From a virus: a stretch of DNA of 50,839 nt. This document shows, piece after piece, positions 1 through 50,839 of the stretch (positions within the stretch are counted from its first letter, which is position 1; each line of letters opens with the position of its first letter). Made by a program: the position numbers and the translations under genes. A model generated the notes under the pieces. It saw only the letters and a program-made list of their open reading frames with translations. It ran no database searches and was not told where the DNA came from. The stretch lies in IMG/VR virus record IMGVR_UViG_3300018063_000018, positions 1-50,839 of that record. One strand, written 5' to 3'.

Positions 1-53
1 CGCCCCCCCACGCCCCCCCGTGCACGGAACCTAGATTTCCCCACTTTTCCAAG

Positions 54-596
54 TTACCCCCAAACATTCCCCCCTAAATCCTGAAAATAAACCCCCCCTA
101 CCCATTTAAAAGCCTCCCCTCTTTCCTCCCAGTATCTATCAATCACTTTATAACATTCTTCCTCGGTGTAAAATCTTCCAAGATAAATATCTTGGCTTTG
201 ATTTCTTACTCTCCACAGCTGTTTTCTTCTGTGAGCTTCGCTATGGTCATAAAAAACACTGAACCCTTTGTATCCTTTGTAGTTTTCTTTATTTTGGTTT
301 TGTGTAAAACTATCAACATCTCTTAAATTTTCAACTTTATTATTTAAAGTATCCCTATCTATGTGGTCTATTTCAGAAGTAGGCCAATGTTTTTTACATA
401 GAAACCAAACAATGTGGTGTACTTTATAGTTTTTTCTTTGAATTTTTAATCTTCTTATAACTTTACCATCGGGTCTCTTACTAAATTCTCCAATATTATC
501 CTTCAGCGGCCCATTAATCCATCCCCGAGTGTCGTAACTATAATTCTCCCTAATATACTCCAGTATTTCTTTTGGAGGCACCACAATTTTAGTCAC
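54..596 (-). CDS. HNH homing-type endonuclease with AP2-like C-terminal domain
   Basis: The 180-aa product has an HNH core near residues 60-95 (VHHIVWFL, then EIDHIDRDTLNNKVENLRDV), the usual His-x-Asp-His with Asn pattern of free-standing phage HNH nucleases. The C-terminal part (GYKGFSVFYD, WRVRNQSQDIYLGRFYTEEE) resembles the AP2-type DNA-binding domain often paired with HNH_3 nucleases. Such enzymes cut DNA at a target site and spread by repair. The start is GTG at 594-596, which overlaps the stop of the preceding gene as GTGA, so it is probably translationally coupled. It is the last gene of the left minus-strand cluster. A second gene of the same type lies at 20273-20785 and shares the LVWFL/IVWFL, HH/DH and LGxFxTE features. 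Confidence 0.85.
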   Translation of the reverse strand: MTKIVVPPKEILEYIRENYSYDTRGWINGPLKDNIGEFSKRPDGKVIRRLKIQRKNYKVHHIVWFLCKKHWPTSEIDHIDRDTLNNKVENLRDVDSFTQNQNKENYKGYKGFSVFYDHSEAHRRKQLWRVRNQSQDIYLGRFYTEEECYKVIDRYWEERGEAFKWVGGVYFQDLGGNVWG

Positions 597-751
597 TTAC
601 CACCCCACAAATAATAAATTACTGCTATTGGAAGTACTACAGGCCATAGCACTGCCAAAAAAATATTATCTACTGCGCCCTCCTCCCCGTAATTAACAAT
701 TATGATTGCAATCCCACCAACTAAATATAAGTACAGCGCCACATATATCAT
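593..751 (-). CDS. Small membrane protein (52 aa)
   Basis: This short reading frame begins with an ATG after a strong GGAGG ribosome-binding site and overlaps its neighbours on both sides (ATGA with the upstream gene, GTGA with the HNH gene). The product has two hydrophobic stretches, an N-terminal one (YVALYLYLVGGIAIIIV) and a C-terminal one (FLAVLWPVVLPIAVIYYL), joined by an acidic NYGEEGAVDN linker. A two-helix inner-membrane hairpin is the simplest reading. No family is recognised. Confidence 0.65.
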   Translation of the reverse strand: MIYVALYLYLVGGIAIIIVNYGEEGAVDNIFLAVLWPVVLPIAVIYYLWGGK

Positions 752-927
752 ATTTTTATTACCTCCACATCATCTATGCTCACCTTCATAAAGAACACTG
801 TTTGCCGCGCATCGTTTTCAGAATCGAAATTCAAAGCATCGTCTTTGCTGTTACACCAGCCAAGCTCTTTGAGATTAATGTCGTAGCATATGTACATATT
901 TGTAATTTTATGTTTGACTATGCACAT
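748..927 (-). CDS. Small hypothetical protein (59 aa)
   Basis: The ATG follows an AGGAGT ribosome-binding site and overlaps the stop of the preceding gene as TAATG. The stop overlaps the next gene as ATGA. The product begins MCIVKHKITNMYICYDIN and contains NSKDDALNFDSENDARQ. It is soluble, slightly acidic at its centre, and matches no family I can name. The overlaps on both sides are the main evidence that it is translated. Confidence 0.6.
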   Translation of the reverse strand: MCIVKHKITNMYICYDINLKELGWCNSKDDALNFDSENDARQTVFFMKVSIDDVEVIKI

Positions 928-1118
928 TATTTACTCCTGCGCTTAGGTTCTACTTTGCTAACTTCTACGCTCGCTGAATCAAACAAGGTATTACCATATA
1001 ATATGGCGTCTTCTAACATATTATGTAGGCAAACAGATAAATATTTATATTCAGTTTTTGAGTCACAGTTTATAGTAACTACGAATTTCCTAGGTGTTTT
1101 GACAGCTGTTTTTTTCAT
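927..1118 (-). CDS. Small hypothetical protein (63 aa)
   Basis: The ATG at 1116-1118 overlaps the stop of the upstream gene (ATGA), so I prefer it to an in-frame GTG four codons earlier. The product has an N-terminal MKKTAVKTPRKFVVTI, a middle with a Cys pair, and a basic end (KRRSK). No family is recognised. It sits in a run of coupled small genes reading leftward. Confidence 0.6.
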   Translation of the reverse strand: MKKTAVKTPRKFVVTINCDSKTEYKYLSVCLHNMLEDAILYGNTLFDSASVEVSKVEPKRRSK

Positions 1119-1612
1119 TTGTCTATCCACGATCCGTCGTACACTGTAGTTGTGTATGTCTCTGATCTACTTGTTATTTTATAGTATTTTGTACCTTTCA
1201 TAGGAATGTGGAGATTAACAATTATATTTTTAAAATTAGCAACATTACTGTTTTTATTTACTACAGCCCAATACCAATAATACATAAAAGTATCTGATTG
1301 ACCGATAGACGGCTCTTCATTATTTCTTAGAGACTTGTCTGATAGCAGCTTTGTAATACAGCTAACTAGAGGCAGGAAATCTTTATAGTGATTATCTTCT
1401 GTAAGAATTATATCTATTTGAATGCTGGTGATGTGGTTATTGATGTTAATATCATTAGGGTAATCATACATCTCTAGAGCCTCTTTAGCTATTAAATAGA
1501 GAGACTCCATCTCTTTTAATTTGTTAATTTCTTCTTGTTTTCTTGAAACGAATTTATCAAAGAAGTCTATAAATATAGGGTATCGCTTGGATATTGCTGT
1601 TGATTTAGACAT
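1115..1612 (-). CDS. Hypothetical protein (165 aa)
   Basis: This is a soluble protein with a charged N-terminal helix (residues about 15-50, FFDKFVSRKQEEINKLKEME) and a middle rich in Ile and Asn. The C-terminal third is aromatic and strand-like (MYYWYWAVVNK, KGTKYYKITSRSETY). I recognise no conserved domain. It is the largest gene of the left minus-strand cluster apart from the HNH gene and overlaps the next gene by ATGA. Its ribosome-binding site (AAGAAAGAT) is weak. Confidence 0.65.
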   Translation of the reverse strand: MSKSTAISKRYPIFIDFFDKFVSRKQEEINKLKEMESLYLIAKEALEMYDYPNDININNHITSIQIDIILTEDNHYKDFLPLVSCITKLLSDKSLRNNEEPSIGQSDTFMYYWYWAVVNKNSNVANFKNIIVNLHIPMKGTKYYKITSRSETYTTTVYDGSWIDK

Positions 1613-1630
1613 TTAGTGATCTTTCTTATT

Positions 1631-1717
1631 TCACCACGGCCATATTGTTAACCAGAACGCTGTGCTTGTTAAAAAACCAGCTGTGAACCATATGATTATT
1701 TTGGTATTATCCTTCAT
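1631..1717 (-). CDS. Very short membrane peptide (28 aa)
   Basis: The peptide is one hydrophobic segment (IIIWFTAGFLTSTAFWLTIW) after a short charged start (MKDNTK). Its ATG lies about 8 bases after GGAGGAAC and overlaps the stop of the upstream short gene as ATGA. It would span the membrane once. Size makes the call uncertain; the strong ribosome-binding site and overlap support it. Confidence 0.45.
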   Translation of the reverse strand: MKDNTKIIIWFTAGFLTSTAFWLTIWPW

Positions 1718-1824
1718 TTTTGATGTTCCTCCTTCATTTTTGATGCTCCATAAGCGCGGATGCGATTGTATAGCATTGTTGCCCCATTATCAGCTATATC
1801 ATTAGCTACCGCATTGTAACTCAT
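1714..1824 (-). CDS. Short peptide with one copy of the YNRIRA repeat motif (36 aa)
   Basis: This is the first gene of the left minus-strand cluster. It begins ATG at 1822-1824 after AAGGGTG and ends overlapping the next start. It contains YNRIRAYGASK, which matches the end of the 11-residue repeat protein at the right edge of the window (CNRIRAPEMNAS); the DNA shares gcgcggatgcgattg at 1754-1768 and 50613-50627. It may be a decayed relative of that protein. The start codon is only moderately supported. Confidence 0.4.
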   Translation of the reverse strand: MSYNAVANDIADNGATMLYNRIRAYGASKMKEEHQK

Positions 1825-1834
1825 ACTTACACCC

Positions 1835-1862
1835 TTGACAAGAGGATTCTCTATACTACACT
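1835..1862 (+). promoter_or_regulatory. Candidate sigma-70-like promoter
   Basis: TTGACA at 1835-1840 and TACACT at 1857-1862 are separated by 16 bases. Initiation about 7 bases downstream would fall at or near G1869, the first base of the structured RNA candidate. It sits between the divergent left cluster and the plus-strand late genes. Confidence 0.45.
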
Positions 1863-1868
1863 GTATGC

Positions 1869-1949
1869 GGGGCTGGGCGCGAGCGTTTAGTGTCCGCCGC
1901 CATGAAGGATCATGTAGACGTGATGCACCTACACCTGAAGCTCAGCCCC
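1869..1949 (+). ncRNA. Candidate structured RNA or structured leader, closed by a 10-bp helix
   Basis: GGGGCTGGGC (1869-1878) pairs with GCTCAGCCCC (1940-1949) over 10 bp, including one G-U pair at 1876/1942 that would be a C-A mismatch on the other strand, so the RNA is probably read on the plus strand. Inside, GTAG...CTAC and GTG/CAC (about 1915-1933) form a smaller hairpin. It lacks the T-arm of a tRNA and I recognise no ribozyme core. It lies directly after a promoter-like sequence and just before the small-terminase-like gene. It could be a small RNA, a 5' leader element, or a packaging-related site. Confidence 0.4.
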
Positions 1950-1968
1950 TTAACTTTGTGTTAGATGT

Positions 1969-2406
1969 ATGTACAAGAGATTAAAAAAACGTAACCTTAG
2001 AGATTCTATACGATCTAAATACAAAGCTACAGACGTGCTTTATGATAAAATGGTGTTTTATCACGAGAAAGCAGAAAAGATTGCTTTGTTTTTAATTAAA
2101 GTAGTTGAACAAAATAACATATCAAGGGGTGATTTGCTAGTTGCTCTACACAAAGATATGAACCAGTTTAATAACATAGCTATAGAGTGTGCATCTAAAT
2201 TAGCTCCATACCAATCGCCTAAGTTAGAGAGCATCGAGGTTAAGAAAGATATTACACATAGGTTCGTGGTTGTAGCGCCTAAAGTAATAAACGATAGTAC
2301 AACATGGTTGAAAACTACTATGCAGTTTGAGCCCCCAATGAAATTAATCAATGGGGGTGGCAACGGTAAAATTAAAATAGTTGAAGATATTGAAGTAATA
2401 AATTAG
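1969..2406 (+). CDS. Putative terminase small subunit-like protein
   Basis: The 145-aa product has a basic N-terminus (MYKRLKKRNLRDSIRSKY), a helical middle (about residues 25-80), and a segment CASKLAPYQSPKLESIEV that resembles the region before the C-terminal tail of many phage small-terminase-like proteins. A small terminase recognises packaging sites and works with the ATPase encoded at 5290-6897. Function is inferred from this resemblance and from being the first late gene; the helix-turn-helix is not clear enough to be certain. The ribosome-binding site is weak. Confidence 0.5.
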   Translation: MYKRLKKRNLRDSIRSKYKATDVLYDKMVFYHEKAEKIALFLIKVVEQNNISRGDLLVALHKDMNQFNNIAIECASKLAPYQSPKLESIEVKKDITHRFVVVAPKVINDSTTWLKTTMQFEPPMKLINGGGNGKIKIVEDIEVIN

Positions 2407-2423
2407 AGGTATATATAAGTGGT

Positions 2424-2436
2424 TGCGCGAAGCGCA
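2424..2436 (+). promoter_or_regulatory. Leader hairpin TGCGC-GAA-GCGCA before a ribosome-binding site
   Basis: A perfect 5-bp stem with a GAA loop, followed by GAACGGAAAGAACTATA and the ATG of the 90-aa gene. The same layout, with compensating base changes, occurs at 2908-2920. Confidence 0.5.
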
Positions 2437-2456
2437 GAACGGAAAGAACTATAGAT

Positions 2457-2729
2457 ATGGCAGCGGTAACAGGTCCTACGCCGTTTGGGGCACCGACATT
2501 TACAGCGCCTGCATTAGATACATTTAGTGTATCACCGTCCAACTCCGTTAATTTTAATTCTATGGCTAGAGCGATTTACGTTGGTGTAGGGGGGAATATT
2601 ACACTTGTAACCCCCGCGGGTACTGTACAAGAGTTTATAGGTGTTCCACAAGGCAGTATTCTTCCTGTGGTTTCTATTAGAGTTAACTCCACTAGTACAA
2701 CTGCATCATCTCTTGTAGGTTTGATATGA
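2457..2729 (+). CDS. Small virion-associated beta protein, spike-base-like
   Basis: The 90-aa product has a Pro/Ala/Thr-rich start and a beta-rich core (MARAIYVGVGGNITLVTPAG, VPQGSILPVVSIRVNSTSTTA). This pattern matches a family of small phage and gene-transfer-agent proteins annotated as spike base proteins, in which a short beta sandwich ends in a VxRVN...TA strand. It is translated from a leader with a GAA-loop hairpin and overlaps the next gene as ATGA. A role in the virion is inferred from the family and late position. Confidence 0.6.
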   Translation: MAAVTGPTPFGAPTFTAPALDTFSVSPSNSVNFNSMARAIYVGVGGNITLVTPAGTVQEFIGVPQGSILPVVSIRVNSTSTTASSLVGLI

Positions 2730-2878
2730 CTCTGTACAGTTTTATTGGCATAGCAATCAATATTTGGAAGATGACTAAGGGTACAGGTGGTAGCGTTGTG
2801 CCTTCTAATGCTATATTGGATAGGTTCGACGTACCTATTGTAGACAGGTTTGGGGAATATTTAGTTAGTAGAGTATAA
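2726..2878 (+). CDS. Small hypothetical protein (50 aa)
   Basis: It starts with an ATG overlapping the previous stop (ATGA). The N-terminus is hydrophobic (MTLYSFIGIAINIW) and the rest soluble (GGSVVPSNAILDRFDVPIVDRFGEYLVSRV). No family is recognised. Coupling to the spike-base-like gene suggests co-expression. Confidence 0.6.
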   Translation: MTLYSFIGIAINIWKMTKGTGGSVVPSNAILDRFDVPIVDRFGEYLVSRV

Positions 2879-2907
2879 CTAAGTGGTGATGGGTACATCG
2901 AAGATGT

Positions 2908-2920
2908 TGCACGAAGTGCA
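2908..2920 (+). promoter_or_regulatory. Leader hairpin TGCAC-GAA-GTGCA, covarying copy
   Basis: Same geometry as 2424-2436. The fourth stem pair changes from G-C to A-T on both sides, so pairing is kept. The following bases GAACGGAAAGAGCTATAAATATG lead into the ATG at 2941. Confidence 0.5.
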
Positions 2921-2940
2921 GAACGGAAAGAGCTATAAAT

Positions 2941-3696
2941 ATGCCCACTAATATTTATAATATGGCTGATACGTGGAATGCTGGAGGCACCACATTCACA
3001 GCTATAAAGATGAATGTTACAAATACAGCATCGGCTGCTGATTCATTGTTAATGAATTTACAGGTAGGCAGTGTTGATAAATTTAAAATCTCTAAAACAC
3101 TAATAACTGGATTGCAATTTTTAGATATTAATAACGCGTCAGCAATCGTTAATATAACTTCTGGTATAGCAGATGGAGGGTGGGTTTCGTTTGGTAATAG
3201 TATACAAATAGGTAGAGGGTCTACTTTGAGTGCTCAAATAGACACGGGTACATATTCACTATTAAATGGAGCTAGAATAAGATTTGCATCCGATACGGGT
3301 GGAGCGGTTACAAGTGATTTAATACCTGAAGCATCTGGAATACTATCTCTAAGTTTATCTACAGTTGCTCAAACATTCAGGGTATATCGTACCATTACTG
3401 ATGCGTCTAATTATGAGCGGCAAGCGTTACAGTCAGGTGCAGGTTATTTTGAATGGGCAGCTGAAACAGCTGGAACAGGGACAGATAACATAGATTTAAG
3501 GCTGACACCGGCGGGTACTGGCGGAGTTACACTACAAACAACTACAGTAAGAGTTAATCAAACTCCGACAGCTAACACCAGCGCAGCAACTGCAATTACT
3601 AATGGTGCTGATTCATCTACTAATCTTGGCCATCGAGCATCATTTAACATGAATGGAACAACATACTGGTTCCCATGTGGAGCGACAGCGTTTTAA
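2941..3696 (+). CDS. Putative fibre or decoration virion protein
   Basis: The 251-aa product is rich in Thr, Ala, Ser, Asn and Gly with short beta segments (TFTAIKMNVTNTASAADSLL, MNLQVGSVDKFKIS). This is typical of phage fibre-like proteins with a repetitive beta core. The C-terminal part (IDLRLTPAGTGGVTLQT) is also fibre-like. No enzyme motif is visible. It lies with other small virion-type genes ahead of the terminase. Confidence 0.6.
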   Translation: MPTNIYNMADTWNAGGTTFTAIKMNVTNTASAADSLLMNLQVGSVDKFKISKTLITGLQFLDINNASAIVNITSGIADGGWVSFGNSIQIGRGSTLSAQIDTGTYSLLNGARIRFASDTGGAVTSDLIPEASGILSLSLSTVAQTFRVYRTITDASNYERQALQSGAGYFEWAAETAGTGTDNIDLRLTPAGTGGVTLQTTTVRVNQTPTANTSAATAITNGADSSTNLGHRASFNMNGTTYWFPCGATAF

Positions 3697-3711
3697 AAAG
3701 AACTATAGGTA

Positions 3712-3909
3712 ATGGAAAATACAACTAACACAATAAAAATAGAGTTTACAATAGAAGAACTACAAAACAATGTAGGCTTAATAGACGCAGGATTGCGAGC
3801 TACAGGTCTCAGATCAGCTGGAATAGCGTATCGATTAGCCACTAAAATGCAGACAGCTCTGGATGACTACAACAAGATAACTGACTTAAAAGTGGAGAAG
3901 GCACTATGA
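3712..3909 (+). CDS. Small helical hypothetical protein (65 aa)
   Basis: A soluble helical protein (KIEFTIEELQNNVGLIDAGL, RLATKMQTALDDYNKI) starting at an ATG after AAAGAACTATAGGTA and ending in ATGA overlap with the next gene. No family is recognised; its position suggests a small late accessory protein. Confidence 0.65.
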   Translation: MENTTNTIKIEFTIEELQNNVGLIDAGLRATGLRSAGIAYRLATKMQTALDDYNKITDLKVEKAL

Positions 3910-4082
3910 TTTGGTTTAGCTTACTCCTAGTTATCTTTTGGAAACCGATTTATTGGCTAACCCGCTACATTTATCTGAATTTCTATAAAAAAGAAACAGC
4001 GTCGGCAAGTAATTATCTTAAATCTATCAACTCTTGGTTCATTGTGTTATGGGGATTGGTGTTCCCAGGAGATCATAAATGA
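3906..4082 (+). CDS. Small membrane protein (58 aa)
   Basis: The frame is coupled to both neighbours by ATGA overlaps. The product has an N-terminal hydrophobic stretch (IWFSLLLVIFW) followed by aromatic residues (KPIYWLTRYIYLNFY) and a second hydrophobic stretch near the end (WFIVLWGLVF). It probably sits in the inner membrane. It precedes a gene with a Tat-type signal peptide, but no functional link can be shown. Confidence 0.6.
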   Translation: MIWFSLLLVIFWKPIYWLTRYIYLNFYKKETASASNYLKSINSWFIVLWGLVFPGDHK

Positions 4083-4591
4083 GTGAGTTATCTAGACGTA
4101 AATTTTTATCACTATTGGCTGTCGCGCCTGTAGTACCATATATATTTATTAAAGAAGCAGCTGCTGAAATAGTGGCTACGGTTGATTTTGGATTTACTTT
4201 TGGTAAAGTAACAGCGCCTCCTGGATTTGATGAAATAATTAGAAATACTTTGAGAAGTAGAGCACCTGAGCTAGTAAATAATTTAACAAAAAATAATACA
4301 TTATTTCTACGATTAGAAGAAAATAAATATGTTCAAGTCAATAAAATTGATCCAGAGGCACAAAAAGCTAGAATTATTAAAGCTTTAGATGATAGGAGAA
4401 TGGATAATAATACGACAGGATTTACTTCTACTCACACCCCAAGACCTATTAAGCAAGAAGATTTGTGGATATCTAAAGAAGAAACTAAGGAAGAGTATGA
4501 AAGAAGTAAACAATTATATGAATGTAATAAAAATATTTGGCACAGTACTGCACATGGCGGAATATTTAAACCTATAAAAGAGGTAATTTAA
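4079..4591 (+). CDS. Tat-signal protein carrying a stretch like the capsid protein N-arm
   Basis: Residues 1-30 form a classical twin-arginine signal: SRRKFLSLLAVAP, a hydrophobic region, then KEAAAE, a likely cleavage site. Residues about 48-80 (FDEIIRNTLRSRAPELVNNL, then TKNNTLFLRLEENK) align without gaps to residues 6-38 of the major capsid protein (LSEIVTTTLRNRTGILQDNV, then SRNNALLARLNRKG), about 13 identical positions in 30. The rest is charged and helical. The combination suggests either an exported protein sharing the capsid arm fold or a false Tat signal on a structural protein. No enzyme motif is seen. Confidence 0.6.
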   Translation: MSELSRRKFLSLLAVAPVVPYIFIKEAAAEIVATVDFGFTFGKVTAPPGFDEIIRNTLRSRAPELVNNLTKNNTLFLRLEENKYVQVNKIDPEAQKARIIKALDDRRMDNNTTGFTSTHTPRPIKQEDLWISKEETKEEYERSKQLYECNKNIWHSTAHGGIFKPIKEVI

Positions 4592-4852
4592 ATGGCTTAC
4601 GGCAGTAAAGGTTACGGCAACCCCGCGCCTAATCGTTCACACGCAAAAGCTCAAAACTTTCCAGGCTACAAATGTTTACCTACTGGCAAATCACCCGCTA
4701 GGCGATCATCTGGTAAGATGAGCAGCGCTCATGGAACTAATAGTGGTGATTCAACCAAAGGCATGCAGAATGCATCTAACCGAATAGGCCACGATTGTAA
4801 AGGATTTAAATCTGGTATTGGTAATACAAGTGGCCCTAAGAAGATTGATTAA
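4592..4852 (+). CDS. Small basic Gly/Ser-rich protein (86 aa)
   Basis: A low-complexity, basic product (MAYGSKGYGNPAPNRSHAK, ARRSSGKMSSAHGTNSGD) that is probably disordered. The ATG lies right after the preceding stop, with AGAGG upstream. No family is recognised. Basic disordered proteins in this position may bind DNA, but nothing here proves it. Confidence 0.6.
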   Translation: MAYGSKGYGNPAPNRSHAKAQNFPGYKCLPTGKSPARRSSGKMSSAHGTNSGDSTKGMQNASNRIGHDCKGFKSGIGNTSGPKKID

Positions 4853-4855
4853 AAT

Positions 4856-4975
4856 ATGTTGAATATTTATGCTTTATTTTATATATTAACCAAAGAAATA
4901 GGGTTGTCTACCCAACAAGCCTTAGATTTAGTTCAAATAACTTTTATTAGTTATAACGTTAATATTGAGGTGTAA
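4856..4975 (+). CDS. Small hypothetical protein (39 aa)
   Basis: A short frame fills the gap between two genes: MLNIYALFYILTKEIGLS, then TQQALDLVQITFISYNVNIEV. It looks like one or two amphipathic helices. Its end overlaps the ribosome-binding site of the next gene. Support is limited to position and tight packing. Confidence 0.45.
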   Translation: MLNIYALFYILTKEIGLSTQQALDLVQITFISYNVNIEV

Positions 4976-4976
4976 A

Positions 4977-5264
4977 ATGCCTAAAAAGAAAAAACTCCAC
5001 GAAGCACCCCCAACTATTGTTGTTTGCGAGCCCTACACAGCCGAAGAGCAAGAAACACGGTTTAAAAAAGACTACGAATTTAATAAAGGTGTGCCTAAGC
5101 GTTCTCCTGTAAGTGGTTGGGAAGATAAATACATCACTAAAGGACAATCTAATGCTTCACCCAGAGAAATATCTCTGGTAAAAGGTACGGCGCATAGATT
5201 TGGTGGTGTGCGTAGTGGCAATAGTTATGGTAAGCGTCCTGCAATGCGGAGGATTAAGGTTTGA
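4977..5264 (+). CDS. Small basic hypothetical protein (95 aa)
   Basis: I chose ATG 4977 (MPKKKKLHEAPP) over an in-frame TTG at 4965 because GAGG lies just upstream of it. The product is basic and Gly/Ser-rich towards the end (HRFGGVRSGNSYGKRPAMRR). It resembles the 86-aa gene before it in composition and may share its role. No domain is recognised. Confidence 0.6.
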   Translation: MPKKKKLHEAPPTIVVCEPYTAEEQETRFKKDYEFNKGVPKRSPVSGWEDKYITKGQSNASPREISLVKGTAHRFGGVRSGNSYGKRPAMRRIKV

Positions 5265-5289
5265 CACCATCCAGCTTTAATTAGAGAAT

Positions 5290-6897
5290 ATGGATAAACC
5301 TAAACTAAATATAGCGTGGCAACCGTTACCTGGGCCGCAGAGTTGGCTCATTACTTGCCCCGTATTTGAGACATTATTTGGCGGAGCGAGAGGCGGCGGT
5401 AAATCAGACGGAGTATTGGGTGAATTTGCCGTTCATGCTGATATGTATGGCAGTGCTGCTATTGGTTTATGTGTTAGGCGCGAAAGAACACAACTCCGTG
5501 AGCTTATTGAGCGTAGTAGGATTATCTACAGTCTTCTTGGGGCTAAGTTTAATGAAGTAGATAAAATGTGGCGTTTTCCTGGAGGTGCTCGCCTTACATT
5601 TGCTTATTTAGAGAATGATTCCGATGCTATGAGTTACCAGGGGCACAGCTATACTAGAGTATACGTTGAAGAAATGGGAACATTTCCAAATGAAGCCCCC
5701 ATTAAAAAGCTTATTGCAACTCTTGGACGTAACCCTGATGTGTCTTCCAGGTTTATTGCTACTGCTAATCCTGGTGGTCCGGGGCATTTATGGATAAAGC
5801 AGCGATATATAGACCCTGCGCCTCTTGGAATGAAAATACTACCAACCGAGTATAAAAACCCATTCACGAATGAAACTATTAAAAAAGAGAGAATTTTTAT
5901 ACCTTCAAAGGTTACGGATAATAAATATACTTATACTAATGAGTACATTGGTAATCTGTACATGGCTGGCAACGAGCAGCTTGTTCGTGCTTGGCTTATG
6001 GGCGATTGGAATGTAATGCTTGGTGCATTTTTCCAGGAATGGGATACTGCTAACCATGTAATTAAAACGTTTAAGGTCCCCGACAGTTGGACTAGATTTA
6101 TGTCTATGGATTGGGGCAGCGCTAAACCTTTTTCTGTTGGCTGGTGGGCTATTGTTCCAGATGAGTTTGATTTTATAGACTATAATCAGAAATTTTATGG
6201 AATGACTCCTGAAATCAATTCTTGGGTCGACAATAAGCGGTTACTACTCCCTAGAGGGGCTATTGTAAGGTATAAAGAATGGTACGGAGCACCGAAAGAT
6301 AAAAACGGGCTAACCGTTCCCAATGTAGGTCTCAAATTAGACGCATCTAAAGTAGCTGAAGGTATATGTTTGAGAGAGCAATCGGAGCCTAAAAATGAGA
6401 ACGGTAGGGCACGACTTACCTACAGAGTTATTGATCCATCCGCTACTAAAGAAGATGGCGGGCCATCTATCACAGAAAGAATGTCAAAATATCCCTATCA
6501 TCTACACTTCAGGAAAGCAGATAATTCCCGTGTTGCTAAGGGCGGCGCCATGGGTGGCTGGGATGCAGTGCGTGAACGATTAATGGGGGAAGATGGTCGA
6601 CCGATGATTTATTTTATGGATAGCTGCCCTGAAGCTATAAGAACACTACCAGCTATGCAACATGACGAAAATAAACCTGAAGATGTAGATACAAAGGGCG
6701 AAGATCACGCTCCTGATGAAATCAGATACGCCTGCATGAGTAGACCCTACCATAGATCATATAGTGATAATATGGTTAGAGATTTATTACGTAAGAAAGA
6801 CAACACATTTGGCATCAATATTTCATCTATAGCTATACATGATGATTTAAATAGCATTGTTACTCACAGTAATTTTAATAAAGCTAGGATTAATTAA
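5290..6897 (+). CDS. terL: Terminase large subunit
   Basis: The 535-aa product is the DNA-packaging motor. The ATPase has Walker A GGARGGGKS at residues 31-39 and Walker B VYVEE at 124-128, followed by TANPGG, a typical coupling segment. The C-terminal nuclease domain shows SMDWGSAKP near 272, RVIDPSAT near 380 and a final DHAPDEIRYA, consistent with the RNase H-like metal-binding aspartates. It translocates DNA into the prohead through the portal and cuts it. The portal gene lies downstream at 10171. The ATG follows a weak AGAG; a TTGACA at 5261 overlaps the previous stop. Confidence 0.95.
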   Translation: MDKPKLNIAWQPLPGPQSWLITCPVFETLFGGARGGGKSDGVLGEFAVHADMYGSAAIGLCVRRERTQLRELIERSRIIYSLLGAKFNEVDKMWRFPGGARLTFAYLENDSDAMSYQGHSYTRVYVEEMGTFPNEAPIKKLIATLGRNPDVSSRFIATANPGGPGHLWIKQRYIDPAPLGMKILPTEYKNPFTNETIKKERIFIPSKVTDNKYTYTNEYIGNLYMAGNEQLVRAWLMGDWNVMLGAFFQEWDTANHVIKTFKVPDSWTRFMSMDWGSAKPFSVGWWAIVPDEFDFIDYNQKFYGMTPEINSWVDNKRLLLPRGAIVRYKEWYGAPKDKNGLTVPNVGLKLDASKVAEGICLREQSEPKNENGRARLTYRVIDPSATKEDGGPSITERMSKYPYHLHFRKADNSRVAKGGAMGGWDAVRERLMGEDGRPMIYFMDSCPEAIRTLPAMQHDENKPEDVDTKGEDHAPDEIRYACMSRPYHRSYSDNMVRDLLRKKDNTFGINISSIAIHDDLNSIVTHSNFNKARIN

Positions 6898-6910
6898 AGG
6901 TGTTAATCTA

Positions 6911-7582
6911 ATGTTTGAAGAACAGCCAGACTGGATAAGAGAACTCTACAGAGATATCTATCCAGAAGCTATGCATCCTAGGTTAGGACAATTTAGGCAG
7001 CGTCCCAATATGGGTGTAATTAGGCCACCACAGCCACAAACACCACAGCCGCAGCCTTCTCAATTTCAACCGCAACTACCTTCACAAATAAGACCTAGAG
7101 GATTGCCAGGATCGGGCGGGTTAGTTCCTGGCCCCGGAGCGGCAGGAGGTTTAACAACACCAACAATTCCACCTAACGTACTATCACCACCGCCTCCAAT
7201 GCAAGATATACAGAGACAAGGTACATTAGGTGATCTGCCCGCTGGGGTGGGTCCATTTTCGCCACCACCACCAATTAATACACCTCCCCCTGCACCAATT
7301 AATACACCTCCCCCTGCACCAATTAACACGCCGCAACCTCCTCCACAAGCTATAGGTGATCTGCCCACTTGGCTTTCTAATTCTGGTGGCGGAATAATGA
7401 CGCGGCTTACGGGAAGTGGAATAGATGATGCAGAACGTAGAAGAATGGCAACGGGGGACACAAATCCACTTGGGTTCCTTAATCCTTTTGGTGGATATGC
7501 AAGAGATTTACCAAGGAGAAGGCAATCCAGAGAATTAAATTCAATAGAAATGTTATTAGAGGCAATTTTAGGACGTAGATGA
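6911..7582 (+). CDS. Proline-rich virion-associated protein
   Basis: I start at MFEEQPDWIREL because the longer frame begins inside the terminase gene. The 223-aa product has a short helical N-terminus, a long Pro/Gln-rich disordered middle (PPQPQTPQPQPSQFQPQ, and a repeated PPPAPINT unit at 7273-7320), and a basic end (RDLPRRRQSREL). No enzymatic motif is visible. It sits between terminase and portal and overlaps the next gene by ATGA, so a head-associated or linker role is plausible but unproven. Confidence 0.65.
   Translation: MFEEQPDWIRELYRDIYPEAMHPRLGQFRQRPNMGVIRPPQPQTPQPQPSQFQPQLPSQIRPRGLPGSGGLVPGPGAAGGLTTPTIPPNVLSPPPPMQDIQRQGTLGDLPAGVGPFSPPPPINTPPPAPINTPPPAPINTPQPPPQAIGDLPTWLSNSGGGIMTRLTGSGIDDAERRRMATGDTNPLGFLNPFGGYARDLPRRRQSRELNSIEMLLEAILGRR
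7273..7320 (+). repeat. 24-bp in-frame tandem repeat (PPPAPINT)
   Basis: Two perfect 24-bp copies (7273-7296, 7297-7320) and a diverged partial third copy encode the Pro-rich linker. Confidence 0.85.
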
Positions 7583-10170
7583 GCTATTACGAAGATTTAG
7601 AAGAACCACCTAATACCTCTATATTTAGAAGACCTATTGTTGATCCAACTTTAGGTGGCCAAATTTTACCACCGCCTATTGCGCCTAGGGAAAGACCCAG
7701 GGCGGATAGATTAATTCCCAGGCGTATATTGCAGAGGGGAAGTGATGTAGTAGGTAAAGAACCACTTAGGGAAGCTTTAGGGCAGCATAATATATTAGAT
7801 AGGTTGTTAGGTGTAATTCAGGGGATACCCCAGCAATTAGTTGAATCAACACAAACAGCATCCAGGCAAGATGCTACGCCAGATGAGAGGCTAGAAGGCT
7901 TAATATCTGGTATGGGATTTGGAATGGGACGTGCATTTCCCCTCACTACATCTAGAACAGCTAGAATACAGCCTAGGATAGAATTATCACCTGCGCTTAG
8001 GCAAACACCAGAAATTCAATCAACAATAAGAGAAGCTCCAACAATTAGAGATTTAACAGATACCCCGGGGGTTGCTAGGACAATAGTCCCCGAAAGGGAA
8101 TTTAGGAGGCGTACCGGCGATATATTTGATGAGCATGCAGCCAATGCCAGAGGCGCAGTAACAATAGGTGAGCCTGGTAATAGAAATATTATACGTGGTA
8201 ATGAATATAACGACGCTCTTTCTCGTAGATTAACACAGCAAGAAAGGCGCAGCGAGCATCAATTTAGAGTATTTCAAGGCGGTCGAGATGTAGGCGCAGA
8301 TGAGGCGTTTAATGCATTAAATGTTGCACGTAGGTCTCTAGACCTTCCTGAAATGCCTAGGGTTGATTTTGATAGGCTACCAATAAATAGGAGGTTTACT
8401 GGTAGCGGCGAAACTGTACCTCCGCCTGCATCTAGCGATGCTTTTCATAGAATTAACGTAGCTAGGTTTGAAAGAGAATTACCACCGCTAACTCGTCAAC
8501 AGTTTGATGAAATGATTAGTGGCGGTGCGTCTAGTCATGAGATTATAAACGCAAATGCTGGAAATATTATACCAACTAATCCTAGGGGTTGGGGGCAAAG
8601 ACAGCAGCCTGAAAATTTAGAAAGAGAAATTCAATATTTAACTAAATTAAGAGAACAAATACAAGCCTTAGACAGAAACATATCTACCGGATTAAAAATA
8701 ATTCCTAATGACCCTAGATTTTTATCTCAAAGAGAGATGTTAGATAGATATGTGTTGATGTATGAGAGAAGACTTAATGAACTAGAAAATAAACTGGATT
8801 TACAAATAGGTAAACATAAGCCTCACACCGTTCCGGGCTCGGCAGAACAGCGTGTAGCAAGTGGTAGGTTAGAGCCGACAAGTGGGTTTGGGGAATTAGA
8901 CCCACGAACAAGAATGCGGGGGGATAGATTTGGTCCTGGTGCTAGGGGCCCCGGTAATCAAATGACTGATACTTTGCGTCAGTTACAAACTAAAGGAGTA
9001 AGAGTACCAAGGGAGGCACGTGATACTATTGATAAAGTGACTAATTGGCTAACTGAATCTGGTGTGCCTCATACAATAAAACAAGATAAAGGCGGAAGTG
9101 TATATATTAATATTATAGACAGACATGCTGGTATTACTAATCCTTTGACTAGGAATTTAGATGTTAGAGTACCAATAGATAGGCACATAGGAATACCAGA
9201 TAGAACTAAAATTGGTAGAAGATTTGATACTGGAGATATTTTAGCTAACCCTCGCCACATAGAAAATAAGGGGCTTACTAGAAACGTAGGTGGTGAATCA
9301 TATAGGGATGCAGATGTACTTATAGACGCACTTAGGCATAGATTATCTACTGATCCGTCTGGACAATTTTTAATTTCTCCAAGTAAGGCTCCCAGGTATT
9401 CTACTAATATGCCTGAAGCCGTGCAGAGAGTACGATCTACAGAACAATTAGATTTACCGCTAAGTCTTCCACCATCTCGGCAAACAAGATTTTCATTTGC
9501 AGAATCTGATTTAGGCGTTAGTCCACCAAATAGAATATCACCGGATTGGATGAGAAGAACACAAAGAGAAGTGACGCCAAGTGAATTAAGAGATGCAGGC
9601 CAAAGAGTATTTACTAATTTCTTTTCGGGGCCGCCTACACAAAGGCGTATGCATGGCCACCATTTAGCAAATATAGATGATCGAGTGTATAATAGAATTC
9701 TAGGCGAGCCAGATATAGGACTAAGAGGACTACAAACTCAAGAATTAAAAGGTGGAACACACGGAGGACCACTACAGTATAGAGAACCACTGGTTTCTGA
9801 GTTTATTGTAAGTTTACGAGATAGGGGGACTCCTTACACACAAATAGCTAGAAGATTAAATGATTTACTTACACCAAAAATTAAATATGATGCAGACGGG
9901 GTTCGTAGGGCGTTTATACGTGAGGATGGTATAAGGAGAGGGGTAATGGCCTCTAAAGTATATGGATATGGTGGCAGTACTAGAGAACCTACGCACCCTA
10001 TTAGAATATCCCCAAGGGGGGAAGATTTTACTAATATAGCCCCTATGCAAGAAGTAAGAGAGTATTTAACTAGACTGGGCCCAGAAGGATTACGAAGACA
10101 GCGGGAAGAAGTTCGCCGCAGAACTCCCGCTGTGACTGTTAGACGAAAAACGCCGGAAGAAGCAAATTAA
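7579..10170 (+). CDS. Large Arg-rich virion-type protein with a C-terminal GHH/HTH-like region
   Basis: The 863-aa product is rich in Arg, Pro and Gly, and much of it looks extended. A helical region lies near residues 350-415 (LEREIQYLTKLREQIQALDR). Residues about 480-590 form a denser domain (SGVPHTIKQDKGGSVYINII, DVRVPIDRHIG). The last 170 residues contain MHGHHLANIDDRVYNRIL with GGTHGG downstream, resembling the histidine pairs of GHH/HNH nucleases, and YTQIARRLNDL, which resembles a helix-turn-helix. I do not recognise the full-length family. Its place between terminase and portal suggests an internal or head protein. The nuclease reading is only a suggestion. Confidence 0.6.
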   Translation: MSYYEDLEEPPNTSIFRRPIVDPTLGGQILPPPIAPRERPRADRLIPRRILQRGSDVVGKEPLREALGQHNILDRLLGVIQGIPQQLVESTQTASRQDATPDERLEGLISGMGFGMGRAFPLTTSRTARIQPRIELSPALRQTPEIQSTIREAPTIRDLTDTPGVARTIVPEREFRRRTGDIFDEHAANARGAVTIGEPGNRNIIRGNEYNDALSRRLTQQERRSEHQFRVFQGGRDVGADEAFNALNVARRSLDLPEMPRVDFDRLPINRRFTGSGETVPPPASSDAFHRINVARFERELPPLTRQQFDEMISGGASSHEIINANAGNIIPTNPRGWGQRQQPENLEREIQYLTKLREQIQALDRNISTGLKIIPNDPRFLSQREMLDRYVLMYERRLNELENKLDLQIGKHKPHTVPGSAEQRVASGRLEPTSGFGELDPRTRMRGDRFGPGARGPGNQMTDTLRQLQTKGVRVPREARDTIDKVTNWLTESGVPHTIKQDKGGSVYINIIDRHAGITNPLTRNLDVRVPIDRHIGIPDRTKIGRRFDTGDILANPRHIENKGLTRNVGGESYRDADVLIDALRHRLSTDPSGQFLISPSKAPRYSTNMPEAVQRVRSTEQLDLPLSLPPSRQTRFSFAESDLGVSPPNRISPDWMRRTQREVTPSELRDAGQRVFTNFFSGPPTQRRMHGHHLANIDDRVYNRILGEPDIGLRGLQTQELKGGTHGGPLQYREPLVSEFIVSLRDRGTPYTQIARRLNDLLTPKIKYDADGVRRAFIREDGIRRGVMASKVYGYGGSTREPTHPIRISPRGEDFTNIAPMQEVREYLTRLGPEGLRRQREEVRRRTPAVTVRRKTPEEAN

Positions 10171-13008
10171 ATGGCTAAAACAAAAAAAGCTAATTTAAAA
10201 CTAGTAGAAAATAATGATTCATCTGATATAAAACCAGGTGAAAACGAACAATCTCGTAAATTAGCTGCGTTTTGGAAAGAACAAATTGAGTTTGTTGAAA
10301 AACAGAATAGAGCTTGGGTAAAAAAAGGTAATGAAGTTGTAAAGCGATTTAGAGATGAGCGCACTAAAGCCGATGAAAGTACTTTAAGAAGGTTAAACGT
10401 TCTTTGGACCAATATTAAAATATTAAAACCTGCTTTGTATGGTAAAAAACCTATACCAGTAATAGAGCGTAAATTTTTACAGCGTGATCCTGTTGCAAGG
10501 TTAAGTTCTGTAATACTTGAGAGAACAACAAGAAATCAATTAGATGAAAATGGTTTACACGAAGCCATAAATAAAGCAGTTATGGATTATCTTTTGCCAG
10601 GGAGAGGTACTGTTTGGGTAAGATATGAGCCAGAGATAGGTGGCGGAGATAGTTTACCTATAACAACTGAAAGTGGTGTAGAAGATGAACTAGCAGAGAT
10701 AGATGGTAAGGACGAAGACAGCGAAGAATCTAATAAACTTGAAAATACTGGAGAGCAATTGTTATCTGAGCAAGCTCCTGTAGATTATATAGATTGGCAT
10801 GATTTCTTAGTATTCCCATCTAAAGTAAGAACTTGGGAAGAGGTTCAAGCTATAGCTAAAAGAGTATATATATCTAAAAAAGAAGCTAAGCAAAGGTTTG
10901 GAAATAAAATTGGTTCCGATATGCGCGGGGACACTACCCCCCTTGGTCAATCTAGTAATAGACAATCTTACACCGATACACCTATTTTTAGGGATGTTAA
11001 TGAAAGAAGTATAACTATATATGAGATTTGGAACAAAACAGATAGAAAAATTTATTGGGTGTCACCAGGGTACGATTTCTTAGCAGATGTTAAAGATGAT
11101 TATCTTAAATTAAAGAAATTTTTTCCTGTGCCACCTCCGTTATTTTCTACACTTACTAGTAATAGTTTAATACCTGTACCTGATTATTACGAGTATCAAG
11201 ACCAAGCTATACAAATAGATGAACTTACTCAACGTTTAGCTCTTTTAACTAAAGCTTGTAAGGTTGCAGGTACATATGATTCGTCTAATGCACCACTAAA
11301 GAGGTTACTTACTGAAGGTGTAGAAAACGAACTACTGCCTGTAGATAGTTGGGCTGTTCATGCAGAAAAAGGCGGAGTTAAGGGCGGGATAAGTTTCCTT
11401 CCTATAGACGAAATACAGAAGGTTATTCAAACCTTACAACAAGTTCGTCAACAATTAATGCAAGATTTAGACCTTGTTACAGGAATTTCAGACGTTATCC
11501 GAGGAACTACGGATAGTCGCGAAACACTTGGGGGAATCAGGCTTAAAAGTAACAATGCTGGGACTAGATTATCTGACCGTCAAAACGAAGTAGCTCGATT
11601 TGCTAGAGATACGGTTGCAATCGTTGCAGAGATTGCAGCAAAGCATTTCAGTGTTAAAACTCTCATAGAATCAAGTGGAATTTTGTATGATGATGAATTA
11701 TCGCCTGAAGTTTTAAAGGAAGAATTTGAGTCTAAATTACCTAAGAATGATCAGCAGCAAGGTAATGGCTTGGCTGGTATGTTTGGTGGGCAGCAACCAC
11801 AACAACCACAACAACCACAACAACCACAACAACCACAACAACCACAACAACCACAACAACCACAACAACCACAACAACCACAACAACCACAACAACCACA
11901 GCCCCTACAACTCACCCAACCAGGAGGCCCGCAAGGAGCCCTAGGAAGCCTGCCAGCAACGATTCCAAGCATGGGTGGGGGTGGCCAGCTCCAAGCGCCC
12001 CAGGGGCCTCCTGGGAGCAACGTGGTGCCGTTCCAAGGGGGCCAAGCACCTAATATGACACAGCCTAATAATATGCTGCAAAATATGCAAAACATGCTAG
12101 CTCAACAGATGTTTGACCCCGCTGAAATGGTAGTAGTTAAATTAGATAAGGCTATTAAATTATTAAGAAGTGATGTTCCTAGGTGTTATCGCATAGATAT
12201 TGAAACTGATAGTACTATTTTTGGGGATGCTGCTCAGGAGCGGCAAGATGCTGTAGAATTTATTACAGCTACTATGCAATTTTTAACTCAAGCGTCTACT
12301 GTTGCCAAAGAATTGCCAGAAGTTACTCCGTTATTTGGTAGATTTTTACAGTTTGGAGTTCGTAAATTTAGAGTAGGTAGGGATTTAGAGTCTTCTATTG
12401 ATTTATTTGTCAATCAAATGGATAAGAAGGCTAAAGATGCTATAAAGAATCCTCAAGCTTCTCCAGAACAGCAAGAAATGCAGATGGAGCAAGCTAAAGC
12501 AATGCTTGCTATTCAACAGCAAAAAATGGAAATGGAGTCTAGGCAACAAGAAATTAAAATGGAGCAGCAATCTCAACAAATGAACGATCAACGTGATTTA
12601 CAAAAACAACATATGGAGGATCAAAGGCAAGGTCAACTTAACCAAATGGAAATGCAGCATGCTCAAGCAGAGCATCAATTAAAACTTAAAGAGATGCAGA
12701 TGAAGCATGAAATTTCCATGCGTGAGCTTAATATTAAATCTCAGCAAATGAATCAGCAATCACAGATTGCACATCAACAAAACCAGCAAAAATTAACACA
12801 ATCCAATATGCAGATGCATCAATCTCAAGTTGAACATCAACAGACTTTAGAACAGGGGGAAAAACAACATGCACAAACTATGGAACAAACTCAGTTACAA
12901 AATAAACAAGCAAAAGCGCAGCATACCCAAAAAATGGATCAAATGAAGTTACAGATTAAAGAAAAAGACAAAGCACGTAAAGATAAGAAAGGTAATCCAA
13001 GTGCCTAG
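10171..13008 (+). CDS. Portal protein with Gln-rich insert and coiled-coil tail
   Basis: The N-terminal half matches podovirus-type portals: AAFWKEQIEFVEKQNRAWVK, the conserved LWTNIKILKPALYGKKP, VDYIDWHDFLV near 207-217, and ITGISDVIRGTTDSRETLGG-type segment near 445-460. A portal forms the 12-subunit ring through which DNA enters and leaves the head. Two unusual parts follow. Residues 541-576 are 12 QQP units (11791-11898) next to a GC-rich Pro/Gly segment. The last roughly 190 residues are a Gln/Met/His-rich coiled coil (MEQAKAMLAIQQQKMEMES onward). At 945 aa it is longer than common portals because of these. Its end overlaps the next GTG start. Confidence 0.88.
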   Translation: MAKTKKANLKLVENNDSSDIKPGENEQSRKLAAFWKEQIEFVEKQNRAWVKKGNEVVKRFRDERTKADESTLRRLNVLWTNIKILKPALYGKKPIPVIERKFLQRDPVARLSSVILERTTRNQLDENGLHEAINKAVMDYLLPGRGTVWVRYEPEIGGGDSLPITTESGVEDELAEIDGKDEDSEESNKLENTGEQLLSEQAPVDYIDWHDFLVFPSKVRTWEEVQAIAKRVYISKKEAKQRFGNKIGSDMRGDTTPLGQSSNRQSYTDTPIFRDVNERSITIYEIWNKTDRKIYWVSPGYDFLADVKDDYLKLKKFFPVPPPLFSTLTSNSLIPVPDYYEYQDQAIQIDELTQRLALLTKACKVAGTYDSSNAPLKRLLTEGVENELLPVDSWAVHAEKGGVKGGISFLPIDEIQKVIQTLQQVRQQLMQDLDLVTGISDVIRGTTDSRETLGGIRLKSNNAGTRLSDRQNEVARFARDTVAIVAEIAAKHFSVKTLIESSGILYDDELSPEVLKEEFESKLPKNDQQQGNGLAGMFGGQQPQQPQQPQQPQQPQQPQQPQQPQQPQQPQQPQQPQPLQLTQPGGPQGALGSLPATIPSMGGGGQLQAPQGPPGSNVVPFQGGQAPNMTQPNNMLQNMQNMLAQQMFDPAEMVVVKLDKAIKLLRSDVPRCYRIDIETDSTIFGDAAQERQDAVEFITATMQFLTQASTVAKELPEVTPLFGRFLQFGVRKFRVGRDLESSIDLFVNQMDKKAKDAIKNPQASPEQQEMQMEQAKAMLAIQQQKMEMESRQQEIKMEQQSQQMNDQRDLQKQHMEDQRQGQLNQMEMQHAQAEHQLKLKEMQMKHEISMRELNIKSQQMNQQSQIAHQQNQQKLTQSNMQMHQSQVEHQQTLEQGEKQHAQTMEQTQLQNKQAKAQHTQKMDQMKLQIKEKDKARKDKKGNPSA
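11791..11898 (+). repeat. 9-bp microsatellite, 12 copies (QQP)
   Basis: Twelve in-frame copies of caacaacca (the first begins cag) encode a Gln-Gln-Pro tract within the portal. It is followed directly by a GC-rich segment to about 12047. Copy number is likely to vary by slippage without shifting the frame. Confidence 0.95.
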
Positions 13009-13351
13009 TTTTGTATATGATATTAAACAAGACAAGTTGATTACAAGCGAAGAATACTATTTTAATAAATACGTGAAAGTTGCTCATCTTCAAATGATGA
13101 AAGGTAATACCGCTGTTAAAATATACTATAATTCAGACGAAATGAATCCGACTAGACATATGGCTAATAATAAATACTACACATCTAAGAAAAAATTTAG
13201 AGATGAGACTAGAGCTAGAGGCTGTATAGAAGTTGGTAATGATACAGCACCGTTGTTAAAACAACGGAGGGTTAAAAAATTAAATACAGGAGAAAGACGC
13301 GATGATGTAAAGAGAGCTATTTGGGAGCTTAAGAACGGCAGGAAAGTGTAA
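13001..13351 (+). CDS. Conserved phage protein downstream of portal
   Basis: The 116-aa frame begins GTG within the last codons of the portal, after AAAGG. It contains SKKKFRDETRARGCIEVGND and ends DVKRAIWELKNGRK. This layout (a basic RxHxRxxGxIEVGN-like segment and a terminal DVxxAI helix) is common in small phage proteins encoded beside the portal. Function is unknown. Expression is likely coupled to the portal. Confidence 0.7.
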   Translation: MPSFVYDIKQDKLITSEEYYFNKYVKVAHLQMMKGNTAVKIYYNSDEMNPTRHMANNKYYTSKKKFRDETRARGCIEVGNDTAPLLKQRRVKKLNTGERRDDVKRAIWELKNGRKV

Positions 13352-13366
13352 CTACTAGTTACAGTA

Positions 13367-13394
13367 TTGACAATCAACATTGAGTATGTATAGA
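13367..13394 (+). promoter_or_regulatory. Possible promoter before scaffold/capsid genes
   Basis: TTGACA (13367-13372) and TATAGA (13389-13394) are 16 bases apart in the only sizeable gap between portal and capsid genes. Initiation would fall very near the ATG at 13402, giving an almost leaderless transcript, so the call is weak. Confidence 0.3.
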
Positions 13395-13401
13395 GAAAGA
13401 C

Positions 13402-14664
13402 ATGGCAAAGAATCCCCGGAATCGTCAGGAGACTGAGCAGGAAGACCTCGAAGAGGAACAGCCCCTCTCCGTAAGGGATGCTATTAAAGCAGCCGTTGAG
13501 GAGCATACGGTAATAGATGATGAATTAAAAGATGACGCAAAAGAACAAGATGACTCAGATGATAAATCTGAACAGAAAATTATATTAGACGAAGAAGAAA
13601 AAATCAAAGACGATAAAACGGATGTAAAAGACTCTAAAGAAAAAGCATCAGCTAAAGCATCAAAAGAAGTAGAAGCTAAAGAAAAAACATCAAAAGAACT
13701 AGAAGCTAAAGAAAAAGCATCAAAAGAAGTAGAAGCTAAAGTTGTCGTACCTACAACTATTCCTAAAGAGGTACAAAAAGACTGGGCTAAGTTATCTTCT
13801 AGTACTCAGCAATATATCACTAAGTCTCAGAAAGAGCTTTCTGATACAAAAGCTGAATTGGGACGTAAAGTAGCTCAATACAAAGATATTGATGCTGCCA
13901 TTGCACCGTATCAGGGGTCTATTAGACAACTAGGTGTGACGCCGGCGCAGACTGTTGATAGATTGTTTCAATGGATGAATGCGCTTGCTGGACCCAATAA
14001 ATATCAGGCAATTCAGCAACTAGCACAAGACTTTGGAATTGATTTACCAGCTTTGTATGTTGAAAACTCTGGAAATAATCAGAAGCAGAATGGAGCAGTA
14101 GGACAAAATCAGAAAACTAATTACCAAGATGATTCGCCTCAATATCAACCTGTCGATCCTAGATTAGTAACTGCACTTGAGAGTATGTACTCTGAAGTAT
14201 CAGATTTACGATCTAATCATCAACGGCAAAGAGAATTGACTGCTGAACAATCTGTAAGTAATTGGGCTGGTCTACAGCAAGATGGAACCTATAAGAATAA
14301 GCCTTATTTTTCCCAAGTTAGACAACATATGTTTAATTTATTAGCTGGTGGTTCTATACCGCTAGTTAATGGCAGCTTGGATTTAGATGCCGCGTATGAA
14401 TCTGCTTGTTATACACATCCAGAAATACGCGAGCAAGTTTTACAAGAGCGAGATAACGATAAATTCGCTAATGTAGAAGCTGCTAGAAAACAGAAAGTTG
14501 TTGAAAACAAGGCTAAAGTAAATAAGGCGAAATCTCTTAGCGTTGGGTTAAAACCATCTTCTCCTTCTGGTGATATTTCTGAGCAAGCCAATACTCGTGG
14601 AAAATCTAATAAGTCTTCCGTTAGGGACAGTATTATGTCCGCCATACAGGAAGCTAGAAATTAA
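13402..14664 (+). CDS. Putative scaffolding protein
   Basis: The 420-aa product is very acidic at its N-terminus (DDELKDDAKEQDDSDDKSEQ), continues with Lys/Glu-rich tandem repeats (residues about 86-113), and then a helical segment (STQQYITKSQKELSDTKAEL). A folded region (LGVTPAQTVDRLFQWMNALA) and a basic C-terminus (NKSSVRDSIMSAIQEARN) follow. Acidic coiled-coil proteins between portal and major capsid genes are typically scaffolds that guide prohead assembly and leave or are removed afterwards. The call rests on position and composition. A possible promoter overlaps its start region. Confidence 0.75.
   Translation: MAKNPRNRQETEQEDLEEEQPLSVRDAIKAAVEEHTVIDDELKDDAKEQDDSDDKSEQKIILDEEEKIKDDKTDVKDSKEKASAKASKEVEAKEKTSKELEAKEKASKEVEAKVVVPTTIPKEVQKDWAKLSSSTQQYITKSQKELSDTKAELGRKVAQYKDIDAAIAPYQGSIRQLGVTPAQTVDRLFQWMNALAGPNKYQAIQQLAQDFGIDLPALYVENSGNNQKQNGAVGQNQKTNYQDDSPQYQPVDPRLVTALESMYSEVSDLRSNHQRQRELTAEQSVSNWAGLQQDGTYKNKPYFSQVRQHMFNLLAGGSIPLVNGSLDLDAAYESACYTHPEIREQVLQERDNDKFANVEAARKQKVVENKAKVNKAKSLSVGLKPSSPSGDISEQANTRGKSNKSSVRDSIMSAIQEARN
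13657..13740 (+). repeat. 30-bp in-frame tandem repeat (ASKEVEAKEK)
   Basis: Nearly three copies of a 30-bp unit encode the Lys/Glu helix of the putative scaffold. Differences between copies are few, so the expansion is recent or kept uniform. Confidence 0.85.
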
Positions 14665-14684
14665 TTTATTAATGGAGCTAATCA

Positions 14685-15716
14685 ATGGCTTTTCCAAATC
14701 TTTCTGAAATTGTTACGACTACGCTTCGTAACAGAACAGGTATTTTGCAAGATAACGTATCTCGCAACAATGCACTGCTTGCTCGACTAAACCGCAAGGG
14801 AAGGATCAAGACTTTCTCTGGTGGACGTACTATTGTTCAAGAACTAAACTATGCGAATAATACTACGTTCACTTGGTACAGCGGTTATCAGACCATTAAT
14901 ATTAATCCTTCGCAGGTCTTTACCGCTGCTGAATTTCCTATTCGTCAAGCCGCACTCGCAGTTAGTATATCTGGCCTAGAAGAAATTCAGAACAGTGGCG
15001 AAGAAGCCATTATTGATCTTCTTGAAGGTCGTGTAGAAAATGGTGAAATGACCTTTATGAACGGTCTTTCTAATGGTATCTACGGAGATGGAACTACTAG
15101 TGGTTCTATCAGTGGATTGCAGCTTTTAGTCGCTGCTAGCCCCTCTACTGGTACGGTTGGTGGTATTGATCGTTCACAATGGGCATTTTGGCGCAATCTT
15201 GTATTTAGTGCGTCAACTAGTGGTGGCGCAGCCGCTAATGCCGCTAATATTCTTCAGTATATGGATACGTTGTATGTGCAACTCTTAAGGGGTCGTGATA
15301 AACCCGATCTTATTGTTGCAGATAACAACATGTTTAGGTTTTATCTCCAAGCGCTCCAAGCTATTCAACGTATTACTACTGATGGGGGTGCTCCTGATCT
15401 TGCGGAAGCAGGGTTTGAATCACTTAAATATATGTCTAGTGATGTTGTTTTAGATGGTGGATTCCAGGGATTCTCTGGTGATCCAATTCCATTCCAAACA
15501 AGCACTAGTACTAGTTCTGTTGGCGGTGCCCCCACTAATACGATGTACTTCTTGAATACTAATTATATTCACTTTAGGCCACATGCTCAAAGGAACATGG
15601 TTCCACTTGATCCTGATAGGTTTTCTATTAACCAGGACGCCATGGTTAGGATTCTTGGATGGGCCGGAAATATGACTATTAGTAACGCTTTTCTTCAGGG
15701 TTTAATTTCCGCGTAA
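14685..15716 (+). CDS. Major capsid protein
   Basis: The 343-aa product begins MAFPNLSEIVTTTLRNRTG, with GGRTIVQELNYANNTTFTWY, AAEFPIRQAALAVSISGLEE and GMxxLxxLLxxRVENGEMTFMNGL-type segments. These are characteristic of a large family of HK97-fold capsid proteins in short-tailed phages. It forms the icosahedral shell. A clear GGAGC ribosome-binding site lies upstream. The decoration-like gene follows. Codon use is GC-richer and more even than in nearby accessory genes, fitting high expression. Confidence 0.92.
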   Translation: MAFPNLSEIVTTTLRNRTGILQDNVSRNNALLARLNRKGRIKTFSGGRTIVQELNYANNTTFTWYSGYQTININPSQVFTAAEFPIRQAALAVSISGLEEIQNSGEEAIIDLLEGRVENGEMTFMNGLSNGIYGDGTTSGSISGLQLLVAASPSTGTVGGIDRSQWAFWRNLVFSASTSGGAAANAANILQYMDTLYVQLLRGRDKPDLIVADNNMFRFYLQALQAIQRITTDGGAPDLAEAGFESLKYMSSDVVLDGGFQGFSGDPIPFQTSTSTSSVGGAPTNTMYFLNTNYIHFRPHAQRNMVPLDPDRFSINQDAMVRILGWAGNMTISNAFLQGLISA

Positions 15717-15756
15717 TTCAAGAATATAACAGTAACAGCATGTAGGAGATATTACA

Positions 15757-16341
15757 ATGACAGTTAGAACTCAATGGTTCCCAATGGACGGAAAGATTGG
15801 AGTAGATTTAAATACTCCAATATCTGTAGATGCTTCTGCGCTACCTGAAGTTCCTATGCAGCCTATCAATTTAGGTGAAAGGGTGCAGGGAAATAACGCT
15901 AGTGAATGGGCATACGTACAAGCATCTGCTACTGTAACTGCTTTTAATGTGGTTGCAATTGATAGAAACTTACAGGCTAGAAACATCACTACTGCGATTT
16001 TAGCCTCTGGTATCTATGCTTTTGGGATTGCGGAGTTTCAAACAGGACAAACTAGCGCAGGAACTGCACCACTTGGTGTAGCAAATGCTAGTCAATTTTT
16101 CTACGCTCTCATGAAAGTGATTGGTGGCGCTAAAGTTAATGTAGCAACAGACGGCTCCGTTGCTCCTGGTAGTGCTTTATATGTATGCAGCACTGCTGGT
16201 AGGGTTGCCCCTACAGGTGGCTCTAATGAGAGATTAAATGGGTTACAAGCTGCTGTTACCGCAAGCGGTACTGCTGGTGAAATTGTTGGGTTTAGTTACA
16301 TTATGCCGGGTATCCTTATTTCTGTGTCTGATAGCGCGTAA
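15757..16341 (+). CDS. Putative head decoration protein
   Basis: The 194-aa product follows the capsid gene after a strong TAGGAGATATTACA ribosome-binding site. It is beta-rich and small-residue rich (WAYVQASATVTAFNVVAIDR, GSALYVCSTAGRVAPTGG). Similar proteins next to capsid genes stabilise or decorate the shell. It lacks enzyme motifs. The neighbouring DUF115 gene begins 34 bases downstream, so this is one of the plausible acceptors if the DUF115 proteins modify virion proteins. Confidence 0.65.
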   Translation: MTVRTQWFPMDGKIGVDLNTPISVDASALPEVPMQPINLGERVQGNNASEWAYVQASATVTAFNVVAIDRNLQARNITTAILASGIYAFGIAEFQTGQTSAGTAPLGVANASQFFYALMKVIGGAKVNVATDGSVAPGSALYVCSTAGRVAPTGGSNERLNGLQAAVTASGTAGEIVGFSYIMPGILISVSDSA

Positions 16342-16374
16342 TTTAGTGTTGACCAGGGTCATGGTGAAGTATTT

Positions 16375-17283
16375 ATGGAAAATATAGCTGTAAATACTTC
16401 ACCTACTGATCTAGAATATATTAGAATAAATAAAATAGAGTGCTATACAGCTACCTCTGTTAGCGTATTTATGGACAATGTTAAAAAAAATGTAAAAAGA
16501 GGACTCAAAAGATTTCATGAAATGGAGTCTTTTCAAAAGATAAAGGGCAATGAAAACCCCATAGCTCTTATAGGTGGGGGGCCTTCTATAAAGCTAGAAC
16601 TAGATAGGATTATAGATTTTAAATTATCTGGTTACCCCGTAATAGCCTGTGGGTCGTCTTATGATTGGCTAGTAGATAGCGGAGTTATACCTGATTACTG
16701 TACAATATGCGACCCTGACCCTGTTACGATTAACTATCTCAAAAAAGCACACAAAGATACTACATATTTAGTAGCGTCATCTTGTGATGAAGTTGTTTTT
16801 GACTATTTAAAAAATTATAATGTATATTTATGGCATTGTCATAGTGACGAAAGAGCAGCAGAAGTATCTAAATTAGATAGTGAAGTTGGAGTTATTTACC
16901 AAGGCATATCTGGGGGGTGCACAGTTGGTTTAAGGTCTATCTGCATATCTATGATGCTCGGATATACAAATATACATTTTTGGGGGTTTGATAGCTGCAT
17001 GGGAGAAGAAAATGAACACCATGCGTATGGTTTTAGTGACAAAGCAGAAATTGCTGGGCTAGGTAATTTTTACGATATTAAAGTAGGAAGCTACCAAAAT
17101 GTGCATAAAGACTCTAAAGTCTATAATTGTGCTGGTTATCATTTAGCCCAGGCTTTTCATTTTGAAAGATTTTATAGTGTTTTTCATATATGTTTTATAC
17201 CTACATTCCACGGTGGAGGTTTAATAGCTGACGTATGTAGAAATATGCAAGAACACATGAAACTAAACACGAAAGCAGCCTAG
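16375..17283 (+). CDS. DUF115 (MptE/Maf-like) protein 1, possible nonulosonate transferase
   Basis: The 302-aa product has the DUF115 core: PIALIGGGPSIKLELDRI near residues 61-78, VIACGSSYDWLVDSGVIPD, CTICDPDPVTINYL and GGCTVGLRSICISMMLGYTN, then FWGFDSCMG. This fold is shared by archaeal MptE pterin kinases and by Maf flagellin glycosyltransferases that transfer pseudaminic or legionaminic acid. The GGGPS and CDPD motifs fit nucleotide-linked substrate binding. It lies directly after capsid and decoration genes and has a paralogue at 18032-18859. Given the pseudaminate-type operon at 33839-42263, glycosylation of virion proteins is my inference; the family match is the firm part. Confidence 0.8.
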   Translation: MENIAVNTSPTDLEYIRINKIECYTATSVSVFMDNVKKNVKRGLKRFHEMESFQKIKGNENPIALIGGGPSIKLELDRIIDFKLSGYPVIACGSSYDWLVDSGVIPDYCTICDPDPVTINYLKKAHKDTTYLVASSCDEVVFDYLKNYNVYLWHCHSDERAAEVSKLDSEVGVIYQGISGGCTVGLRSICISMMLGYTNIHFWGFDSCMGEENEHHAYGFSDKAEIAGLGNFYDIKVGSYQNVHKDSKVYNCAGYHLAQAFHFERFYSVFHICFIPTFHGGGLIADVCRNMQEHMKLNTKAA

Positions 17284-17292
17284 GAAAATAAA

Positions 17293-18039
17293 ATGAGTGA
17301 TTTTGCTAAGCCGACTGGTGTAAATTGGGCTGGGTCTCACTACGGAACTGTTAGATTTGGCGAAGATAATCAAAAAGTAGTTGTTTTTTATACTAGGCCA
17401 GTGGAAAATCCAGCTAAATCTATGGAAGTTGGCGCCGGGGCCAGACATTTTGAAAACAAAATTTTTATCAGGATACATGAGCCGGGGGAAAGATTAAATA
17501 TAGTAGATAGGCCTGTTTTAGACGTGGACAAAGATAGATTTCCCGTACAGTGGTCTAGATTTGTTCAAAATGAAACACAAATTCCCGATGGGACCCCTAT
17601 AGATTTGTTGTTTCCTAATAATCCAGCTGTAGCTGAGAATCTTAAGGGGTATGGTATATATACAATTCAACAGTGCTCTAAATTAACTGCCAATGCTGTT
17701 GATAATATAGGGATGGGCGGGCAAGAATATGTGAATATAGCTAAGTCGTATTTAGAAAACGCATCTGATGGCACTGCTTTTCTAAAGCTTCAAGATGAAA
17801 TAACAAAACTTAAACAGGTTCTTAAAATAAGGGATGACCAAGTATCTAAATTGATATCTCAAGTTGATCAATTAATAGCAGCTACTAGAAATCCAGACAT
17901 GAATAAGCTTCAGCCTCCATTTGATCCTAGTCACGATGTACAGGCTGAAAGAATAAATAGCTTGCACGTTACTAGTGATGTAGCTAAGCGTAGGGGTAGG
18001 AAACCAGTTGCACAAGTAGAAGACCAGATTAATGATTAA
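17293..18039 (+). CDS. Virion-module protein with HhH-like and coiled-coil regions
   Basis: The 248-aa product has a beta-rich first half (HYGTVRFGEDNQKVVVFYTR), a helical segment like a helix-hairpin-helix (KGYGIYTIQQCSKLTANAVD, NIGMGGQEYVN), a coiled coil near 165-195 (LQDEITKLKQVLKIRDDQVS) and a basic tail (AKRRGRKPV). Proteins of this layout occur beside head genes in several phages with no known function. It is wedged between the two DUF115 genes and overlaps the second by 8 bases, so the three are likely co-expressed. Confidence 0.65.
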   Translation: MSDFAKPTGVNWAGSHYGTVRFGEDNQKVVVFYTRPVENPAKSMEVGAGARHFENKIFIRIHEPGERLNIVDRPVLDVDKDRFPVQWSRFVQNETQIPDGTPIDLLFPNNPAVAENLKGYGIYTIQQCSKLTANAVDNIGMGGQEYVNIAKSYLENASDGTAFLKLQDEITKLKQVLKIRDDQVSKLISQVDQLIAATRNPDMNKLQPPFDPSHDVQAERINSLHVTSDVAKRRGRKPVAQVEDQIND

Positions 18040-18859
18040 AATAGATGAGTGCAACGTTACTACTGCTAAATCTACGGATGAAATTATTGCAAATATAAAG
18101 GAAAATGTTAAACATAATTATTTTGAAGTTACAAATAGTGGCTTTTGGAGAGAGAGCGTACCAATTGCAATAGTTGGAGGTGGCCCATCTCTTAAATTAA
18201 CTATTAAAGAATTAAAGCAATATAATAAATTAACAGTCTTCGGGCCCTATAGACAGATTGTAGCTTGTGGCTCATCACATGATTATTTAATTGAAAATAA
18301 AATATACCCCAATATATGCGTAGTGTGTGATCCAGATGAGATAATGATTAATTATTTGCAAAAACCGTGTAGTGCAACTATTTATTTATTAGCCTCACAA
18401 TGTCATCCAAGTATATTTAAACATTTAGAAAAATATACCTCTTGTATTTGGCATGCAGGGGGTAATAATTTTGACATTTCTGAATTTGGCAATAGAGCAG
18501 TTATCGGTGGAGGCTGTACAGTTGGAACTAGAGCCATTTGCCTTGCACTTGGTATGGGCTTTAATAATTTACACCTTTTTGGCTTCGATACTTGTCTTGA
18601 TGAAAATTTTAAACACCATGCGTATGAATTTACTGACCCTGAAAAAGAAACAATAGGCAATATTACGGAGATTAGGCTAGGGGGGCCTGAAGGCAAAAAG
18701 TTTTACGTAGCTGGATACCACTTAGGACAGTTGTTTGATTTTCAAAAAATGTTGCGAATTTACGCGGATAGAATGCAAATTACAGTACACGGCGGTGGTT
18801 TATTAGCACATTTAATGGATTTAGCTAAAAAGGAATGTTTAAATGACAAAGAAAACTGA
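18032..18859 (+). CDS. DUF115 (MptE/Maf-like) protein 2
   Basis: This 275-aa paralogue keeps every block of the first copy in order: PIAIVGGGPSLKLTIKEL, IVACGSSHDYLIENKIYPN, CVVCDPDEIMINYLQ, GGCTVGTRAICLALGMGF, HLFGFDTCLDENFKHHAYEF and a final HGGGLLAHL. Conservation of all motifs suggests both copies are active and may have different acceptors or donor sugars. It overlaps the upstream gene by 8 bases and the downstream virion gene by 17, so it is embedded in the structural operon. A transferase role is inferred, as for its partner. Confidence 0.8.
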   Translation: MIKIDECNVTTAKSTDEIIANIKENVKHNYFEVTNSGFWRESVPIAIVGGGPSLKLTIKELKQYNKLTVFGPYRQIVACGSSHDYLIENKIYPNICVVCDPDEIMINYLQKPCSATIYLLASQCHPSIFKHLEKYTSCIWHAGGNNFDISEFGNRAVIGGGCTVGTRAICLALGMGFNNLHLFGFDTCLDENFKHHAYEFTDPEKETIGNITEIRLGGPEGKKFYVAGYHLGQLFDFQKMLRIYADRMQITVHGGGLLAHLMDLAKKECLNDKEN

Positions 18860-19268
18860 TTTAATGGGCCTAGGGATGCAGCCATTTATGGCTGATCTAC
18901 TTGGTGATACGCCTACGTTATTTACAGCCGTGGGTACAGTTGTTGGAAGTGCGGCACAGATTCCAGGTACTCAGTTTACTACTATCGTTAATACTGGAAC
19001 TAGCGCCGTAAAGCTTCCTAAAATAGGCGGTGAAGGCCCGGCAGGTGGCGGGCAGCTGGGTAGTGAATATAGAGTTGTAAATCTTAGTGCTGCAATTATT
19101 AGTGTGTTTGCAGCTAATAATGATTTAGGTAGTGTTGTTACTTTTTTTGGTAGCTTAGTATCTATAGCGGGTACAACTGGATTGAGTGTAGAAAGAGGTA
19201 GAACTCTTATTAGTTATCCGCTTACAGTGAGTACTTGGGCTGTACTCGGAAGTGCGAATACTAATTAA
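18843..19268 (+). CDS. Small virion protein, decoration-like
   Basis: The 141-aa product starts MTKKTDLMGLGMQPFMADLL and continues as a Gly/Ala/Val/Thr-rich beta domain (AVGTVVGSAAQIPGTQFTTI, LPKIGGEGPAGGG). Such short proteins after capsid genes in short-tailed phages are usually virion components. There is no signal peptide and no enzyme motif. It overlaps the second DUF115 gene by 17 bases and so is another possible acceptor for modification. Confidence 0.6.
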   Translation: MTKKTDLMGLGMQPFMADLLGDTPTLFTAVGTVVGSAAQIPGTQFTTIVNTGTSAVKLPKIGGEGPAGGGQLGSEYRVVNLSAAIISVFAANNDLGSVVTFFGSLVSIAGTTGLSVERGRTLISYPLTVSTWAVLGSANTN

Positions 19269-19303
19269 TTTTAGTCTCTTTGACTTAAATATATGGTATT
19301 GGT

Positions 19304-20272
19304 ATGCCAGGTCAAAACAGAACTTTATTAAATATCATAAACGCTGTGCAACGGGAATTTGGGCTTCAGATCACTACTGCTGTTATTAGCAGTACTGATC
19401 CCAATGCTGTTCAGTTGTTGGGGTTTGCACAATCAGAAATAGAAGAATTAGGTAAAAAACACGACTGGACTGCTTTAACGTTTGAATATAATTTAGCAGT
19501 TAACCCTCCTTTAGAAACTACTGGGAATACAACTGATAATAGCCCCATTATAACTGGTATTCCAAGCACTGCAACACTATCTGCTAATTATTTTTCAGTA
19601 AGTGGCGATAATGTACCTGTAGGCGCTAGGATATTATCTGTGGATAGCGCAACTCAAGTTACTTTAACTATGGAGATTACCGGCACTGAAATCGGCGCAG
19701 ACTTGATTTTTTCTCAAGATATGTATCCCGAGCCTAGCGATTTTGATCATTTTATTAATCAGACTTGGTGGGATAGAACAAATAGGTGGAGTTTACTTGG
19801 GCCACTGTCACCACAAATAGACCAATGGCATTTATCTGGTATAGTAGCGACTGGTCCTCGTAGATATTTCAGGCAAGTAGGCCCATTCCCGAATAATTAT
19901 AGAATTTGGCCACCGCCTGCTGAAATTACTGATCCACTGCAAATAGTTTTTGAATATCAATCTCAAAATAGAGTCAGGGTAGCAGGCTCTACTACGAGTT
20001 TTGCATTTTTGTGGGCTACTGATACCGATATTCCGCTATTAGATGATCGTGCCATTATAATGGGTATAAAGTGGCGATTTTGGGAGCAAAAAGGGTTTAA
20101 TTGGCTAAGTAAAAGAAAAGAATATGATGACTACGTTGAGAGATTAATGGCTCGGGATGGCGGCGCGCCAACATTAAGTTTATCATCTCAGCCGCAGAGT
20201 GTATTAATTAGTCCAAGTAATGTTCAAGACGGGTACTATCCATCTGGCACAGATACCAGCATGGGGCAATAA
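19304..20272 (+). CDS. Putative head-to-tail adaptor (gp4-like position)
   Basis: The 322-aa product has a helical N-terminus (RTLLNIINAVQREFGLQ, LLGFAQSEIEELGKKHDWTA) and a beta middle, with WPPPAEITDPLQIVFEYQSQ and a helical end (DRAIIMGIKWRFWEQKGFNW). This pattern matches the adaptor proteins of short-tailed phages that bind below the portal and carry the tail hub. The tail hub-like gene follows, separated only by an inserted HNH gene. Exact homology to P22 gp4 is not claimed; it is longer. Confidence 0.6.
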   Translation: MPGQNRTLLNIINAVQREFGLQITTAVISSTDPNAVQLLGFAQSEIEELGKKHDWTALTFEYNLAVNPPLETTGNTTDNSPIITGIPSTATLSANYFSVSGDNVPVGARILSVDSATQVTLTMEITGTEIGADLIFSQDMYPEPSDFDHFINQTWWDRTNRWSLLGPLSPQIDQWHLSGIVATGPRRYFRQVGPFPNNYRIWPPPAEITDPLQIVFEYQSQNRVRVAGSTTSFAFLWATDTDIPLLDDRAIIMGIKWRFWEQKGFNWLSKRKEYDDYVERLMARDGGAPTLSLSSQPQSVLISPSNVQDGYYPSGTDTSMGQ

Positions 20273-20785
20273 ATGCCGTCTAAAAGAGTAAAAGGCGCTG
20301 AGGCTAAAAATTCAGAAGAATTTAAAGAATATATATTAAAGACATTTCAAGTGAATATAGAAAAAGGGCTGGTTGAAGGCAAAGGACTTTATTATAAAGT
20401 TCATGTTGAAATAGCGTATAAAGCTAAAAGATCGGTGATATCATTATCCCATTTAGTTTGGTTTTTAACACATAAAAAATGGCCTAAAGATAAACACCAC
20501 ATTGATCATAAAGATGGAAATCCTTTAAACAATAGACCGGATAACTTAGATGAATTAACTATAGAGGAGCATACTAATAAAAAATATGGTGATAACATTG
20601 GGGTATCTAAATCATATAGAAAACAAGCAAAAGGTTGGGTTATAATAAGAAGAATTAAAGCAGATACAAAAAGTGGCGTTACTAGTATATATTTAGGAAC
20701 TTTTAAAACTGAAATTGAAGCAGATAATTTTGTGAAGGAATATAAAATATTTGCTAGAGATTACGATGCATTGGAAGATATATAA
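20273..20785 (+). CDS. HNH homing endonuclease inserted between tail genes
   Basis: The 170-aa product contains SLSHLVWFLTHKKWPKDKHH, IDHKDGNPLNNRPDNLDELT and a C-terminal AP2-like stretch (YLGTFKTEIEADNFVKEY). It starts at the first base after the adaptor stop and its stop overlaps the next start (TAATG), so it was inserted without disturbing tail genes. It resembles the HNH gene at 54-596. Lower GC and Lys-rich composition set it apart from its neighbours. Confidence 0.85.
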   Translation: MPSKRVKGAEAKNSEEFKEYILKTFQVNIEKGLVEGKGLYYKVHVEIAYKAKRSVISLSHLVWFLTHKKWPKDKHHIDHKDGNPLNNRPDNLDELTIEEHTNKKYGDNIGVSKSYRKQAKGWVIIRRIKADTKSGVTSIYLGTFKTEIEADNFVKEYKIFARDYDALEDI

Positions 20786-22476
20786 TGTCAATAATTCAAC
20801 GATATGTCAATAAAAATCATTCTGAATTGCTGGCTGGGAAATTACCATATTTCGCTCACGACGTTGAATCTAAACTTATCGGTGCACCTGTTGGTGGATG
20901 GGATGCCATTTCTCCATTGTCCAATATGGAGCCCAAATACGCCGTAGTTTTAGATAATTTTGTTCCTCGCCCTGGTTGGTGTGAAATTCGCGGCGGATAT
21001 AACGCTTGGGTTCAAGCTATAGGATCGTCTGTTGAAACTTTAATGACCTATAGACCATCCGGGGCATCACAACAATTATTTGCTGCATCGGATACAACAA
21101 TTTGGGATGTAAGTTCTAACGGGATAGCCACTGTAGAAGTTTCTAGTTTAAATAGCGCCAGGTTTCAACACACTAATTTTACACCTGCCGGGGGTGCTAA
21201 TTATTTATACGCAGTAAATGGTGCAAATACTCCACTACTGTATAATGGTACTGTTTGGAGCAACCCAGCTATCACAGGCGTAACTGCTTCTACACTAATA
21301 AATATAAATATACATAAAAGAAGGGTGTGGTTTATAGAAGCTAATAGTACAAGAGCTTGGTACTTAGCTACTGATGCGATTCAGGGAACAGCAAACGTAT
21401 TTGATCTAGGTGCGTTTATGTCTAAAGGCGGTTCTTTAACTGCCATGGGAACTTGGACAGTAGATGGTGGGAACGGTCCAGACGATTTAGCTGTATTTAT
21501 ATCGAGTGAAGGACAATTAATAGTATATAAAGGTACTGACCCCGCTAATGCTAACGCCTGGGCGCTTGTTGGTGTATTTAATGGACCTAAACCACTTTCT
21601 AGAAGGTGTTTATTGCCATATGGATCAGATTTAGTAATTATAACATTAGAGGGGTTAATACCCATATCTAAATCTTTACCGTTTGATCCTTCAGGAGTTA
21701 GAAGCGTAGCACTTACAAATAGAATACAAAATGCTATGCTTAGTGCTGCACAGATAGGCAAAGATTTATTTGGTTGGCAGGCTATATCATTTCCCCAACA
21801 AAGTTTATTGGTAATGAATGTTCCAGTGCAGGAGTTAGCGTCTCAAAACCAATTTGTTATGAATAGTATAACGGGGGGATGGTTTAGAATTACAGGATGG
21901 GGGGCTAACTGTTTTGAAATTTTTAACGATAGTCTATATTTCGGTGACAACGATGGTAATGTTAATCTAGCATATGCAGGCTCTACTGATCTAATTACAG
22001 CTATACCTGGAACTTTAAAGTGTGCATTTAATTATTTTGATGATCCAGGTAGAAATAAATATATGAGTATGTTGCGGCCTATGTTGGTCGCAGATGGTTC
22101 AATTACTCCGTCAATAGGCGTAGACGTTGATTTTGGAGATGTATCGCTTACTGCATCAGTCACTATATTAACACCGTCTGGCGCCATGTGGGATGTAAAT
22201 TTGTGGGATAATGCTATTTGGTCCTCTGGCACTGTAACTGTGTTAAATTGGTTGACTGTTGGTGTTATAGGTGTTGCGCTGGCCATAAAAATGGCGGTTA
22301 ATTTAGCCGGGAGTGCTTCTAGTACTTCGCTTATAACCAGCAGTGTTTTTGATACAGGTGTATTCGATGCTATGGTTTTTGATGGTAACGGAGCGGTTAC
22401 CGCAAGCGGAGCTGGGGCATCTGTATTTAGAATAAACGCATTTGAAGCCATAATGGAGTTCGGCGGTGCGTTGTAA
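20785..22476 (+). CDS. Putative tail hub / DNA-stabilisation protein (gp10-like)
   Basis: The 563-aa product starts with a segment found in many short-tailed phages (LIGAPVGGWDAISPLSNMEP, KYAVVLDNFVPRPGWCEIRG) and continues as a repeating beta pattern (LFAASDTTIWDVSSNG, YLYAVNGANTPLLYNG, LIVYKGTDPANANAW), consistent with a beta propeller. Such proteins plug the portal and adaptor and hold packaged DNA, like P22 gp10. The place downstream of the adaptor supports this. No catalytic motif is seen. Confidence 0.7.
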   Translation: MSIIQRYVNKNHSELLAGKLPYFAHDVESKLIGAPVGGWDAISPLSNMEPKYAVVLDNFVPRPGWCEIRGGYNAWVQAIGSSVETLMTYRPSGASQQLFAASDTTIWDVSSNGIATVEVSSLNSARFQHTNFTPAGGANYLYAVNGANTPLLYNGTVWSNPAITGVTASTLININIHKRRVWFIEANSTRAWYLATDAIQGTANVFDLGAFMSKGGSLTAMGTWTVDGGNGPDDLAVFISSEGQLIVYKGTDPANANAWALVGVFNGPKPLSRRCLLPYGSDLVIITLEGLIPISKSLPFDPSGVRSVALTNRIQNAMLSAAQIGKDLFGWQAISFPQQSLLVMNVPVQELASQNQFVMNSITGGWFRITGWGANCFEIFNDSLYFGDNDGNVNLAYAGSTDLITAIPGTLKCAFNYFDDPGRNKYMSMLRPMLVADGSITPSIGVDVDFGDVSLTASVTILTPSGAMWDVNLWDNAIWSSGTVTVLNWLTVGVIGVALAIKMAVNLAGSASSTSLITSSVFDTGVFDAMVFDGNGAVTASGAGASVFRINAFEAIMEFGGAL

Positions 22477-22482
22477 ACCAGT

Positions 22483-22911
22483 ATGAAATTTGTTAGTGGT
22501 AATTCTGAAGATGATATTGGTAAATGGCTTGCTAATTTTTACAAAGAAAATACAGGACTTAAGCTATACATGCCTTATTCTGCCATTGGAGCACATGATA
22601 ATTTTAACCTTATTGGTGTTGCGATATTTACTGATTATAATGGAAGTAATATAGAGCTACATGGCTACGGTCCAGGGTGTTTTACTAGAAAATCAATTAA
22701 ATATTTATTCAATTATGTTTTTAACGAATTAGGGTGTAACATACTACGGGCTAGACCATCTATTAAAAACAAAAAAGCAATACGTATGCTGTGTAAATTA
22801 GGTTTCAAAATTGAATGCAAATTAGACGATTACATTGATAAAAATGAAGATGCTATAATGTATAAATATAAAAGAAGCTGGGCAAAAAGGTGGATTAATG
22901 TCAGCACCTAA
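22483..22911 (+). CDS. GNAT-like acetyltransferase domain protein in tail module
   Basis: The 142-aa product ends in a typical GNAT segment: ARPSIKNKKAIRMLCKLGFK followed by a final strand, with a preceding helix (SIKYLFNYVFNELGCN). The acetyl-CoA loop (R/QxxGxG/A) is not obvious and is replaced by GPGCFTRKSIKY. Small GNAT-fold proteins often lie next to tail hub genes in podoviruses with unknown substrates. It overlaps the next gene by 14 bases. Confidence 0.65.
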   Translation: MKFVSGNSEDDIGKWLANFYKENTGLKLYMPYSAIGAHDNFNLIGVAIFTDYNGSNIELHGYGPGCFTRKSIKYLFNYVFNELGCNILRARPSIKNKKAIRMLCKLGFKIECKLDDYIDKNEDAIMYKYKRSWAKRWINVST

Positions 22912-23746
22912 AGTGCCTAAACCCGCTAGCCCACAATCTGTGGCCGCTTCGCAGATGGGGATAAATCAAGCTGCTTTGACTGGTACGCAGTCTGCTCAGC
23001 AGACTGGCCAAGCCACACCATATGGTGGGTTACAGTATATACAGACTGGCGTGGACGCTAACGGGGTTCCACAATTTACCGCTATAAGTCAGTTATCCCC
23101 CGAACAACAAGCTATTTTAGGTAATTTACAAGGTACTCAACAAACATTAGGGGATACAGGTAACGCGCTATCCACTGCGGCTAGTGGGATGTACCAGCAA
23201 CCTCCTGATTTTTCTGAGACTGCTGGTACTCAAACTAAAATAAATATGGATCGTCAACTTGCTTATTTGACTCCATATTTTACACAACAAGGCGAGCAAC
23301 TAGATAATCAGCTAAGAAATCAGGGATTGGTTCCAGGTTCGCAGGCCTACGATAGAGCAATGCGAACTATGCAAGATAACCAAAACCAATCTATAATGAA
23401 ATTCCTTAATGATACACAAGGGCAATCTTTCCAGCAAGCTGTTACTCAATTTGAACAGCCACTTAAAACATTGGGTGGGATATTTGGTCTTACGCAACCA
23501 GCATCACTTCCAAGTAATTTAATCAATACTCCTAAGCCTGCATTAGCGGGAGCTGATTTTGTTGGTGCAAATACTGCCTATAATCAAGCTCAAATGCAAG
23601 TTTACCAAGCTAAATTAGCTCAACATAACGCAATGATGCAGGGAATATTTGGAATAGCTAGCACAGCGATGGGTATGCCGGGTATGACTATGGGGTCGAT
23701 AGGTGGAATGACAGGTGCGCCAAGTATGACGCCGATGGGAGTATAA
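22898..23746 (+). CDS. Putative internal virion or tail protein
   Basis: The 282-aa product is rich in Gln, Ala, Gly and Met. It has a conserved-looking helical core (DRQLAYLTPYFTQQGEQLDN, GLVPGSQAYDRAMRTMQDNQ) and a hydrophobic Gly/Met-rich end (GIFGIASTAMGMPGMTMGSI). Proteins of this type lie after the tail hub in short-tailed phages and are often ejected with DNA or form the tail distal part. Function is inferred from that pattern. Confidence 0.6.
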   Translation: MSAPKVPKPASPQSVAASQMGINQAALTGTQSAQQTGQATPYGGLQYIQTGVDANGVPQFTAISQLSPEQQAILGNLQGTQQTLGDTGNALSTAASGMYQQPPDFSETAGTQTKINMDRQLAYLTPYFTQQGEQLDNQLRNQGLVPGSQAYDRAMRTMQDNQNQSIMKFLNDTQGQSFQQAVTQFEQPLKTLGGIFGLTQPASLPSNLINTPKPALAGADFVGANTAYNQAQMQVYQAKLAQHNAMMQGIFGIASTAMGMPGMTMGSIGGMTGAPSMTPMGV

Positions 23747-23747
23747 C

Positions 23748-24074
23748 ATGAATCCAGATAATCAAGCTATATTAGAGGCTATATTGGGTACTGGGGCTAA
23801 AATGCAGCCTAGTACTATGGGAACTGGCATAACAGGCGATCCGTCATATACTCAACAAACTGGTGGTCAATTACCGACAATGGGCAATCCATTGGATGCC
23901 AATCCTAGTTTTATGCAAACTATTCAAAGATTTTTTGGTGGGCCACAATCAAATTCTGGTAATATTCCACAATCGCCAATTAGACACACTGTTGGCAGGG
24001 ATAGCTGGTCTAGTGGAATGGGTCTAGATCACGGAACTATAATGAATAATATAGGCTTAGGAGGTAACAGATAA
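23748..24074 (+). CDS. Small Gly/Gln-rich virion-module protein (108 aa)
   Basis: The start follows the previous stop by one base. The protein has a short helix (NPDNQAILEAILGTGAKMQ) and a low-complexity Gly/Pro/Gln region. It overlaps the next ATG by one base (TAATG). No family is recognised; it is probably an internal virion or assembly component. Confidence 0.6.
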   Translation: MNPDNQAILEAILGTGAKMQPSTMGTGITGDPSYTQQTGGQLPTMGNPLDANPSFMQTIQRFFGGPQSNSGNIPQSPIRHTVGRDSWSSGMGLDHGTIMNNIGLGGNR

Positions 24075-26368
24075 TGCCCCTAACGGAACCTGGTTTAGGC
24101 CTATTAGGTCCTATAAATGCTCAAACTATGACGCCTGAAATGATTGCAATTTTAGAGAGTATTGGGATGCACCAAATTGGTGCTGGTCCTCGTGGCAGAG
24201 AAGATAAATTTACTCAGCCTGTAGGTCCTGAAGCGTTTCAAGCTATACATTGGACTCAAGGGGCAGCAGATGTGCTAAATGCTATAGCTGGGTCTCGCGC
24301 TATTCAAACTGCCGAAAGGTCTAGGCTTGGCATGAGAATGGGAGACTTAACTCCTCCACAGCGTAGATTACCACCTTCGAGAACTACTGTAACACCAACT
24401 CCTGATATAACAAACCCTAATTCTGCGCTAAGGCGTGGCGCGGTACAAGAAACGTCTGATAGGCCAATGGTGCATTTAGCTAGGGGTGAAGGAGAAGATT
24501 TAGGGCCGCAGGTAAAAATAGGTAAGACACGTAGAATTCCACCAGACAGGCAATTGATACCTGATACTATGGAGGATACTTTAGACCACCAATTGAGGAA
24601 CACACTGCTTAATGCGACTAGAGAAGTTAATGCCCCAGATTCATTAAACGAAGCTGCTAATGCATTACGTATTCCTGGACGTATTCTTTCTACACGTGAT
24701 ATTAATATACCAGGGGATTTAACAATACATGGTGATAGATTACGTACAGATGAACAAAATATTGAAACTTCTAATGTCTTGCCTGACTCAGGGGGGATGC
24801 GAGGATTTATACCCCCTGAAATGAGGGTTGGTGCTATTAATGAATTACAACCACCTGACATACAATCACCACCTACAGGGCATACAGGAGGCGATCAATT
24901 ACATACTGAAACGGGAACAACATTAGCACAAGGTACACCAGAATTACAATATGGTAGGGGGGAGGATAGGGATTTAGTCGATAGGTTTGCACGATCATTA
25001 CGTGAACCACCACCTATTGTTGAACAACCACCTAATGCACAAGCACCGCCACCTGCCCTAGAACAACTACTATCTACTATTCAACCACCTAATGCACAAG
25101 CACCGCTGCCCACTACTGATAGAACGGTGCATGGACTACCTGTGTATAGGAGAGGTCATTTTGATGCATTAGCTGATATTCCTCCCCCTATGCCTCATAT
25201 GTTTGGGCTATCTCCCGAGCAACAAATGATGCTTTCTAACTATAGAGAGCAAGATAGGCAGTTAGTTGTACAGTCTTTGACATATCAATGGACTCCGCAA
25301 TATACTGAAGTTCCCGGAGGGAGACAGTGGATAATTCCGCATACGGGGGAGCGGGGATATATACCTGTTCCTGTAGATAGTAGAGTACGTACTGCAACGG
25401 GGACAGAAGTAACGTCTAGAACTTTATTTGATCGTAATGGTAGGAGGCATACCTATATACTAGAGCCGGGTGACCCACCACCTAACGTAGTAACCGCGGA
25501 TAGGCAACCACCTAATACACAACAACCTCCCCCATCTACTGATTTACAGCCCCCTAATACGCAACAGCCCCCAGCCACTATTCAGCCACCACCTGGAATC
25601 CAATTACAGCAACCTCCCTCTGGAGAAACATTTCAAGATCGTGGTATGTTTCTCAGGGATAGGCAAATAGATGTTGAACAAGCTGGATTAAAAAAAGGCG
25701 CGGTTACTGGAAGTGATATTGCTTGGCAGTCGGTAACTCAAGCAGTTGTTAGAGGCGACGCAGCTAGGCATACACTTGCTATCATTAGTACATTACAAGA
25801 TGCCTTAAATCAACCCGGCGCTGATCGGATTATGTCTGGTCAATATGCACAACAATGGATGGAATTTCAGAGGACCGTAAACGGTGTATTTCAAGCCGCT
25901 GGAATGGGAACTCCATTTGACCAAAGTCAAGTAACTGTTGCCGAAGCCATAGAGAAATTAAATACATTTTTAGGCGGAGCCGCCGCTAGAGAACTAACAA
26001 ACAGGCCTACACAATTTGATTTTCAAACATTTTTAAGAGTTAATGCTGGGTTACAAACATCGCCTGAAGGTAGAAGATTAATAGCGCAAATACAAAGACA
26101 ATTTGCTGAACGTGACATAGAAATAAGCAATATGGCTTCTCAATTTGCCGAAAGACGTTCTAGAACAGGGAGTCCAGAAGGTTTTAATGCGCAAATGCAA
26201 GCTATTCATGATAGGCGCATGCAGACTTTGGTGCAAACAATAGTAGCTGGCGGTGGGCAATTGCCAGTTGGCACAGTATATAACGGCTATAGGTACAGAG
26301 GCGGACCTATTAGAGAATCTGGGAGTTGGGTTGAAGTTCCTGAATTAAGACGGGCAACACCAAGATAA
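24074..26368 (+). CDS. Large Pro-rich protein with helical C-terminus, putative ejection protein
   Basis: The 764-aa product has an N-terminal region (PEMIAILESIGMHQIGAGPR), a Pro/Gln-rich middle with several PPNAQAPPP and PPNTQQPP units (residues about 310-520), and a C-terminal helical domain (SDIAWQSVTQAVVRGDAARH, RLIAQIQRQFAERDIEISNM). Large low-complexity proteins in this location of podoviruses are usually ejected into the host envelope. No lytic transglycosylase motif is visible. Confidence 0.6.
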   Translation: MPLTEPGLGLLGPINAQTMTPEMIAILESIGMHQIGAGPRGREDKFTQPVGPEAFQAIHWTQGAADVLNAIAGSRAIQTAERSRLGMRMGDLTPPQRRLPPSRTTVTPTPDITNPNSALRRGAVQETSDRPMVHLARGEGEDLGPQVKIGKTRRIPPDRQLIPDTMEDTLDHQLRNTLLNATREVNAPDSLNEAANALRIPGRILSTRDINIPGDLTIHGDRLRTDEQNIETSNVLPDSGGMRGFIPPEMRVGAINELQPPDIQSPPTGHTGGDQLHTETGTTLAQGTPELQYGRGEDRDLVDRFARSLREPPPIVEQPPNAQAPPPALEQLLSTIQPPNAQAPLPTTDRTVHGLPVYRRGHFDALADIPPPMPHMFGLSPEQQMMLSNYREQDRQLVVQSLTYQWTPQYTEVPGGRQWIIPHTGERGYIPVPVDSRVRTATGTEVTSRTLFDRNGRRHTYILEPGDPPPNVVTADRQPPNTQQPPPSTDLQPPNTQQPPATIQPPPGIQLQQPPSGETFQDRGMFLRDRQIDVEQAGLKKGAVTGSDIAWQSVTQAVVRGDAARHTLAIISTLQDALNQPGADRIMSGQYAQQWMEFQRTVNGVFQAAGMGTPFDQSQVTVAEAIEKLNTFLGGAAARELTNRPTQFDFQTFLRVNAGLQTSPEGRRLIAQIQRQFAERDIEISNMASQFAERRSRTGSPEGFNAQMQAIHDRRMQTLVQTIVAGGGQLPVGTVYNGYRYRGGPIRESGSWVEVPELRRATPR

Positions 26369-27405
26369 TGGCTGGCGAACCTTGGAATGATTTACCAATA
26401 CTAGAAAGGCAACGTGGGTCACAAGGGGCGCCGTGGGACGAGCTAACTGCGCCTGATCATTCAACTAGAGTTAGGTCACCTAGGGCAGTAACGGCGCAGG
26501 AGTATAGAGAAAGATATAGATATCCTCAAAGAGTGGCCGCGCAAGCTAGAAGCCATGCACGCGGTATACCAATACTAGGTAATTTTATTGATAGAACACA
26601 AGCTACTAGAGATTATGAATCTGCGCACCCATATCGAAGCGGCACTGGCCAATTTCTTGCTGGAGGATTAGCATTTGGGCCTGCGTCGTTCGCTACACAT
26701 AGAGCAGCCGCAGGGGCGGGGAATGTAATTCGCAGCTTATGGGGCGGTGATAGTATGCGGCGATCCCCTGGGCTAATAGGGGATATGACTTCTCAAGGTT
26801 TATTAGGTGCAGGTGCTGGCTTGGCTGATAGACAAACTTCAGAGGTACCAATTAGAGATGCACAAGAATTAGCCACTGTAGCAGGAATACATGGAGGGAC
26901 TGGAGCTTTTGGACCTTTGGCTGGCAGAGTGATTGGCCCCTCTGGCGTAGGCAGATTAGATTCTGTAAGGGATCAACATGGAAGAATGGTATTAAGACCT
27001 ACTCCCGAGAATATGAGAATGATGCAAAGATTAAGTGATAGATTGGGCCCCGAAGAATATGGAACTGCAAGAACTTTACCAGAATTAGAAAGAATGATCC
27101 ATGGAGAACGTGGGAGAATGTTGGCTGAAGGCACTGAAGGCAGTATAGCAAGATTTGTGGTTCCTGCCGCTGCGGCGGGTATTGGGCATAGAATGTCAGG
27201 CGATATGAGTGGTGCGCTATTTGGATATGCTGGCGCGGAAGCTGGCAGACAATTATTAAGTAGGGGGGCTAATACTGGTCCTGGGCGTTGGTGGCTTGGT
27301 CGTCAAATGACTCCCGAGAATGCAGCCGTTATGAGGGCAATGTTATTACAATCCCCCAGCTTATTAGAGACAATAGATAATCCGACTACATTAACTGGTA
27401 GATAA
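26368..27405 (+). CDS. Putative internal virion / ejection protein
   Basis: The 345-aa product carries an Arg-rich start (QEYRERYRYPQRVAAQARSH) followed by RGIPILGNFIDRTQA, a segment common in phage internal proteins. Gly/Ala-rich, weakly hydrophobic stretches (FLAGGLAFGPASF, GLLGAGAGLA, FVVPAAAAGIGH) follow and could enter membranes. It overlaps its upstream neighbour by one base (ATG at the stop) and probably works with it in DNA delivery. The precise role is unknown. Confidence 0.6.
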   Translation: MAGEPWNDLPILERQRGSQGAPWDELTAPDHSTRVRSPRAVTAQEYRERYRYPQRVAAQARSHARGIPILGNFIDRTQATRDYESAHPYRSGTGQFLAGGLAFGPASFATHRAAAGAGNVIRSLWGGDSMRRSPGLIGDMTSQGLLGAGAGLADRQTSEVPIRDAQELATVAGIHGGTGAFGPLAGRVIGPSGVGRLDSVRDQHGRMVLRPTPENMRMMQRLSDRLGPEEYGTARTLPELERMIHGERGRMLAEGTEGSIARFVVPAAAAGIGHRMSGDMSGALFGYAGAEAGRQLLSRGANTGPGRWWLGRQMTPENAAVMRAMLLQSPSLLETIDNPTTLTGR

Positions 27406-27411
27406 AACAAT

Positions 27412-28677
27412 ATGCCACGCAATATAGCAGGTGTCTACACATTACCGGAGGCAGCGTTTGTATCTGGCACTACGATACTGTCTGCAATTGTTAATAGTGA
27501 TTTAAGCGATATAGCTACTGCGCTTACTCAAAGCTTAGCCACTACTGGCGTGTCAACTATGACGGGCCCCATTAAAGCAGCTAGTGGCTCAGTTACAGCG
27601 CCTAGTTATACATTTGGTAGCGCAACAGGCACAGGTCTTTATTTATCAGCGGCAGATACGTTTAGTTGGACAGCGGCGGGTGTATTACAAGCTACATTTG
27701 CCGCTGCTGGTGTCACTTGGGTGCCGCCTCAGACATTTAGTGGGACTGCTATATTTAGCGCCGCTGTAACATTTAGCTCTACTGTAACATTTAGCGGTGC
27801 TTTGTCATTAACTAGCACGTTATCTGTAGTTACTGGAACAGAACCAGCTGTTACTATTAGAAATTCTGATAATGATGCTTCTGAGCATGAATTGACTAGA
27901 TACGCTTTAGGTAGTGGCGCAGGAGCTACGGCTTCTAGACGCCTACTTGGCGCAGGGGCTAACGATGTAACAGAAATAAGAGACTATATAGGTACTACAG
28001 AGGTATTAAGGCAATCGGCCTTATTGGTCAACCCAAAGAAAAATATTAGTGTAGACGCAGGTATTACAGTTATTGCTACTGCTGGGTACGCTGATTTAAC
28101 TGAAATAGCAGCGCCAGCAGCGCCAGCAGCAAATGTGGGGAGAATTTACGTAAAGGATAATGGGGCTGGATTGACTGGTTTTTATTTTAAAGATTCAACA
28201 AATATTGAAACTCCGGTTACCCCCGTCGGCTCTATAGTAAATAGAGCATATGGGGAGTCTACGAGTACTGGGGCGCTTAGTGGAACTATACCAGATGATG
28301 GCACGATACCACAAAATACTGAGGGGGACCAAATTGTCACAGCCGCTATAACACTCATTAAGTCTACTAACAGAGTTAGGGCCAGGTTTGTTGGAACTGT
28401 ATTAACTTCTGATACTAGCGATTTACAAACAACTATTGGAGCGTTATTTAGTAGTATAAGCGCAGATGCCATTAATGTAGTTAGACTACGAAGTTATGAT
28501 GCTGGTAATAACGCTAGGGCAGCTGCTTTAGTCATGGAAGTTGAACATCTTCCTGGCTCAGTGGGGCCACTTACTTATCAAGTAAGGATTGGTATGGGGG
28601 GCAGTTCTTATACTATAAACCCTAGTTTTAGTGGGACAGCGCGAGTAACACTAATATTAGAAGAAATTTGGATGTAG
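27412..28677 (+). CDS. Tail fibre or spike protein
   Basis: The 421-aa product begins with a typical fibre anchor (GVYTLPEAAFVSGTTILSAI, NSDLSDIATALTQSLATTG) and a Ser/Thr/Ala-rich beta region (FSGTAIFSAAVTFSSTVTFS). The C-terminal domain (TSTGALSGTIPDDGTIPQNT onward) looks like a beta receptor-binding fold. The anchor resembles those of podovirus fibres that bind the adaptor/hub. No depolymerase catalytic residues are evident. Confidence 0.75.
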   Translation: MPRNIAGVYTLPEAAFVSGTTILSAIVNSDLSDIATALTQSLATTGVSTMTGPIKAASGSVTAPSYTFGSATGTGLYLSAADTFSWTAAGVLQATFAAAGVTWVPPQTFSGTAIFSAAVTFSSTVTFSGALSLTSTLSVVTGTEPAVTIRNSDNDASEHELTRYALGSGAGATASRRLLGAGANDVTEIRDYIGTTEVLRQSALLVNPKKNISVDAGITVIATAGYADLTEIAAPAAPAANVGRIYVKDNGAGLTGFYFKDSTNIETPVTPVGSIVNRAYGESTSTGALSGTIPDDGTIPQNTEGDQIVTAAITLIKSTNRVRARFVGTVLTSDTSDLQTTIGALFSSISADAINVVRLRSYDAGNNARAAALVMEVEHLPGSVGPLTYQVRIGMGGSSYTINPSFSGTARVTLILEEIWM

Positions 28678-28688
28678 GGTAACCAACA

Positions 28689-29846
28689 ATGCCATTTACA
28701 GGTAGCACATTTGCCAACGTAAGCGGCGCTTCTAGCGCCGCTGCTGGGCAAATTGTCCAATCAGCAGTGTGGAATAATATTCATGTAGATTATTCCTCTT
28801 CTTTTACACAAGTATTATCACAATTAATAGCTGCAATTTCTTATAGAAATATTTGTTGGATGAATGGGGGGTTCGAAGTTTGGCAACGCGGTGCTGGATC
28901 AAGCTCTAGTATATCTGTAGGAGCCACCGCTACTGCATACACTGCTGATAGGTGGTATTTAACTACAGGGGCCAACCAAGCAAGCGTAGTATCGGCTCAA
29001 ACAGGTTTATCAAATAATTCTCAACTATGCGCCAGAGTACAAAGAACCGCTGCGCAAACGGGCACAGGAGTTATGACGTTTGGCTATCCGTTGGACACTG
29101 ACGAAGTAATACGTATGCGAGGCAATAAAATAACTTTAAGCTTTTTAGTGTCCACAGGCGCTAATTGGTCTCCAACAAACGGAACTTTAGTTGCTGCTTT
29201 ATATGTTGGAACTGGCGCCGTAGCTAAAAGAGGAGCGGGGTTTACAGGTGAAACAACTGTTTTAACTGTGTCTACTAACGTAGCTGCTGGCAGTGGTGCT
29301 ACTGCTATAAGCGGAACAAGCTCGGCAGTAGTGCCCACTACTTCTACACAAGCTGAAATACAATTTACTTGGACTCCTGTAGGCACAGCTGGCGCAGCTG
29401 ATTATTTCAATGTAGACAATTTACAGATAGAAAATAATTTAACAACTACTACTTGGACCCCTATGAATTTTGATAGGGTGCCAATTGAAAAATCTTTAAG
29501 TGGCTGTAAGGTACACTACCAAAAGACCTTTATATATAGTGTTGCTCCAGCAGCGGGAGGAGGTATAGAAAATGCCCTTGCTGTAATGGGGCCTAGGGAC
29601 ACCTCTACTATAGGACTATGGTGGCAATTTCCTGTTGAAATGCGATCTGACCCATCATTTGCTAAATTTAATGCTATTACAGCTACGGGGTCAAACTGGT
29701 ATAATTTCCAGACTAGCCTTACTGTTAGCGCCATGGTGCAAGCAACCATGGGGAATACAAAGAGCGCCTTTGTATTTAGCACTACGGCTAGTTGTAGCGC
29801 CGATACAGAATACCTATTGCATATGGCTGCGGATGCAGGAATCTAA
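28689..29846 (+). CDS. Tail fibre protein with carbohydrate-binding-like jelly roll
   Basis: The 385-aa product has a short anchor (VWNNIHVDYSSSFTQVLSQL) and then NGGFEVWQRGAGSSSSISVG with AYTADRWYLTTGANQA, a signature of phage fibre domains with a carbohydrate-binding jelly-roll fold. The strand AADYFNVDNLQIENNLTTTT is typical of that fold's end. The extreme C-terminus is another beta domain. Such proteins recognise surface sugars of the host. It is the second of the fibre genes and could partner with the one before. Confidence 0.75.
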   Translation: MPFTGSTFANVSGASSAAAGQIVQSAVWNNIHVDYSSSFTQVLSQLIAAISYRNICWMNGGFEVWQRGAGSSSSISVGATATAYTADRWYLTTGANQASVVSAQTGLSNNSQLCARVQRTAAQTGTGVMTFGYPLDTDEVIRMRGNKITLSFLVSTGANWSPTNGTLVAALYVGTGAVAKRGAGFTGETTVLTVSTNVAAGSGATAISGTSSAVVPTTSTQAEIQFTWTPVGTAGAADYFNVDNLQIENNLTTTTWTPMNFDRVPIEKSLSGCKVHYQKTFIYSVAPAAGGGIENALAVMGPRDTSTIGLWWQFPVEMRSDPSFAKFNAITATGSNWYNFQTSLTVSAMVQATMGNTKSAFVFSTTASCSADTEYLLHMAADAGI

Positions 29847-29848
29847 AT

Positions 29849-30214
29849 ATGACACAAGTAATGGCGTTGCCAGTCGATAAAATGGAAGTGGTTAAGAGTA
29901 AATTATCGAATCTTAATAATTTAATGGCGTTAACAAAAATGATAGAAGGTGCTGCTAATAGCGACGGTACTTGGAAAAAAGGATGGGAGCCCACTGTACA
30001 GTCATTCATAAGAAAAGAAGATATTGGTGACTACGTTGTAGTCCATAACCTGAATAAATTAAATTACGCCGTTAGTGTGAGTTTAGTTACTCCGCAACCT
30101 GGAACTTTAATGATAACTGACCAAACAGATGTAAGTTTTAGACTTAAACTTACAAGAGATAAAGCACCATTTGATGCTGATTTTAGATTTGCCATTAGTA
30201 TTATAGGTGATTAG
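29849..30214 (+). CDS. Tail fibre accessory protein (121 aa)
   Basis: The product has a helical start (MALPVDKMEVVKSKLSNLNN) and a beta-rich rest (IGDYVVVHNLNKLNYAVSVS, SFRLKLTRDKAPFDADFRFA). The last segment resembles small C-terminal fibre domains. Its stop overlaps the next GTG start (TAGTG), so it is co-translated with the Gly-rich fibre gene. Specific role unknown. Confidence 0.6.
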   Translation: MTQVMALPVDKMEVVKSKLSNLNNLMALTKMIEGAANSDGTWKKGWEPTVQSFIRKEDIGDYVVVHNLNKLNYAVSVSLVTPQPGTLMITDQTDVSFRLKLTRDKAPFDADFRFAISIIGD

Positions 30215-31242
30215 TGGCAGAAGGTACAGATCCACTATTTACTAATGTCCGTACTGGTGAGTCTATTCAAGTACCAACGGCTGGCATTGTTGATGGGGCC
30301 GTAACTACGGTTAAAATAGCTGATAACGCTGTAACCACGGTTAAAATAGCTGATAGCGCCGTGACTACGGTTAAAATAGCTGATGACCAAGTCACTAATA
30401 CTAAGCTAGCTAATATGGTAGCTTGGTCGTTTAAAATACGAAATACGGGGACTAGTGGTGATCCATCGGATGCAGCGTTAGCTGATTTTACTACAGGAAG
30501 CCCAGTTTCGGCTGATTTTTTAACAGGATTTCTTTCAACAGGAGAAATTAGAAAATTCGCCGTTAGTGCTGTAGCTGCTGGGTTGACTATAAATATACAA
30601 GTATTTACTACGCCTGGGGCTAATACCTACACACCTACATCAGGTATGGATTACTGTATTGTTTTTGATACTGGCGGCGGTGGCGGTGGCGGTGGCGCTG
30701 ATTCTGATGGAGTTACAGGTGTGACTGCCGGTGGCGGCGGTGGTGCCGGTGGAACTTGTTTGGAGTTTTTTTCAGCTGCTACAATTGGTGCTAACCAAAC
30801 CGTAACAATAGGCGCCGCTGGCGCAGCGGGGGTAGCGGCCGGTGGAACAGGTGGAACAGGTGGAAGTACTACATTCGGTGCATTGCATACAGCAACGGGT
30901 GGCGTTGGTGGTGTAGGATCAGGAAGTGGTTCGGCAGCTATTAGAGGATTTAAAGGTAGCTTAGGTGGTGTACCAACTGGAGGTACATTAAATATAACCG
31001 GCGGCGGTGGAACTAATGGTAGCGTCGCACCTGCTGCGTATGCTAGTGGCGGTTTAGGCGGCGGTACAATATGGGGAACTGGCGGGCTTGGTGGAAACAC
31101 TGCTACTGGTGGCTCAAATGCAGGGTCGAATGGGCTTGCATATGGGTCAGGTGGCGGCGGTGGTGCAAATGATCTTACTATCGCCGGCATTGCTGGCGGT
31201 GCAGGCATGTCAGGTGTTTGTGTGGTAATAGAATTTATCTAA
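30214..31242 (+). CDS. Gly-rich tail fibre/adhesin
   Basis: The 342-aa product starts at GTG within the previous stop. Residues 30-59 carry three copies of AVTTVKIADx (30-bp DNA repeats), a common trimeric fibre shaft unit. The second half has runs of Gly (residues about 150-330, with GGGGGGG and AGGGGGAGG) and a beta sequence of the type seen in phage fibre tips with polyglycine helices. It ends in a hydrophobic strand (GVCVVIEFI). It probably forms the receptor-binding tip. Confidence 0.75.
   Translation: MAEGTDPLFTNVRTGESIQVPTAGIVDGAVTTVKIADNAVTTVKIADSAVTTVKIADDQVTNTKLANMVAWSFKIRNTGTSGDPSDAALADFTTGSPVSADFLTGFLSTGEIRKFAVSAVAAGLTINIQVFTTPGANTYTPTSGMDYCIVFDTGGGGGGGGADSDGVTGVTAGGGGGAGGTCLEFFSAATIGANQTVTIGAAGAAGVAAGGTGGTGGSTTFGALHTATGGVGGVGSGSGSAAIRGFKGSLGGVPTGGTLNITGGGGTNGSVAPAAYASGGLGGGTIWGTGGLGGNTATGGSNAGSNGLAYGSGGGGGANDLTIAGIAGGAGMSGVCVVIEFI
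30301..30390 (+). repeat. Three 30-bp fibre-shaft repeats (VTTVKIADxA)
   Basis: Three tandem 30-bp units differing by a few bases, encoding the shaft repeat of the Gly-rich fibre. Confidence 0.9.
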
Positions 31243-31250
31243 GGTGAACC

Positions 31251-32177
31251 ATGGCAAATTATTCGTTTGAATTGCTAAAATCTGAATACGCTGAACTTTG
31301 GCACAATATGGAAATTAAGCCAGAGAGGCTAACTATTATTACTCAAACAGCTGATAGAATCATAGCCAATAAAGATAAATATGAATCACTTCAAACACAA
31401 ACGGGTGTGCCCTGGTACTTTATTGGATTGTTACATTTAAGGGAGAGCAATCTTAACTTTAATACACACCTGCACAACGGCGACCCCCTGAGCGCCAGGA
31501 CCGTACATGTGCCCGCCGGGAAGCCTCTGGGCGGAACTGCTCCGTTTAGTTTTGAATATAGCGCAATCGATGCACTGAAGCAAAAAGGCTATGATAAAGT
31601 AACTGATTGGGGGATTGAACGTATAGCCTATGCACAAGAGAAATTTAATGGGTTTGGTTACAGGGGTAAAGGTGTTAATTCACCGTATCTTTGGGCAGGA
31701 ACTAATAATTACACTAAGGGTAAATATATCCGTGACCACGTATTTAATGCAAATGTAGTTGATACTCAGCTTGGGGTGATGCCTGTACTTAAAATTATAT
31801 TAGAAAAAACTGGTGGAAGTACCGTTGTTGTACCAACTGAAGATAAAACTATTTCACCTGTAGCTGAGGTAACTACACCAACTAATAAAGAAATGCGACA
31901 GGTATCGAGGAAATTTTCTATTGTTGAATGGTTCAAATGGGTATTTGGTTTAGGCGGCGCAACTACAGGTGCAGTAAAAACCTTAGATGCGTCAAATATA
32001 GTTGCCACTAAAACCTATGTAGATGCTATTAAATCATTTTCTAGCGACTATGGTGTGTTTATAGTAATATTTATTTGTTTTGCTGCATTCGTAGCTTCTA
32101 TGATTATAATGAGATACTCTAAAGACGATATTAAAGAAGGTAGGTACACACCTAGTAAAGAAAAGGAGCAAATATAA
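31251..32177 (+). CDS. Endolysin-like lysozyme with C-terminal membrane anchor
   Basis: The 308-aa product contains VPWYFIGLLHLRESNLNFNT followed by HLHNGDPLSARTVHVPAGKP, a block conserved in phage lysozyme-like muramidases; the glutamate in RESNLNF is the likely acid catalyst. The block FNGFGYRGKGVNSPYLWAGT also fits substrate-binding loops of that fold. Residues about 268-290 form a single hydrophobic helix (VFIVIFICFAAFVASMIIM), so the enzyme may be membrane-tethered. It heads the lysis module. A patch from about 31471 to 31543 has very GC-rich codons unlike the rest. Confidence 0.8.
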   Translation: MANYSFELLKSEYAELWHNMEIKPERLTIITQTADRIIANKDKYESLQTQTGVPWYFIGLLHLRESNLNFNTHLHNGDPLSARTVHVPAGKPLGGTAPFSFEYSAIDALKQKGYDKVTDWGIERIAYAQEKFNGFGYRGKGVNSPYLWAGTNNYTKGKYIRDHVFNANVVDTQLGVMPVLKIILEKTGGSTVVVPTEDKTISPVAEVTTPTNKEMRQVSRKFSIVEWFKWVFGLGGATTGAVKTLDASNIVATKTYVDAIKSFSSDYGVFIVIFICFAAFVASMIIMRYSKDDIKEGRYTPSKEKEQI

Positions 32178-32551
32178 TGTTTGGTGTTGCTCCTAGTTTA
32201 ATTATATTTGTACTCGGTATTGGCGCTACTCTTGGTGTATTAGGATATACTTATCACCAAGGCAAACAATCATGTATTTCTTTCTATGAAGCACAATCTT
32301 TAGCTAATAAAATTAAAAACCAAATGGATGAAATCGCTAACTACAAAACTCAGCAAGAATATAGCGATAAGCTCGTAGGCGAGGCACTTGAAAAACAGTT
32401 ATTTTTGGAGAAACGCAATGAAAAACTACAGCTATCTATTGATCAAATTATTTTTACTAAAAATGTTTGCGTTAACGATAGTTTCCTGCTCGACCTTACC
32501 AAGTTACGTGAATCCAGCGGCAAAAAAAATAATACCAAATCTACCAAGTAA
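32177..32551 (+). CDS. Putative inner-membrane spanin (Rz-like)
   Basis: The 124-aa product has one N-terminal transmembrane segment (PSLIIFVLGIGATLGVLGYT) followed by a long charged helical periplasmic part (NKIKNQMDEIANYKTQQEYS, EALEKQLFLEKRNEKLQLSI). It overlaps the lipoprotein gene at 32418-32711 in another frame, the usual embedded Rz/Rz1 arrangement. The pair fuses inner and outer membranes at lysis. Confidence 0.8.
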   Translation: MFGVAPSLIIFVLGIGATLGVLGYTYHQGKQSCISFYEAQSLANKIKNQMDEIANYKTQQEYSDKLVGEALEKQLFLEKRNEKLQLSIDQIIFTKNVCVNDSFLLDLTKLRESSGKKNNTKSTK

Positions 32552-32711
32552 TGTATATTACAAGACTACGGCCATACCCAAAGGCCCACTAAACGAGAAA
32601 CAAACAGCCGATTTTATAAGGAATTATGAATTAAATGAGCAGCATAATAAAAGAGCTGTGGACACAGCTAAGAAGGCCTACAAAAAAGCTCAAGACGTAT
32701 ATGGAAGGTAG
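32418..32711 (+). CDS. Putative outer-membrane lipoprotein spanin (Rz1-like)
   Basis: I start at ATG 32418 (MKNYSYLLIKLFLLKMFALT), preceded by GGAG. The signal ends in IVSC, a lipobox whose Cys would be lipidated. The mature part is short and Pro/Lys-rich (NPAAKKIIPNLPSN), with a charged helical end. It begins inside the inner-membrane spanin frame and extends 160 bases beyond it. The lipobox and overlap together make the spanin call strong. Confidence 0.75.
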   Translation: MKNYSYLLIKLFLLKMFALTIVSCSTLPSYVNPAAKKIIPNLPSNVYYKTTAIPKGPLNEKQTADFIRNYELNEQHNKRAVDTAKKAYKKAQDVYGR

Positions 32712-32761
32712 TTATTAAAATAGTACTTGACATAAACATAGATACACGCTAAGGTACTGTT

Positions 32762-33016
32762 ATGAAATTCCAAGAAAAAATACTGGCTATAGATGCCCCA
32801 CATTTCTATGCTGGTTTAACTGTCGTCAATGGTCAAGTTACATATTCAGCGCCTATACTTAGTTACATGAAAGGTTGGAGAGAAAATACAGTGCATGCGT
32901 ACTGTAAAAGAAAAAAGTGGCGCTATGAGAAGGTAGAATCTTATGCGCATCAGGAAACCAAAGACAGAGATAAACCTAAAGGAGTTGAGAGAGGAAATAA
33001 TAAAATTAAAAGGTGA
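32762..33016 (+). CDS. Hypothetical protein (84 aa)
   Basis: The product has APHFYAGLTVVNGQVTYSAP, ILSYMKGWRENTVHAYCKRK and a basic tail. It begins after AAGGTACTGTT, with TTGACA at 32727 upstream. Similar small phage proteins of unknown function exist near lysis genes, but I cannot assign a role. It overlaps the following gene by 74 bases in another frame. Confidence 0.6.
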   Translation: MKFQEKILAIDAPHFYAGLTVVNGQVTYSAPILSYMKGWRENTVHAYCKRKKWRYEKVESYAHQETKDRDKPKGVERGNNKIKR

Positions 33017-33182
33017 AGGATCAAAGATAATCAACCACTACAATAAGCTTGAAGAATATTACGGTGATTGGGAGGATAGGCTCTATAAAATAGAGAAGAA
33101 AATACAAGAAGCTGAATTAACGCTAGGGTTAGATAAGCAAGAGATAGAGCAGTATGATGCTTTAGAAGATGCATTAAATTAA
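32943..33182 (+). CDS. Coiled-coil hypothetical protein (79 aa)
   Basis: The ATG follows AGAAGG by a good distance although it lies in the previous gene. The product is almost all helix and charged (INLKELREEIIKLKGEGSKI, LYKIEKKIQEAELTLGLDKQ). No family is recognised. The good ribosome-binding site supports translation of both overlapping frames. Confidence 0.6.
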   Translation: MRIRKPKTEINLKELREEIIKLKGEGSKIINHYNKLEEYYGDWEDRLYKIEKKIQEAELTLGLDKQEIEQYDALEDALN

Positions 33183-33239
33183 TGGGGAGCCCCGATGATT
33201 CTCACAATAGAAAAATTGTAAAAACAATAAGGAAATCTA

Positions 33240-33560
33240 ATGGCACAGCAGCATCAAACACACCAAACCCCAGATGAACTACCGAGGATAGCGACAAGGC
33301 AAAATTACTACAGTAGAGATTACATTAGAAATGAAAAATCTGCGGCCACTAGTTCAATAGAATTATTGTGGCCATGCGCTAGTTGGTTTATAGTAATAGT
33401 TAACGCCGCTATTTGTAGCATGGCTGCGTACGATATGTATAAAAACGGATACGCTTGGTACTACCACTATTCCCTAGTTATTGCTTTTTGTTTAAATTTA
33501 GCTATTTTAGCAATTATATATAAGTATATCATCAATCCAAAAGAAAATAATGATGTTTGA
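33240..33560 (+). CDS. Holin-like protein with two membrane helices
   Basis: The 106-aa product has a charged N-terminus and two hydrophobic helices: WPCASWFIVIVNAAICSMAA (about residues 43-62) and YSLVIAFCLNLAILAIIYKY (about 76-95), with a charged tail (INPKENNDV). Size and topology fit class II holins, and it lies in the lysis module. Holins control the timing of membrane permeabilisation. It shares 11 bases with the next gene. The assignment is by topology only. Confidence 0.55.
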   Translation: MAQQHQTHQTPDELPRIATRQNYYSRDYIRNEKSAATSSIELLWPCASWFIVIVNAAICSMAAYDMYKNGYAWYYHYSLVIAFCLNLAILAIIYKYIINPKENNDV

Positions 33561-33837
33561 TACTACAATTAGTCTAGGCACTGTATTGCAAACTATAGCA
33601 CTACTTGGTAGTGCCGCGTATTTTATTTGGAGTTTAAGGACTAGTTTGGCGGTAATGGATACCAAACAAGCCACAGCGCTTGAAAAAATAATTAAAATAG
33701 AGACTGAATTAGATAAACTCACTGAGGTTATTATAGAGCAAGCTAAGCATAGCCAAAGGCTAGATAATTTTGAAACTAGGATGCAAGAATTTTCTTCTAA
33801 AATTTATAATGGTGTTTCTAAGCGGGTTAGAAAATAA
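33550..33837 (+). CDS. Small membrane-anchored coiled-coil lysis-module protein
   Basis: The 95-aa product starts FDTTISLGTVLQTIALLGSA with one transmembrane helix to about residue 28, followed by a long coiled coil (KIIKIETELDKLTEVIIEQA). This layout is common in phage and prophage proteins near endolysin and holin genes; some are holin regulators. It is the last gene of the late plus-strand block and ends one base before the convergent minus-strand gene. Confidence 0.6.
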   Translation: MMFDTTISLGTVLQTIALLGSAAYFIWSLRTSLAVMDTKQATALEKIIKIETELDKLTEVIIEQAKHSQRLDNFETRMQEFSSKIYNGVSKRVRK

Positions 33838-33838
33838 T

Positions 33839-34270
33839 TTACGTACCATCTCTCTTATATGTATGCTGACACACTTTAAATCCAAACTTAGTAAACAAAG
33901 CTATTGATGCAACATTATTGGGGTTTATATTGGCAATAAGGTCTATTTTGTGGTAATTAGCCATAACAAAACTAATTGCTTTTTTAGCGTATCCACGTCT
34001 ACGAAATTCTTCAAATATTTGAATACCTATTTCATTTTTACTGGTTAAGTATAGCTGCCCTACACACGTATCTGCGCTGTATATAAGCCACCATTCTCTA
34101 TGTGGCTTATTATTCACATATAAAACATGGTCTAGATACGAAGGCATCTTTTTGTGAGAGATGTTTTCGGTTTTTTCACGTTCCTCTAGAAGTCTATAGA
34201 GTAGCCAGTAAGCTTCGTTACAGCCATAAACACTTTTGTAGTATTCTTTTCCAGAGAATTGAACAGCCAT
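33839..34270 (-). CDS. GNAT acetyltransferase, candidate PseH-like
   Basis: The 143-aa product has a GNAT acetyl-CoA motif EEFRRRGYAKKAISFVMAN near residues 88-106 and NPNNVASIALFTKFGFK before the end, the classic GNAT pair. The pseudaminic acid pathway needs an N-acetyltransferase (PseH/SpsD) that acetylates the 4-amino sugar nucleotide made by PseB and PseC. Being the last gene of the operon that holds those enzymes, it is a fair candidate, but GNAT substrates cannot be read from sequence. It abuts the HAD-like gene with a one-base overlap. Confidence 0.7.
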   Translation of the reverse strand: MAVQFSGKEYYKSVYGCNEAYWLLYRLLEEREKTENISHKKMPSYLDHVLYVNNKPHREWWLIYSADTCVGQLYLTSKNEIGIQIFEEFRRRGYAKKAISFVMANYHKIDLIANINPNNVASIALFTKFGFKVCQHTYKRDGT

Positions 34271-34707
34271 TATTTTTTATTCCATGGTTTAAATGCGTTT
34301 ATTTCTTCAAAACTTGGAAACGTGCCTGTAAATAGCATTGCTCTGTCGTCTATACTTAAAAATGCAGATGGTTTTGTAAGTGGGAAATGATTCCAATATT
34401 CATTATGGTCTTTAGATAGTAAATTACAACAACTTCTCAATTTATTTCCAATACCTGCCCCAACTTCCCACCCATATTCTTTAATAAACCAAAATCTAAG
34501 ATAATTCTGCATTGCTCGTATTCCGCCGTCTTGATTATTACGGCTTGAATATATTTTTAATTCATAATCTGTACTCTCCAAAATAGATTTAATAAAAACC
34601 AATGCTCTTGGTACAGGTGGATCGGGTATAAAATCAGCTTCTAACCACTGTGACGTGTAGGAATGTATCACACCATCAAAATCTAAAGAGATTACTTTTT
34701 TATACAT
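34270..34707 (-). CDS. HAD-like hydrolase
   Basis: The 145-aa product begins VISLDFDGVIHSYTSQW, with the DxD catalytic motif, and continues with KIYSSRNNQ (motif II) and SAFLSIDDRAM near residue 120 (motif IV). This is a compact HAD fold with little cap, as in many phage-encoded phosphatases. Its substrate is unknown. In the operon it might act on a phosphorylated sugar. It does not resemble PseG, which is a GT-B fold protein. Confidence 0.75.
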   Translation of the reverse strand: MYKKVISLDFDGVIHSYTSQWLEADFIPDPPVPRALVFIKSILESTDYELKIYSSRNNQDGGIRAMQNYLRFWFIKEYGWEVGAGIGNKLRSCCNLLSKDHNEYWNHFPLTKPSAFLSIDDRAMLFTGTFPSFEEINAFKPWNKK

Positions 34708-34721
34708 CTTTAATTTACCTT

Positions 34722-35348
34722 TTAATGGGTTTTTTCAAATAAAAACCAACTAAGGTTGTCCAACCCCGACATTCGTTTCCACAAAAACCCATAGCCTACG
34801 CATCTAAGTGGAAACCATTTTAGGTATAAGCTCCCAAAATCATTGGACCACAGTATATTATTTTCCCCTCTATAACTTAATTCTCTACATTCTGGGCTGA
34901 AATATTCTATACACAATATATATTTTCTAGTTACCCTATACATCTCGGCCATAGCTTGATTTAATTGATCTGGCCGTACATGTATTAATACGCCACAAGT
35001 AAAACTTAGATCAAATTTACCATTAGTGGCCTCTATTTTAAATATATCCTGCTCTACTATCTTAGTATGTTGTATCCTTTTAAGATAATTCTTAGCTTTA
35101 TCGTTTGGCTCTATGGCAGTTAATTTTACTTCTCTTTGTATATTATTGTATAGATTAGCTATAGATATTAAATTTGCGCCAATCCCCGCACCAACTTCTA
35201 ATATTTTATTTGGGAGATCGTGGGCAATATGCATAAATATACCATTCCACATCATCATACGCTGTTGTATATTTATATCGTCTGATAAATTCCTATCAGT
35301 GTATTCATCGCCGAACTGACCTTTCCATTTGCCAAGCTGTTCTGTCAT
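34722..35348 (-). CDS. SAM methyltransferase of the pseudaminic-acid-associated type
   Basis: The 208-aa product starts EQLGKWKGQFGDEYTDRNLS, which matches the WxGxFGDEYxxRN opening of the pseudaminic acid biosynthesis-associated methylase family. Motif I is ILEVGAGIGANLISIANL near 49-66, followed by AIEPNDKAKNYL and EQDIFKIE. The C-terminal part is aromatic (FLWKRMSGLDNLSWFLF). It probably transfers a methyl group to the nonulosonate or a precursor. It overlaps the cytidylyltransferase gene by ATGA. The family match strengthens the reading of the whole operon as pseudaminate-like. Confidence 0.8.
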   Translation of the reverse strand: MTEQLGKWKGQFGDEYTDRNLSDDINIQQRMMMWNGIFMHIAHDLPNKILEVGAGIGANLISIANLYNNIQREVKLTAIEPNDKAKNYLKRIQHTKIVEQDIFKIEATNGKFDLSFTCGVLIHVRPDQLNQAMAEMYRVTRKYILCIEYFSPECRELSYRGENNILWSNDFGSLYLKWFPLRCVGYGFLWKRMSGLDNLSWFLFEKTH

Positions 35349-36163
35349 TTACTAATCACCAACTTTGGTTTCTTTTTATTGATTATTTTTTCTAGCCGTT
35401 CTATATCTTCGGGGTAATCTACACATAAATTTTGAGATGATTTATCTCGTTTTTGTCGAACTAGGGCTTTTTTAATCTCAGGTTCGTTTTGCATCCAAGA
35501 TGTGACATGTTCCTGATCATATTTAGCTTTTTCCTGATCATATTTAGCTTTATCTCTAAACATATGGGCCCCTAATATTTCGCCTTTGTTTTTATCTCTT
35601 TGTTCAATTGAAAATTTATTGGCTTCCTCCATTACTTTCACATATGCAGCTTGCAAACAATCAAATGTAAAACACTCACAATCCAATCCCCTTGGAAATG
35701 TTCTTTTTGGGTGTATATTACTTGTATAATCACATTTACGCCAAATATGTAAATCCAATACTTCAGTGCATATAACTGGATTAATTAAAGGACAATCTGC
35801 TGTTATACGCATTATATGGTTTAATTTAAAAAACTGTGCTGCGTGGTAGTATCTCTCTAGTACATTATCTTCTGAGCCACAAAAATTCTCTACCCCTAGC
35901 TTAGTTGCTAAATTAATTAATGGTTCACTTTCATTTGTATCTGGCGCAACTACAATTATTAATTTATTAAATTTAAGGCTTATCTTTATATCTTTGCATC
36001 TTTCTATTACATGCTGCAACACAGGCTTCCCAGCTAGCAGGGCCATGCTTTTTCCAGGGAAGCGCTTGGACCCCATGCGGGCCTGGGCCACGATGCCCAC
36101 TAGAGGCCTGCTGGCATGGCTGGGAGCCTTGCCAGCAGGCAGGATGAGTATGTTGCTACCCAT
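35345..36163 (-). CDS. SpsF-type cytidylyltransferase (candidate CMP-nonulosonate synthetase)
   Basis: The 272-aa product has VGIVAQARMGSKRFPGKSM near residues 22-40, the nucleotide-binding loop of the NeuA/SpsF cytidylyltransferases, followed by GKPVLQHVIERC, RITADCPLI and RTFPRGLDCECF, diagnostic of SpsF. It would activate the sugar acid as its CMP derivative. The first 20 residues are an unusual extension. A 21-bp tandem duplication (35511-35551) repeats AKYDQEK before VTSWMQN. The 5' end (about 36025-36163) is much richer in GC than the rest. Its start overlaps the HisF-like gene. Confidence 0.8.
   Translation of the reverse strand: MGSNILILPAGKAPSHASRPLVGIVAQARMGSKRFPGKSMALLAGKPVLQHVIERCKDIKISLKFNKLIIVVAPDTNESEPLINLATKLGVENFCGSEDNVLERYYHAAQFFKLNHIMRITADCPLINPVICTEVLDLHIWRKCDYTSNIHPKRTFPRGLDCECFTFDCLQAAYVKVMEEANKFSIEQRDKNKGEILGAHMFRDKAKYDQEKAKYDQEHVTSWMQNEPEIKKALVRQKRDKSSQNLCVDYPEDIERLEKIINKKKPKLVISK
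35511..35551 (-). repeat. 21-bp tandem duplication in the SpsF-like gene
   Basis: Two near-perfect copies offset by 21 bases, encoding KAKYDQE twice. The frame is kept. Confidence 0.85.
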
Positions 36164-36890
36164 GTAGCCTCACAAGCACCCCTGCCTCGTGGAGAGCCTT
36201 GGCGCAAGATTTTGGAGTGTGAGAACTAAAGAGGAACATGGAAGATGCTGCTACGGCGGATACACCTGCTTTGATTGCTTCTACCATATGATCGGGATGC
36301 CCGCAACCACCGTTAATAATAATAGGTATAGATAAAGATTTACAATATTTTAGCGGGAATAAATCATATCCACTCTGTGTTCCATTTTTGCGGATAGCAG
36401 TTAGTAATACTTCCCCCAATCCTATTTTTTGTAAAGTAGATAAATTATCTATTACGGGCTTTAATAGTACTATGCAATTTGGTACGTAGTCTACATTAAA
36501 ATCTACAACTCCAACTACAGCTTGAGAACCATATTTATTAATAGTACTGCTTATTGATGTTTTTCCTCCTGCTTTTATAGCTACCTTATCCACCCCGCAT
36601 CTTTGTATCAACTCATTTACATGGTCTAGCGTTTTAATTCCACCACCATATGTAACAGGGCAAAACAGTTCATTACATACTTCTTTGATTACATCAAAAT
36701 CGGGCCCACGATTTTCTTGCGTTGCATCTATATCTAAAAGAATTAACTCATCTATATTTCGTGACTCCATAACTTCAATATGTTGCATTAAACTACCACA
36801 ATTGCGGTATGGACGCTTGAATTGTGTAGTTTGCACAACTTGAAGTTGCTTGTTGAACATTAATACAGGTATGATGCGGTGTTTAAGCAT
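36156..36890 (-). CDS. WbuZ/HisF-like cyclase-type subunit
   Basis: The 244-aa product is a TIM-barrel protein of the HisF family: HRIIPVLMFNKQLQVVQTTQ at the start, ELILLDIDATQENRGPDFDV, CPVTYGGGIKTLDHVNELIQ, and a phosphate-binding end INGGCGHPDHMVEAIKAGV. Histidine HisF has an aspartate at position 11; here it is replaced, as in the WbuZ-type partners of N-acetyl-sugar amidotransferases. Those work with a WbuX/PseA-like enzyme (37576-38715) and usually with a HisH-like glutaminase to supply ammonia. No HisH homologue is in the window. Phage genomes rarely carry this family. Confidence 0.8.
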   Translation of the reverse strand: MLKHRIIPVLMFNKQLQVVQTTQFKRPYRNCGSLMQHIEVMESRNIDELILLDIDATQENRGPDFDVIKEVCNELFCPVTYGGGIKTLDHVNELIQRCGVDKVAIKAGGKTSISSTINKYGSQAVVGVVDFNVDYVPNCIVLLKPVIDNLSTLQKIGLGEVLLTAIRKNGTQSGYDLFPLKYCKSLSIPIIINGGCGHPDHMVEAIKAGVSAVAASSMFLFSSHTPKSCAKALHEAGVLVRLHG

Positions 36891-37104
36891 TTAAATTATC
36901 TAAATTATCGTCACCTTGGATCAGCATTTGCATATCCAGCTCTGTTTTGCTCATTTGTCTTATTTTTGTGGTGATTGTTATATGGGGGTAATTAAGCCTT
37001 TTGATTTCTTCAATAAGTTCTTCTATGTGCTCCTTCATTTTACTTTCAATATTGTTTTCATCAAGATTTATTATATGGTGTTTGATTTCGATAACTCTAG
37101 ACAT
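36883..37104 (-). CDS. Small operon protein, paralogue A (73 aa)
   Basis: Helix plus strand pattern: IEIKHHIINLDENNIESKMK, EHIEELIEEIKRLNYPHITI and MSKTELDMQMLIQG. It aligns along its length with the 66-aa gene upstream (37116-37316), including spacing of the first strand, long helix and final QxQxxIxG. No known family. It overlaps the HisF-like gene by 8 bases. A structural or regulatory role in the operon is possible. Confidence 0.65.
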   Translation of the reverse strand: MSRVIEIKHHIINLDENNIESKMKEHIEELIEEIKRLNYPHITITTKIRQMSKTELDMQMLIQGDDNLDNLNA

Positions 37105-37115
37105 TTATATCTCCA

Positions 37116-37316
37116 CTAATAACCGCTTATCATAGATTGAATCTGTATTTCTCTGTCGCTAGGTCTTGATACTCTAGTGTGTATTTTTATAACACCTAAT
37201 TTTAAAAATTTAATAGCCTCAATAACTTTTTTATTGTGTTCTTCTAATTTTTGTTCAATATTTTCTGCGGTTACATTTACTATAATGCTTTTTATGTTGA
37301 TATCCTGTTCTGACAT
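37116..37316 (-). CDS. Small operon protein, paralogue B (66 aa)
   Basis: Begins MSEQDINIKSIIVNVTAENI and has EQKLEEHNKKVIEAIKFLKL, then REIQIQSMISGY. It is clearly related to paralogue A (IVNVTAENIEQKLEEH compared with IINLDENNIESKMKEH). The duplication lies within an operon that is otherwise enzymatic. No function can be assigned. Confidence 0.65.
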   Translation of the reverse strand: MSEQDINIKSIIVNVTAENIEQKLEEHNKKVIEAIKFLKLGVIKIHTRVSRPSDREIQIQSMISGY

Positions 37317-37328
37317 TTCATAACTCCA

Positions 37329-37544
37329 TTAAATCAATCCAAATTCTTTTCGCCTATCTATTTTTTCGTGTGGACAATATATTTCTTGTTTTTGAATAGC
37401 CTCTTCTAAGTAATCAATGATCTCTTCTGTATTTTTACAATGCAGTGACCCAGAAATTATTATACCAACCGCATTGGGTGTAAATATACATTCTTTTGGG
37501 TGGTTTCTGATGACCATTTCTACTACTTCTCTTATATTTACCAT
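37329..37544 (-). CDS. Small hypothetical protein (71 aa)
   Basis: MVNIREVVEMVIRNHPKECI, then NTEEIIDYLEEAIQKQEIYC and a basic end. Two Cys residues (Cys19 and Cys38-type spacing, plus CPHEK near the end) could be structural. No family recognised. It lies between the amidotransferase and the paralogue pair. Confidence 0.55.
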   Translation of the reverse strand: MVNIREVVEMVIRNHPKECIFTPNAVGIIISGSLHCKNTEEIIDYLEEAIQKQEIYCPHEKIDRRKEFGLI

Positions 37545-37575
37545 GGCGTTTCACACCTGCATTTTTCTATCCACT

Positions 37576-38715
37576 TTATATACTCATTGGATGTTTTTTT
37601 AATTTTGGTCTCGGATTGTTTTTTAATCTTGGTTCAAATACAGCCTTATTTGTAAACTTATCCGCTATCACCATAAATTCATCAATAGTCATACCTATGT
37701 TTGTAAGAATATCCTCTAAAGATTTTCCCAAATAGGTACTTGGAAACTTTCCGTCATACATCCACACGGATTCTTTACCTTCTTCTCTTGTAATATAACC
37801 CCTGCGAATATGATTACAGGCAATGTCAGTAGCCCTACCAAAACCGAACTTAAGCCACTTAAAATAATCGTGTATTCCGGTTTGATGATTGTCAAGATTT
37901 TCATAATTTACGCCTGTTCCTTCAACATCAGTATGATAAACTTCAAAACCATGTCTTTGAGCTAGTTCTGCGTTGTATTTCCCATCCCACGGGAAATAGT
38001 AGCCTAGAAATATATTTTTAGTATTAAAAATCCCAGCTTGCCCCGCTAAATCCCTATTTGGCATTATATATTGGTATAATTCTTTTTCCGTAGCTATTTC
38101 TTTTTCAATTAAATCGCTTACTCTTAATCCATTTAATCCACCAAACTCTTGTAACCAAGAAATTTTCATCTCAGATTTATCTTCTTCGGGCCCTCCGTAT
38201 TCATTTTGTGGATTTTCACCCCATATAACTAAAGGTATGTTCCTTATAATAGCTTCTCTAATTGGTATAGTGAAAATAGCGACATGTTCAGCCCAAGAAA
38301 TATCGCCAATAACATGAAGAGTATAATTGTTGATTTTTCTCCTGAGCGCGGAGTTGGTAGATATTTCAATGTGATCAACACCTAATTTGCCAATATTATT
38401 AAGATTACGCCTACCGATAGTAGATAGATCATCCGTTGTAGCGGTGACAGCCAATGGAGTAAGCCCATACTCTAGTGCCTTTATAATTTGGAAGTGAGAA
38501 TCTTTACCACCACTTACTGGAACTATGCAATCATAGTTACTATTATGTATTTGATACCTACGTTCACTAACTAAATTGCGAAATTCTTTTTCTCTTTTCC
38601 GCCAGTCAATATCTTTTCTATTCTCAAACGATACGCAAGCGTTGCATACTCCTTCTTCGTTTATTATAAGATCGGGTTTGGTATTTGGATATACACAACG
38701 CTTGCAGAAATTCAT
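37576..38715 (-). CDS. N-acetyl sugar amidotransferase (WbuX/PseA-like)
   Basis: The 379-aa product has two CxxC pairs (Cys4/Cys7 and Cys24/Cys27, likely zinc-binding) and a PP-loop ATP site SGGKDS at residues 68-73, followed by LVIWGENPQNEYGG and YYFPWDGKYNAELA. These are hallmarks of the WbuX/WbpG/PseA family, which converts a sugar N-acetyl group to an acetamidino group using ATP and ammonia. PseA acts in the formation of acetamidino pseudaminic acid in Campylobacter. With the WbuZ-like gene nearby, acetamidino modification of the phage sugar is likely. The glutaminase subunit is missing and may come from the host. Confidence 0.88.
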   Translation of the reverse strand: MNFCKRCVYPNTKPDLIINEEGVCNACVSFENRKDIDWRKREKEFRNLVSERRYQIHNSNYDCIVPVSGGKDSHFQIIKALEYGLTPLAVTATTDDLSTIGRRNLNNIGKLGVDHIEISTNSALRRKINNYTLHVIGDISWAEHVAIFTIPIREAIIRNIPLVIWGENPQNEYGGPEEDKSEMKISWLQEFGGLNGLRVSDLIEKEIATEKELYQYIMPNRDLAGQAGIFNTKNIFLGYYFPWDGKYNAELAQRHGFEVYHTDVEGTGVNYENLDNHQTGIHDYFKWLKFGFGRATDIACNHIRRGYITREEGKESVWMYDGKFPSTYLGKSLEDILTNIGMTIDEFMVIADKFTNKAVFEPRLKNNPRPKLKKHPMSI

Positions 38716-38921
38716 GGTTGATTGCCCTCATTTTTCATTCCACTAGGTGTTTTACTGTCAACAATCTTAAACAAAGAATTTATTGCAATAGTAGCAATTT
38801 CGATAGCACCCCCTGTTTCTATAATAGTATCTATAGTTTCGTATCGTTTTTTTCTAAGATAATCGGCAATAGCTCCACTTATAATTAAAACATCGTTTTG
38901 AGACATTTCTTCTTTATTCAT
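38712..38921 (-). CDS. Small hypothetical protein (69 aa)
   Basis: MNKEEMSQNDVLIISGAIAD, then YLRKKRYETIDTIIETGGAI and IATIAINSLFKIVDS. Mostly helical. It overlaps its neighbours on both sides by a few bases, so it is coupled to the amidotransferase. No family recognised. Confidence 0.6.
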   Translation of the reverse strand: MNKEEMSQNDVLIISGAIADYLRKKRYETIDTIIETGGAIEIATIAINSLFKIVDSKTPSGMKNEGNQP

Positions 38922-39253
38922 TAATTTAACTCCTCTTTAGTTGGTTTACTCACCGCAGATGGCGGCTGTACAGGTGTTTGTGTTTGCATCTCTATAAATT
39001 TATTAATATGGTTTTGAAGCGTAAACAATCCCGCGCCTGTTAATACAATAGTAGCTTGAATATTTATGCAATCAATTTCTTCAACTGGTTGGTCTGCAAA
39101 TGATAACCTTACTGATCCATCCCTACCCGCCCAGATAAAAAATCTATTAGAATATTGTGGTGACTCACATGCTAGTTGGTATTTAGTCTCACCTGCTAGT
39201 TGGTATTTAATGTTGCCATCTTCAGTAATCCCAGGTTTTACTTCGTCTTCCAT
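38921..39253 (-). CDS. Hypothetical protein, possibly DUF3467-like (110 aa)
   Basis: I chose the ATG at 39253 (MEDEVKPGITEDGN) because GGAGCATATAGT precedes it; a longer frame reaches into the upstream gene. The core YSNRFFIWAGRDGSVRLSFA and the following helix (GLFTLQNHINKFIEMQ) resemble DUF3467 proteins, whose function is unknown. A 24-bp tandem duplication near 39170-39209 gives two copies of KYQLAxEx. It overlaps the PseI-like gene by 16 bases. Confidence 0.55.
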   Translation of the reverse strand: MEDEVKPGITEDGNIKYQLAGETKYQLACESPQYSNRFFIWAGRDGSVRLSFADQPVEEIDCINIQATIVLTGAGLFTLQNHINKFIEMQTQTPVQPPSAVSKPTKEELN

Positions 39254-40260
39254 ACTATATGCTCCTCTTTTAACGCAGTACCTATTGCTAAGTCGCAACT
39301 TGCATATTGGTCAATAGTATCAAATAATTTATTTGGATCAAGGCCGTATCCAGGTCTTATACTTCTTATACTTTCTTTTGTGAATTTTTCTCCTTGTTTT
39401 ACGTCTTTTACTACATATAGTGATCGTTTGAATTGCCTGTCTGGTTCTTCCTTATATATTTCTAAAGCTTTAATTGTATCGTGACAATCATTTACAAATC
39501 TTCTAAATTCTTTTGGCCTCAGAGAAAATTTAGAGTCTTCTGAAGTCTCTGTAAGAGTTAAATGTTTCTCTATTACTGTGGCGCCTAAAGTTATAGCAAG
39601 TTGTGCTGCTGTAGATGTAAGAGTATGATCGCTAAATCCAACATCTTTATATAGTTCTTGATAGGCTAATATTTTATTAAGTTGCAGTTCATTGATTTTG
39701 GCTGGGTATTTACTAATACAATGCATAACCAATGGGTATGCGCTATTCTCCACACTTATAATATCAATTGCTCTGTCTACTTCATCCTGAGTCGCTACCC
39801 CCGTGGATAAAACCATTGGTTTACCAATTTTAGCCACCGTTCTAATTAAATAAGTGTCATTTAATTCAAAACTAGCTATTTTATAAGCTGGGCAATCAAC
39901 CGCTTCAAGTGCTGCTAGCGACTGTTCACCAAAGACTGACGCAAACATAGGAATTTTTGAAAATTTAGCATACTCAAATAAGTATGGTATCCATTGTAGT
40001 GGCGTATATGTTTTATTATACAATTCCCACAATGTATTGCCGTTCCATGGGCCACCTTTTATTTTAAAATCTACAGAAGCTGAATTGATCGTCATTTCAT
40101 CTGGAATATAGGCTTGTATCTTTACAGCGTCCGCACCTGCATCCTTAGCGGCATTGATTAATAGGTAGGCTTTGTCTATCGATTGTTCGTGGTTGCAGCT
40201 AATCTCGGCTATTATCGATATATATTTGTGTGGAATTAATTTTTTACCGAGGAAAATCAT
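39238..40260 (-). CDS. pseI: Pseudaminic acid synthase-like protein (NeuB family)
   Basis: The 340-aa product has the NeuB opening IAEISCNHEQSIDKAYLLIN (Glu19, Asn23, His24), DAVKIQAY, WNGNTLWELYNKTYTPLQW, a feature of PseI-type rather than NeuB1-type synthases, ASFELNDTYLI, GFSDHTLT, ATVIEKHLTL and SKFSLRPKEF. The last 60 residues form an SAF domain (RSLYVVKDVKQGEKFTKESI). It condenses phosphoenolpyruvate with a 2,4-diacetamido-trideoxy sugar to form a nine-carbon acid. Length matches the family. It is the clearest sign that the operon makes a nonulosonic acid. Confidence 0.9.
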   Translation of the reverse strand: MIFLGKKLIPHKYISIIAEISCNHEQSIDKAYLLINAAKDAGADAVKIQAYIPDEMTINSASVDFKIKGGPWNGNTLWELYNKTYTPLQWIPYLFEYAKFSKIPMFASVFGEQSLAALEAVDCPAYKIASFELNDTYLIRTVAKIGKPMVLSTGVATQDEVDRAIDIISVENSAYPLVMHCISKYPAKINELQLNKILAYQELYKDVGFSDHTLTSTAAQLAITLGATVIEKHLTLTETSEDSKFSLRPKEFRRFVNDCHDTIKALEIYKEEPDRQFKRSLYVVKDVKQGEKFTKESIRSIRPGYGLDPNKLFDTIDQYASCDLAIGTALKEEHIVWKTK

Positions 40261-40505
40261 TTCTTTTTCTTCCCCAGCCCCATTAGATCATTTACTTGTT
40301 GTTTGAGTAATAAAATTTCTTTTTGTTGATTTTTATTCATTTCTTTAAGTTGCTTTATATCTTCTTGTAGTTGTGTGCATATTAGTTCACATTTTTTCCA
40401 CTTTTTTTCCAATAAATCAAAGCGTACTTCTAAATCTACATATTTATTTAATAGATCATCATATTTTTTATCAAGTAAATCATATTTTTCTTTAGTGATG
40501 CTCAT
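40257..40505 (-). CDS. Coiled-coil protein (82 aa)
   Basis: The product is an almost continuous coiled coil (YDLLDKKYDDLLNKYVDLEV, KKWKKCELICTQLQEDIKQL) ending in a basic run (GKKKK). It overlaps both the PseI-like and PseC-like genes by ATGA. No specific function is recognised. It may organise or scaffold the operon enzymes; this is only a possibility. Confidence 0.65.
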   Translation of the reverse strand: MSITKEKYDLLDKKYDDLLNKYVDLEVRFDLLEKKWKKCELICTQLQEDIKQLKEMNKNQQKEILLLKQQVNDLMGLGKKKK

Positions 40506-41137
40506 TTAAATATCTCCATCTGCGACAAATCAGGATAATCATCGTTAGGTAAATCGGGGTTATGTTTGGGAAGGTGGCTAAGACGCACCAATCCGTTTGC
40601 TGCTACACTTGGTAGCATGAGCATATCATAACCTATGATAGGCTGATCGTCTCGAGGATGCACCCCTTCGCTCCTACCATGGTGGCGAACCTTTCGAAAC
40701 CATTTATCAGATTCGGGATCGTTATGCAAGATACATCCGCCTCGCTCGATGCCTAATATTTTTGCCCAATGGTGTGATGTACACATAAAATAATGGTTAT
40801 CTAAAGTGTTGCTATTGTACAAATCTTTAAACATGTTAGATGTAAATCTACGAGCACAATCATAAATATTTAGCGGGGATAGGGGGTACATTCCTTTCCA
40901 CTCTATATCTTTAAATACGAATTCAAAACCAACAAGTTTTATTTGCTGGGGCACACTTAAATAAGTTCTTTTCGGAATAACAAATTTGCCCCCGGTAATT
41001 ATTTTAGCTACTTTAGCCCACATTAAACATAAAAACAACGCATTCGTGCAGCTACTAACAGCCACTACATGTGGCGCTCCTGTATATTCAGCTACAGATT
41101 CTTCGAAGTCTTTAATTACTTGATATGGGTTTTTCAT
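40502..41137 (-). CDS. Half-size DegT/PseC-like aminotransferase
   Basis: The 211-aa product follows the DegT/DnrJ order: FEESVAEYTGAPHVVAVSSC, TNALFLCL, VIPKRTYLSVPQQIKLVG, IYDCARRF (Asp93 fits the pyridoxal ring partner) and SHHWAKILGIERGG, where Lys126 fits the Schiff-base lysine (SFHPxK in relatives). It then ends after YDMLMLPSVAANGLVRLSHL, so the roughly 110-170 C-terminal residues of normal 370-380-aa enzymes are absent. PseC transfers an amino group to C4 of the PseB product. Retained key residues argue for activity. It overlaps neighbours by ATGA on both sides. Confidence 0.75.
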   Translation of the reverse strand: MKNPYQVIKDFEESVAEYTGAPHVVAVSSCTNALFLCLMWAKVAKIITGGKFVIPKRTYLSVPQQIKLVGFEFVFKDIEWKGMYPLSPLNIYDCARRFTSNMFKDLYNSNTLDNHYFMCTSHHWAKILGIERGGCILHNDPESDKWFRKVRHHGRSEGVHPRDDQPIIGYDMLMLPSVAANGLVRLSHLPKHNPDLPNDDYPDLSQMEIFK

Positions 41138-42060
41138 GTAGAACCTCTAACATCATTATTCCCGTAAACATAATCTCTCAAATCAGCCACAGTATACCAT
41201 TTATCATTTTCATTGGAAAATGTATCTTCATTTATTTGTTCATGTAGCTTTTCCCCAGGCCTTATTCCAATTATCTTTATGTTTTTATCTTCTTCATACG
41301 GCAATAATATTTGTTTATAGTGTGTAAAGGCTCTTGCCAAATCTATAACATTGAAACTAGGCATTGTAGGTATAAATACTTCTCCACCATTCATTTTTCT
41401 AACTGACTCAATTACAAATTTAACAGCGCTTTCAAGTGTTATCCAAAAACGTGTCATTTTTGGATCAGTAATGGTTATTGGTAACCCCTTTGAGATTTGT
41501 TCTTTAAAAACTTGTATTACACTACCATTCGAATCTGCCACGTTTCCATATCGAACGACGCTGAACTTAGGCCCGGATTCACCGTGTATATTATTTGCCG
41601 TTAAAATCATTTTCTCCATAACTAATTTAGTAGCTCCATATAAATTAATAGGGGAAACTGCTTTATCTGTTGAAAGAGCTATAACTTTAATGTAACTTCC
41701 TTTATTCCAAGCACTCAAGCAACAATCAATTAAATTTTGTGAGCCTAGTATGTTTGTTTTTATATATTCTGTTGGATTGTATTCAGCGTTTGGTACTCTT
41801 TTAAGAGCAGCTGCATGGATTATGTAGTGAGCATCTGATATTGCTAATTGTAGTCTATCTTTATCCCTTACGCACCCTATTAAATACCTCATTCTTTCAT
41901 CACTATCTAGCAATTTGTATTTTCTTTCCATTTGTTCTTGTTTTAATTCATCACGACTAAAAATGATAATTTTACCACCAAACTTGTTGTTTTTAAGCTC
42001 GTATTCTGTAAAAGCTTGCCCAAAACTTCCAGTTCCACCTGTGATTAATATATTAGTCAT
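41134..42060 (-). CDS. pseB: UDP-GlcNAc 4,6-dehydratase, PseB-like
   Basis: The 308-aa product is an SDR-fold sugar-nucleotide dehydratase: GGTGSFG at residues 8-14 binds NAD(P), IFSRDELKQ follows, and the catalytic set is Thr131-Asp132-Lys133 (STDKA) with Tyr141 and Lys145 (YGATK). The blocks LKRVPNAEYNPTEYIKTN and VVRYGNVADSNGSVIQVF and TDPKMTRFWI are typical of PseB, which dehydrates and epimerises UDP-GlcNAc as the first step to pseudaminic acid. Length fits (about 330 in bacteria). It follows the Cro-like gene by 11 bases. Confidence 0.88.
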   Translation of the reverse strand: MTNILITGGTGSFGQAFTEYELKNNKFGGKIIIFSRDELKQEQMERKYKLLDSDERMRYLIGCVRDKDRLQLAISDAHYIIHAAALKRVPNAEYNPTEYIKTNILGSQNLIDCCLSAWNKGSYIKVIALSTDKAVSPINLYGATKLVMEKMILTANNIHGESGPKFSVVRYGNVADSNGSVIQVFKEQISKGLPITITDPKMTRFWITLESAVKFVIESVRKMNGGEVFIPTMPSFNVIDLARAFTHYKQILLPYEEDKNIKIIGIRPGEKLHEQINEDTFSNENDKWYTVADLRDYVYGNNDVRGST

Positions 42061-42071
42061 TTATATTCATC

Positions 42072-42263
42072 CTAATCATCTGGGTACCAATGCTTCCTTG
42101 AAACTTCTCCCCCAGTAATCTGCTCTATGCGCCGAGCCATTTTGTAGCTCGGAGTTCTTTTTCCAGATACTATTTGGCTGATCCATTGAGGAGCGCAGGG
42201 AATTAATCTAGCTACGATGCTGCAATTTATATTATTACTTTCTATATATTTTTTTAAATTCAT
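42072..42263 (-). CDS. Cro/YdaS-like HTH regulator
   Basis: The 63-aa product starting MNLKKYIESNNINCSIVARL carries a helix-turn-helix: IVARLIPCAPQWISQIVSGK followed by RTPSYKMARRIEQITGGEVS, closely matching Cro/YdaS-like phage repressors. It is the first gene of the sugar operon, 11 bases before the PseB-like gene. A 20-bp near-perfect inverted repeat lies 18 bases upstream of its start and carries a TATAAT, so it probably binds there and controls itself and the operon. I chose the ATG start over an earlier TTG. Confidence 0.8.
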   Translation of the reverse strand: MNLKKYIESNNINCSIVARLIPCAPQWISQIVSGKRTPSYKMARRIEQITGGEVSRKHWYPDD

Positions 42264-42280
42264 CTGTATGTACAACTAAT

Positions 42281-42340
42281 TATAGTGTCCTAATTGCTCC
42301 AAGTATGACGCTCAATTCTCTGGAGCAATAGGACACTATA
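42281..42340. promoter_or_regulatory. Long inverted repeat, candidate operator/promoter of the sugar operon
   Basis: TATAGTGTCCTAATTGCTCC (42281-42300, plus one A) is the reverse complement of the arm ending ...GGACACTATA (42321-42340) apart from one extra A, with a 19-base spacer. Reading leftward, TATAAT lies at the inner edge near the Cro-like gene. A terminator is less likely because no T run follows. Confidence 0.6.
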
Positions 42341-42351
42341 TTTAACTATTT

Positions 42352-43005
42352 TCAAATATCAGAAAGAGCGTCATACCCATCATCTTTGATAACAACCTTA
42401 CGTGCTCTATCGGCTTTAATTTCCATAACTGCACGCTTAACGGTAGCGTCATTCATCCACTTAGTAGTTATGTCTTTTCTCTTTTCCGATGTAGCAAGTT
42501 CAAGCATAGCGCGAATGTCTTCCGCTTGCTTTTTCCCCCAAGGTTTAATGATTTGTCCAAGCTTGTTTTTCATGCCGAGTTCATGCTTAATTTGAGAAGA
42601 ACGAACCATGGAATTAACCCAAAGGTCATAGTCAAACTGGCGGCCAGGCTTACCTGCGCCTTCACCTCGGGTATATAGTTTTCCAGATTTGATATTATCA
42701 TAAACGCCGTGAGCAATACTTAACACATCAACCTTGCTATCCACCTTAAATTGATTAATTGCAGATGATACAAATCGCTTACGAAGTGAATCAGCAGCAA
42801 GTTGCCGCAAAGTCTTTACATCTAATGCAGAAACTGAATAATTAACGGTTTTACCAGCTTTGTTAACTACCTGTACGCTGTCAATTTCCGGGGTAATCCT
42901 CTTTTGAACTTGATTCTTTTCATCCAAAAAATTAACAACAATTGGGCCGTCGCCCTTTTTCATGCGTGTACGCTTGGCAGCGGGGCTAGTGACTGCGGCA
43001 ACCAT
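42352..43005 (-). CDS. Hypothetical protein (217 aa)
   Basis: Start ATG at 43003-43005 is chosen because AGGAGTTAATGAT precedes it and a promoter-like pair lies at 43060-43088. A longer frame to 43101 would cross the promoter. The product is basic, with GDGPIVVNFLDEKNQVQKRI, QLAADSLRKRFVSSAINQFK and DYDLWVNSMVRSSQIKHELG. No family recognised; DNA-binding is possible from charge. It precedes the operator repeat in the leftward direction. Confidence 0.65.
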   Translation of the reverse strand: MVAAVTSPAAKRTRMKKGDGPIVVNFLDEKNQVQKRITPEIDSVQVVNKAGKTVNYSVSALDVKTLRQLAADSLRKRFVSSAINQFKVDSKVDVLSIAHGVYDNIKSGKLYTRGEGAGKPGRQFDYDLWVNSMVRSSQIKHELGMKNKLGQIIKPWGKKQAEDIRAMLELATSEKRKDITTKWMNDATVKRAVMEIKADRARKVVIKDDGYDALSDI

Positions 43006-43059
43006 ATCATTAACTCCTGTTAGGTTCTGGTTTGTAGGCCTATGTGGGCTATGTGAACT

Positions 43060-43088
43060 CATATAGCTCTTACCATGCCGACTGTCAA
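43060..43088 (-). promoter_or_regulatory. Promoter for the 217-aa gene
   Basis: Reading leftward, TTGACA (43088-43083) and TATATG (43065-43060) are separated by exactly 17 bases. The ATG at 43005 lies about 55 bases further with a good ribosome-binding site. Confidence 0.65.
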
Positions 43089-43100
43089 CTAGGTAGCGCA

Positions 43101-43499
43101 TTAGGTGTAGTTTTTTTCGATCACTTCTTTGATAGGGAGGTAGGCTACGATCAGATCAATGATCTTAGCCATGTTAGCAGGTTCTTTGCCATCATCAAGC
43201 TTTATAAAATATGGTAGATGATACATTTGTAAATAATACTCTAAATGAATCTTTGCATAGTCTAATTTAGAAATAGGCCGCGCTGTTACATTTTTTTCTG
43301 AAAAAACGTCTTTCGTAATTTTTATGTTTCTATTTAAAATAAATTGGTATTTAGCCATTTCATGTGTAAGCCAATATCTACAATTATCTATTTTTTTATA
43401 ATGCCCGGCCGTAAGTATTCCATATAACTGTTCTTCCCTCGATCTTGGGGTATCATCAAAACCCAAGTCTTTTAGATAATCGTCTATGCCATCAGACAT
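43101..43499 (-). CDS. Hypothetical protein (132 aa)
   Basis: MSDGIDDYLKDLGFDDTPRS and a mixed alpha/beta remainder (HEMAKYQFILNRNIKITKDV, YYLQMYHLPYFIKLDDGKEP). No known domain. GGAG precedes its ATG. It is the leftward gene of a divergent pair whose shared upstream region has operator-like symmetry. Confidence 0.6.
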   Translation of the reverse strand: MSDGIDDYLKDLGFDDTPRSREEQLYGILTAGHYKKIDNCRYWLTHEMAKYQFILNRNIKITKDVFSEKNVTARPISKLDYAKIHLEYYLQMYHLPYFIKLDDGKEPANMAKIIDLIVAYLPIKEVIEKNYT

Positions 43500-43525
43500 T
43501 TACTGTGCTCCACATTTAATTTCGC

Positions 43526-43566
43526 TTGACAGCATACCACAGTATGCTATGCTGTGCAAGTGTCAA
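43526..43566. promoter_or_regulatory. Divergent promoter/operator region
   Basis: On the plus strand TTGACA (43526-43531) and TATGCT (43548-43553) are 16 bases apart. On the minus strand TTGACA (43566-43561) faces the other way with a weak TACTGT. AGCATAC-caca-GTATGCT (43531-43548) is a 7-bp inverted repeat overlapping the promoter elements, fitting a repressor site. Confidence 0.6.
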
Positions 43567-43581
43567 ATTTAGGAGGCATCT

Positions 43582-43884
43582 ATGCAACTTAAGTGGCAAA
43601 AATCCAAAACAGACTCGCAATCGGATATTGATGAATTTGATGATGAAATAAAACTATATAAAGATGTTATTACTAAACAAGAAAAAGAAATAAATGATTT
43701 AAAAGCTAAAATTGACCGTAAAGATCAATTTATTGAAAACCTTTTAATGAAGATTATAGAGCAAGCTAAGCCTATGGCGCGTACCCCAAGCGCAGCGGAA
43801 TTATACGTTCAGAAGAGAGACGGAGCCACGGCGCCTACTACAGCATCCGTCAAGGAACTCGGAAAGCCTAGGCTTCCAGGATAG
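43582..43884 (+). CDS. Coiled-coil hypothetical protein (100 aa)
   Basis: Strong AGGAGG ribosome-binding site 6 bases before the ATG. The first two thirds are a charged coiled coil (KDVITKQEKEINDLKAKIDR) and the last third is Ala/Pro/Thr-rich and likely disordered. No family recognised. It is read from the divergent promoter at 43526-43553, probably early in infection. Confidence 0.65.
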   Translation: MQLKWQKSKTDSQSDIDEFDDEIKLYKDVITKQEKEINDLKAKIDRKDQFIENLLMKIIEQAKPMARTPSAAELYVQKRDGATAPTTASVKELGKPRLPG

Positions 43885-43960
43885 ACTTAATTTTAGCTAT
43901 CTTATCGTTGGATCGCTACTGCGCGACGGGCGGGTGCGATCTTGCAGAGGAAAACTACAT

Positions 43961-44164
43961 ATGATCGACCGCGGCGAACTACAGACCCTGCACGACATCA
44001 TTCAGAAAGCGCGTGACGAGCTGCACCGGCTAGACGGTACGCAAACCGCCGATTACGCGCCTTTCGAGAATGCGCTGCTAGAGGATGCCACCAAGCTCAT
44101 CCATCAGGCGTACTCGGTTGCCGTCTCGTGGCAAGAGGCTACCAGGCACGCAAACCCTCTCTAG
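43961..44164 (+). CDS. GC-rich small helical protein (67 aa)
   Basis: Start ATG at 43961 chosen because AGAGG lies 10 bases upstream; a GTG at 43934 is also in frame. Product: MIDRGELQTLHDIIQKARDE, then helical to SWQEATRHANPL. The DNA is markedly GC-richer than its surroundings, suggesting recent transfer. No family recognised. It ends convergent to the helicase gene. Confidence 0.6.
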   Translation: MIDRGELQTLHDIIQKARDELHRLDGTQTADYAPFENALLEDATKLIHQAYSVAVSWQEATRHANPL

Positions 44165-44194
44165 TTATCACTCAGCCTTATTATTGATTTTCTT

Positions 44195-45661
44195 TCAGCG
44201 GGGTAGTTCATATTGATGTTCCGCTAGTTCTCTATTCAAGATTCCATACTTTTTACTGTAACCCATTAGCGCAAGTGCTGCGTCTTCTTTTCTTATTAGC
44301 GCCTCTATTATTATTTTATCCATTTTAGAGGCGTACATATCAAAATAGCCAATAGGCATTTCTCTCCCCATTTTTTCTGGTCTGCTTTCACATTGCGCCC
44401 TGTTTATGAGAGAAAAATCATTCTCATAGAAAACCATATCTATGCATGGGTTGTCATCTGGACCACAGAGAGTGTGTCCAAAACTTAGTACCTGTATCTG
44501 AGCTATCAATATACTATGGTCTCCGTCGGTAAACAATTTTTTTTGTTGGTTTAGTTCTTTGCCCATACCGCCATGCATCACAGCTACTTTGTAGCCTTTT
44601 TTAGTGAACACATTTCTCAAATTATCTATACTCAATCTAAATCTACAAACTATAATACACTTATTTGTTATTTCATTTTCTACGATATCAATGACATTAT
44701 TAATACGCGGATTAGAATGAGGTTCAACAATATTAAGCTGATTGCTGTCAGTATCCCCAATAATGCCAGAAGATATCTGTTGTAATCTGAGATACTTAGT
44801 GAGTATAATAGGCGCCGTAGCTTTTGTATCATTTTGAAGCTCCACTATTAATTCACTCTCCATTTCATTATACATTTCTTTTTGTTTTCCACTCATTTGT
44901 ACAGGTCTGAGTGGCTCATATACTTTTTCAAACCCTTGGATGTATTTATCTTCAGCTATATAACAATAGGGAGCCATTTCAGCTTTTAGCTGATCTACAT
45001 TTATATTTTTCTTTACCGTTCGTCCCTGGTAGCCGCCCATAATACAATAGGTAAATTTATGCTGATAATAATTACGATCAGTCGCCCCAATAAATTTAAG
45101 TTGTCCCCATATATCAGCATTACTATTAGCTGTAGGCTTACCAGTAAGTACACGCCTATAGCTACAAATAGAAGATAATTCATGACACGCCTTTGTCATT
45201 TTCGCAGTCGGTTCTTTGATTTTAGAACTTTCATCTGCCACTAAATAAGTCTTTAAGGTGTTTATTCTTTGCCACAGCCCATTACTCATGAAAGATTTGA
45301 CACTTTCATAATTTATTATAAACACCCCACCATTTGGGACCTTTGTTAAAAACTCACCTATTTTGTCTTTCTTTTGAGATTCATACACACATATTGGTAT
45401 GATTTCATCTACGCTTTCTATTTCATCGACCCACTGTTGCTTGATGCTGTTTGGGCATATGACTACCATCCAGTCAACTTTTCCTTGTTCCCGGAGCAAG
45501 GTGTACTCGGCGAAGGCCAAAAGGGTCTTGCCGAGCCTCTGGCGCAGGAAGTAAGCAAAGCCTGGCTTACCCCAACCCTTGGCAAGGGCGTGAGTTTGCA
45601 CCTCACGGGCAGGCCGGTCAGGGAAGGGCCAATCAGGAACCATGGATGCGTGTAACTCCAA
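44195..45661 (-). CDS. SNF2-type DNA helicase
   Basis: The 488-aa product has a P-loop QRLGKTLLAFAEYTLL near residues 41-56, motif Ia VICPNSIKQQWVDE, the DExx box VADESSKIKEPTAK, GKPTANSNADIWGQLKFI (motif III region) and the second RecA lobe with CIIVCRFRLSIDNL and SRPEKMG. This is the SNF2-like helicase common in phage replication modules, where it remodels DNA or forks. The first 60 residues are encoded in GC-rich codons unlike the rest. It overlaps the nuclease gene by 29 bases. Confidence 0.85.
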   Translation of the reverse strand: MELHASMVPDWPFPDRPAREVQTHALAKGWGKPGFAYFLRQRLGKTLLAFAEYTLLREQGKVDWMVVICPNSIKQQWVDEIESVDEIIPICVYESQKKDKIGEFLTKVPNGGVFIINYESVKSFMSNGLWQRINTLKTYLVADESSKIKEPTAKMTKACHELSSICSYRRVLTGKPTANSNADIWGQLKFIGATDRNYYQHKFTYCIMGGYQGRTVKKNINVDQLKAEMAPYCYIAEDKYIQGFEKVYEPLRPVQMSGKQKEMYNEMESELIVELQNDTKATAPIILTKYLRLQQISSGIIGDTDSNQLNIVEPHSNPRINNVIDIVENEITNKCIIVCRFRLSIDNLRNVFTKKGYKVAVMHGGMGKELNQQKKLFTDGDHSILIAQIQVLSFGHTLCGPDDNPCIDMVFYENDFSLINRAQCESRPEKMGREMPIGYFDMYASKMDKIIIEALIRKEDAALALMGYSKKYGILNRELAEHQYELPR

Positions 45662-46055
45662 TACCCAAAAATAGATATTTCACATCAAAACTTTTATTTA
45701 TGTATTCAACACGTATCCAATTTTCTGATACGTAACCACAATTATGTATTACTAAGCACGCCCAAATTTTTTTTTCTAGTTTATATCCAACTAAGTATAA
45801 AGCACTATTAAAATGTACTTTATTGCATTCATCTAATGTCATTTGCTGCAATTTAGTTGCTTTTATTTTCTTATCAAACCCAATAGGCACTTCCCCGAGC
45901 CATTTAGCCTCTAACAAAACAGGGGTGAACCTGGGCATAATAACGTATAAATCTGGTACACCACTCACCATAGGCGCAGCCAAGCTAATGCTAAAACCAC
46001 CTTGGGCTTTAACTGATTTCTTGAATGCAGTTTTAAATTCAGCTTCATTTTTCAT
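45633..46055 (-). CDS. VRR-NUC / PD-(D/E)xK nuclease
   Basis: The 140-aa product carries SGVPDLYVIMPRFTPVLLEA with KW: Asp in GVPDLY and the Glu-x-Lys of LLEAKW form the VRR-NUC active site. TKLQQMTLDECNKVHFNSAL is the typical following helix. Such phage enzymes act as structure-specific nucleases or resolvases in replication and recombination. It lies with the helicase and polymerase genes. The family usually runs 90-150 aa, so this is full length. Confidence 0.82.
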   Translation of the reverse strand: MKNEAEFKTAFKKSVKAQGGFSISLAAPMVSGVPDLYVIMPRFTPVLLEAKWLGEVPIGFDKKIKATKLQQMTLDECNKVHFNSALYLVGYKLEKKIWACLVIHNCGYVSENWIRVEYINKSFDVKYLFLGIGVTRIHGS

Positions 46056-46078
46056 ATTTCATTACTCTGCATGCGTTC

Positions 46079-46240
46079 TCATCTGTCGCGTGAGATCATA
46101 TGCAGGCACCGATAACCTGCATCGCACACCCAATGCCCAATCCGGGTGCGAAAAAACCAGTCACAGAACCGGAACCACACGCGTTTCATCTTGGCTCCTT
46201 CAGATTGCGATGCCCAATTCGCTACAGCTGACCTACTCAT
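46079..46240 (-). CDS. Small Cys/Trp-rich protein (53 aa)
   Basis: The ATG at 46240 follows GGAGCATAAAA just after the polymerase stop. An inner ATG at 46189 with AAGGAG would give 36 residues. The inner part (MKRVWFRFCDWFFRTRIGHW, then VCDAGYRCLHMI) is basic and aromatic with three Cys. Its GC content is higher than the polymerase gene. Function unknown; the call rests on two good ribosome-binding sites and gene spacing. Confidence 0.45.
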   Translation of the reverse strand: MSRSAVANWASQSEGAKMKRVWFRFCDWFFRTRIGHWVCDAGYRCLHMISRDR

Positions 46241-46242
46241 TT

Positions 46243-48051
46243 TTATGCTCCGTAACTTGCCTCAGCCCAATTGCCCCCTATATGGTGTTCCGCATAGAAA
46301 GGTACTTTCAAATTGAAAGGTGGTTTTTGTACCGCTGCAAACATCTCACCTATTGTTGGTATTAAATGTTGATAATCTTTATGTATTTCAACCAATATAG
46401 CGTCGTGTATATTAAGCACTAATTTCACTATTTCGCTGTAGTTATTTTTCTCTATCCAATTGTTAATCTCCACCATTTTCCATTTAAGAATATCTGCGCT
46501 TCCTCCTTGGATGATCCTATTGGCAGCACGGTACGCCCATCTGGGGTCTGGAAACCTAGCACGCCGTCCAAGTATTGTTTTAACATAACCCCTCTGGGTA
46601 GCAACTTCGCCAGCCTTTCGCGTAAAATTTCCAACGTTTCGGAACGTTTTATACCACCTGTTACTAATTTGTTTTGCCGCATTTTCATGTATTCCTAATT
46701 GTTTGGCTAATTTAGTTACACCCATTGTATACAACATACCAAGATTTACATTCTTAGCTATTTTTCTTTCTATTCCCATCATCTGTGCAGCTATGCTATG
46801 CATATCTATAAATGGTATTTTTCCATAGCCTTCGATAAGACATTCTTCTCCTGAATAGTGTGCGTAAAGCCTTGGCTCAGCTTGGGAGTGATCATACTCC
46901 ACAAATATAAAATCTGTTCTTGGTACGAAAATTCTGCGAAAAATCCTCCCCAATTGCTCATCTCGCTTAGGAACTTGTTGTAGATTTGGACCAGTGCTTG
47001 ATAATCGTCCTGGCTTTGCCCCACCAAATTCTCCCTTAGTTGAATTGAAATTAGTATGTATAGCAGAGTTAAATAAAAATCCTTCAAATGGCTCTATAAA
47101 GCTATTTACCAAATGATCATATTTCCTTGCGTTGAGTATCAACTTACCTTGGTCATGTGTATCTAACCAATGTTTATTAAAACTAGGTTGACCACTGGGG
47201 AACCTATCAGTAGGGGTTGTAAACTCCCAATTATCTATTTCACATAGTTCAAAATATTCTTGTAAGTCTTTACCTGATCGTACATTTATAGGAGTCAAAT
47301 CTTCTTTGAATGGTAAATAAGCATAGGCTTGTACTTGTAGTTCTTCTATTTCTTTTTTTACTTTATCAAATTCAGGTATATCTATTTGAATACCTAGCCG
47401 CTCCATTTTTTGGAGCACGTATAATATTTCGCTCTCCAAGTTTTCAACCACCTCTAGTTCTTGAGAATATATTTCCTTTTCTTGCTTTTTATATAGGTGA
47501 TAAGTGCTTAATGTATCAAATTCAGCGTATTCAACCGCTAATGGGTCATCGCCACGAAGTATATGATAACTGCCCATTGAATCTCTAGTAGGCTTGCAGC
47601 CAGTAAGATTTGCAATATGTTGATATAATTCTTTACCTTTCTTTTGCGGTATATCGTAGTTTGGGCACACATTTTCCAAGCTGTAACTGCGCCTATTTTC
47701 ATTAATGAGTGATTCACGCACCATAGTATCTTTAACTTTGTTTCCAAGTATGATATCATGGTTCTCAGAAAAATGTGCATCAAATTTAATATTGTGGCCT
47801 ATCATTTTACCCCTGTAATTATTTATTTCATTTGAAAGTGTTTTTTCAAACTGTTCTACATTAGAAATGTTAGACTCAGGACTGTGACCCAAAGCATGGC
47901 GGACAGGAATATATACAGAAGTCTCCCCATTCGATACTGAGTATCCGCAGACATGGCACTTTTTCCAGTCTAAACCATTAGTTTCTACATCGTAAGCAAA
48001 CTCTTTGGAGTTTTTTATTATGTTGAAGAAGGTTTCAACTTTTTGATTCAT
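46243..48051 (-). CDS. polA: Family A DNA polymerase with 3'-5' exonuclease
   Basis: The 602-aa product has exonuclease motifs AYDVET (Asp21, Glu23), GHNIKFDAHF and YAEFDTLSTY, then palm motif A VEYDHSQAEPRLYAHYS, motif B RKIAKNVNLGMLYTMG and motif C IHDAILVEI. The residue at the position of E. coli Phe762 in motif B is Leu, and motif C has Ala in place of the Glu of HDE. No 5' nuclease domain is present, which is typical of phage enzymes. It replicates the phage genome. The gene overlaps the upstream nucleoside deoxyribosyltransferase-like gene by 4 bases. Confidence 0.93.
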   Translation of the reverse strand: MNQKVETFFNIIKNSKEFAYDVETNGLDWKKCHVCGYSVSNGETSVYIPVRHALGHSPESNISNVEQFEKTLSNEINNYRGKMIGHNIKFDAHFSENHDIILGNKVKDTMVRESLINENRRSYSLENVCPNYDIPQKKGKELYQHIANLTGCKPTRDSMGSYHILRGDDPLAVEYAEFDTLSTYHLYKKQEKEIYSQELEVVENLESEILYVLQKMERLGIQIDIPEFDKVKKEIEELQVQAYAYLPFKEDLTPINVRSGKDLQEYFELCEIDNWEFTTPTDRFPSGQPSFNKHWLDTHDQGKLILNARKYDHLVNSFIEPFEGFLFNSAIHTNFNSTKGEFGGAKPGRLSSTGPNLQQVPKRDEQLGRIFRRIFVPRTDFIFVEYDHSQAEPRLYAHYSGEECLIEGYGKIPFIDMHSIAAQMMGIERKIAKNVNLGMLYTMGVTKLAKQLGIHENAAKQISNRWYKTFRNVGNFTRKAGEVATQRGYVKTILGRRARFPDPRWAYRAANRIIQGGSADILKWKMVEINNWIEKNNYSEIVKLVLNIHDAILVEIHKDYQHLIPTIGEMFAAVQKPPFNLKVPFYAEHHIGGNWAEASYGA

Positions 48052-48488
48052 AAACTATCTATCCACGAATAAATATCGTCTAAATTATCACTTATCTTAT
48101 CCGCCATTAAGTACATTAAATCTGGTTCAAATTTTTCTTCGTCTATATACACAGCAGTCATTTTTCCTTTTCCAATTGCGTACCCGGCTTCTAAATGTGC
48201 ACTCCTACCACATGGTAACAATAAAATACACATATTGCACCAATTTAATGCATCCATATCTAATTTATAGGCTTTAGCTATTACGTCATTTGTTTTTAGA
48301 TTTTCAATGTATTCTTTTGGTGTCCATTTTATATAATCTTCGCTTATTTGACCCCAAGAAAATCCATGTTTCCCAGGCCCAGGGTTTCTAAAATCATAGA
48401 CTTTATGCCCCATCTCTCTTAATCTAATTACAACATCTGATTGTAGCCTATTACGCCATGAAGACGCCACATAAATTCTATGTTTCAT
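48048..48488 (-). CDS. Nucleoside 2-deoxyribosyltransferase-like protein
   Basis: Start ATG at 48488 (MKHRIYVASSWRNRLQ) is used because the longer frame would run into the tRNA. The 146-aa product has GHKVYDFRNPGPGKHGFSWG and a helical core ending LLLPCGRSAHLEAGYAIGKG, the recognisable end of phage nucleoside deoxyribosyltransferase-like folds, where the Glu in LEAG is catalytic. It would exchange bases on deoxyribonucleosides or act on modified nucleotides. Part of its coding DNA is duplicated at 49221-49313. Confidence 0.72.
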   Translation of the reverse strand: MKHRIYVASSWRNRLQSDVVIRLREMGHKVYDFRNPGPGKHGFSWGQISEDYIKWTPKEYIENLKTNDVIAKAYKLDMDALNWCNMCILLLPCGRSAHLEAGYAIGKGKMTAVYIDEEKFEPDLMYLMADKISDNLDDIYSWIDSL

Positions 48489-48506
48489 TTGCACTCTCTT
48501 TTTTAG

Positions 48507-48581
48507 TGGCCCCGGTTGGATTTGAACCAACGATCAATCCGTTATGAGCGGATGGCTTTTACCAGGCTAAGCTACGGGGCT
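48507..48581 (-). tRNA. tRNA with CAT anticodon (Met or lysidine-type Ile)
   Basis: The 75-nt gene folds as a cloverleaf: acceptor AGCCCCG/CGGGGCC with a first-pair A-C mismatch, D-stem GCTT/AAGC, anticodon stem ATCCG/CGGAT with loop CTCATAA, and T-stem GTTGG/CCAAC with TTCAAAT. The CCA end is not encoded. The open first pair recalls initiator tRNAs, but the three G-C pairs of initiators are absent. It lies directly before the deoxyribosyltransferase-like gene. Confidence 0.85.
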
Positions 48582-48611
48582 GTTTTGGTGCGCTCAGCCG
48601 GTCCCCAAGAA

Positions 48612-49208
48612 TTATTCCGACACTGGCTTGCGATACTCAAGTGCCGTGAAATGATGCCACAAACCCGGCCGCACCTCTTTCTGTACTCCCCGCGCTCGCC
48701 TTTGAACTATTTCAAGCCAGCGCTGTTTACCGGCGGTGTCGTAGACGGGACGCCAAGCAAACCAAGTGAACCAGTTGGACTCGTCATTCATGAACTGGTT
48801 CCACCATAGTACGTTACCGCACTTTGGACATGCAGGCGCGTGGGTGCGAAAGAGAGGTGGAGTTACGTCGTTTTGGTATGAAAAATCCGTGCTGAAGTCA
48901 GGGCGGATCGTTGCTACAGCGTAGCAGCGGCCGCCGGGCAGAAAGTCTACGAAAAGAGGGTAAGGCAATTCGTAACGAAGAATTATGTCCTTGCGCGCGA
49001 TAGCGATCTTGGAGCCGCAGGGGCAAATGAATGCGTCGCCCGCCTTCTTTATGAGTCTGTTCTTATAAAGAAGGTAGTTCGGGTGGTCAAACAGCGCCAT
49101 AAGTAATTTCCTGTGGCGAGTTTTCCAGAATTTCAGCTCGCCACCCATCATGTCAATAGCTTCAAGTGCTTGCATTCTCCGGAACTCATTTCTCTCATCT
49201 TCGGTCAT
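48612..49208 (-). CDS. Zinc-ribbon-like protein in a duplicated insertion
   Basis: The 198-aa product has FICPCGSKIAIA and HAPACPKCGNVLWWNQ, giving CxC and CxxC pairs that fit a zinc ribbon, plus a Trp-rich middle (NWFTWFAWRPVYD). No catalytic motif is seen. The gene is strongly GC-rich compared with flanking AT-rich genes and lies between two copies of a tRNA/deoxyribosyltransferase segment, so it is probably acquired. The ATG follows GGGAGCGG. Function unknown. Confidence 0.65.
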   Translation of the reverse strand: MTEDERNEFRRMQALEAIDMMGGELKFWKTRHRKLLMALFDHPNYLLYKNRLIKKAGDAFICPCGSKIAIARKDIILRYELPYPLFVDFLPGGRCYAVATIRPDFSTDFSYQNDVTPPLFRTHAPACPKCGNVLWWNQFMNDESNWFTWFAWRPVYDTAGKQRWLEIVQRRARGVQKEVRPGLWHHFTALEYRKPVSE

Positions 49209-49220
49209 GTTGCCGCTCCC

Positions 49221-49313
49221 TTGGTGTCCATTTTATATAATCTTCTCTTATTTGACTCCATGAAAATCCATGTTTCCCAGGCTTAGGATATCTAAAATCA
49301 TAGACTTTATGCC
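49221..49313 (-). repeat. Duplicated fragment of the deoxyribosyltransferase-like gene
   Basis: These 93 bases match 48317-48409, with about ten differences and no gaps. No start or stop is kept, so the fragment is a non-coding remnant. It continues into a truncated tRNA copy. Confidence 0.9.
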
Positions 49314-49315
49314 TC

Positions 49316-49343
49316 TATGAGCGGCAGGCTAAGCTACGGGGCT
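49316..49343 (-). pseudogene. Truncated copy of the CAT-anticodon tRNA
   Basis: The 5' acceptor strand, the D-stem start (AGCCCCGTAGCTTAGCCTG) and a piece of anticodon stem (CCGCTCATA) are kept, but the second half of the D-arm and the whole 3' half are missing. It cannot fold as a tRNA. Confidence 0.8.
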
Positions 49344-49347
49344 GTTT

Positions 49348-49435
49348 TGGTGCGCTCAGCCGGACTCGAACCGACATGGCGTTTACCGCCTCCAGATTTT
49401 AAGTCTGGTGTGTCTACCGATTTCACCATGAGCGC
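49348..49435 (-). tRNA. tRNA-Leu (TAA)
   Basis: The 88-nt gene has acceptor GCGCTCA/TGAGCGC, anticodon stem CCAGA/TCTGG with loop CTTAAAA (anticodon TAA), a long variable arm (GGCGGTAAACGCC) as in class II leucine tRNAs, T-loop TTCGAGT and an encoded CCA. TTA codons are common in the AT-rich genes of this genome, so it would help their translation. Confidence 0.95.
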
Positions 49436-49729
49436 TTATTCACCTTTTAACAGTTTCTTTTTATTTTCAACCTTAACGTCATATTCTGCCGCAGTTGTTG
49501 TAGAAAGCTCCTCCCACCCTAAAATATCATAACATCTCACACATTTAATATCTGACACTATAATATCTGTTGTTCCAAACTTATCTAAAATAGTTACAGT
49601 TCCCGAACCACCACTTCTCTCCATTCTAGCTAATAATTTATTTCTTTCAATATCGGCTTTTTCTTGGTTGTCGTAAACAAGGTGGACTATTGCATTTGTG
49701 TATCTAAACGATATTTCCATTTTCCACAT
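49436..49729 (-). CDS. Hypothetical protein (97 aa)
   Basis: Start ATG at 49729 (MWKMEISFRYTNAIVHLVYD) chosen because AAGGAG precedes it. The protein has a beta-alpha-beta opening, SGGSGTVTILDKF, and DIKCVRCYDILGW with a CxxC. No family recognised. It stops one base before tRNA-Leu and follows the 279-aa gene by about 11 bases, so the three are likely on one transcript. Confidence 0.6.
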   Translation of the reverse strand: MWKMEISFRYTNAIVHLVYDNQEKADIERNKLLARMERSGGSGTVTILDKFGTTDIIVSDIKCVRCYDILGWEELSTTTAAEYDVKVENKKKLLKGE

Positions 49730-49740
49730 ATGTTTCTCCT

Positions 49741-50580
49741 TCAAAATGGAATCTTATCCCCCACTACGTCGCTCATTTTTTGAGCAGTAACGTTTTCCAC
49801 ATCCACCTCATAATCCCCGTAGGTTTCTTTCATTTTTTCCGTTATTTCAAATTCTTCTTTAAGAGCGTTACCGCTTGGATCAAACCTATGTGCAAACCAA
49901 TTATATTTGTCTTTTGAATCTTCCTCGCTAAAGAATTTAATTCTATTACAGTTTATAGGTATCCGTCTGCTAAGCATATATGTGTTTAAATTTCTAGCCG
50001 TACTTACTGATGTCCTGTACATACTCATAACTACTGGTGACCATTGCGGGTGGTCAGGCAAAAAAAGCAAATAATCATAAAACAAAGTAGCAAGTGGTGG
50101 TGAATTTGTGTCTGTCGGGTCTTCTGTCCCAAAGTTAAGTAGTCCACTATCAGCTACATTTTTTCCAGTAAAAATTTTACGTGGCTCTTTAGAGCCTTTT
50201 ATAGCTACCTCGTGAACCATATTCCCACCAGTCTGCCAGTGCACACCATCTTTAGAGTATGCCAGCATAGGCGATCCAATGTCTTGATCTGGTGGCCAAA
50301 CTACTACTTTTTTGCTTATAAGAATAGGCACACCAATAAACTCAGCACCGAGTGATTGATTTACTCCAGTATGCCAAAACTCACCTGGAATAGCTTTTCC
50401 AGAGAATGTTCTAACTTCTGGGTTCAATGGCTGAAGCAATTTAATTCTAGTTACCTTAAAGTCATCTTTTCCAAGGGCTTCCATGCCCGTTTGTTCGTTA
50501 CCCTTAATGTAGTCAGGCAGCGCAAGAGAAGTTGTCTCTTGTTTTACAACTAGACTTTTACCATTCTTTATCTTAGCCAT
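49741..50580 (-). CDS. Conserved phage protein of unknown function (279 aa)
   Basis: Start ATG at 50580 (MAKIKNGKSLVVKQETTSLA) with AGGA upstream is preferred to an ATG at 50595. The core DDFKVTRIKLLQPLNPEVRT, SGKAIPGEFWHTGVNQSLGA, EFIGVPILISKKVVVWPP and an acidic C-terminus is shared by proteins in phage replication regions. An acidic tail is typical of single-stranded DNA-binding proteins, so a DNA-binding replication role is possible, but I cannot assign it. Confidence 0.65.
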   Translation of the reverse strand: MAKIKNGKSLVVKQETTSLALPDYIKGNEQTGMEALGKDDFKVTRIKLLQPLNPEVRTFSGKAIPGEFWHTGVNQSLGAEFIGVPILISKKVVVWPPDQDIGSPMLAYSKDGVHWQTGGNMVHEVAIKGSKEPRKIFTGKNVADSGLLNFGTEDPTDTNSPPLATLFYDYLLFLPDHPQWSPVVMSMYRTSVSTARNLNTYMLSRRIPINCNRIKFFSEEDSKDKYNWFAHRFDPSGNALKEEFEITEKMKETYGDYEVDVENVTAQKMSDVVGDKIPF

Positions 50581-50591
50581 GTTTATTGTCC

Positions 50592-50839
50592 TCATGATGC
50601 ATTCATTTCAGGAGCGCGGATGCGATTGCATTCTGTCAAAGCCGTAGCGATGACGCGACTGTATTCTGCCCAAGCCGAATCGCGGATGCGACTGTATTCT
50701 GCCCAAGCCGAATCGCGGATGCGACTGTATTCTGCCCAAGCCGAATCGCGGATGCGACTGTATTCTACCCAAGCCGTAGCGCATCTGCGATTGTATTCTG
50801 CCAAAGCCGTAGCGATGACGCGATTGTATTCTGCCAAAG
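50592..50839 (-). CDS. 11-residue tandem-repeat protein, cut by the right edge
   Basis: The frame is open to the window edge and its true start lies outside. It encodes seven or more units of the pattern AEYSRIRDSAW / AEYNRVIATAL and ends ECNRIRAPEMNAS. Units are 33 bp, three of them nearly identical (50642-50760). Proteins with AEYxRVxxxAW-type 11-mer repeats occur in many phages with no known role. The last motif also appears in the 36-aa gene at 1714-1824 at the opposite end. Confidence 0.7.
   Translation of the reverse strand, partial: LAEYNRVIATALAEYNRRCATAWVEYSRIRDSAWAEYSRIRDSAWAEYSRIRDSAWAEYSRVIATALTECNRIRAPEMNAS
50611..50839 (-). repeat. 33-bp tandem repeat array (about 7 units)
   Basis: Units alternate between a gaatcgcggatgcgactgta-type and a gccgtagcgatgacgcga-type sequence; the three central units are almost identical. 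The array is coding and continues beyond the window. Confidence 0.9.

Follow-up and report, generated by a model that had tools for sequence, protein, structure and literature searches.

Nonulosonic acids are cell-surface sugars. The closest described route to the sugar considered here is the Pse5Ac7Am pathway of Campylobacter and Helicobacter flagellin (PseB-C-H-G-I-F plus PseA), and Maf proteins are known to O-glycosylate Ser/Thr residues of flagellin with nonulosonates (PMC11339370). Glycosyltransferases of mycobacteriophages modify capsid and tail proteins (Freeman et al. 2023, in PMC12619734), which resembles the present case in that transferases are phage-encoded, although that source describes no nonulosonate pathway. 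The sugar cluster of Flavobacterium phage immuto also includes a half-size DegT protein (about 214 aa) but, unlike the phages described below, gave no WbuX or PseI match at the limit used. A literature search, with most subscription papers outside it, turned up no earlier account of a pseudaminate or nonulosonate pathway in a phage.

Here, we analysed a stretch of viral DNA of 50,839 nt (the window) carrying an operon whose enzyme families and inferred order follow the flagellin pathway, an acetamidino-forming amidotransferase and PF01973 transferases being found in both. The phage set departs from that pathway in its half-size aminotransferase, in lacking PseG and HisH, in using an SpsF-type rather than a PseF-type synthetase, and in being located in phages near virion genes. 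The phage cassette comes with matching transferase genes among the particle-building genes, for a type of sugar known elsewhere from the surfaces of bacteria, and its purpose is probably virion decoration.

The operon and its predicted product

The operon runs leftward (-) from 42060 to 33839 and encodes eight enzymes, namely PseB, a half-size DegT aminotransferase, PseI, WbuX, WbuZ/HisF, SpsF, a TIGR03587 methylase and a GNAT protein. All of the genes named in a first-pass annotation were found where it had placed them, and on the same strand. The features of the locus are as follows.

42072..42275, -, Cro/HTH-like regulator heading the operon (weak HTH matches)
41134..42060, -, PseB-type UDP-GlcNAc 4,6-dehydratase with inverting signature (TIGR03589; PDB 2gn4)
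40502..41137, -, half-size DegT/PseC-like PLP sugar aminotransferase, 211 aa (Pfam DegT, E 9.3e-21)
40257..40505, -, small coiled-coil-like ORF (ORF only)
39238..40260, -, PseI (pseudaminic acid synthase) with SAF domain (TIGR03586; PDB 8h2c)
37576..38715, -, WbuX/PseA N-acetyl sugar amidotransferase (TIGR03573; PDB 8wex)
36156..36890, -, WbuZ/HisF-like ammonia-channelling partner (TIGR03572, E 4.6e-52, below cut-off)
35345..36163, -, SpsF-like CMP-sugar synthetase (Pfam CTP_transf_3, E 1.3e-20; ARMGSKRFPGK motif)
34722..35348, -, pseudaminate-associated methylase (TIGR03587, 149 bits, cut-off 112)
34270..34707, -, HAD-like ORF outside the conserved eight (Pfam HAD_SAK_2, E 0.002; phrog_1238, E 7.8e-10)
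33839..34270, -, GNAT acetyltransferase with a putative PseH-like role (Pfam Acetyltransf_3, E 2.6e-8)

The HAD-like ORF and three small ones (36883-37544, 38712-39298 and 40257-40505) were absent from the earlier gene list.

In profile searches the methylase, PseI (353.9 bits against an NCBIfam cut-off of 340.25) and WbuX (309.3 against 203.2) all exceeded the cut-offs of their own models. PseI also matches the pseudaminic acid synthase 8h2c (E 9e-73), and WbuX keeps the SGGKDS motif and four Cys residues. PseB scores 354.7 bits against an equivalog cut-off of 407.75, yet its best NCBIfam model is PseB, its best PDB match is the UDP-GlcNAc C6 dehydratase 2gn4 (E 3e-79), and D132, K133 and Y141, positioned as in the solved H. 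pylori enzyme, are kept in 65/65 phage homologues; judged by its sequence it clearly belongs to the PseB family despite the sub-cut-off score, with the signature expected of an inverting dehydratase. WbuZ is likewise the best model for the HisF-like protein, at 176.7 bits against a cut-off of 299.7, while the Cro-like label corresponds to weak HTH matches. The "mini PseC" scores only 42.1 bits against the PseC cut-off of 423.5 and is not a full-length PseC, but the AlphaFold model (pLDDT 95.4) finds DegT sugar aminotransferases in Foldseek searches, and the catalytic Lys (K126) and PLP-binding Asp (D93) are invariant in 51/51 homologues. SpsF has the conserved motifs of its Pfam family and a weak PseF score, and we classed it as a CMP-sugar synthetase. 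The GNAT protein passes the cut-offs of three Pfam acetyltransferase models and does not match the PseH model.

The annotation had described the set as full, which proved wrong, as PseG and HisH are both missing. The UDP-sugar hydrolase PseG was found neither in the window nor in any of 50 related records, in searches whose positive controls matched, and a HisH-type glutaminase was similarly absent from those 50 records (controls matched in 14/14), so that no copy encoded elsewhere came to light. Two usual steps would therefore rely on the host or on another enzyme.

Read from these families, it is likely that the phage makes a CMP-activated pseudaminic-acid-like sugar, and this sugar probably receives acetamidino and methyl modifications. 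PseB would convert UDP-GlcNAc to a 4-keto-6-deoxy sugar of the L-altro type, which the half-size DegT protein would aminate at C4 and the GNAT protein would acetylate at that amine. Because the phage lacks PseG, we assign removal of UDP to a host enzyme or to slow hydrolysis. PseI would then condense the sugar with PEP and SpsF would form the CMP-sugar, while WbuX and its WbuZ/HisF partner may convert acetamido to acetamidino, the ammonia coming from a source other than a phage glutaminase, and the methylase may add a methyl group, perhaps as PtmH does. Finally, Maf-domain transferases, presumably made alongside the head proteins, may transfer the sugar onto Ser/Thr residues of one of the proteins of the virion.

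Phage origin and distribution of the cassette

The operon is genuine and carried by a phage. As expected of a tailed phage, the window contig encodes terminase, portal, head, tail and lysis functions. One risk raised at the outset was an assembly artefact near 33838, with a bacterial operon fused there to a contig of phage origin, and the G+C content of the operon is indeed slightly lower. However, in an independent relative (G011), whose portal is 65% identical to that of the window phage, the last three cassette genes (GNAT, methylase and SpsF) adjoin a homologue of the 33550-33837 gene. The junction is thus common to both phages, and more than 50 further viral contigs hold the eight-gene set; a chimera can therefore be dismissed for practical purposes. 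A defence-system reading also fell away, the PADLOC match being to a generic methyltransferase only.

When the same operon was sought on other phage contigs, all eight genes were found on 54 distinct viral contigs including the window, or on 41 if each of the eight scores must exceed 100 bits. A GNAT homologue is present on each eight-gene contig, the aminotransferase is half-size in nearly all, and the eight genes lie on one strand in 71/71 loci scored, with a median span of 7.7 kb. The cassette is carried by dozens of distantly related phages. The proposal that the phage has its own modified pseudaminate-like pathway is thereby well supported. The set had also been called very unusual, which holds for catalogued phages, WbuX being found in 0 of 50,697 records, but not for environmental viral contigs, in which it is widespread.

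Bacteria carrying the same operon would have weakened a phage assignment. Among bacteria, the nearest clusters located in the WbuX tree are two WbuX-HisH-HisF loci (L254 and L255) on short contigs from Pseudomonadota genomes. Their WbuX and HisF proteins are very like those of the phages (E about 1e-152 and 1e-90), DegT and SpsF genes adjoin them, and L254 also has PseI. Unlike the phage cassettes, however, both encode a full-length DegT (385-386 aa) and HisH, and are therefore not the same operon. Across 84,980 genomes of prokaryotes, the half-size aminotransferase itself turned up a single time, on a MAG contig of 9 kb. Phage WbuX sequences do not form a strictly phage-only group, as three bacterial sequences nest within their clade; a further one (L244) falls there too, but its branch is very long and its placement probably wrong.

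Candidate transferases and the target of the sugar

The first-pass annotation offered three purposes for the sugar (coating the virion, changing the host surface and blocking superinfection) and overlooked two Maf-domain genes in the virion module of the window phage. The features concerned are as follows.

14685..15716, +, major head protein, upstream of the transferases (phrog_9953, E 1.8e-111)
16375..17283, +, Maf-domain (PF01973) putative nonulosonate transferase 1, head gene cluster (75.6 bits)
18032..18859, +, Maf-domain (PF01973) putative nonulosonate transferase 2, head gene cluster (91.8 bits)
18843..19268, +, small Ser/Thr-rich (21%) protein adjoining transferase 2 (position only)

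Both putative transferases pass the cut-off (34.6 bits) of PF01973, a domain they share with the Maf flagellin glycosyltransferases, and both genes are conserved in G011; the second has a weak PHROG match to alpha-2,3-sialyltransferase (E 0.034). At 275-302 aa the phage proteins correspond roughly to the central domain of Maf, whereas 5mu5 (Magnetospirillum Maf) has 666 aa, and they differ also in being encoded among the head genes of a phage. Nine relatives yielded both genes; in all nine the PF01973 genes share the strand of the terminase, and in eight of these they lie 6.6-15 kb downstream of it. Most other cassette phages instead have a protein of predicted CstII fold just before the terminase; the window lacks such a gene, a motif scan having pointed instead to its two PF01973 genes. 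The best PDB matches of the modelled terminase-adjacent protein are the GT42 sialyltransferases CstI and CstII (Foldseek E 4e-6, probability 1.00), which we counted as a fold match at TM 0.38-0.45 and 13-16% identity, and CstII supplies 12 of the 13 best fold matches of the family. The PF01973 domain of Maf has been reported to resemble CstII (PMC11339370), so the two phage solutions appear to be the same kind of transferase.

The placement of these genes in virion or terminase modules favours the virion among the three purposes, and we lean towards it as the target of the predicted sugar. On balance, we read the locus as a phage-adapted system that probably glycosylates phage particles with a self-made nonulosonic acid. 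Against this reading stand the missing PseG and HisH, the half-size aminotransferase, the pterin-kinase and thiamine pyrophosphokinase links of the transferase families discussed below, and the presence of a CstII-like gene in one Microcystis phage in culture and on two viral contigs, none of which has the cassette. The Ser/Thr-rich 18843..19268 protein is a candidate acceptor by virtue of its position; an acceptor of this kind common to both phage groups was not borne out, since profile comparison of the Ser/Thr-rich proteins beside their transferases showed no homology.

Other readings deserve consideration. The sugar could end up on the surface of the host, attached to O-antigen, capsule, pilus or flagellum by host or phage Maf/CstII-like transferases, where it would block superinfection or change adsorption. 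CMP-nonulosonates are bacterial surface sugars, phage-encoded changes to such sugars are known, as in O-acetylation of the A. baumannii capsule (PMC6586298), and some of the cassette phages may be temperate, since about nine of them match an integrase. Against this, the sister contig G010 has no integrase, it and the window encode DNA polymerase, primase and RNR, a replication set of the lytic type, and the transferase genes are probably late genes, given their position next to the terminase or within the head genes. We regard a host-surface target as possible but rather unlikely. Host enzymes do seem needed given that PseG and HisH are missing, and the cassette might then only boost or divert an existing host pathway, a form of auxiliary metabolism in which phage proteins would transfer nothing. 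This we consider improbable, as the cassette runs from the first step to CMP activation with both modifications, plus transferases, which is more than a top-up needs.

It is also conceivable that the Maf- and CstII-like proteins are unconnected to the cassette and act as enzymes resembling pterin or thiamine pyrophosphokinases. PF01973 takes its name from, and also takes in, the archaeal pterin kinase MptE, 8sd5 and 3lm8 are among the matches, and one Foldseek match of the CstII-like protein is a thiamine pyrophosphokinase. The dominance of CstII among the best fold matches of the terminase-adjacent family argues against this, as does the presence of a Maf-domain or CstII-like gene in 39/42 cassette-phage records against 0/8 related cassette-less records, a contrast that ignores kinship and in which most of the eight are fragments. 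A kinase-like role thus seems doubtful, if marginally less so than the auxiliary one.

Returning to virion glycosylation, the broader proposition that a widespread and so far undescribed kind of virus, in two groups using different transferase types, decorates its particles with a self-made sialic-acid-like sugar through a compacted pathway is one on which we are evenly divided. If it is true, then sugar-coated phage particles would be a common and testable trait affecting adsorption, stability, charge and recognition. These phages further provide small Maf-like transferases, an amidotransferase system predicted to run without a glutaminase, and a naturally occurring PLP sugar aminotransferase of half size, at about 210 aa instead of about 380. 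The cassette is, moreover, a clear marker for searches of any virome.

Enzymes of the operon and its ownership

The first-pass annotation had proposed that the phage makes its own modified pseudaminate-like sugar, and the operon it described is borne out: eight recognisable enzymes are encoded on the minus strand at 33839-42060. Profile searches place PseI, WbuX and the TIGR03587 methylase above curated cut-offs, while PseB and WbuZ/HisF have these models as their best matches with scores below the cut-offs, and SpsF and the GNAT match clearly at Pfam level. PseB residues D132, K133 and Y141 are present in 65/65 phage homologues; these are the positions used by the inverting H. pylori enzyme (in its numbering). 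A Tyr/Met rule separates inverting from retaining dehydratases. Together with PseI, not NeuB, as the best model for the synthase, these residues point to a sugar of the pseudaminate type. We infer the chemistry of the pathway, acetamidino and methyl groups included. In several other cassettes (e.g. L071, L072, L085 and L043) PseI is only 215-240 aa long, the SAF/antifreeze-like C-terminal domain being apparently absent.

The aminotransferase is half-size, at about 200-245 aa across 51 aligned phage proteins, compared with 385-386 aa for full-length bacterial relatives. Its AlphaFold model (pLDDT 95.4) matches DegT sugar aminotransferases in Foldseek, e.g. perosamine synthase, WbpE and ArnB. 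Two residues, K126 and D93, do not vary (51/51); the former lines up with a 9bgp lysine that is alanine in 9bgr. The protein, which lacks the small domain, is predicted to be a DegT-type sugar aminotransferase. A cultured Flavobacterium phage (MW353176.1, 4986-5630) encodes a similar half-size DegT (~214 aa), although within a different sugar cluster.

PseG is absent from the window, and neither PseG nor HisH was found in 50 related records, with both models scoring in control genomes. In the nearest bacterial clusters found, HisH adjoins WbuX; the phage pathway has thus dropped, or never possessed, these two partners. A partial bypass of the missing hydrolase step is conceivable by analogy with B. 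subtilis, in which loss of SpsG strongly reduces, but does not abolish, legionaminic acid on spores (PMC7439481).

A chimeric join at about 33838, named earlier as a possible refutation, is ruled out by G011, a relative with a partial cassette and 65% portal identity to the window, in which GNAT, methylase and SpsF directly adjoin a homologue of the 33550-33837 gene. On this comparison of gene neighbours, the operon belongs to the phage.

Recurrence and descent of the cassette

Scans of viral contigs found the half-size aminotransferase at 35 loci and WbuX at more than 100; no WbuX match occurred among 50,697 phage records. With profiles built from six phages (three of the profiles also taking in the partial G011), all eight genes were found on 54 distinct contigs, the window included, every score exceeding 100 bits in 41 of them. 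All 71 loci with all eight genes above 40 bits were one-stranded (71/71; median span 7.7 kb). The genes occur in two main orders:

PseB-DegT-SpsF-Me-WbuX-HisF-GNAT-PseI (Me, methylase), 46 loci
PseB-DegT-PseI-WbuX-HisF-SpsF-Me-GNAT, 7 loci, the order of the window

A search of 84,980 genomes of prokaryotes yielded the half-size aminotransferase a single time, in a Thiobacillaceae MAG; the contig concerned is 9 kb long and carries PseB-DegT-SpsF-Me. A WbuX tree (79 phage sequences, 30 bacterial) places 78 of the phage sequences in a single well-supported clade, with three bacterial ones nested within, as well as one further long-branch row that is probably misplaced; the window WbuX falls in a phage-only subclade. 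The novelty lies in the phage system, the component enzyme families being already known. In the other phage group the cassette also contains a conserved family of ~119 aa (L058:10675-11013 and relatives, 27 contigs) that matches neither Pfam nor PHROG; its usual place is behind the aminotransferase.

Putative transferases and the target of the sugar

The gene set first described overlooked two putative transferases, which closely follow the major head protein gene within the head gene cluster:

16375-17283, PF01973 putative transferase 1, well above the PF01973 cut-off
18032-18859, PF01973 putative transferase 2, well above the PF01973 cut-off

Both also occur in G011. In window-like cassette phages with a terminase found, the PF01973 genes share its strand and lie 6.6-15 kb downstream of it in 8/9; in the ninth, G021, the distance is similar (~10 kb) if the contig ends join. 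Most other cassette phages instead have a protein of 250-300 aa that matches no Pfam family and whose gene usually immediately precedes that of the terminase; CstII accounts for 12/13 of the best PDB fold matches of its model (pLDDT 85.5). Maf is reported to resemble CstII in its PF01973 domain (PMC11339370).

One or other gene is present in 39/42 cassette-phage records (made up of 40 that carry the cassette, the sister contig G010 and the partial G011) vs 0/8 portal relatives without it (Fisher p 3e-7, kinship not corrected for). Starting from the CstII-like gene, 29 of the 32 loci with 6 kb or more of upstream sequence have at least five cassette genes. This proportion is biased upwards, as the loci come from the top 80 among 334 matches and the query was itself taken from cassettes. 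The CstII-like gene occurs without the cassette in L188, L191 and Microcystis phage Mvi-Yong1342-1. In this cultured Microcystis phage (PP496355.1), which has no cassette match, the gene is the annotated type 11 methyltransferase (5905-6708) adjoining the terminase genes.

Coating of the virion, alteration of the host surface and a block to superinfection had all been suggested as purposes of the sugar. This interpretation is partly supported and can be made more specific: mainly because the transferases sit in the late module, the virion is the more probable target than the host surface. Next to the second transferase, a small Ser/Thr-rich protein (18843-19268; Ser+Thr 21%) would be a candidate acceptor on grounds of position only; comparable small neighbours in the other phage group are not homologous to it.

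Genome of the window and its sister contig

The window is an entire IMG/VR record (50,839 bases), classed as linear. Its plus strand carries the terminase, portal and major head genes together with those for tail, amidase and spanin; helicase and DNA polymerase are encoded on the minus strand. G010 is 99.99% identical to window 1-22353. Beyond window base 1 it runs on to the repeats that end the window (50611-50839), which makes the genome circular or permuted, at ~62 kb. This tandem-like repeat recurs three times in G010 (including 24217-25296 and 33582-33794) and joins the window's two ends. The extra part encodes primase and ribonucleotide reductase; no integrase was found in G010. The virion module contains a second acetyltransferase-like gene (22483-22911, phrog_4470) and one of two related HNH endonuclease genes (20273-20785, plus strand; the other at 54-596, minus strand). 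tRNA-Met (48506-48581) and tRNA-Leu (49348-49435) lie on the minus strand among the replication genes.
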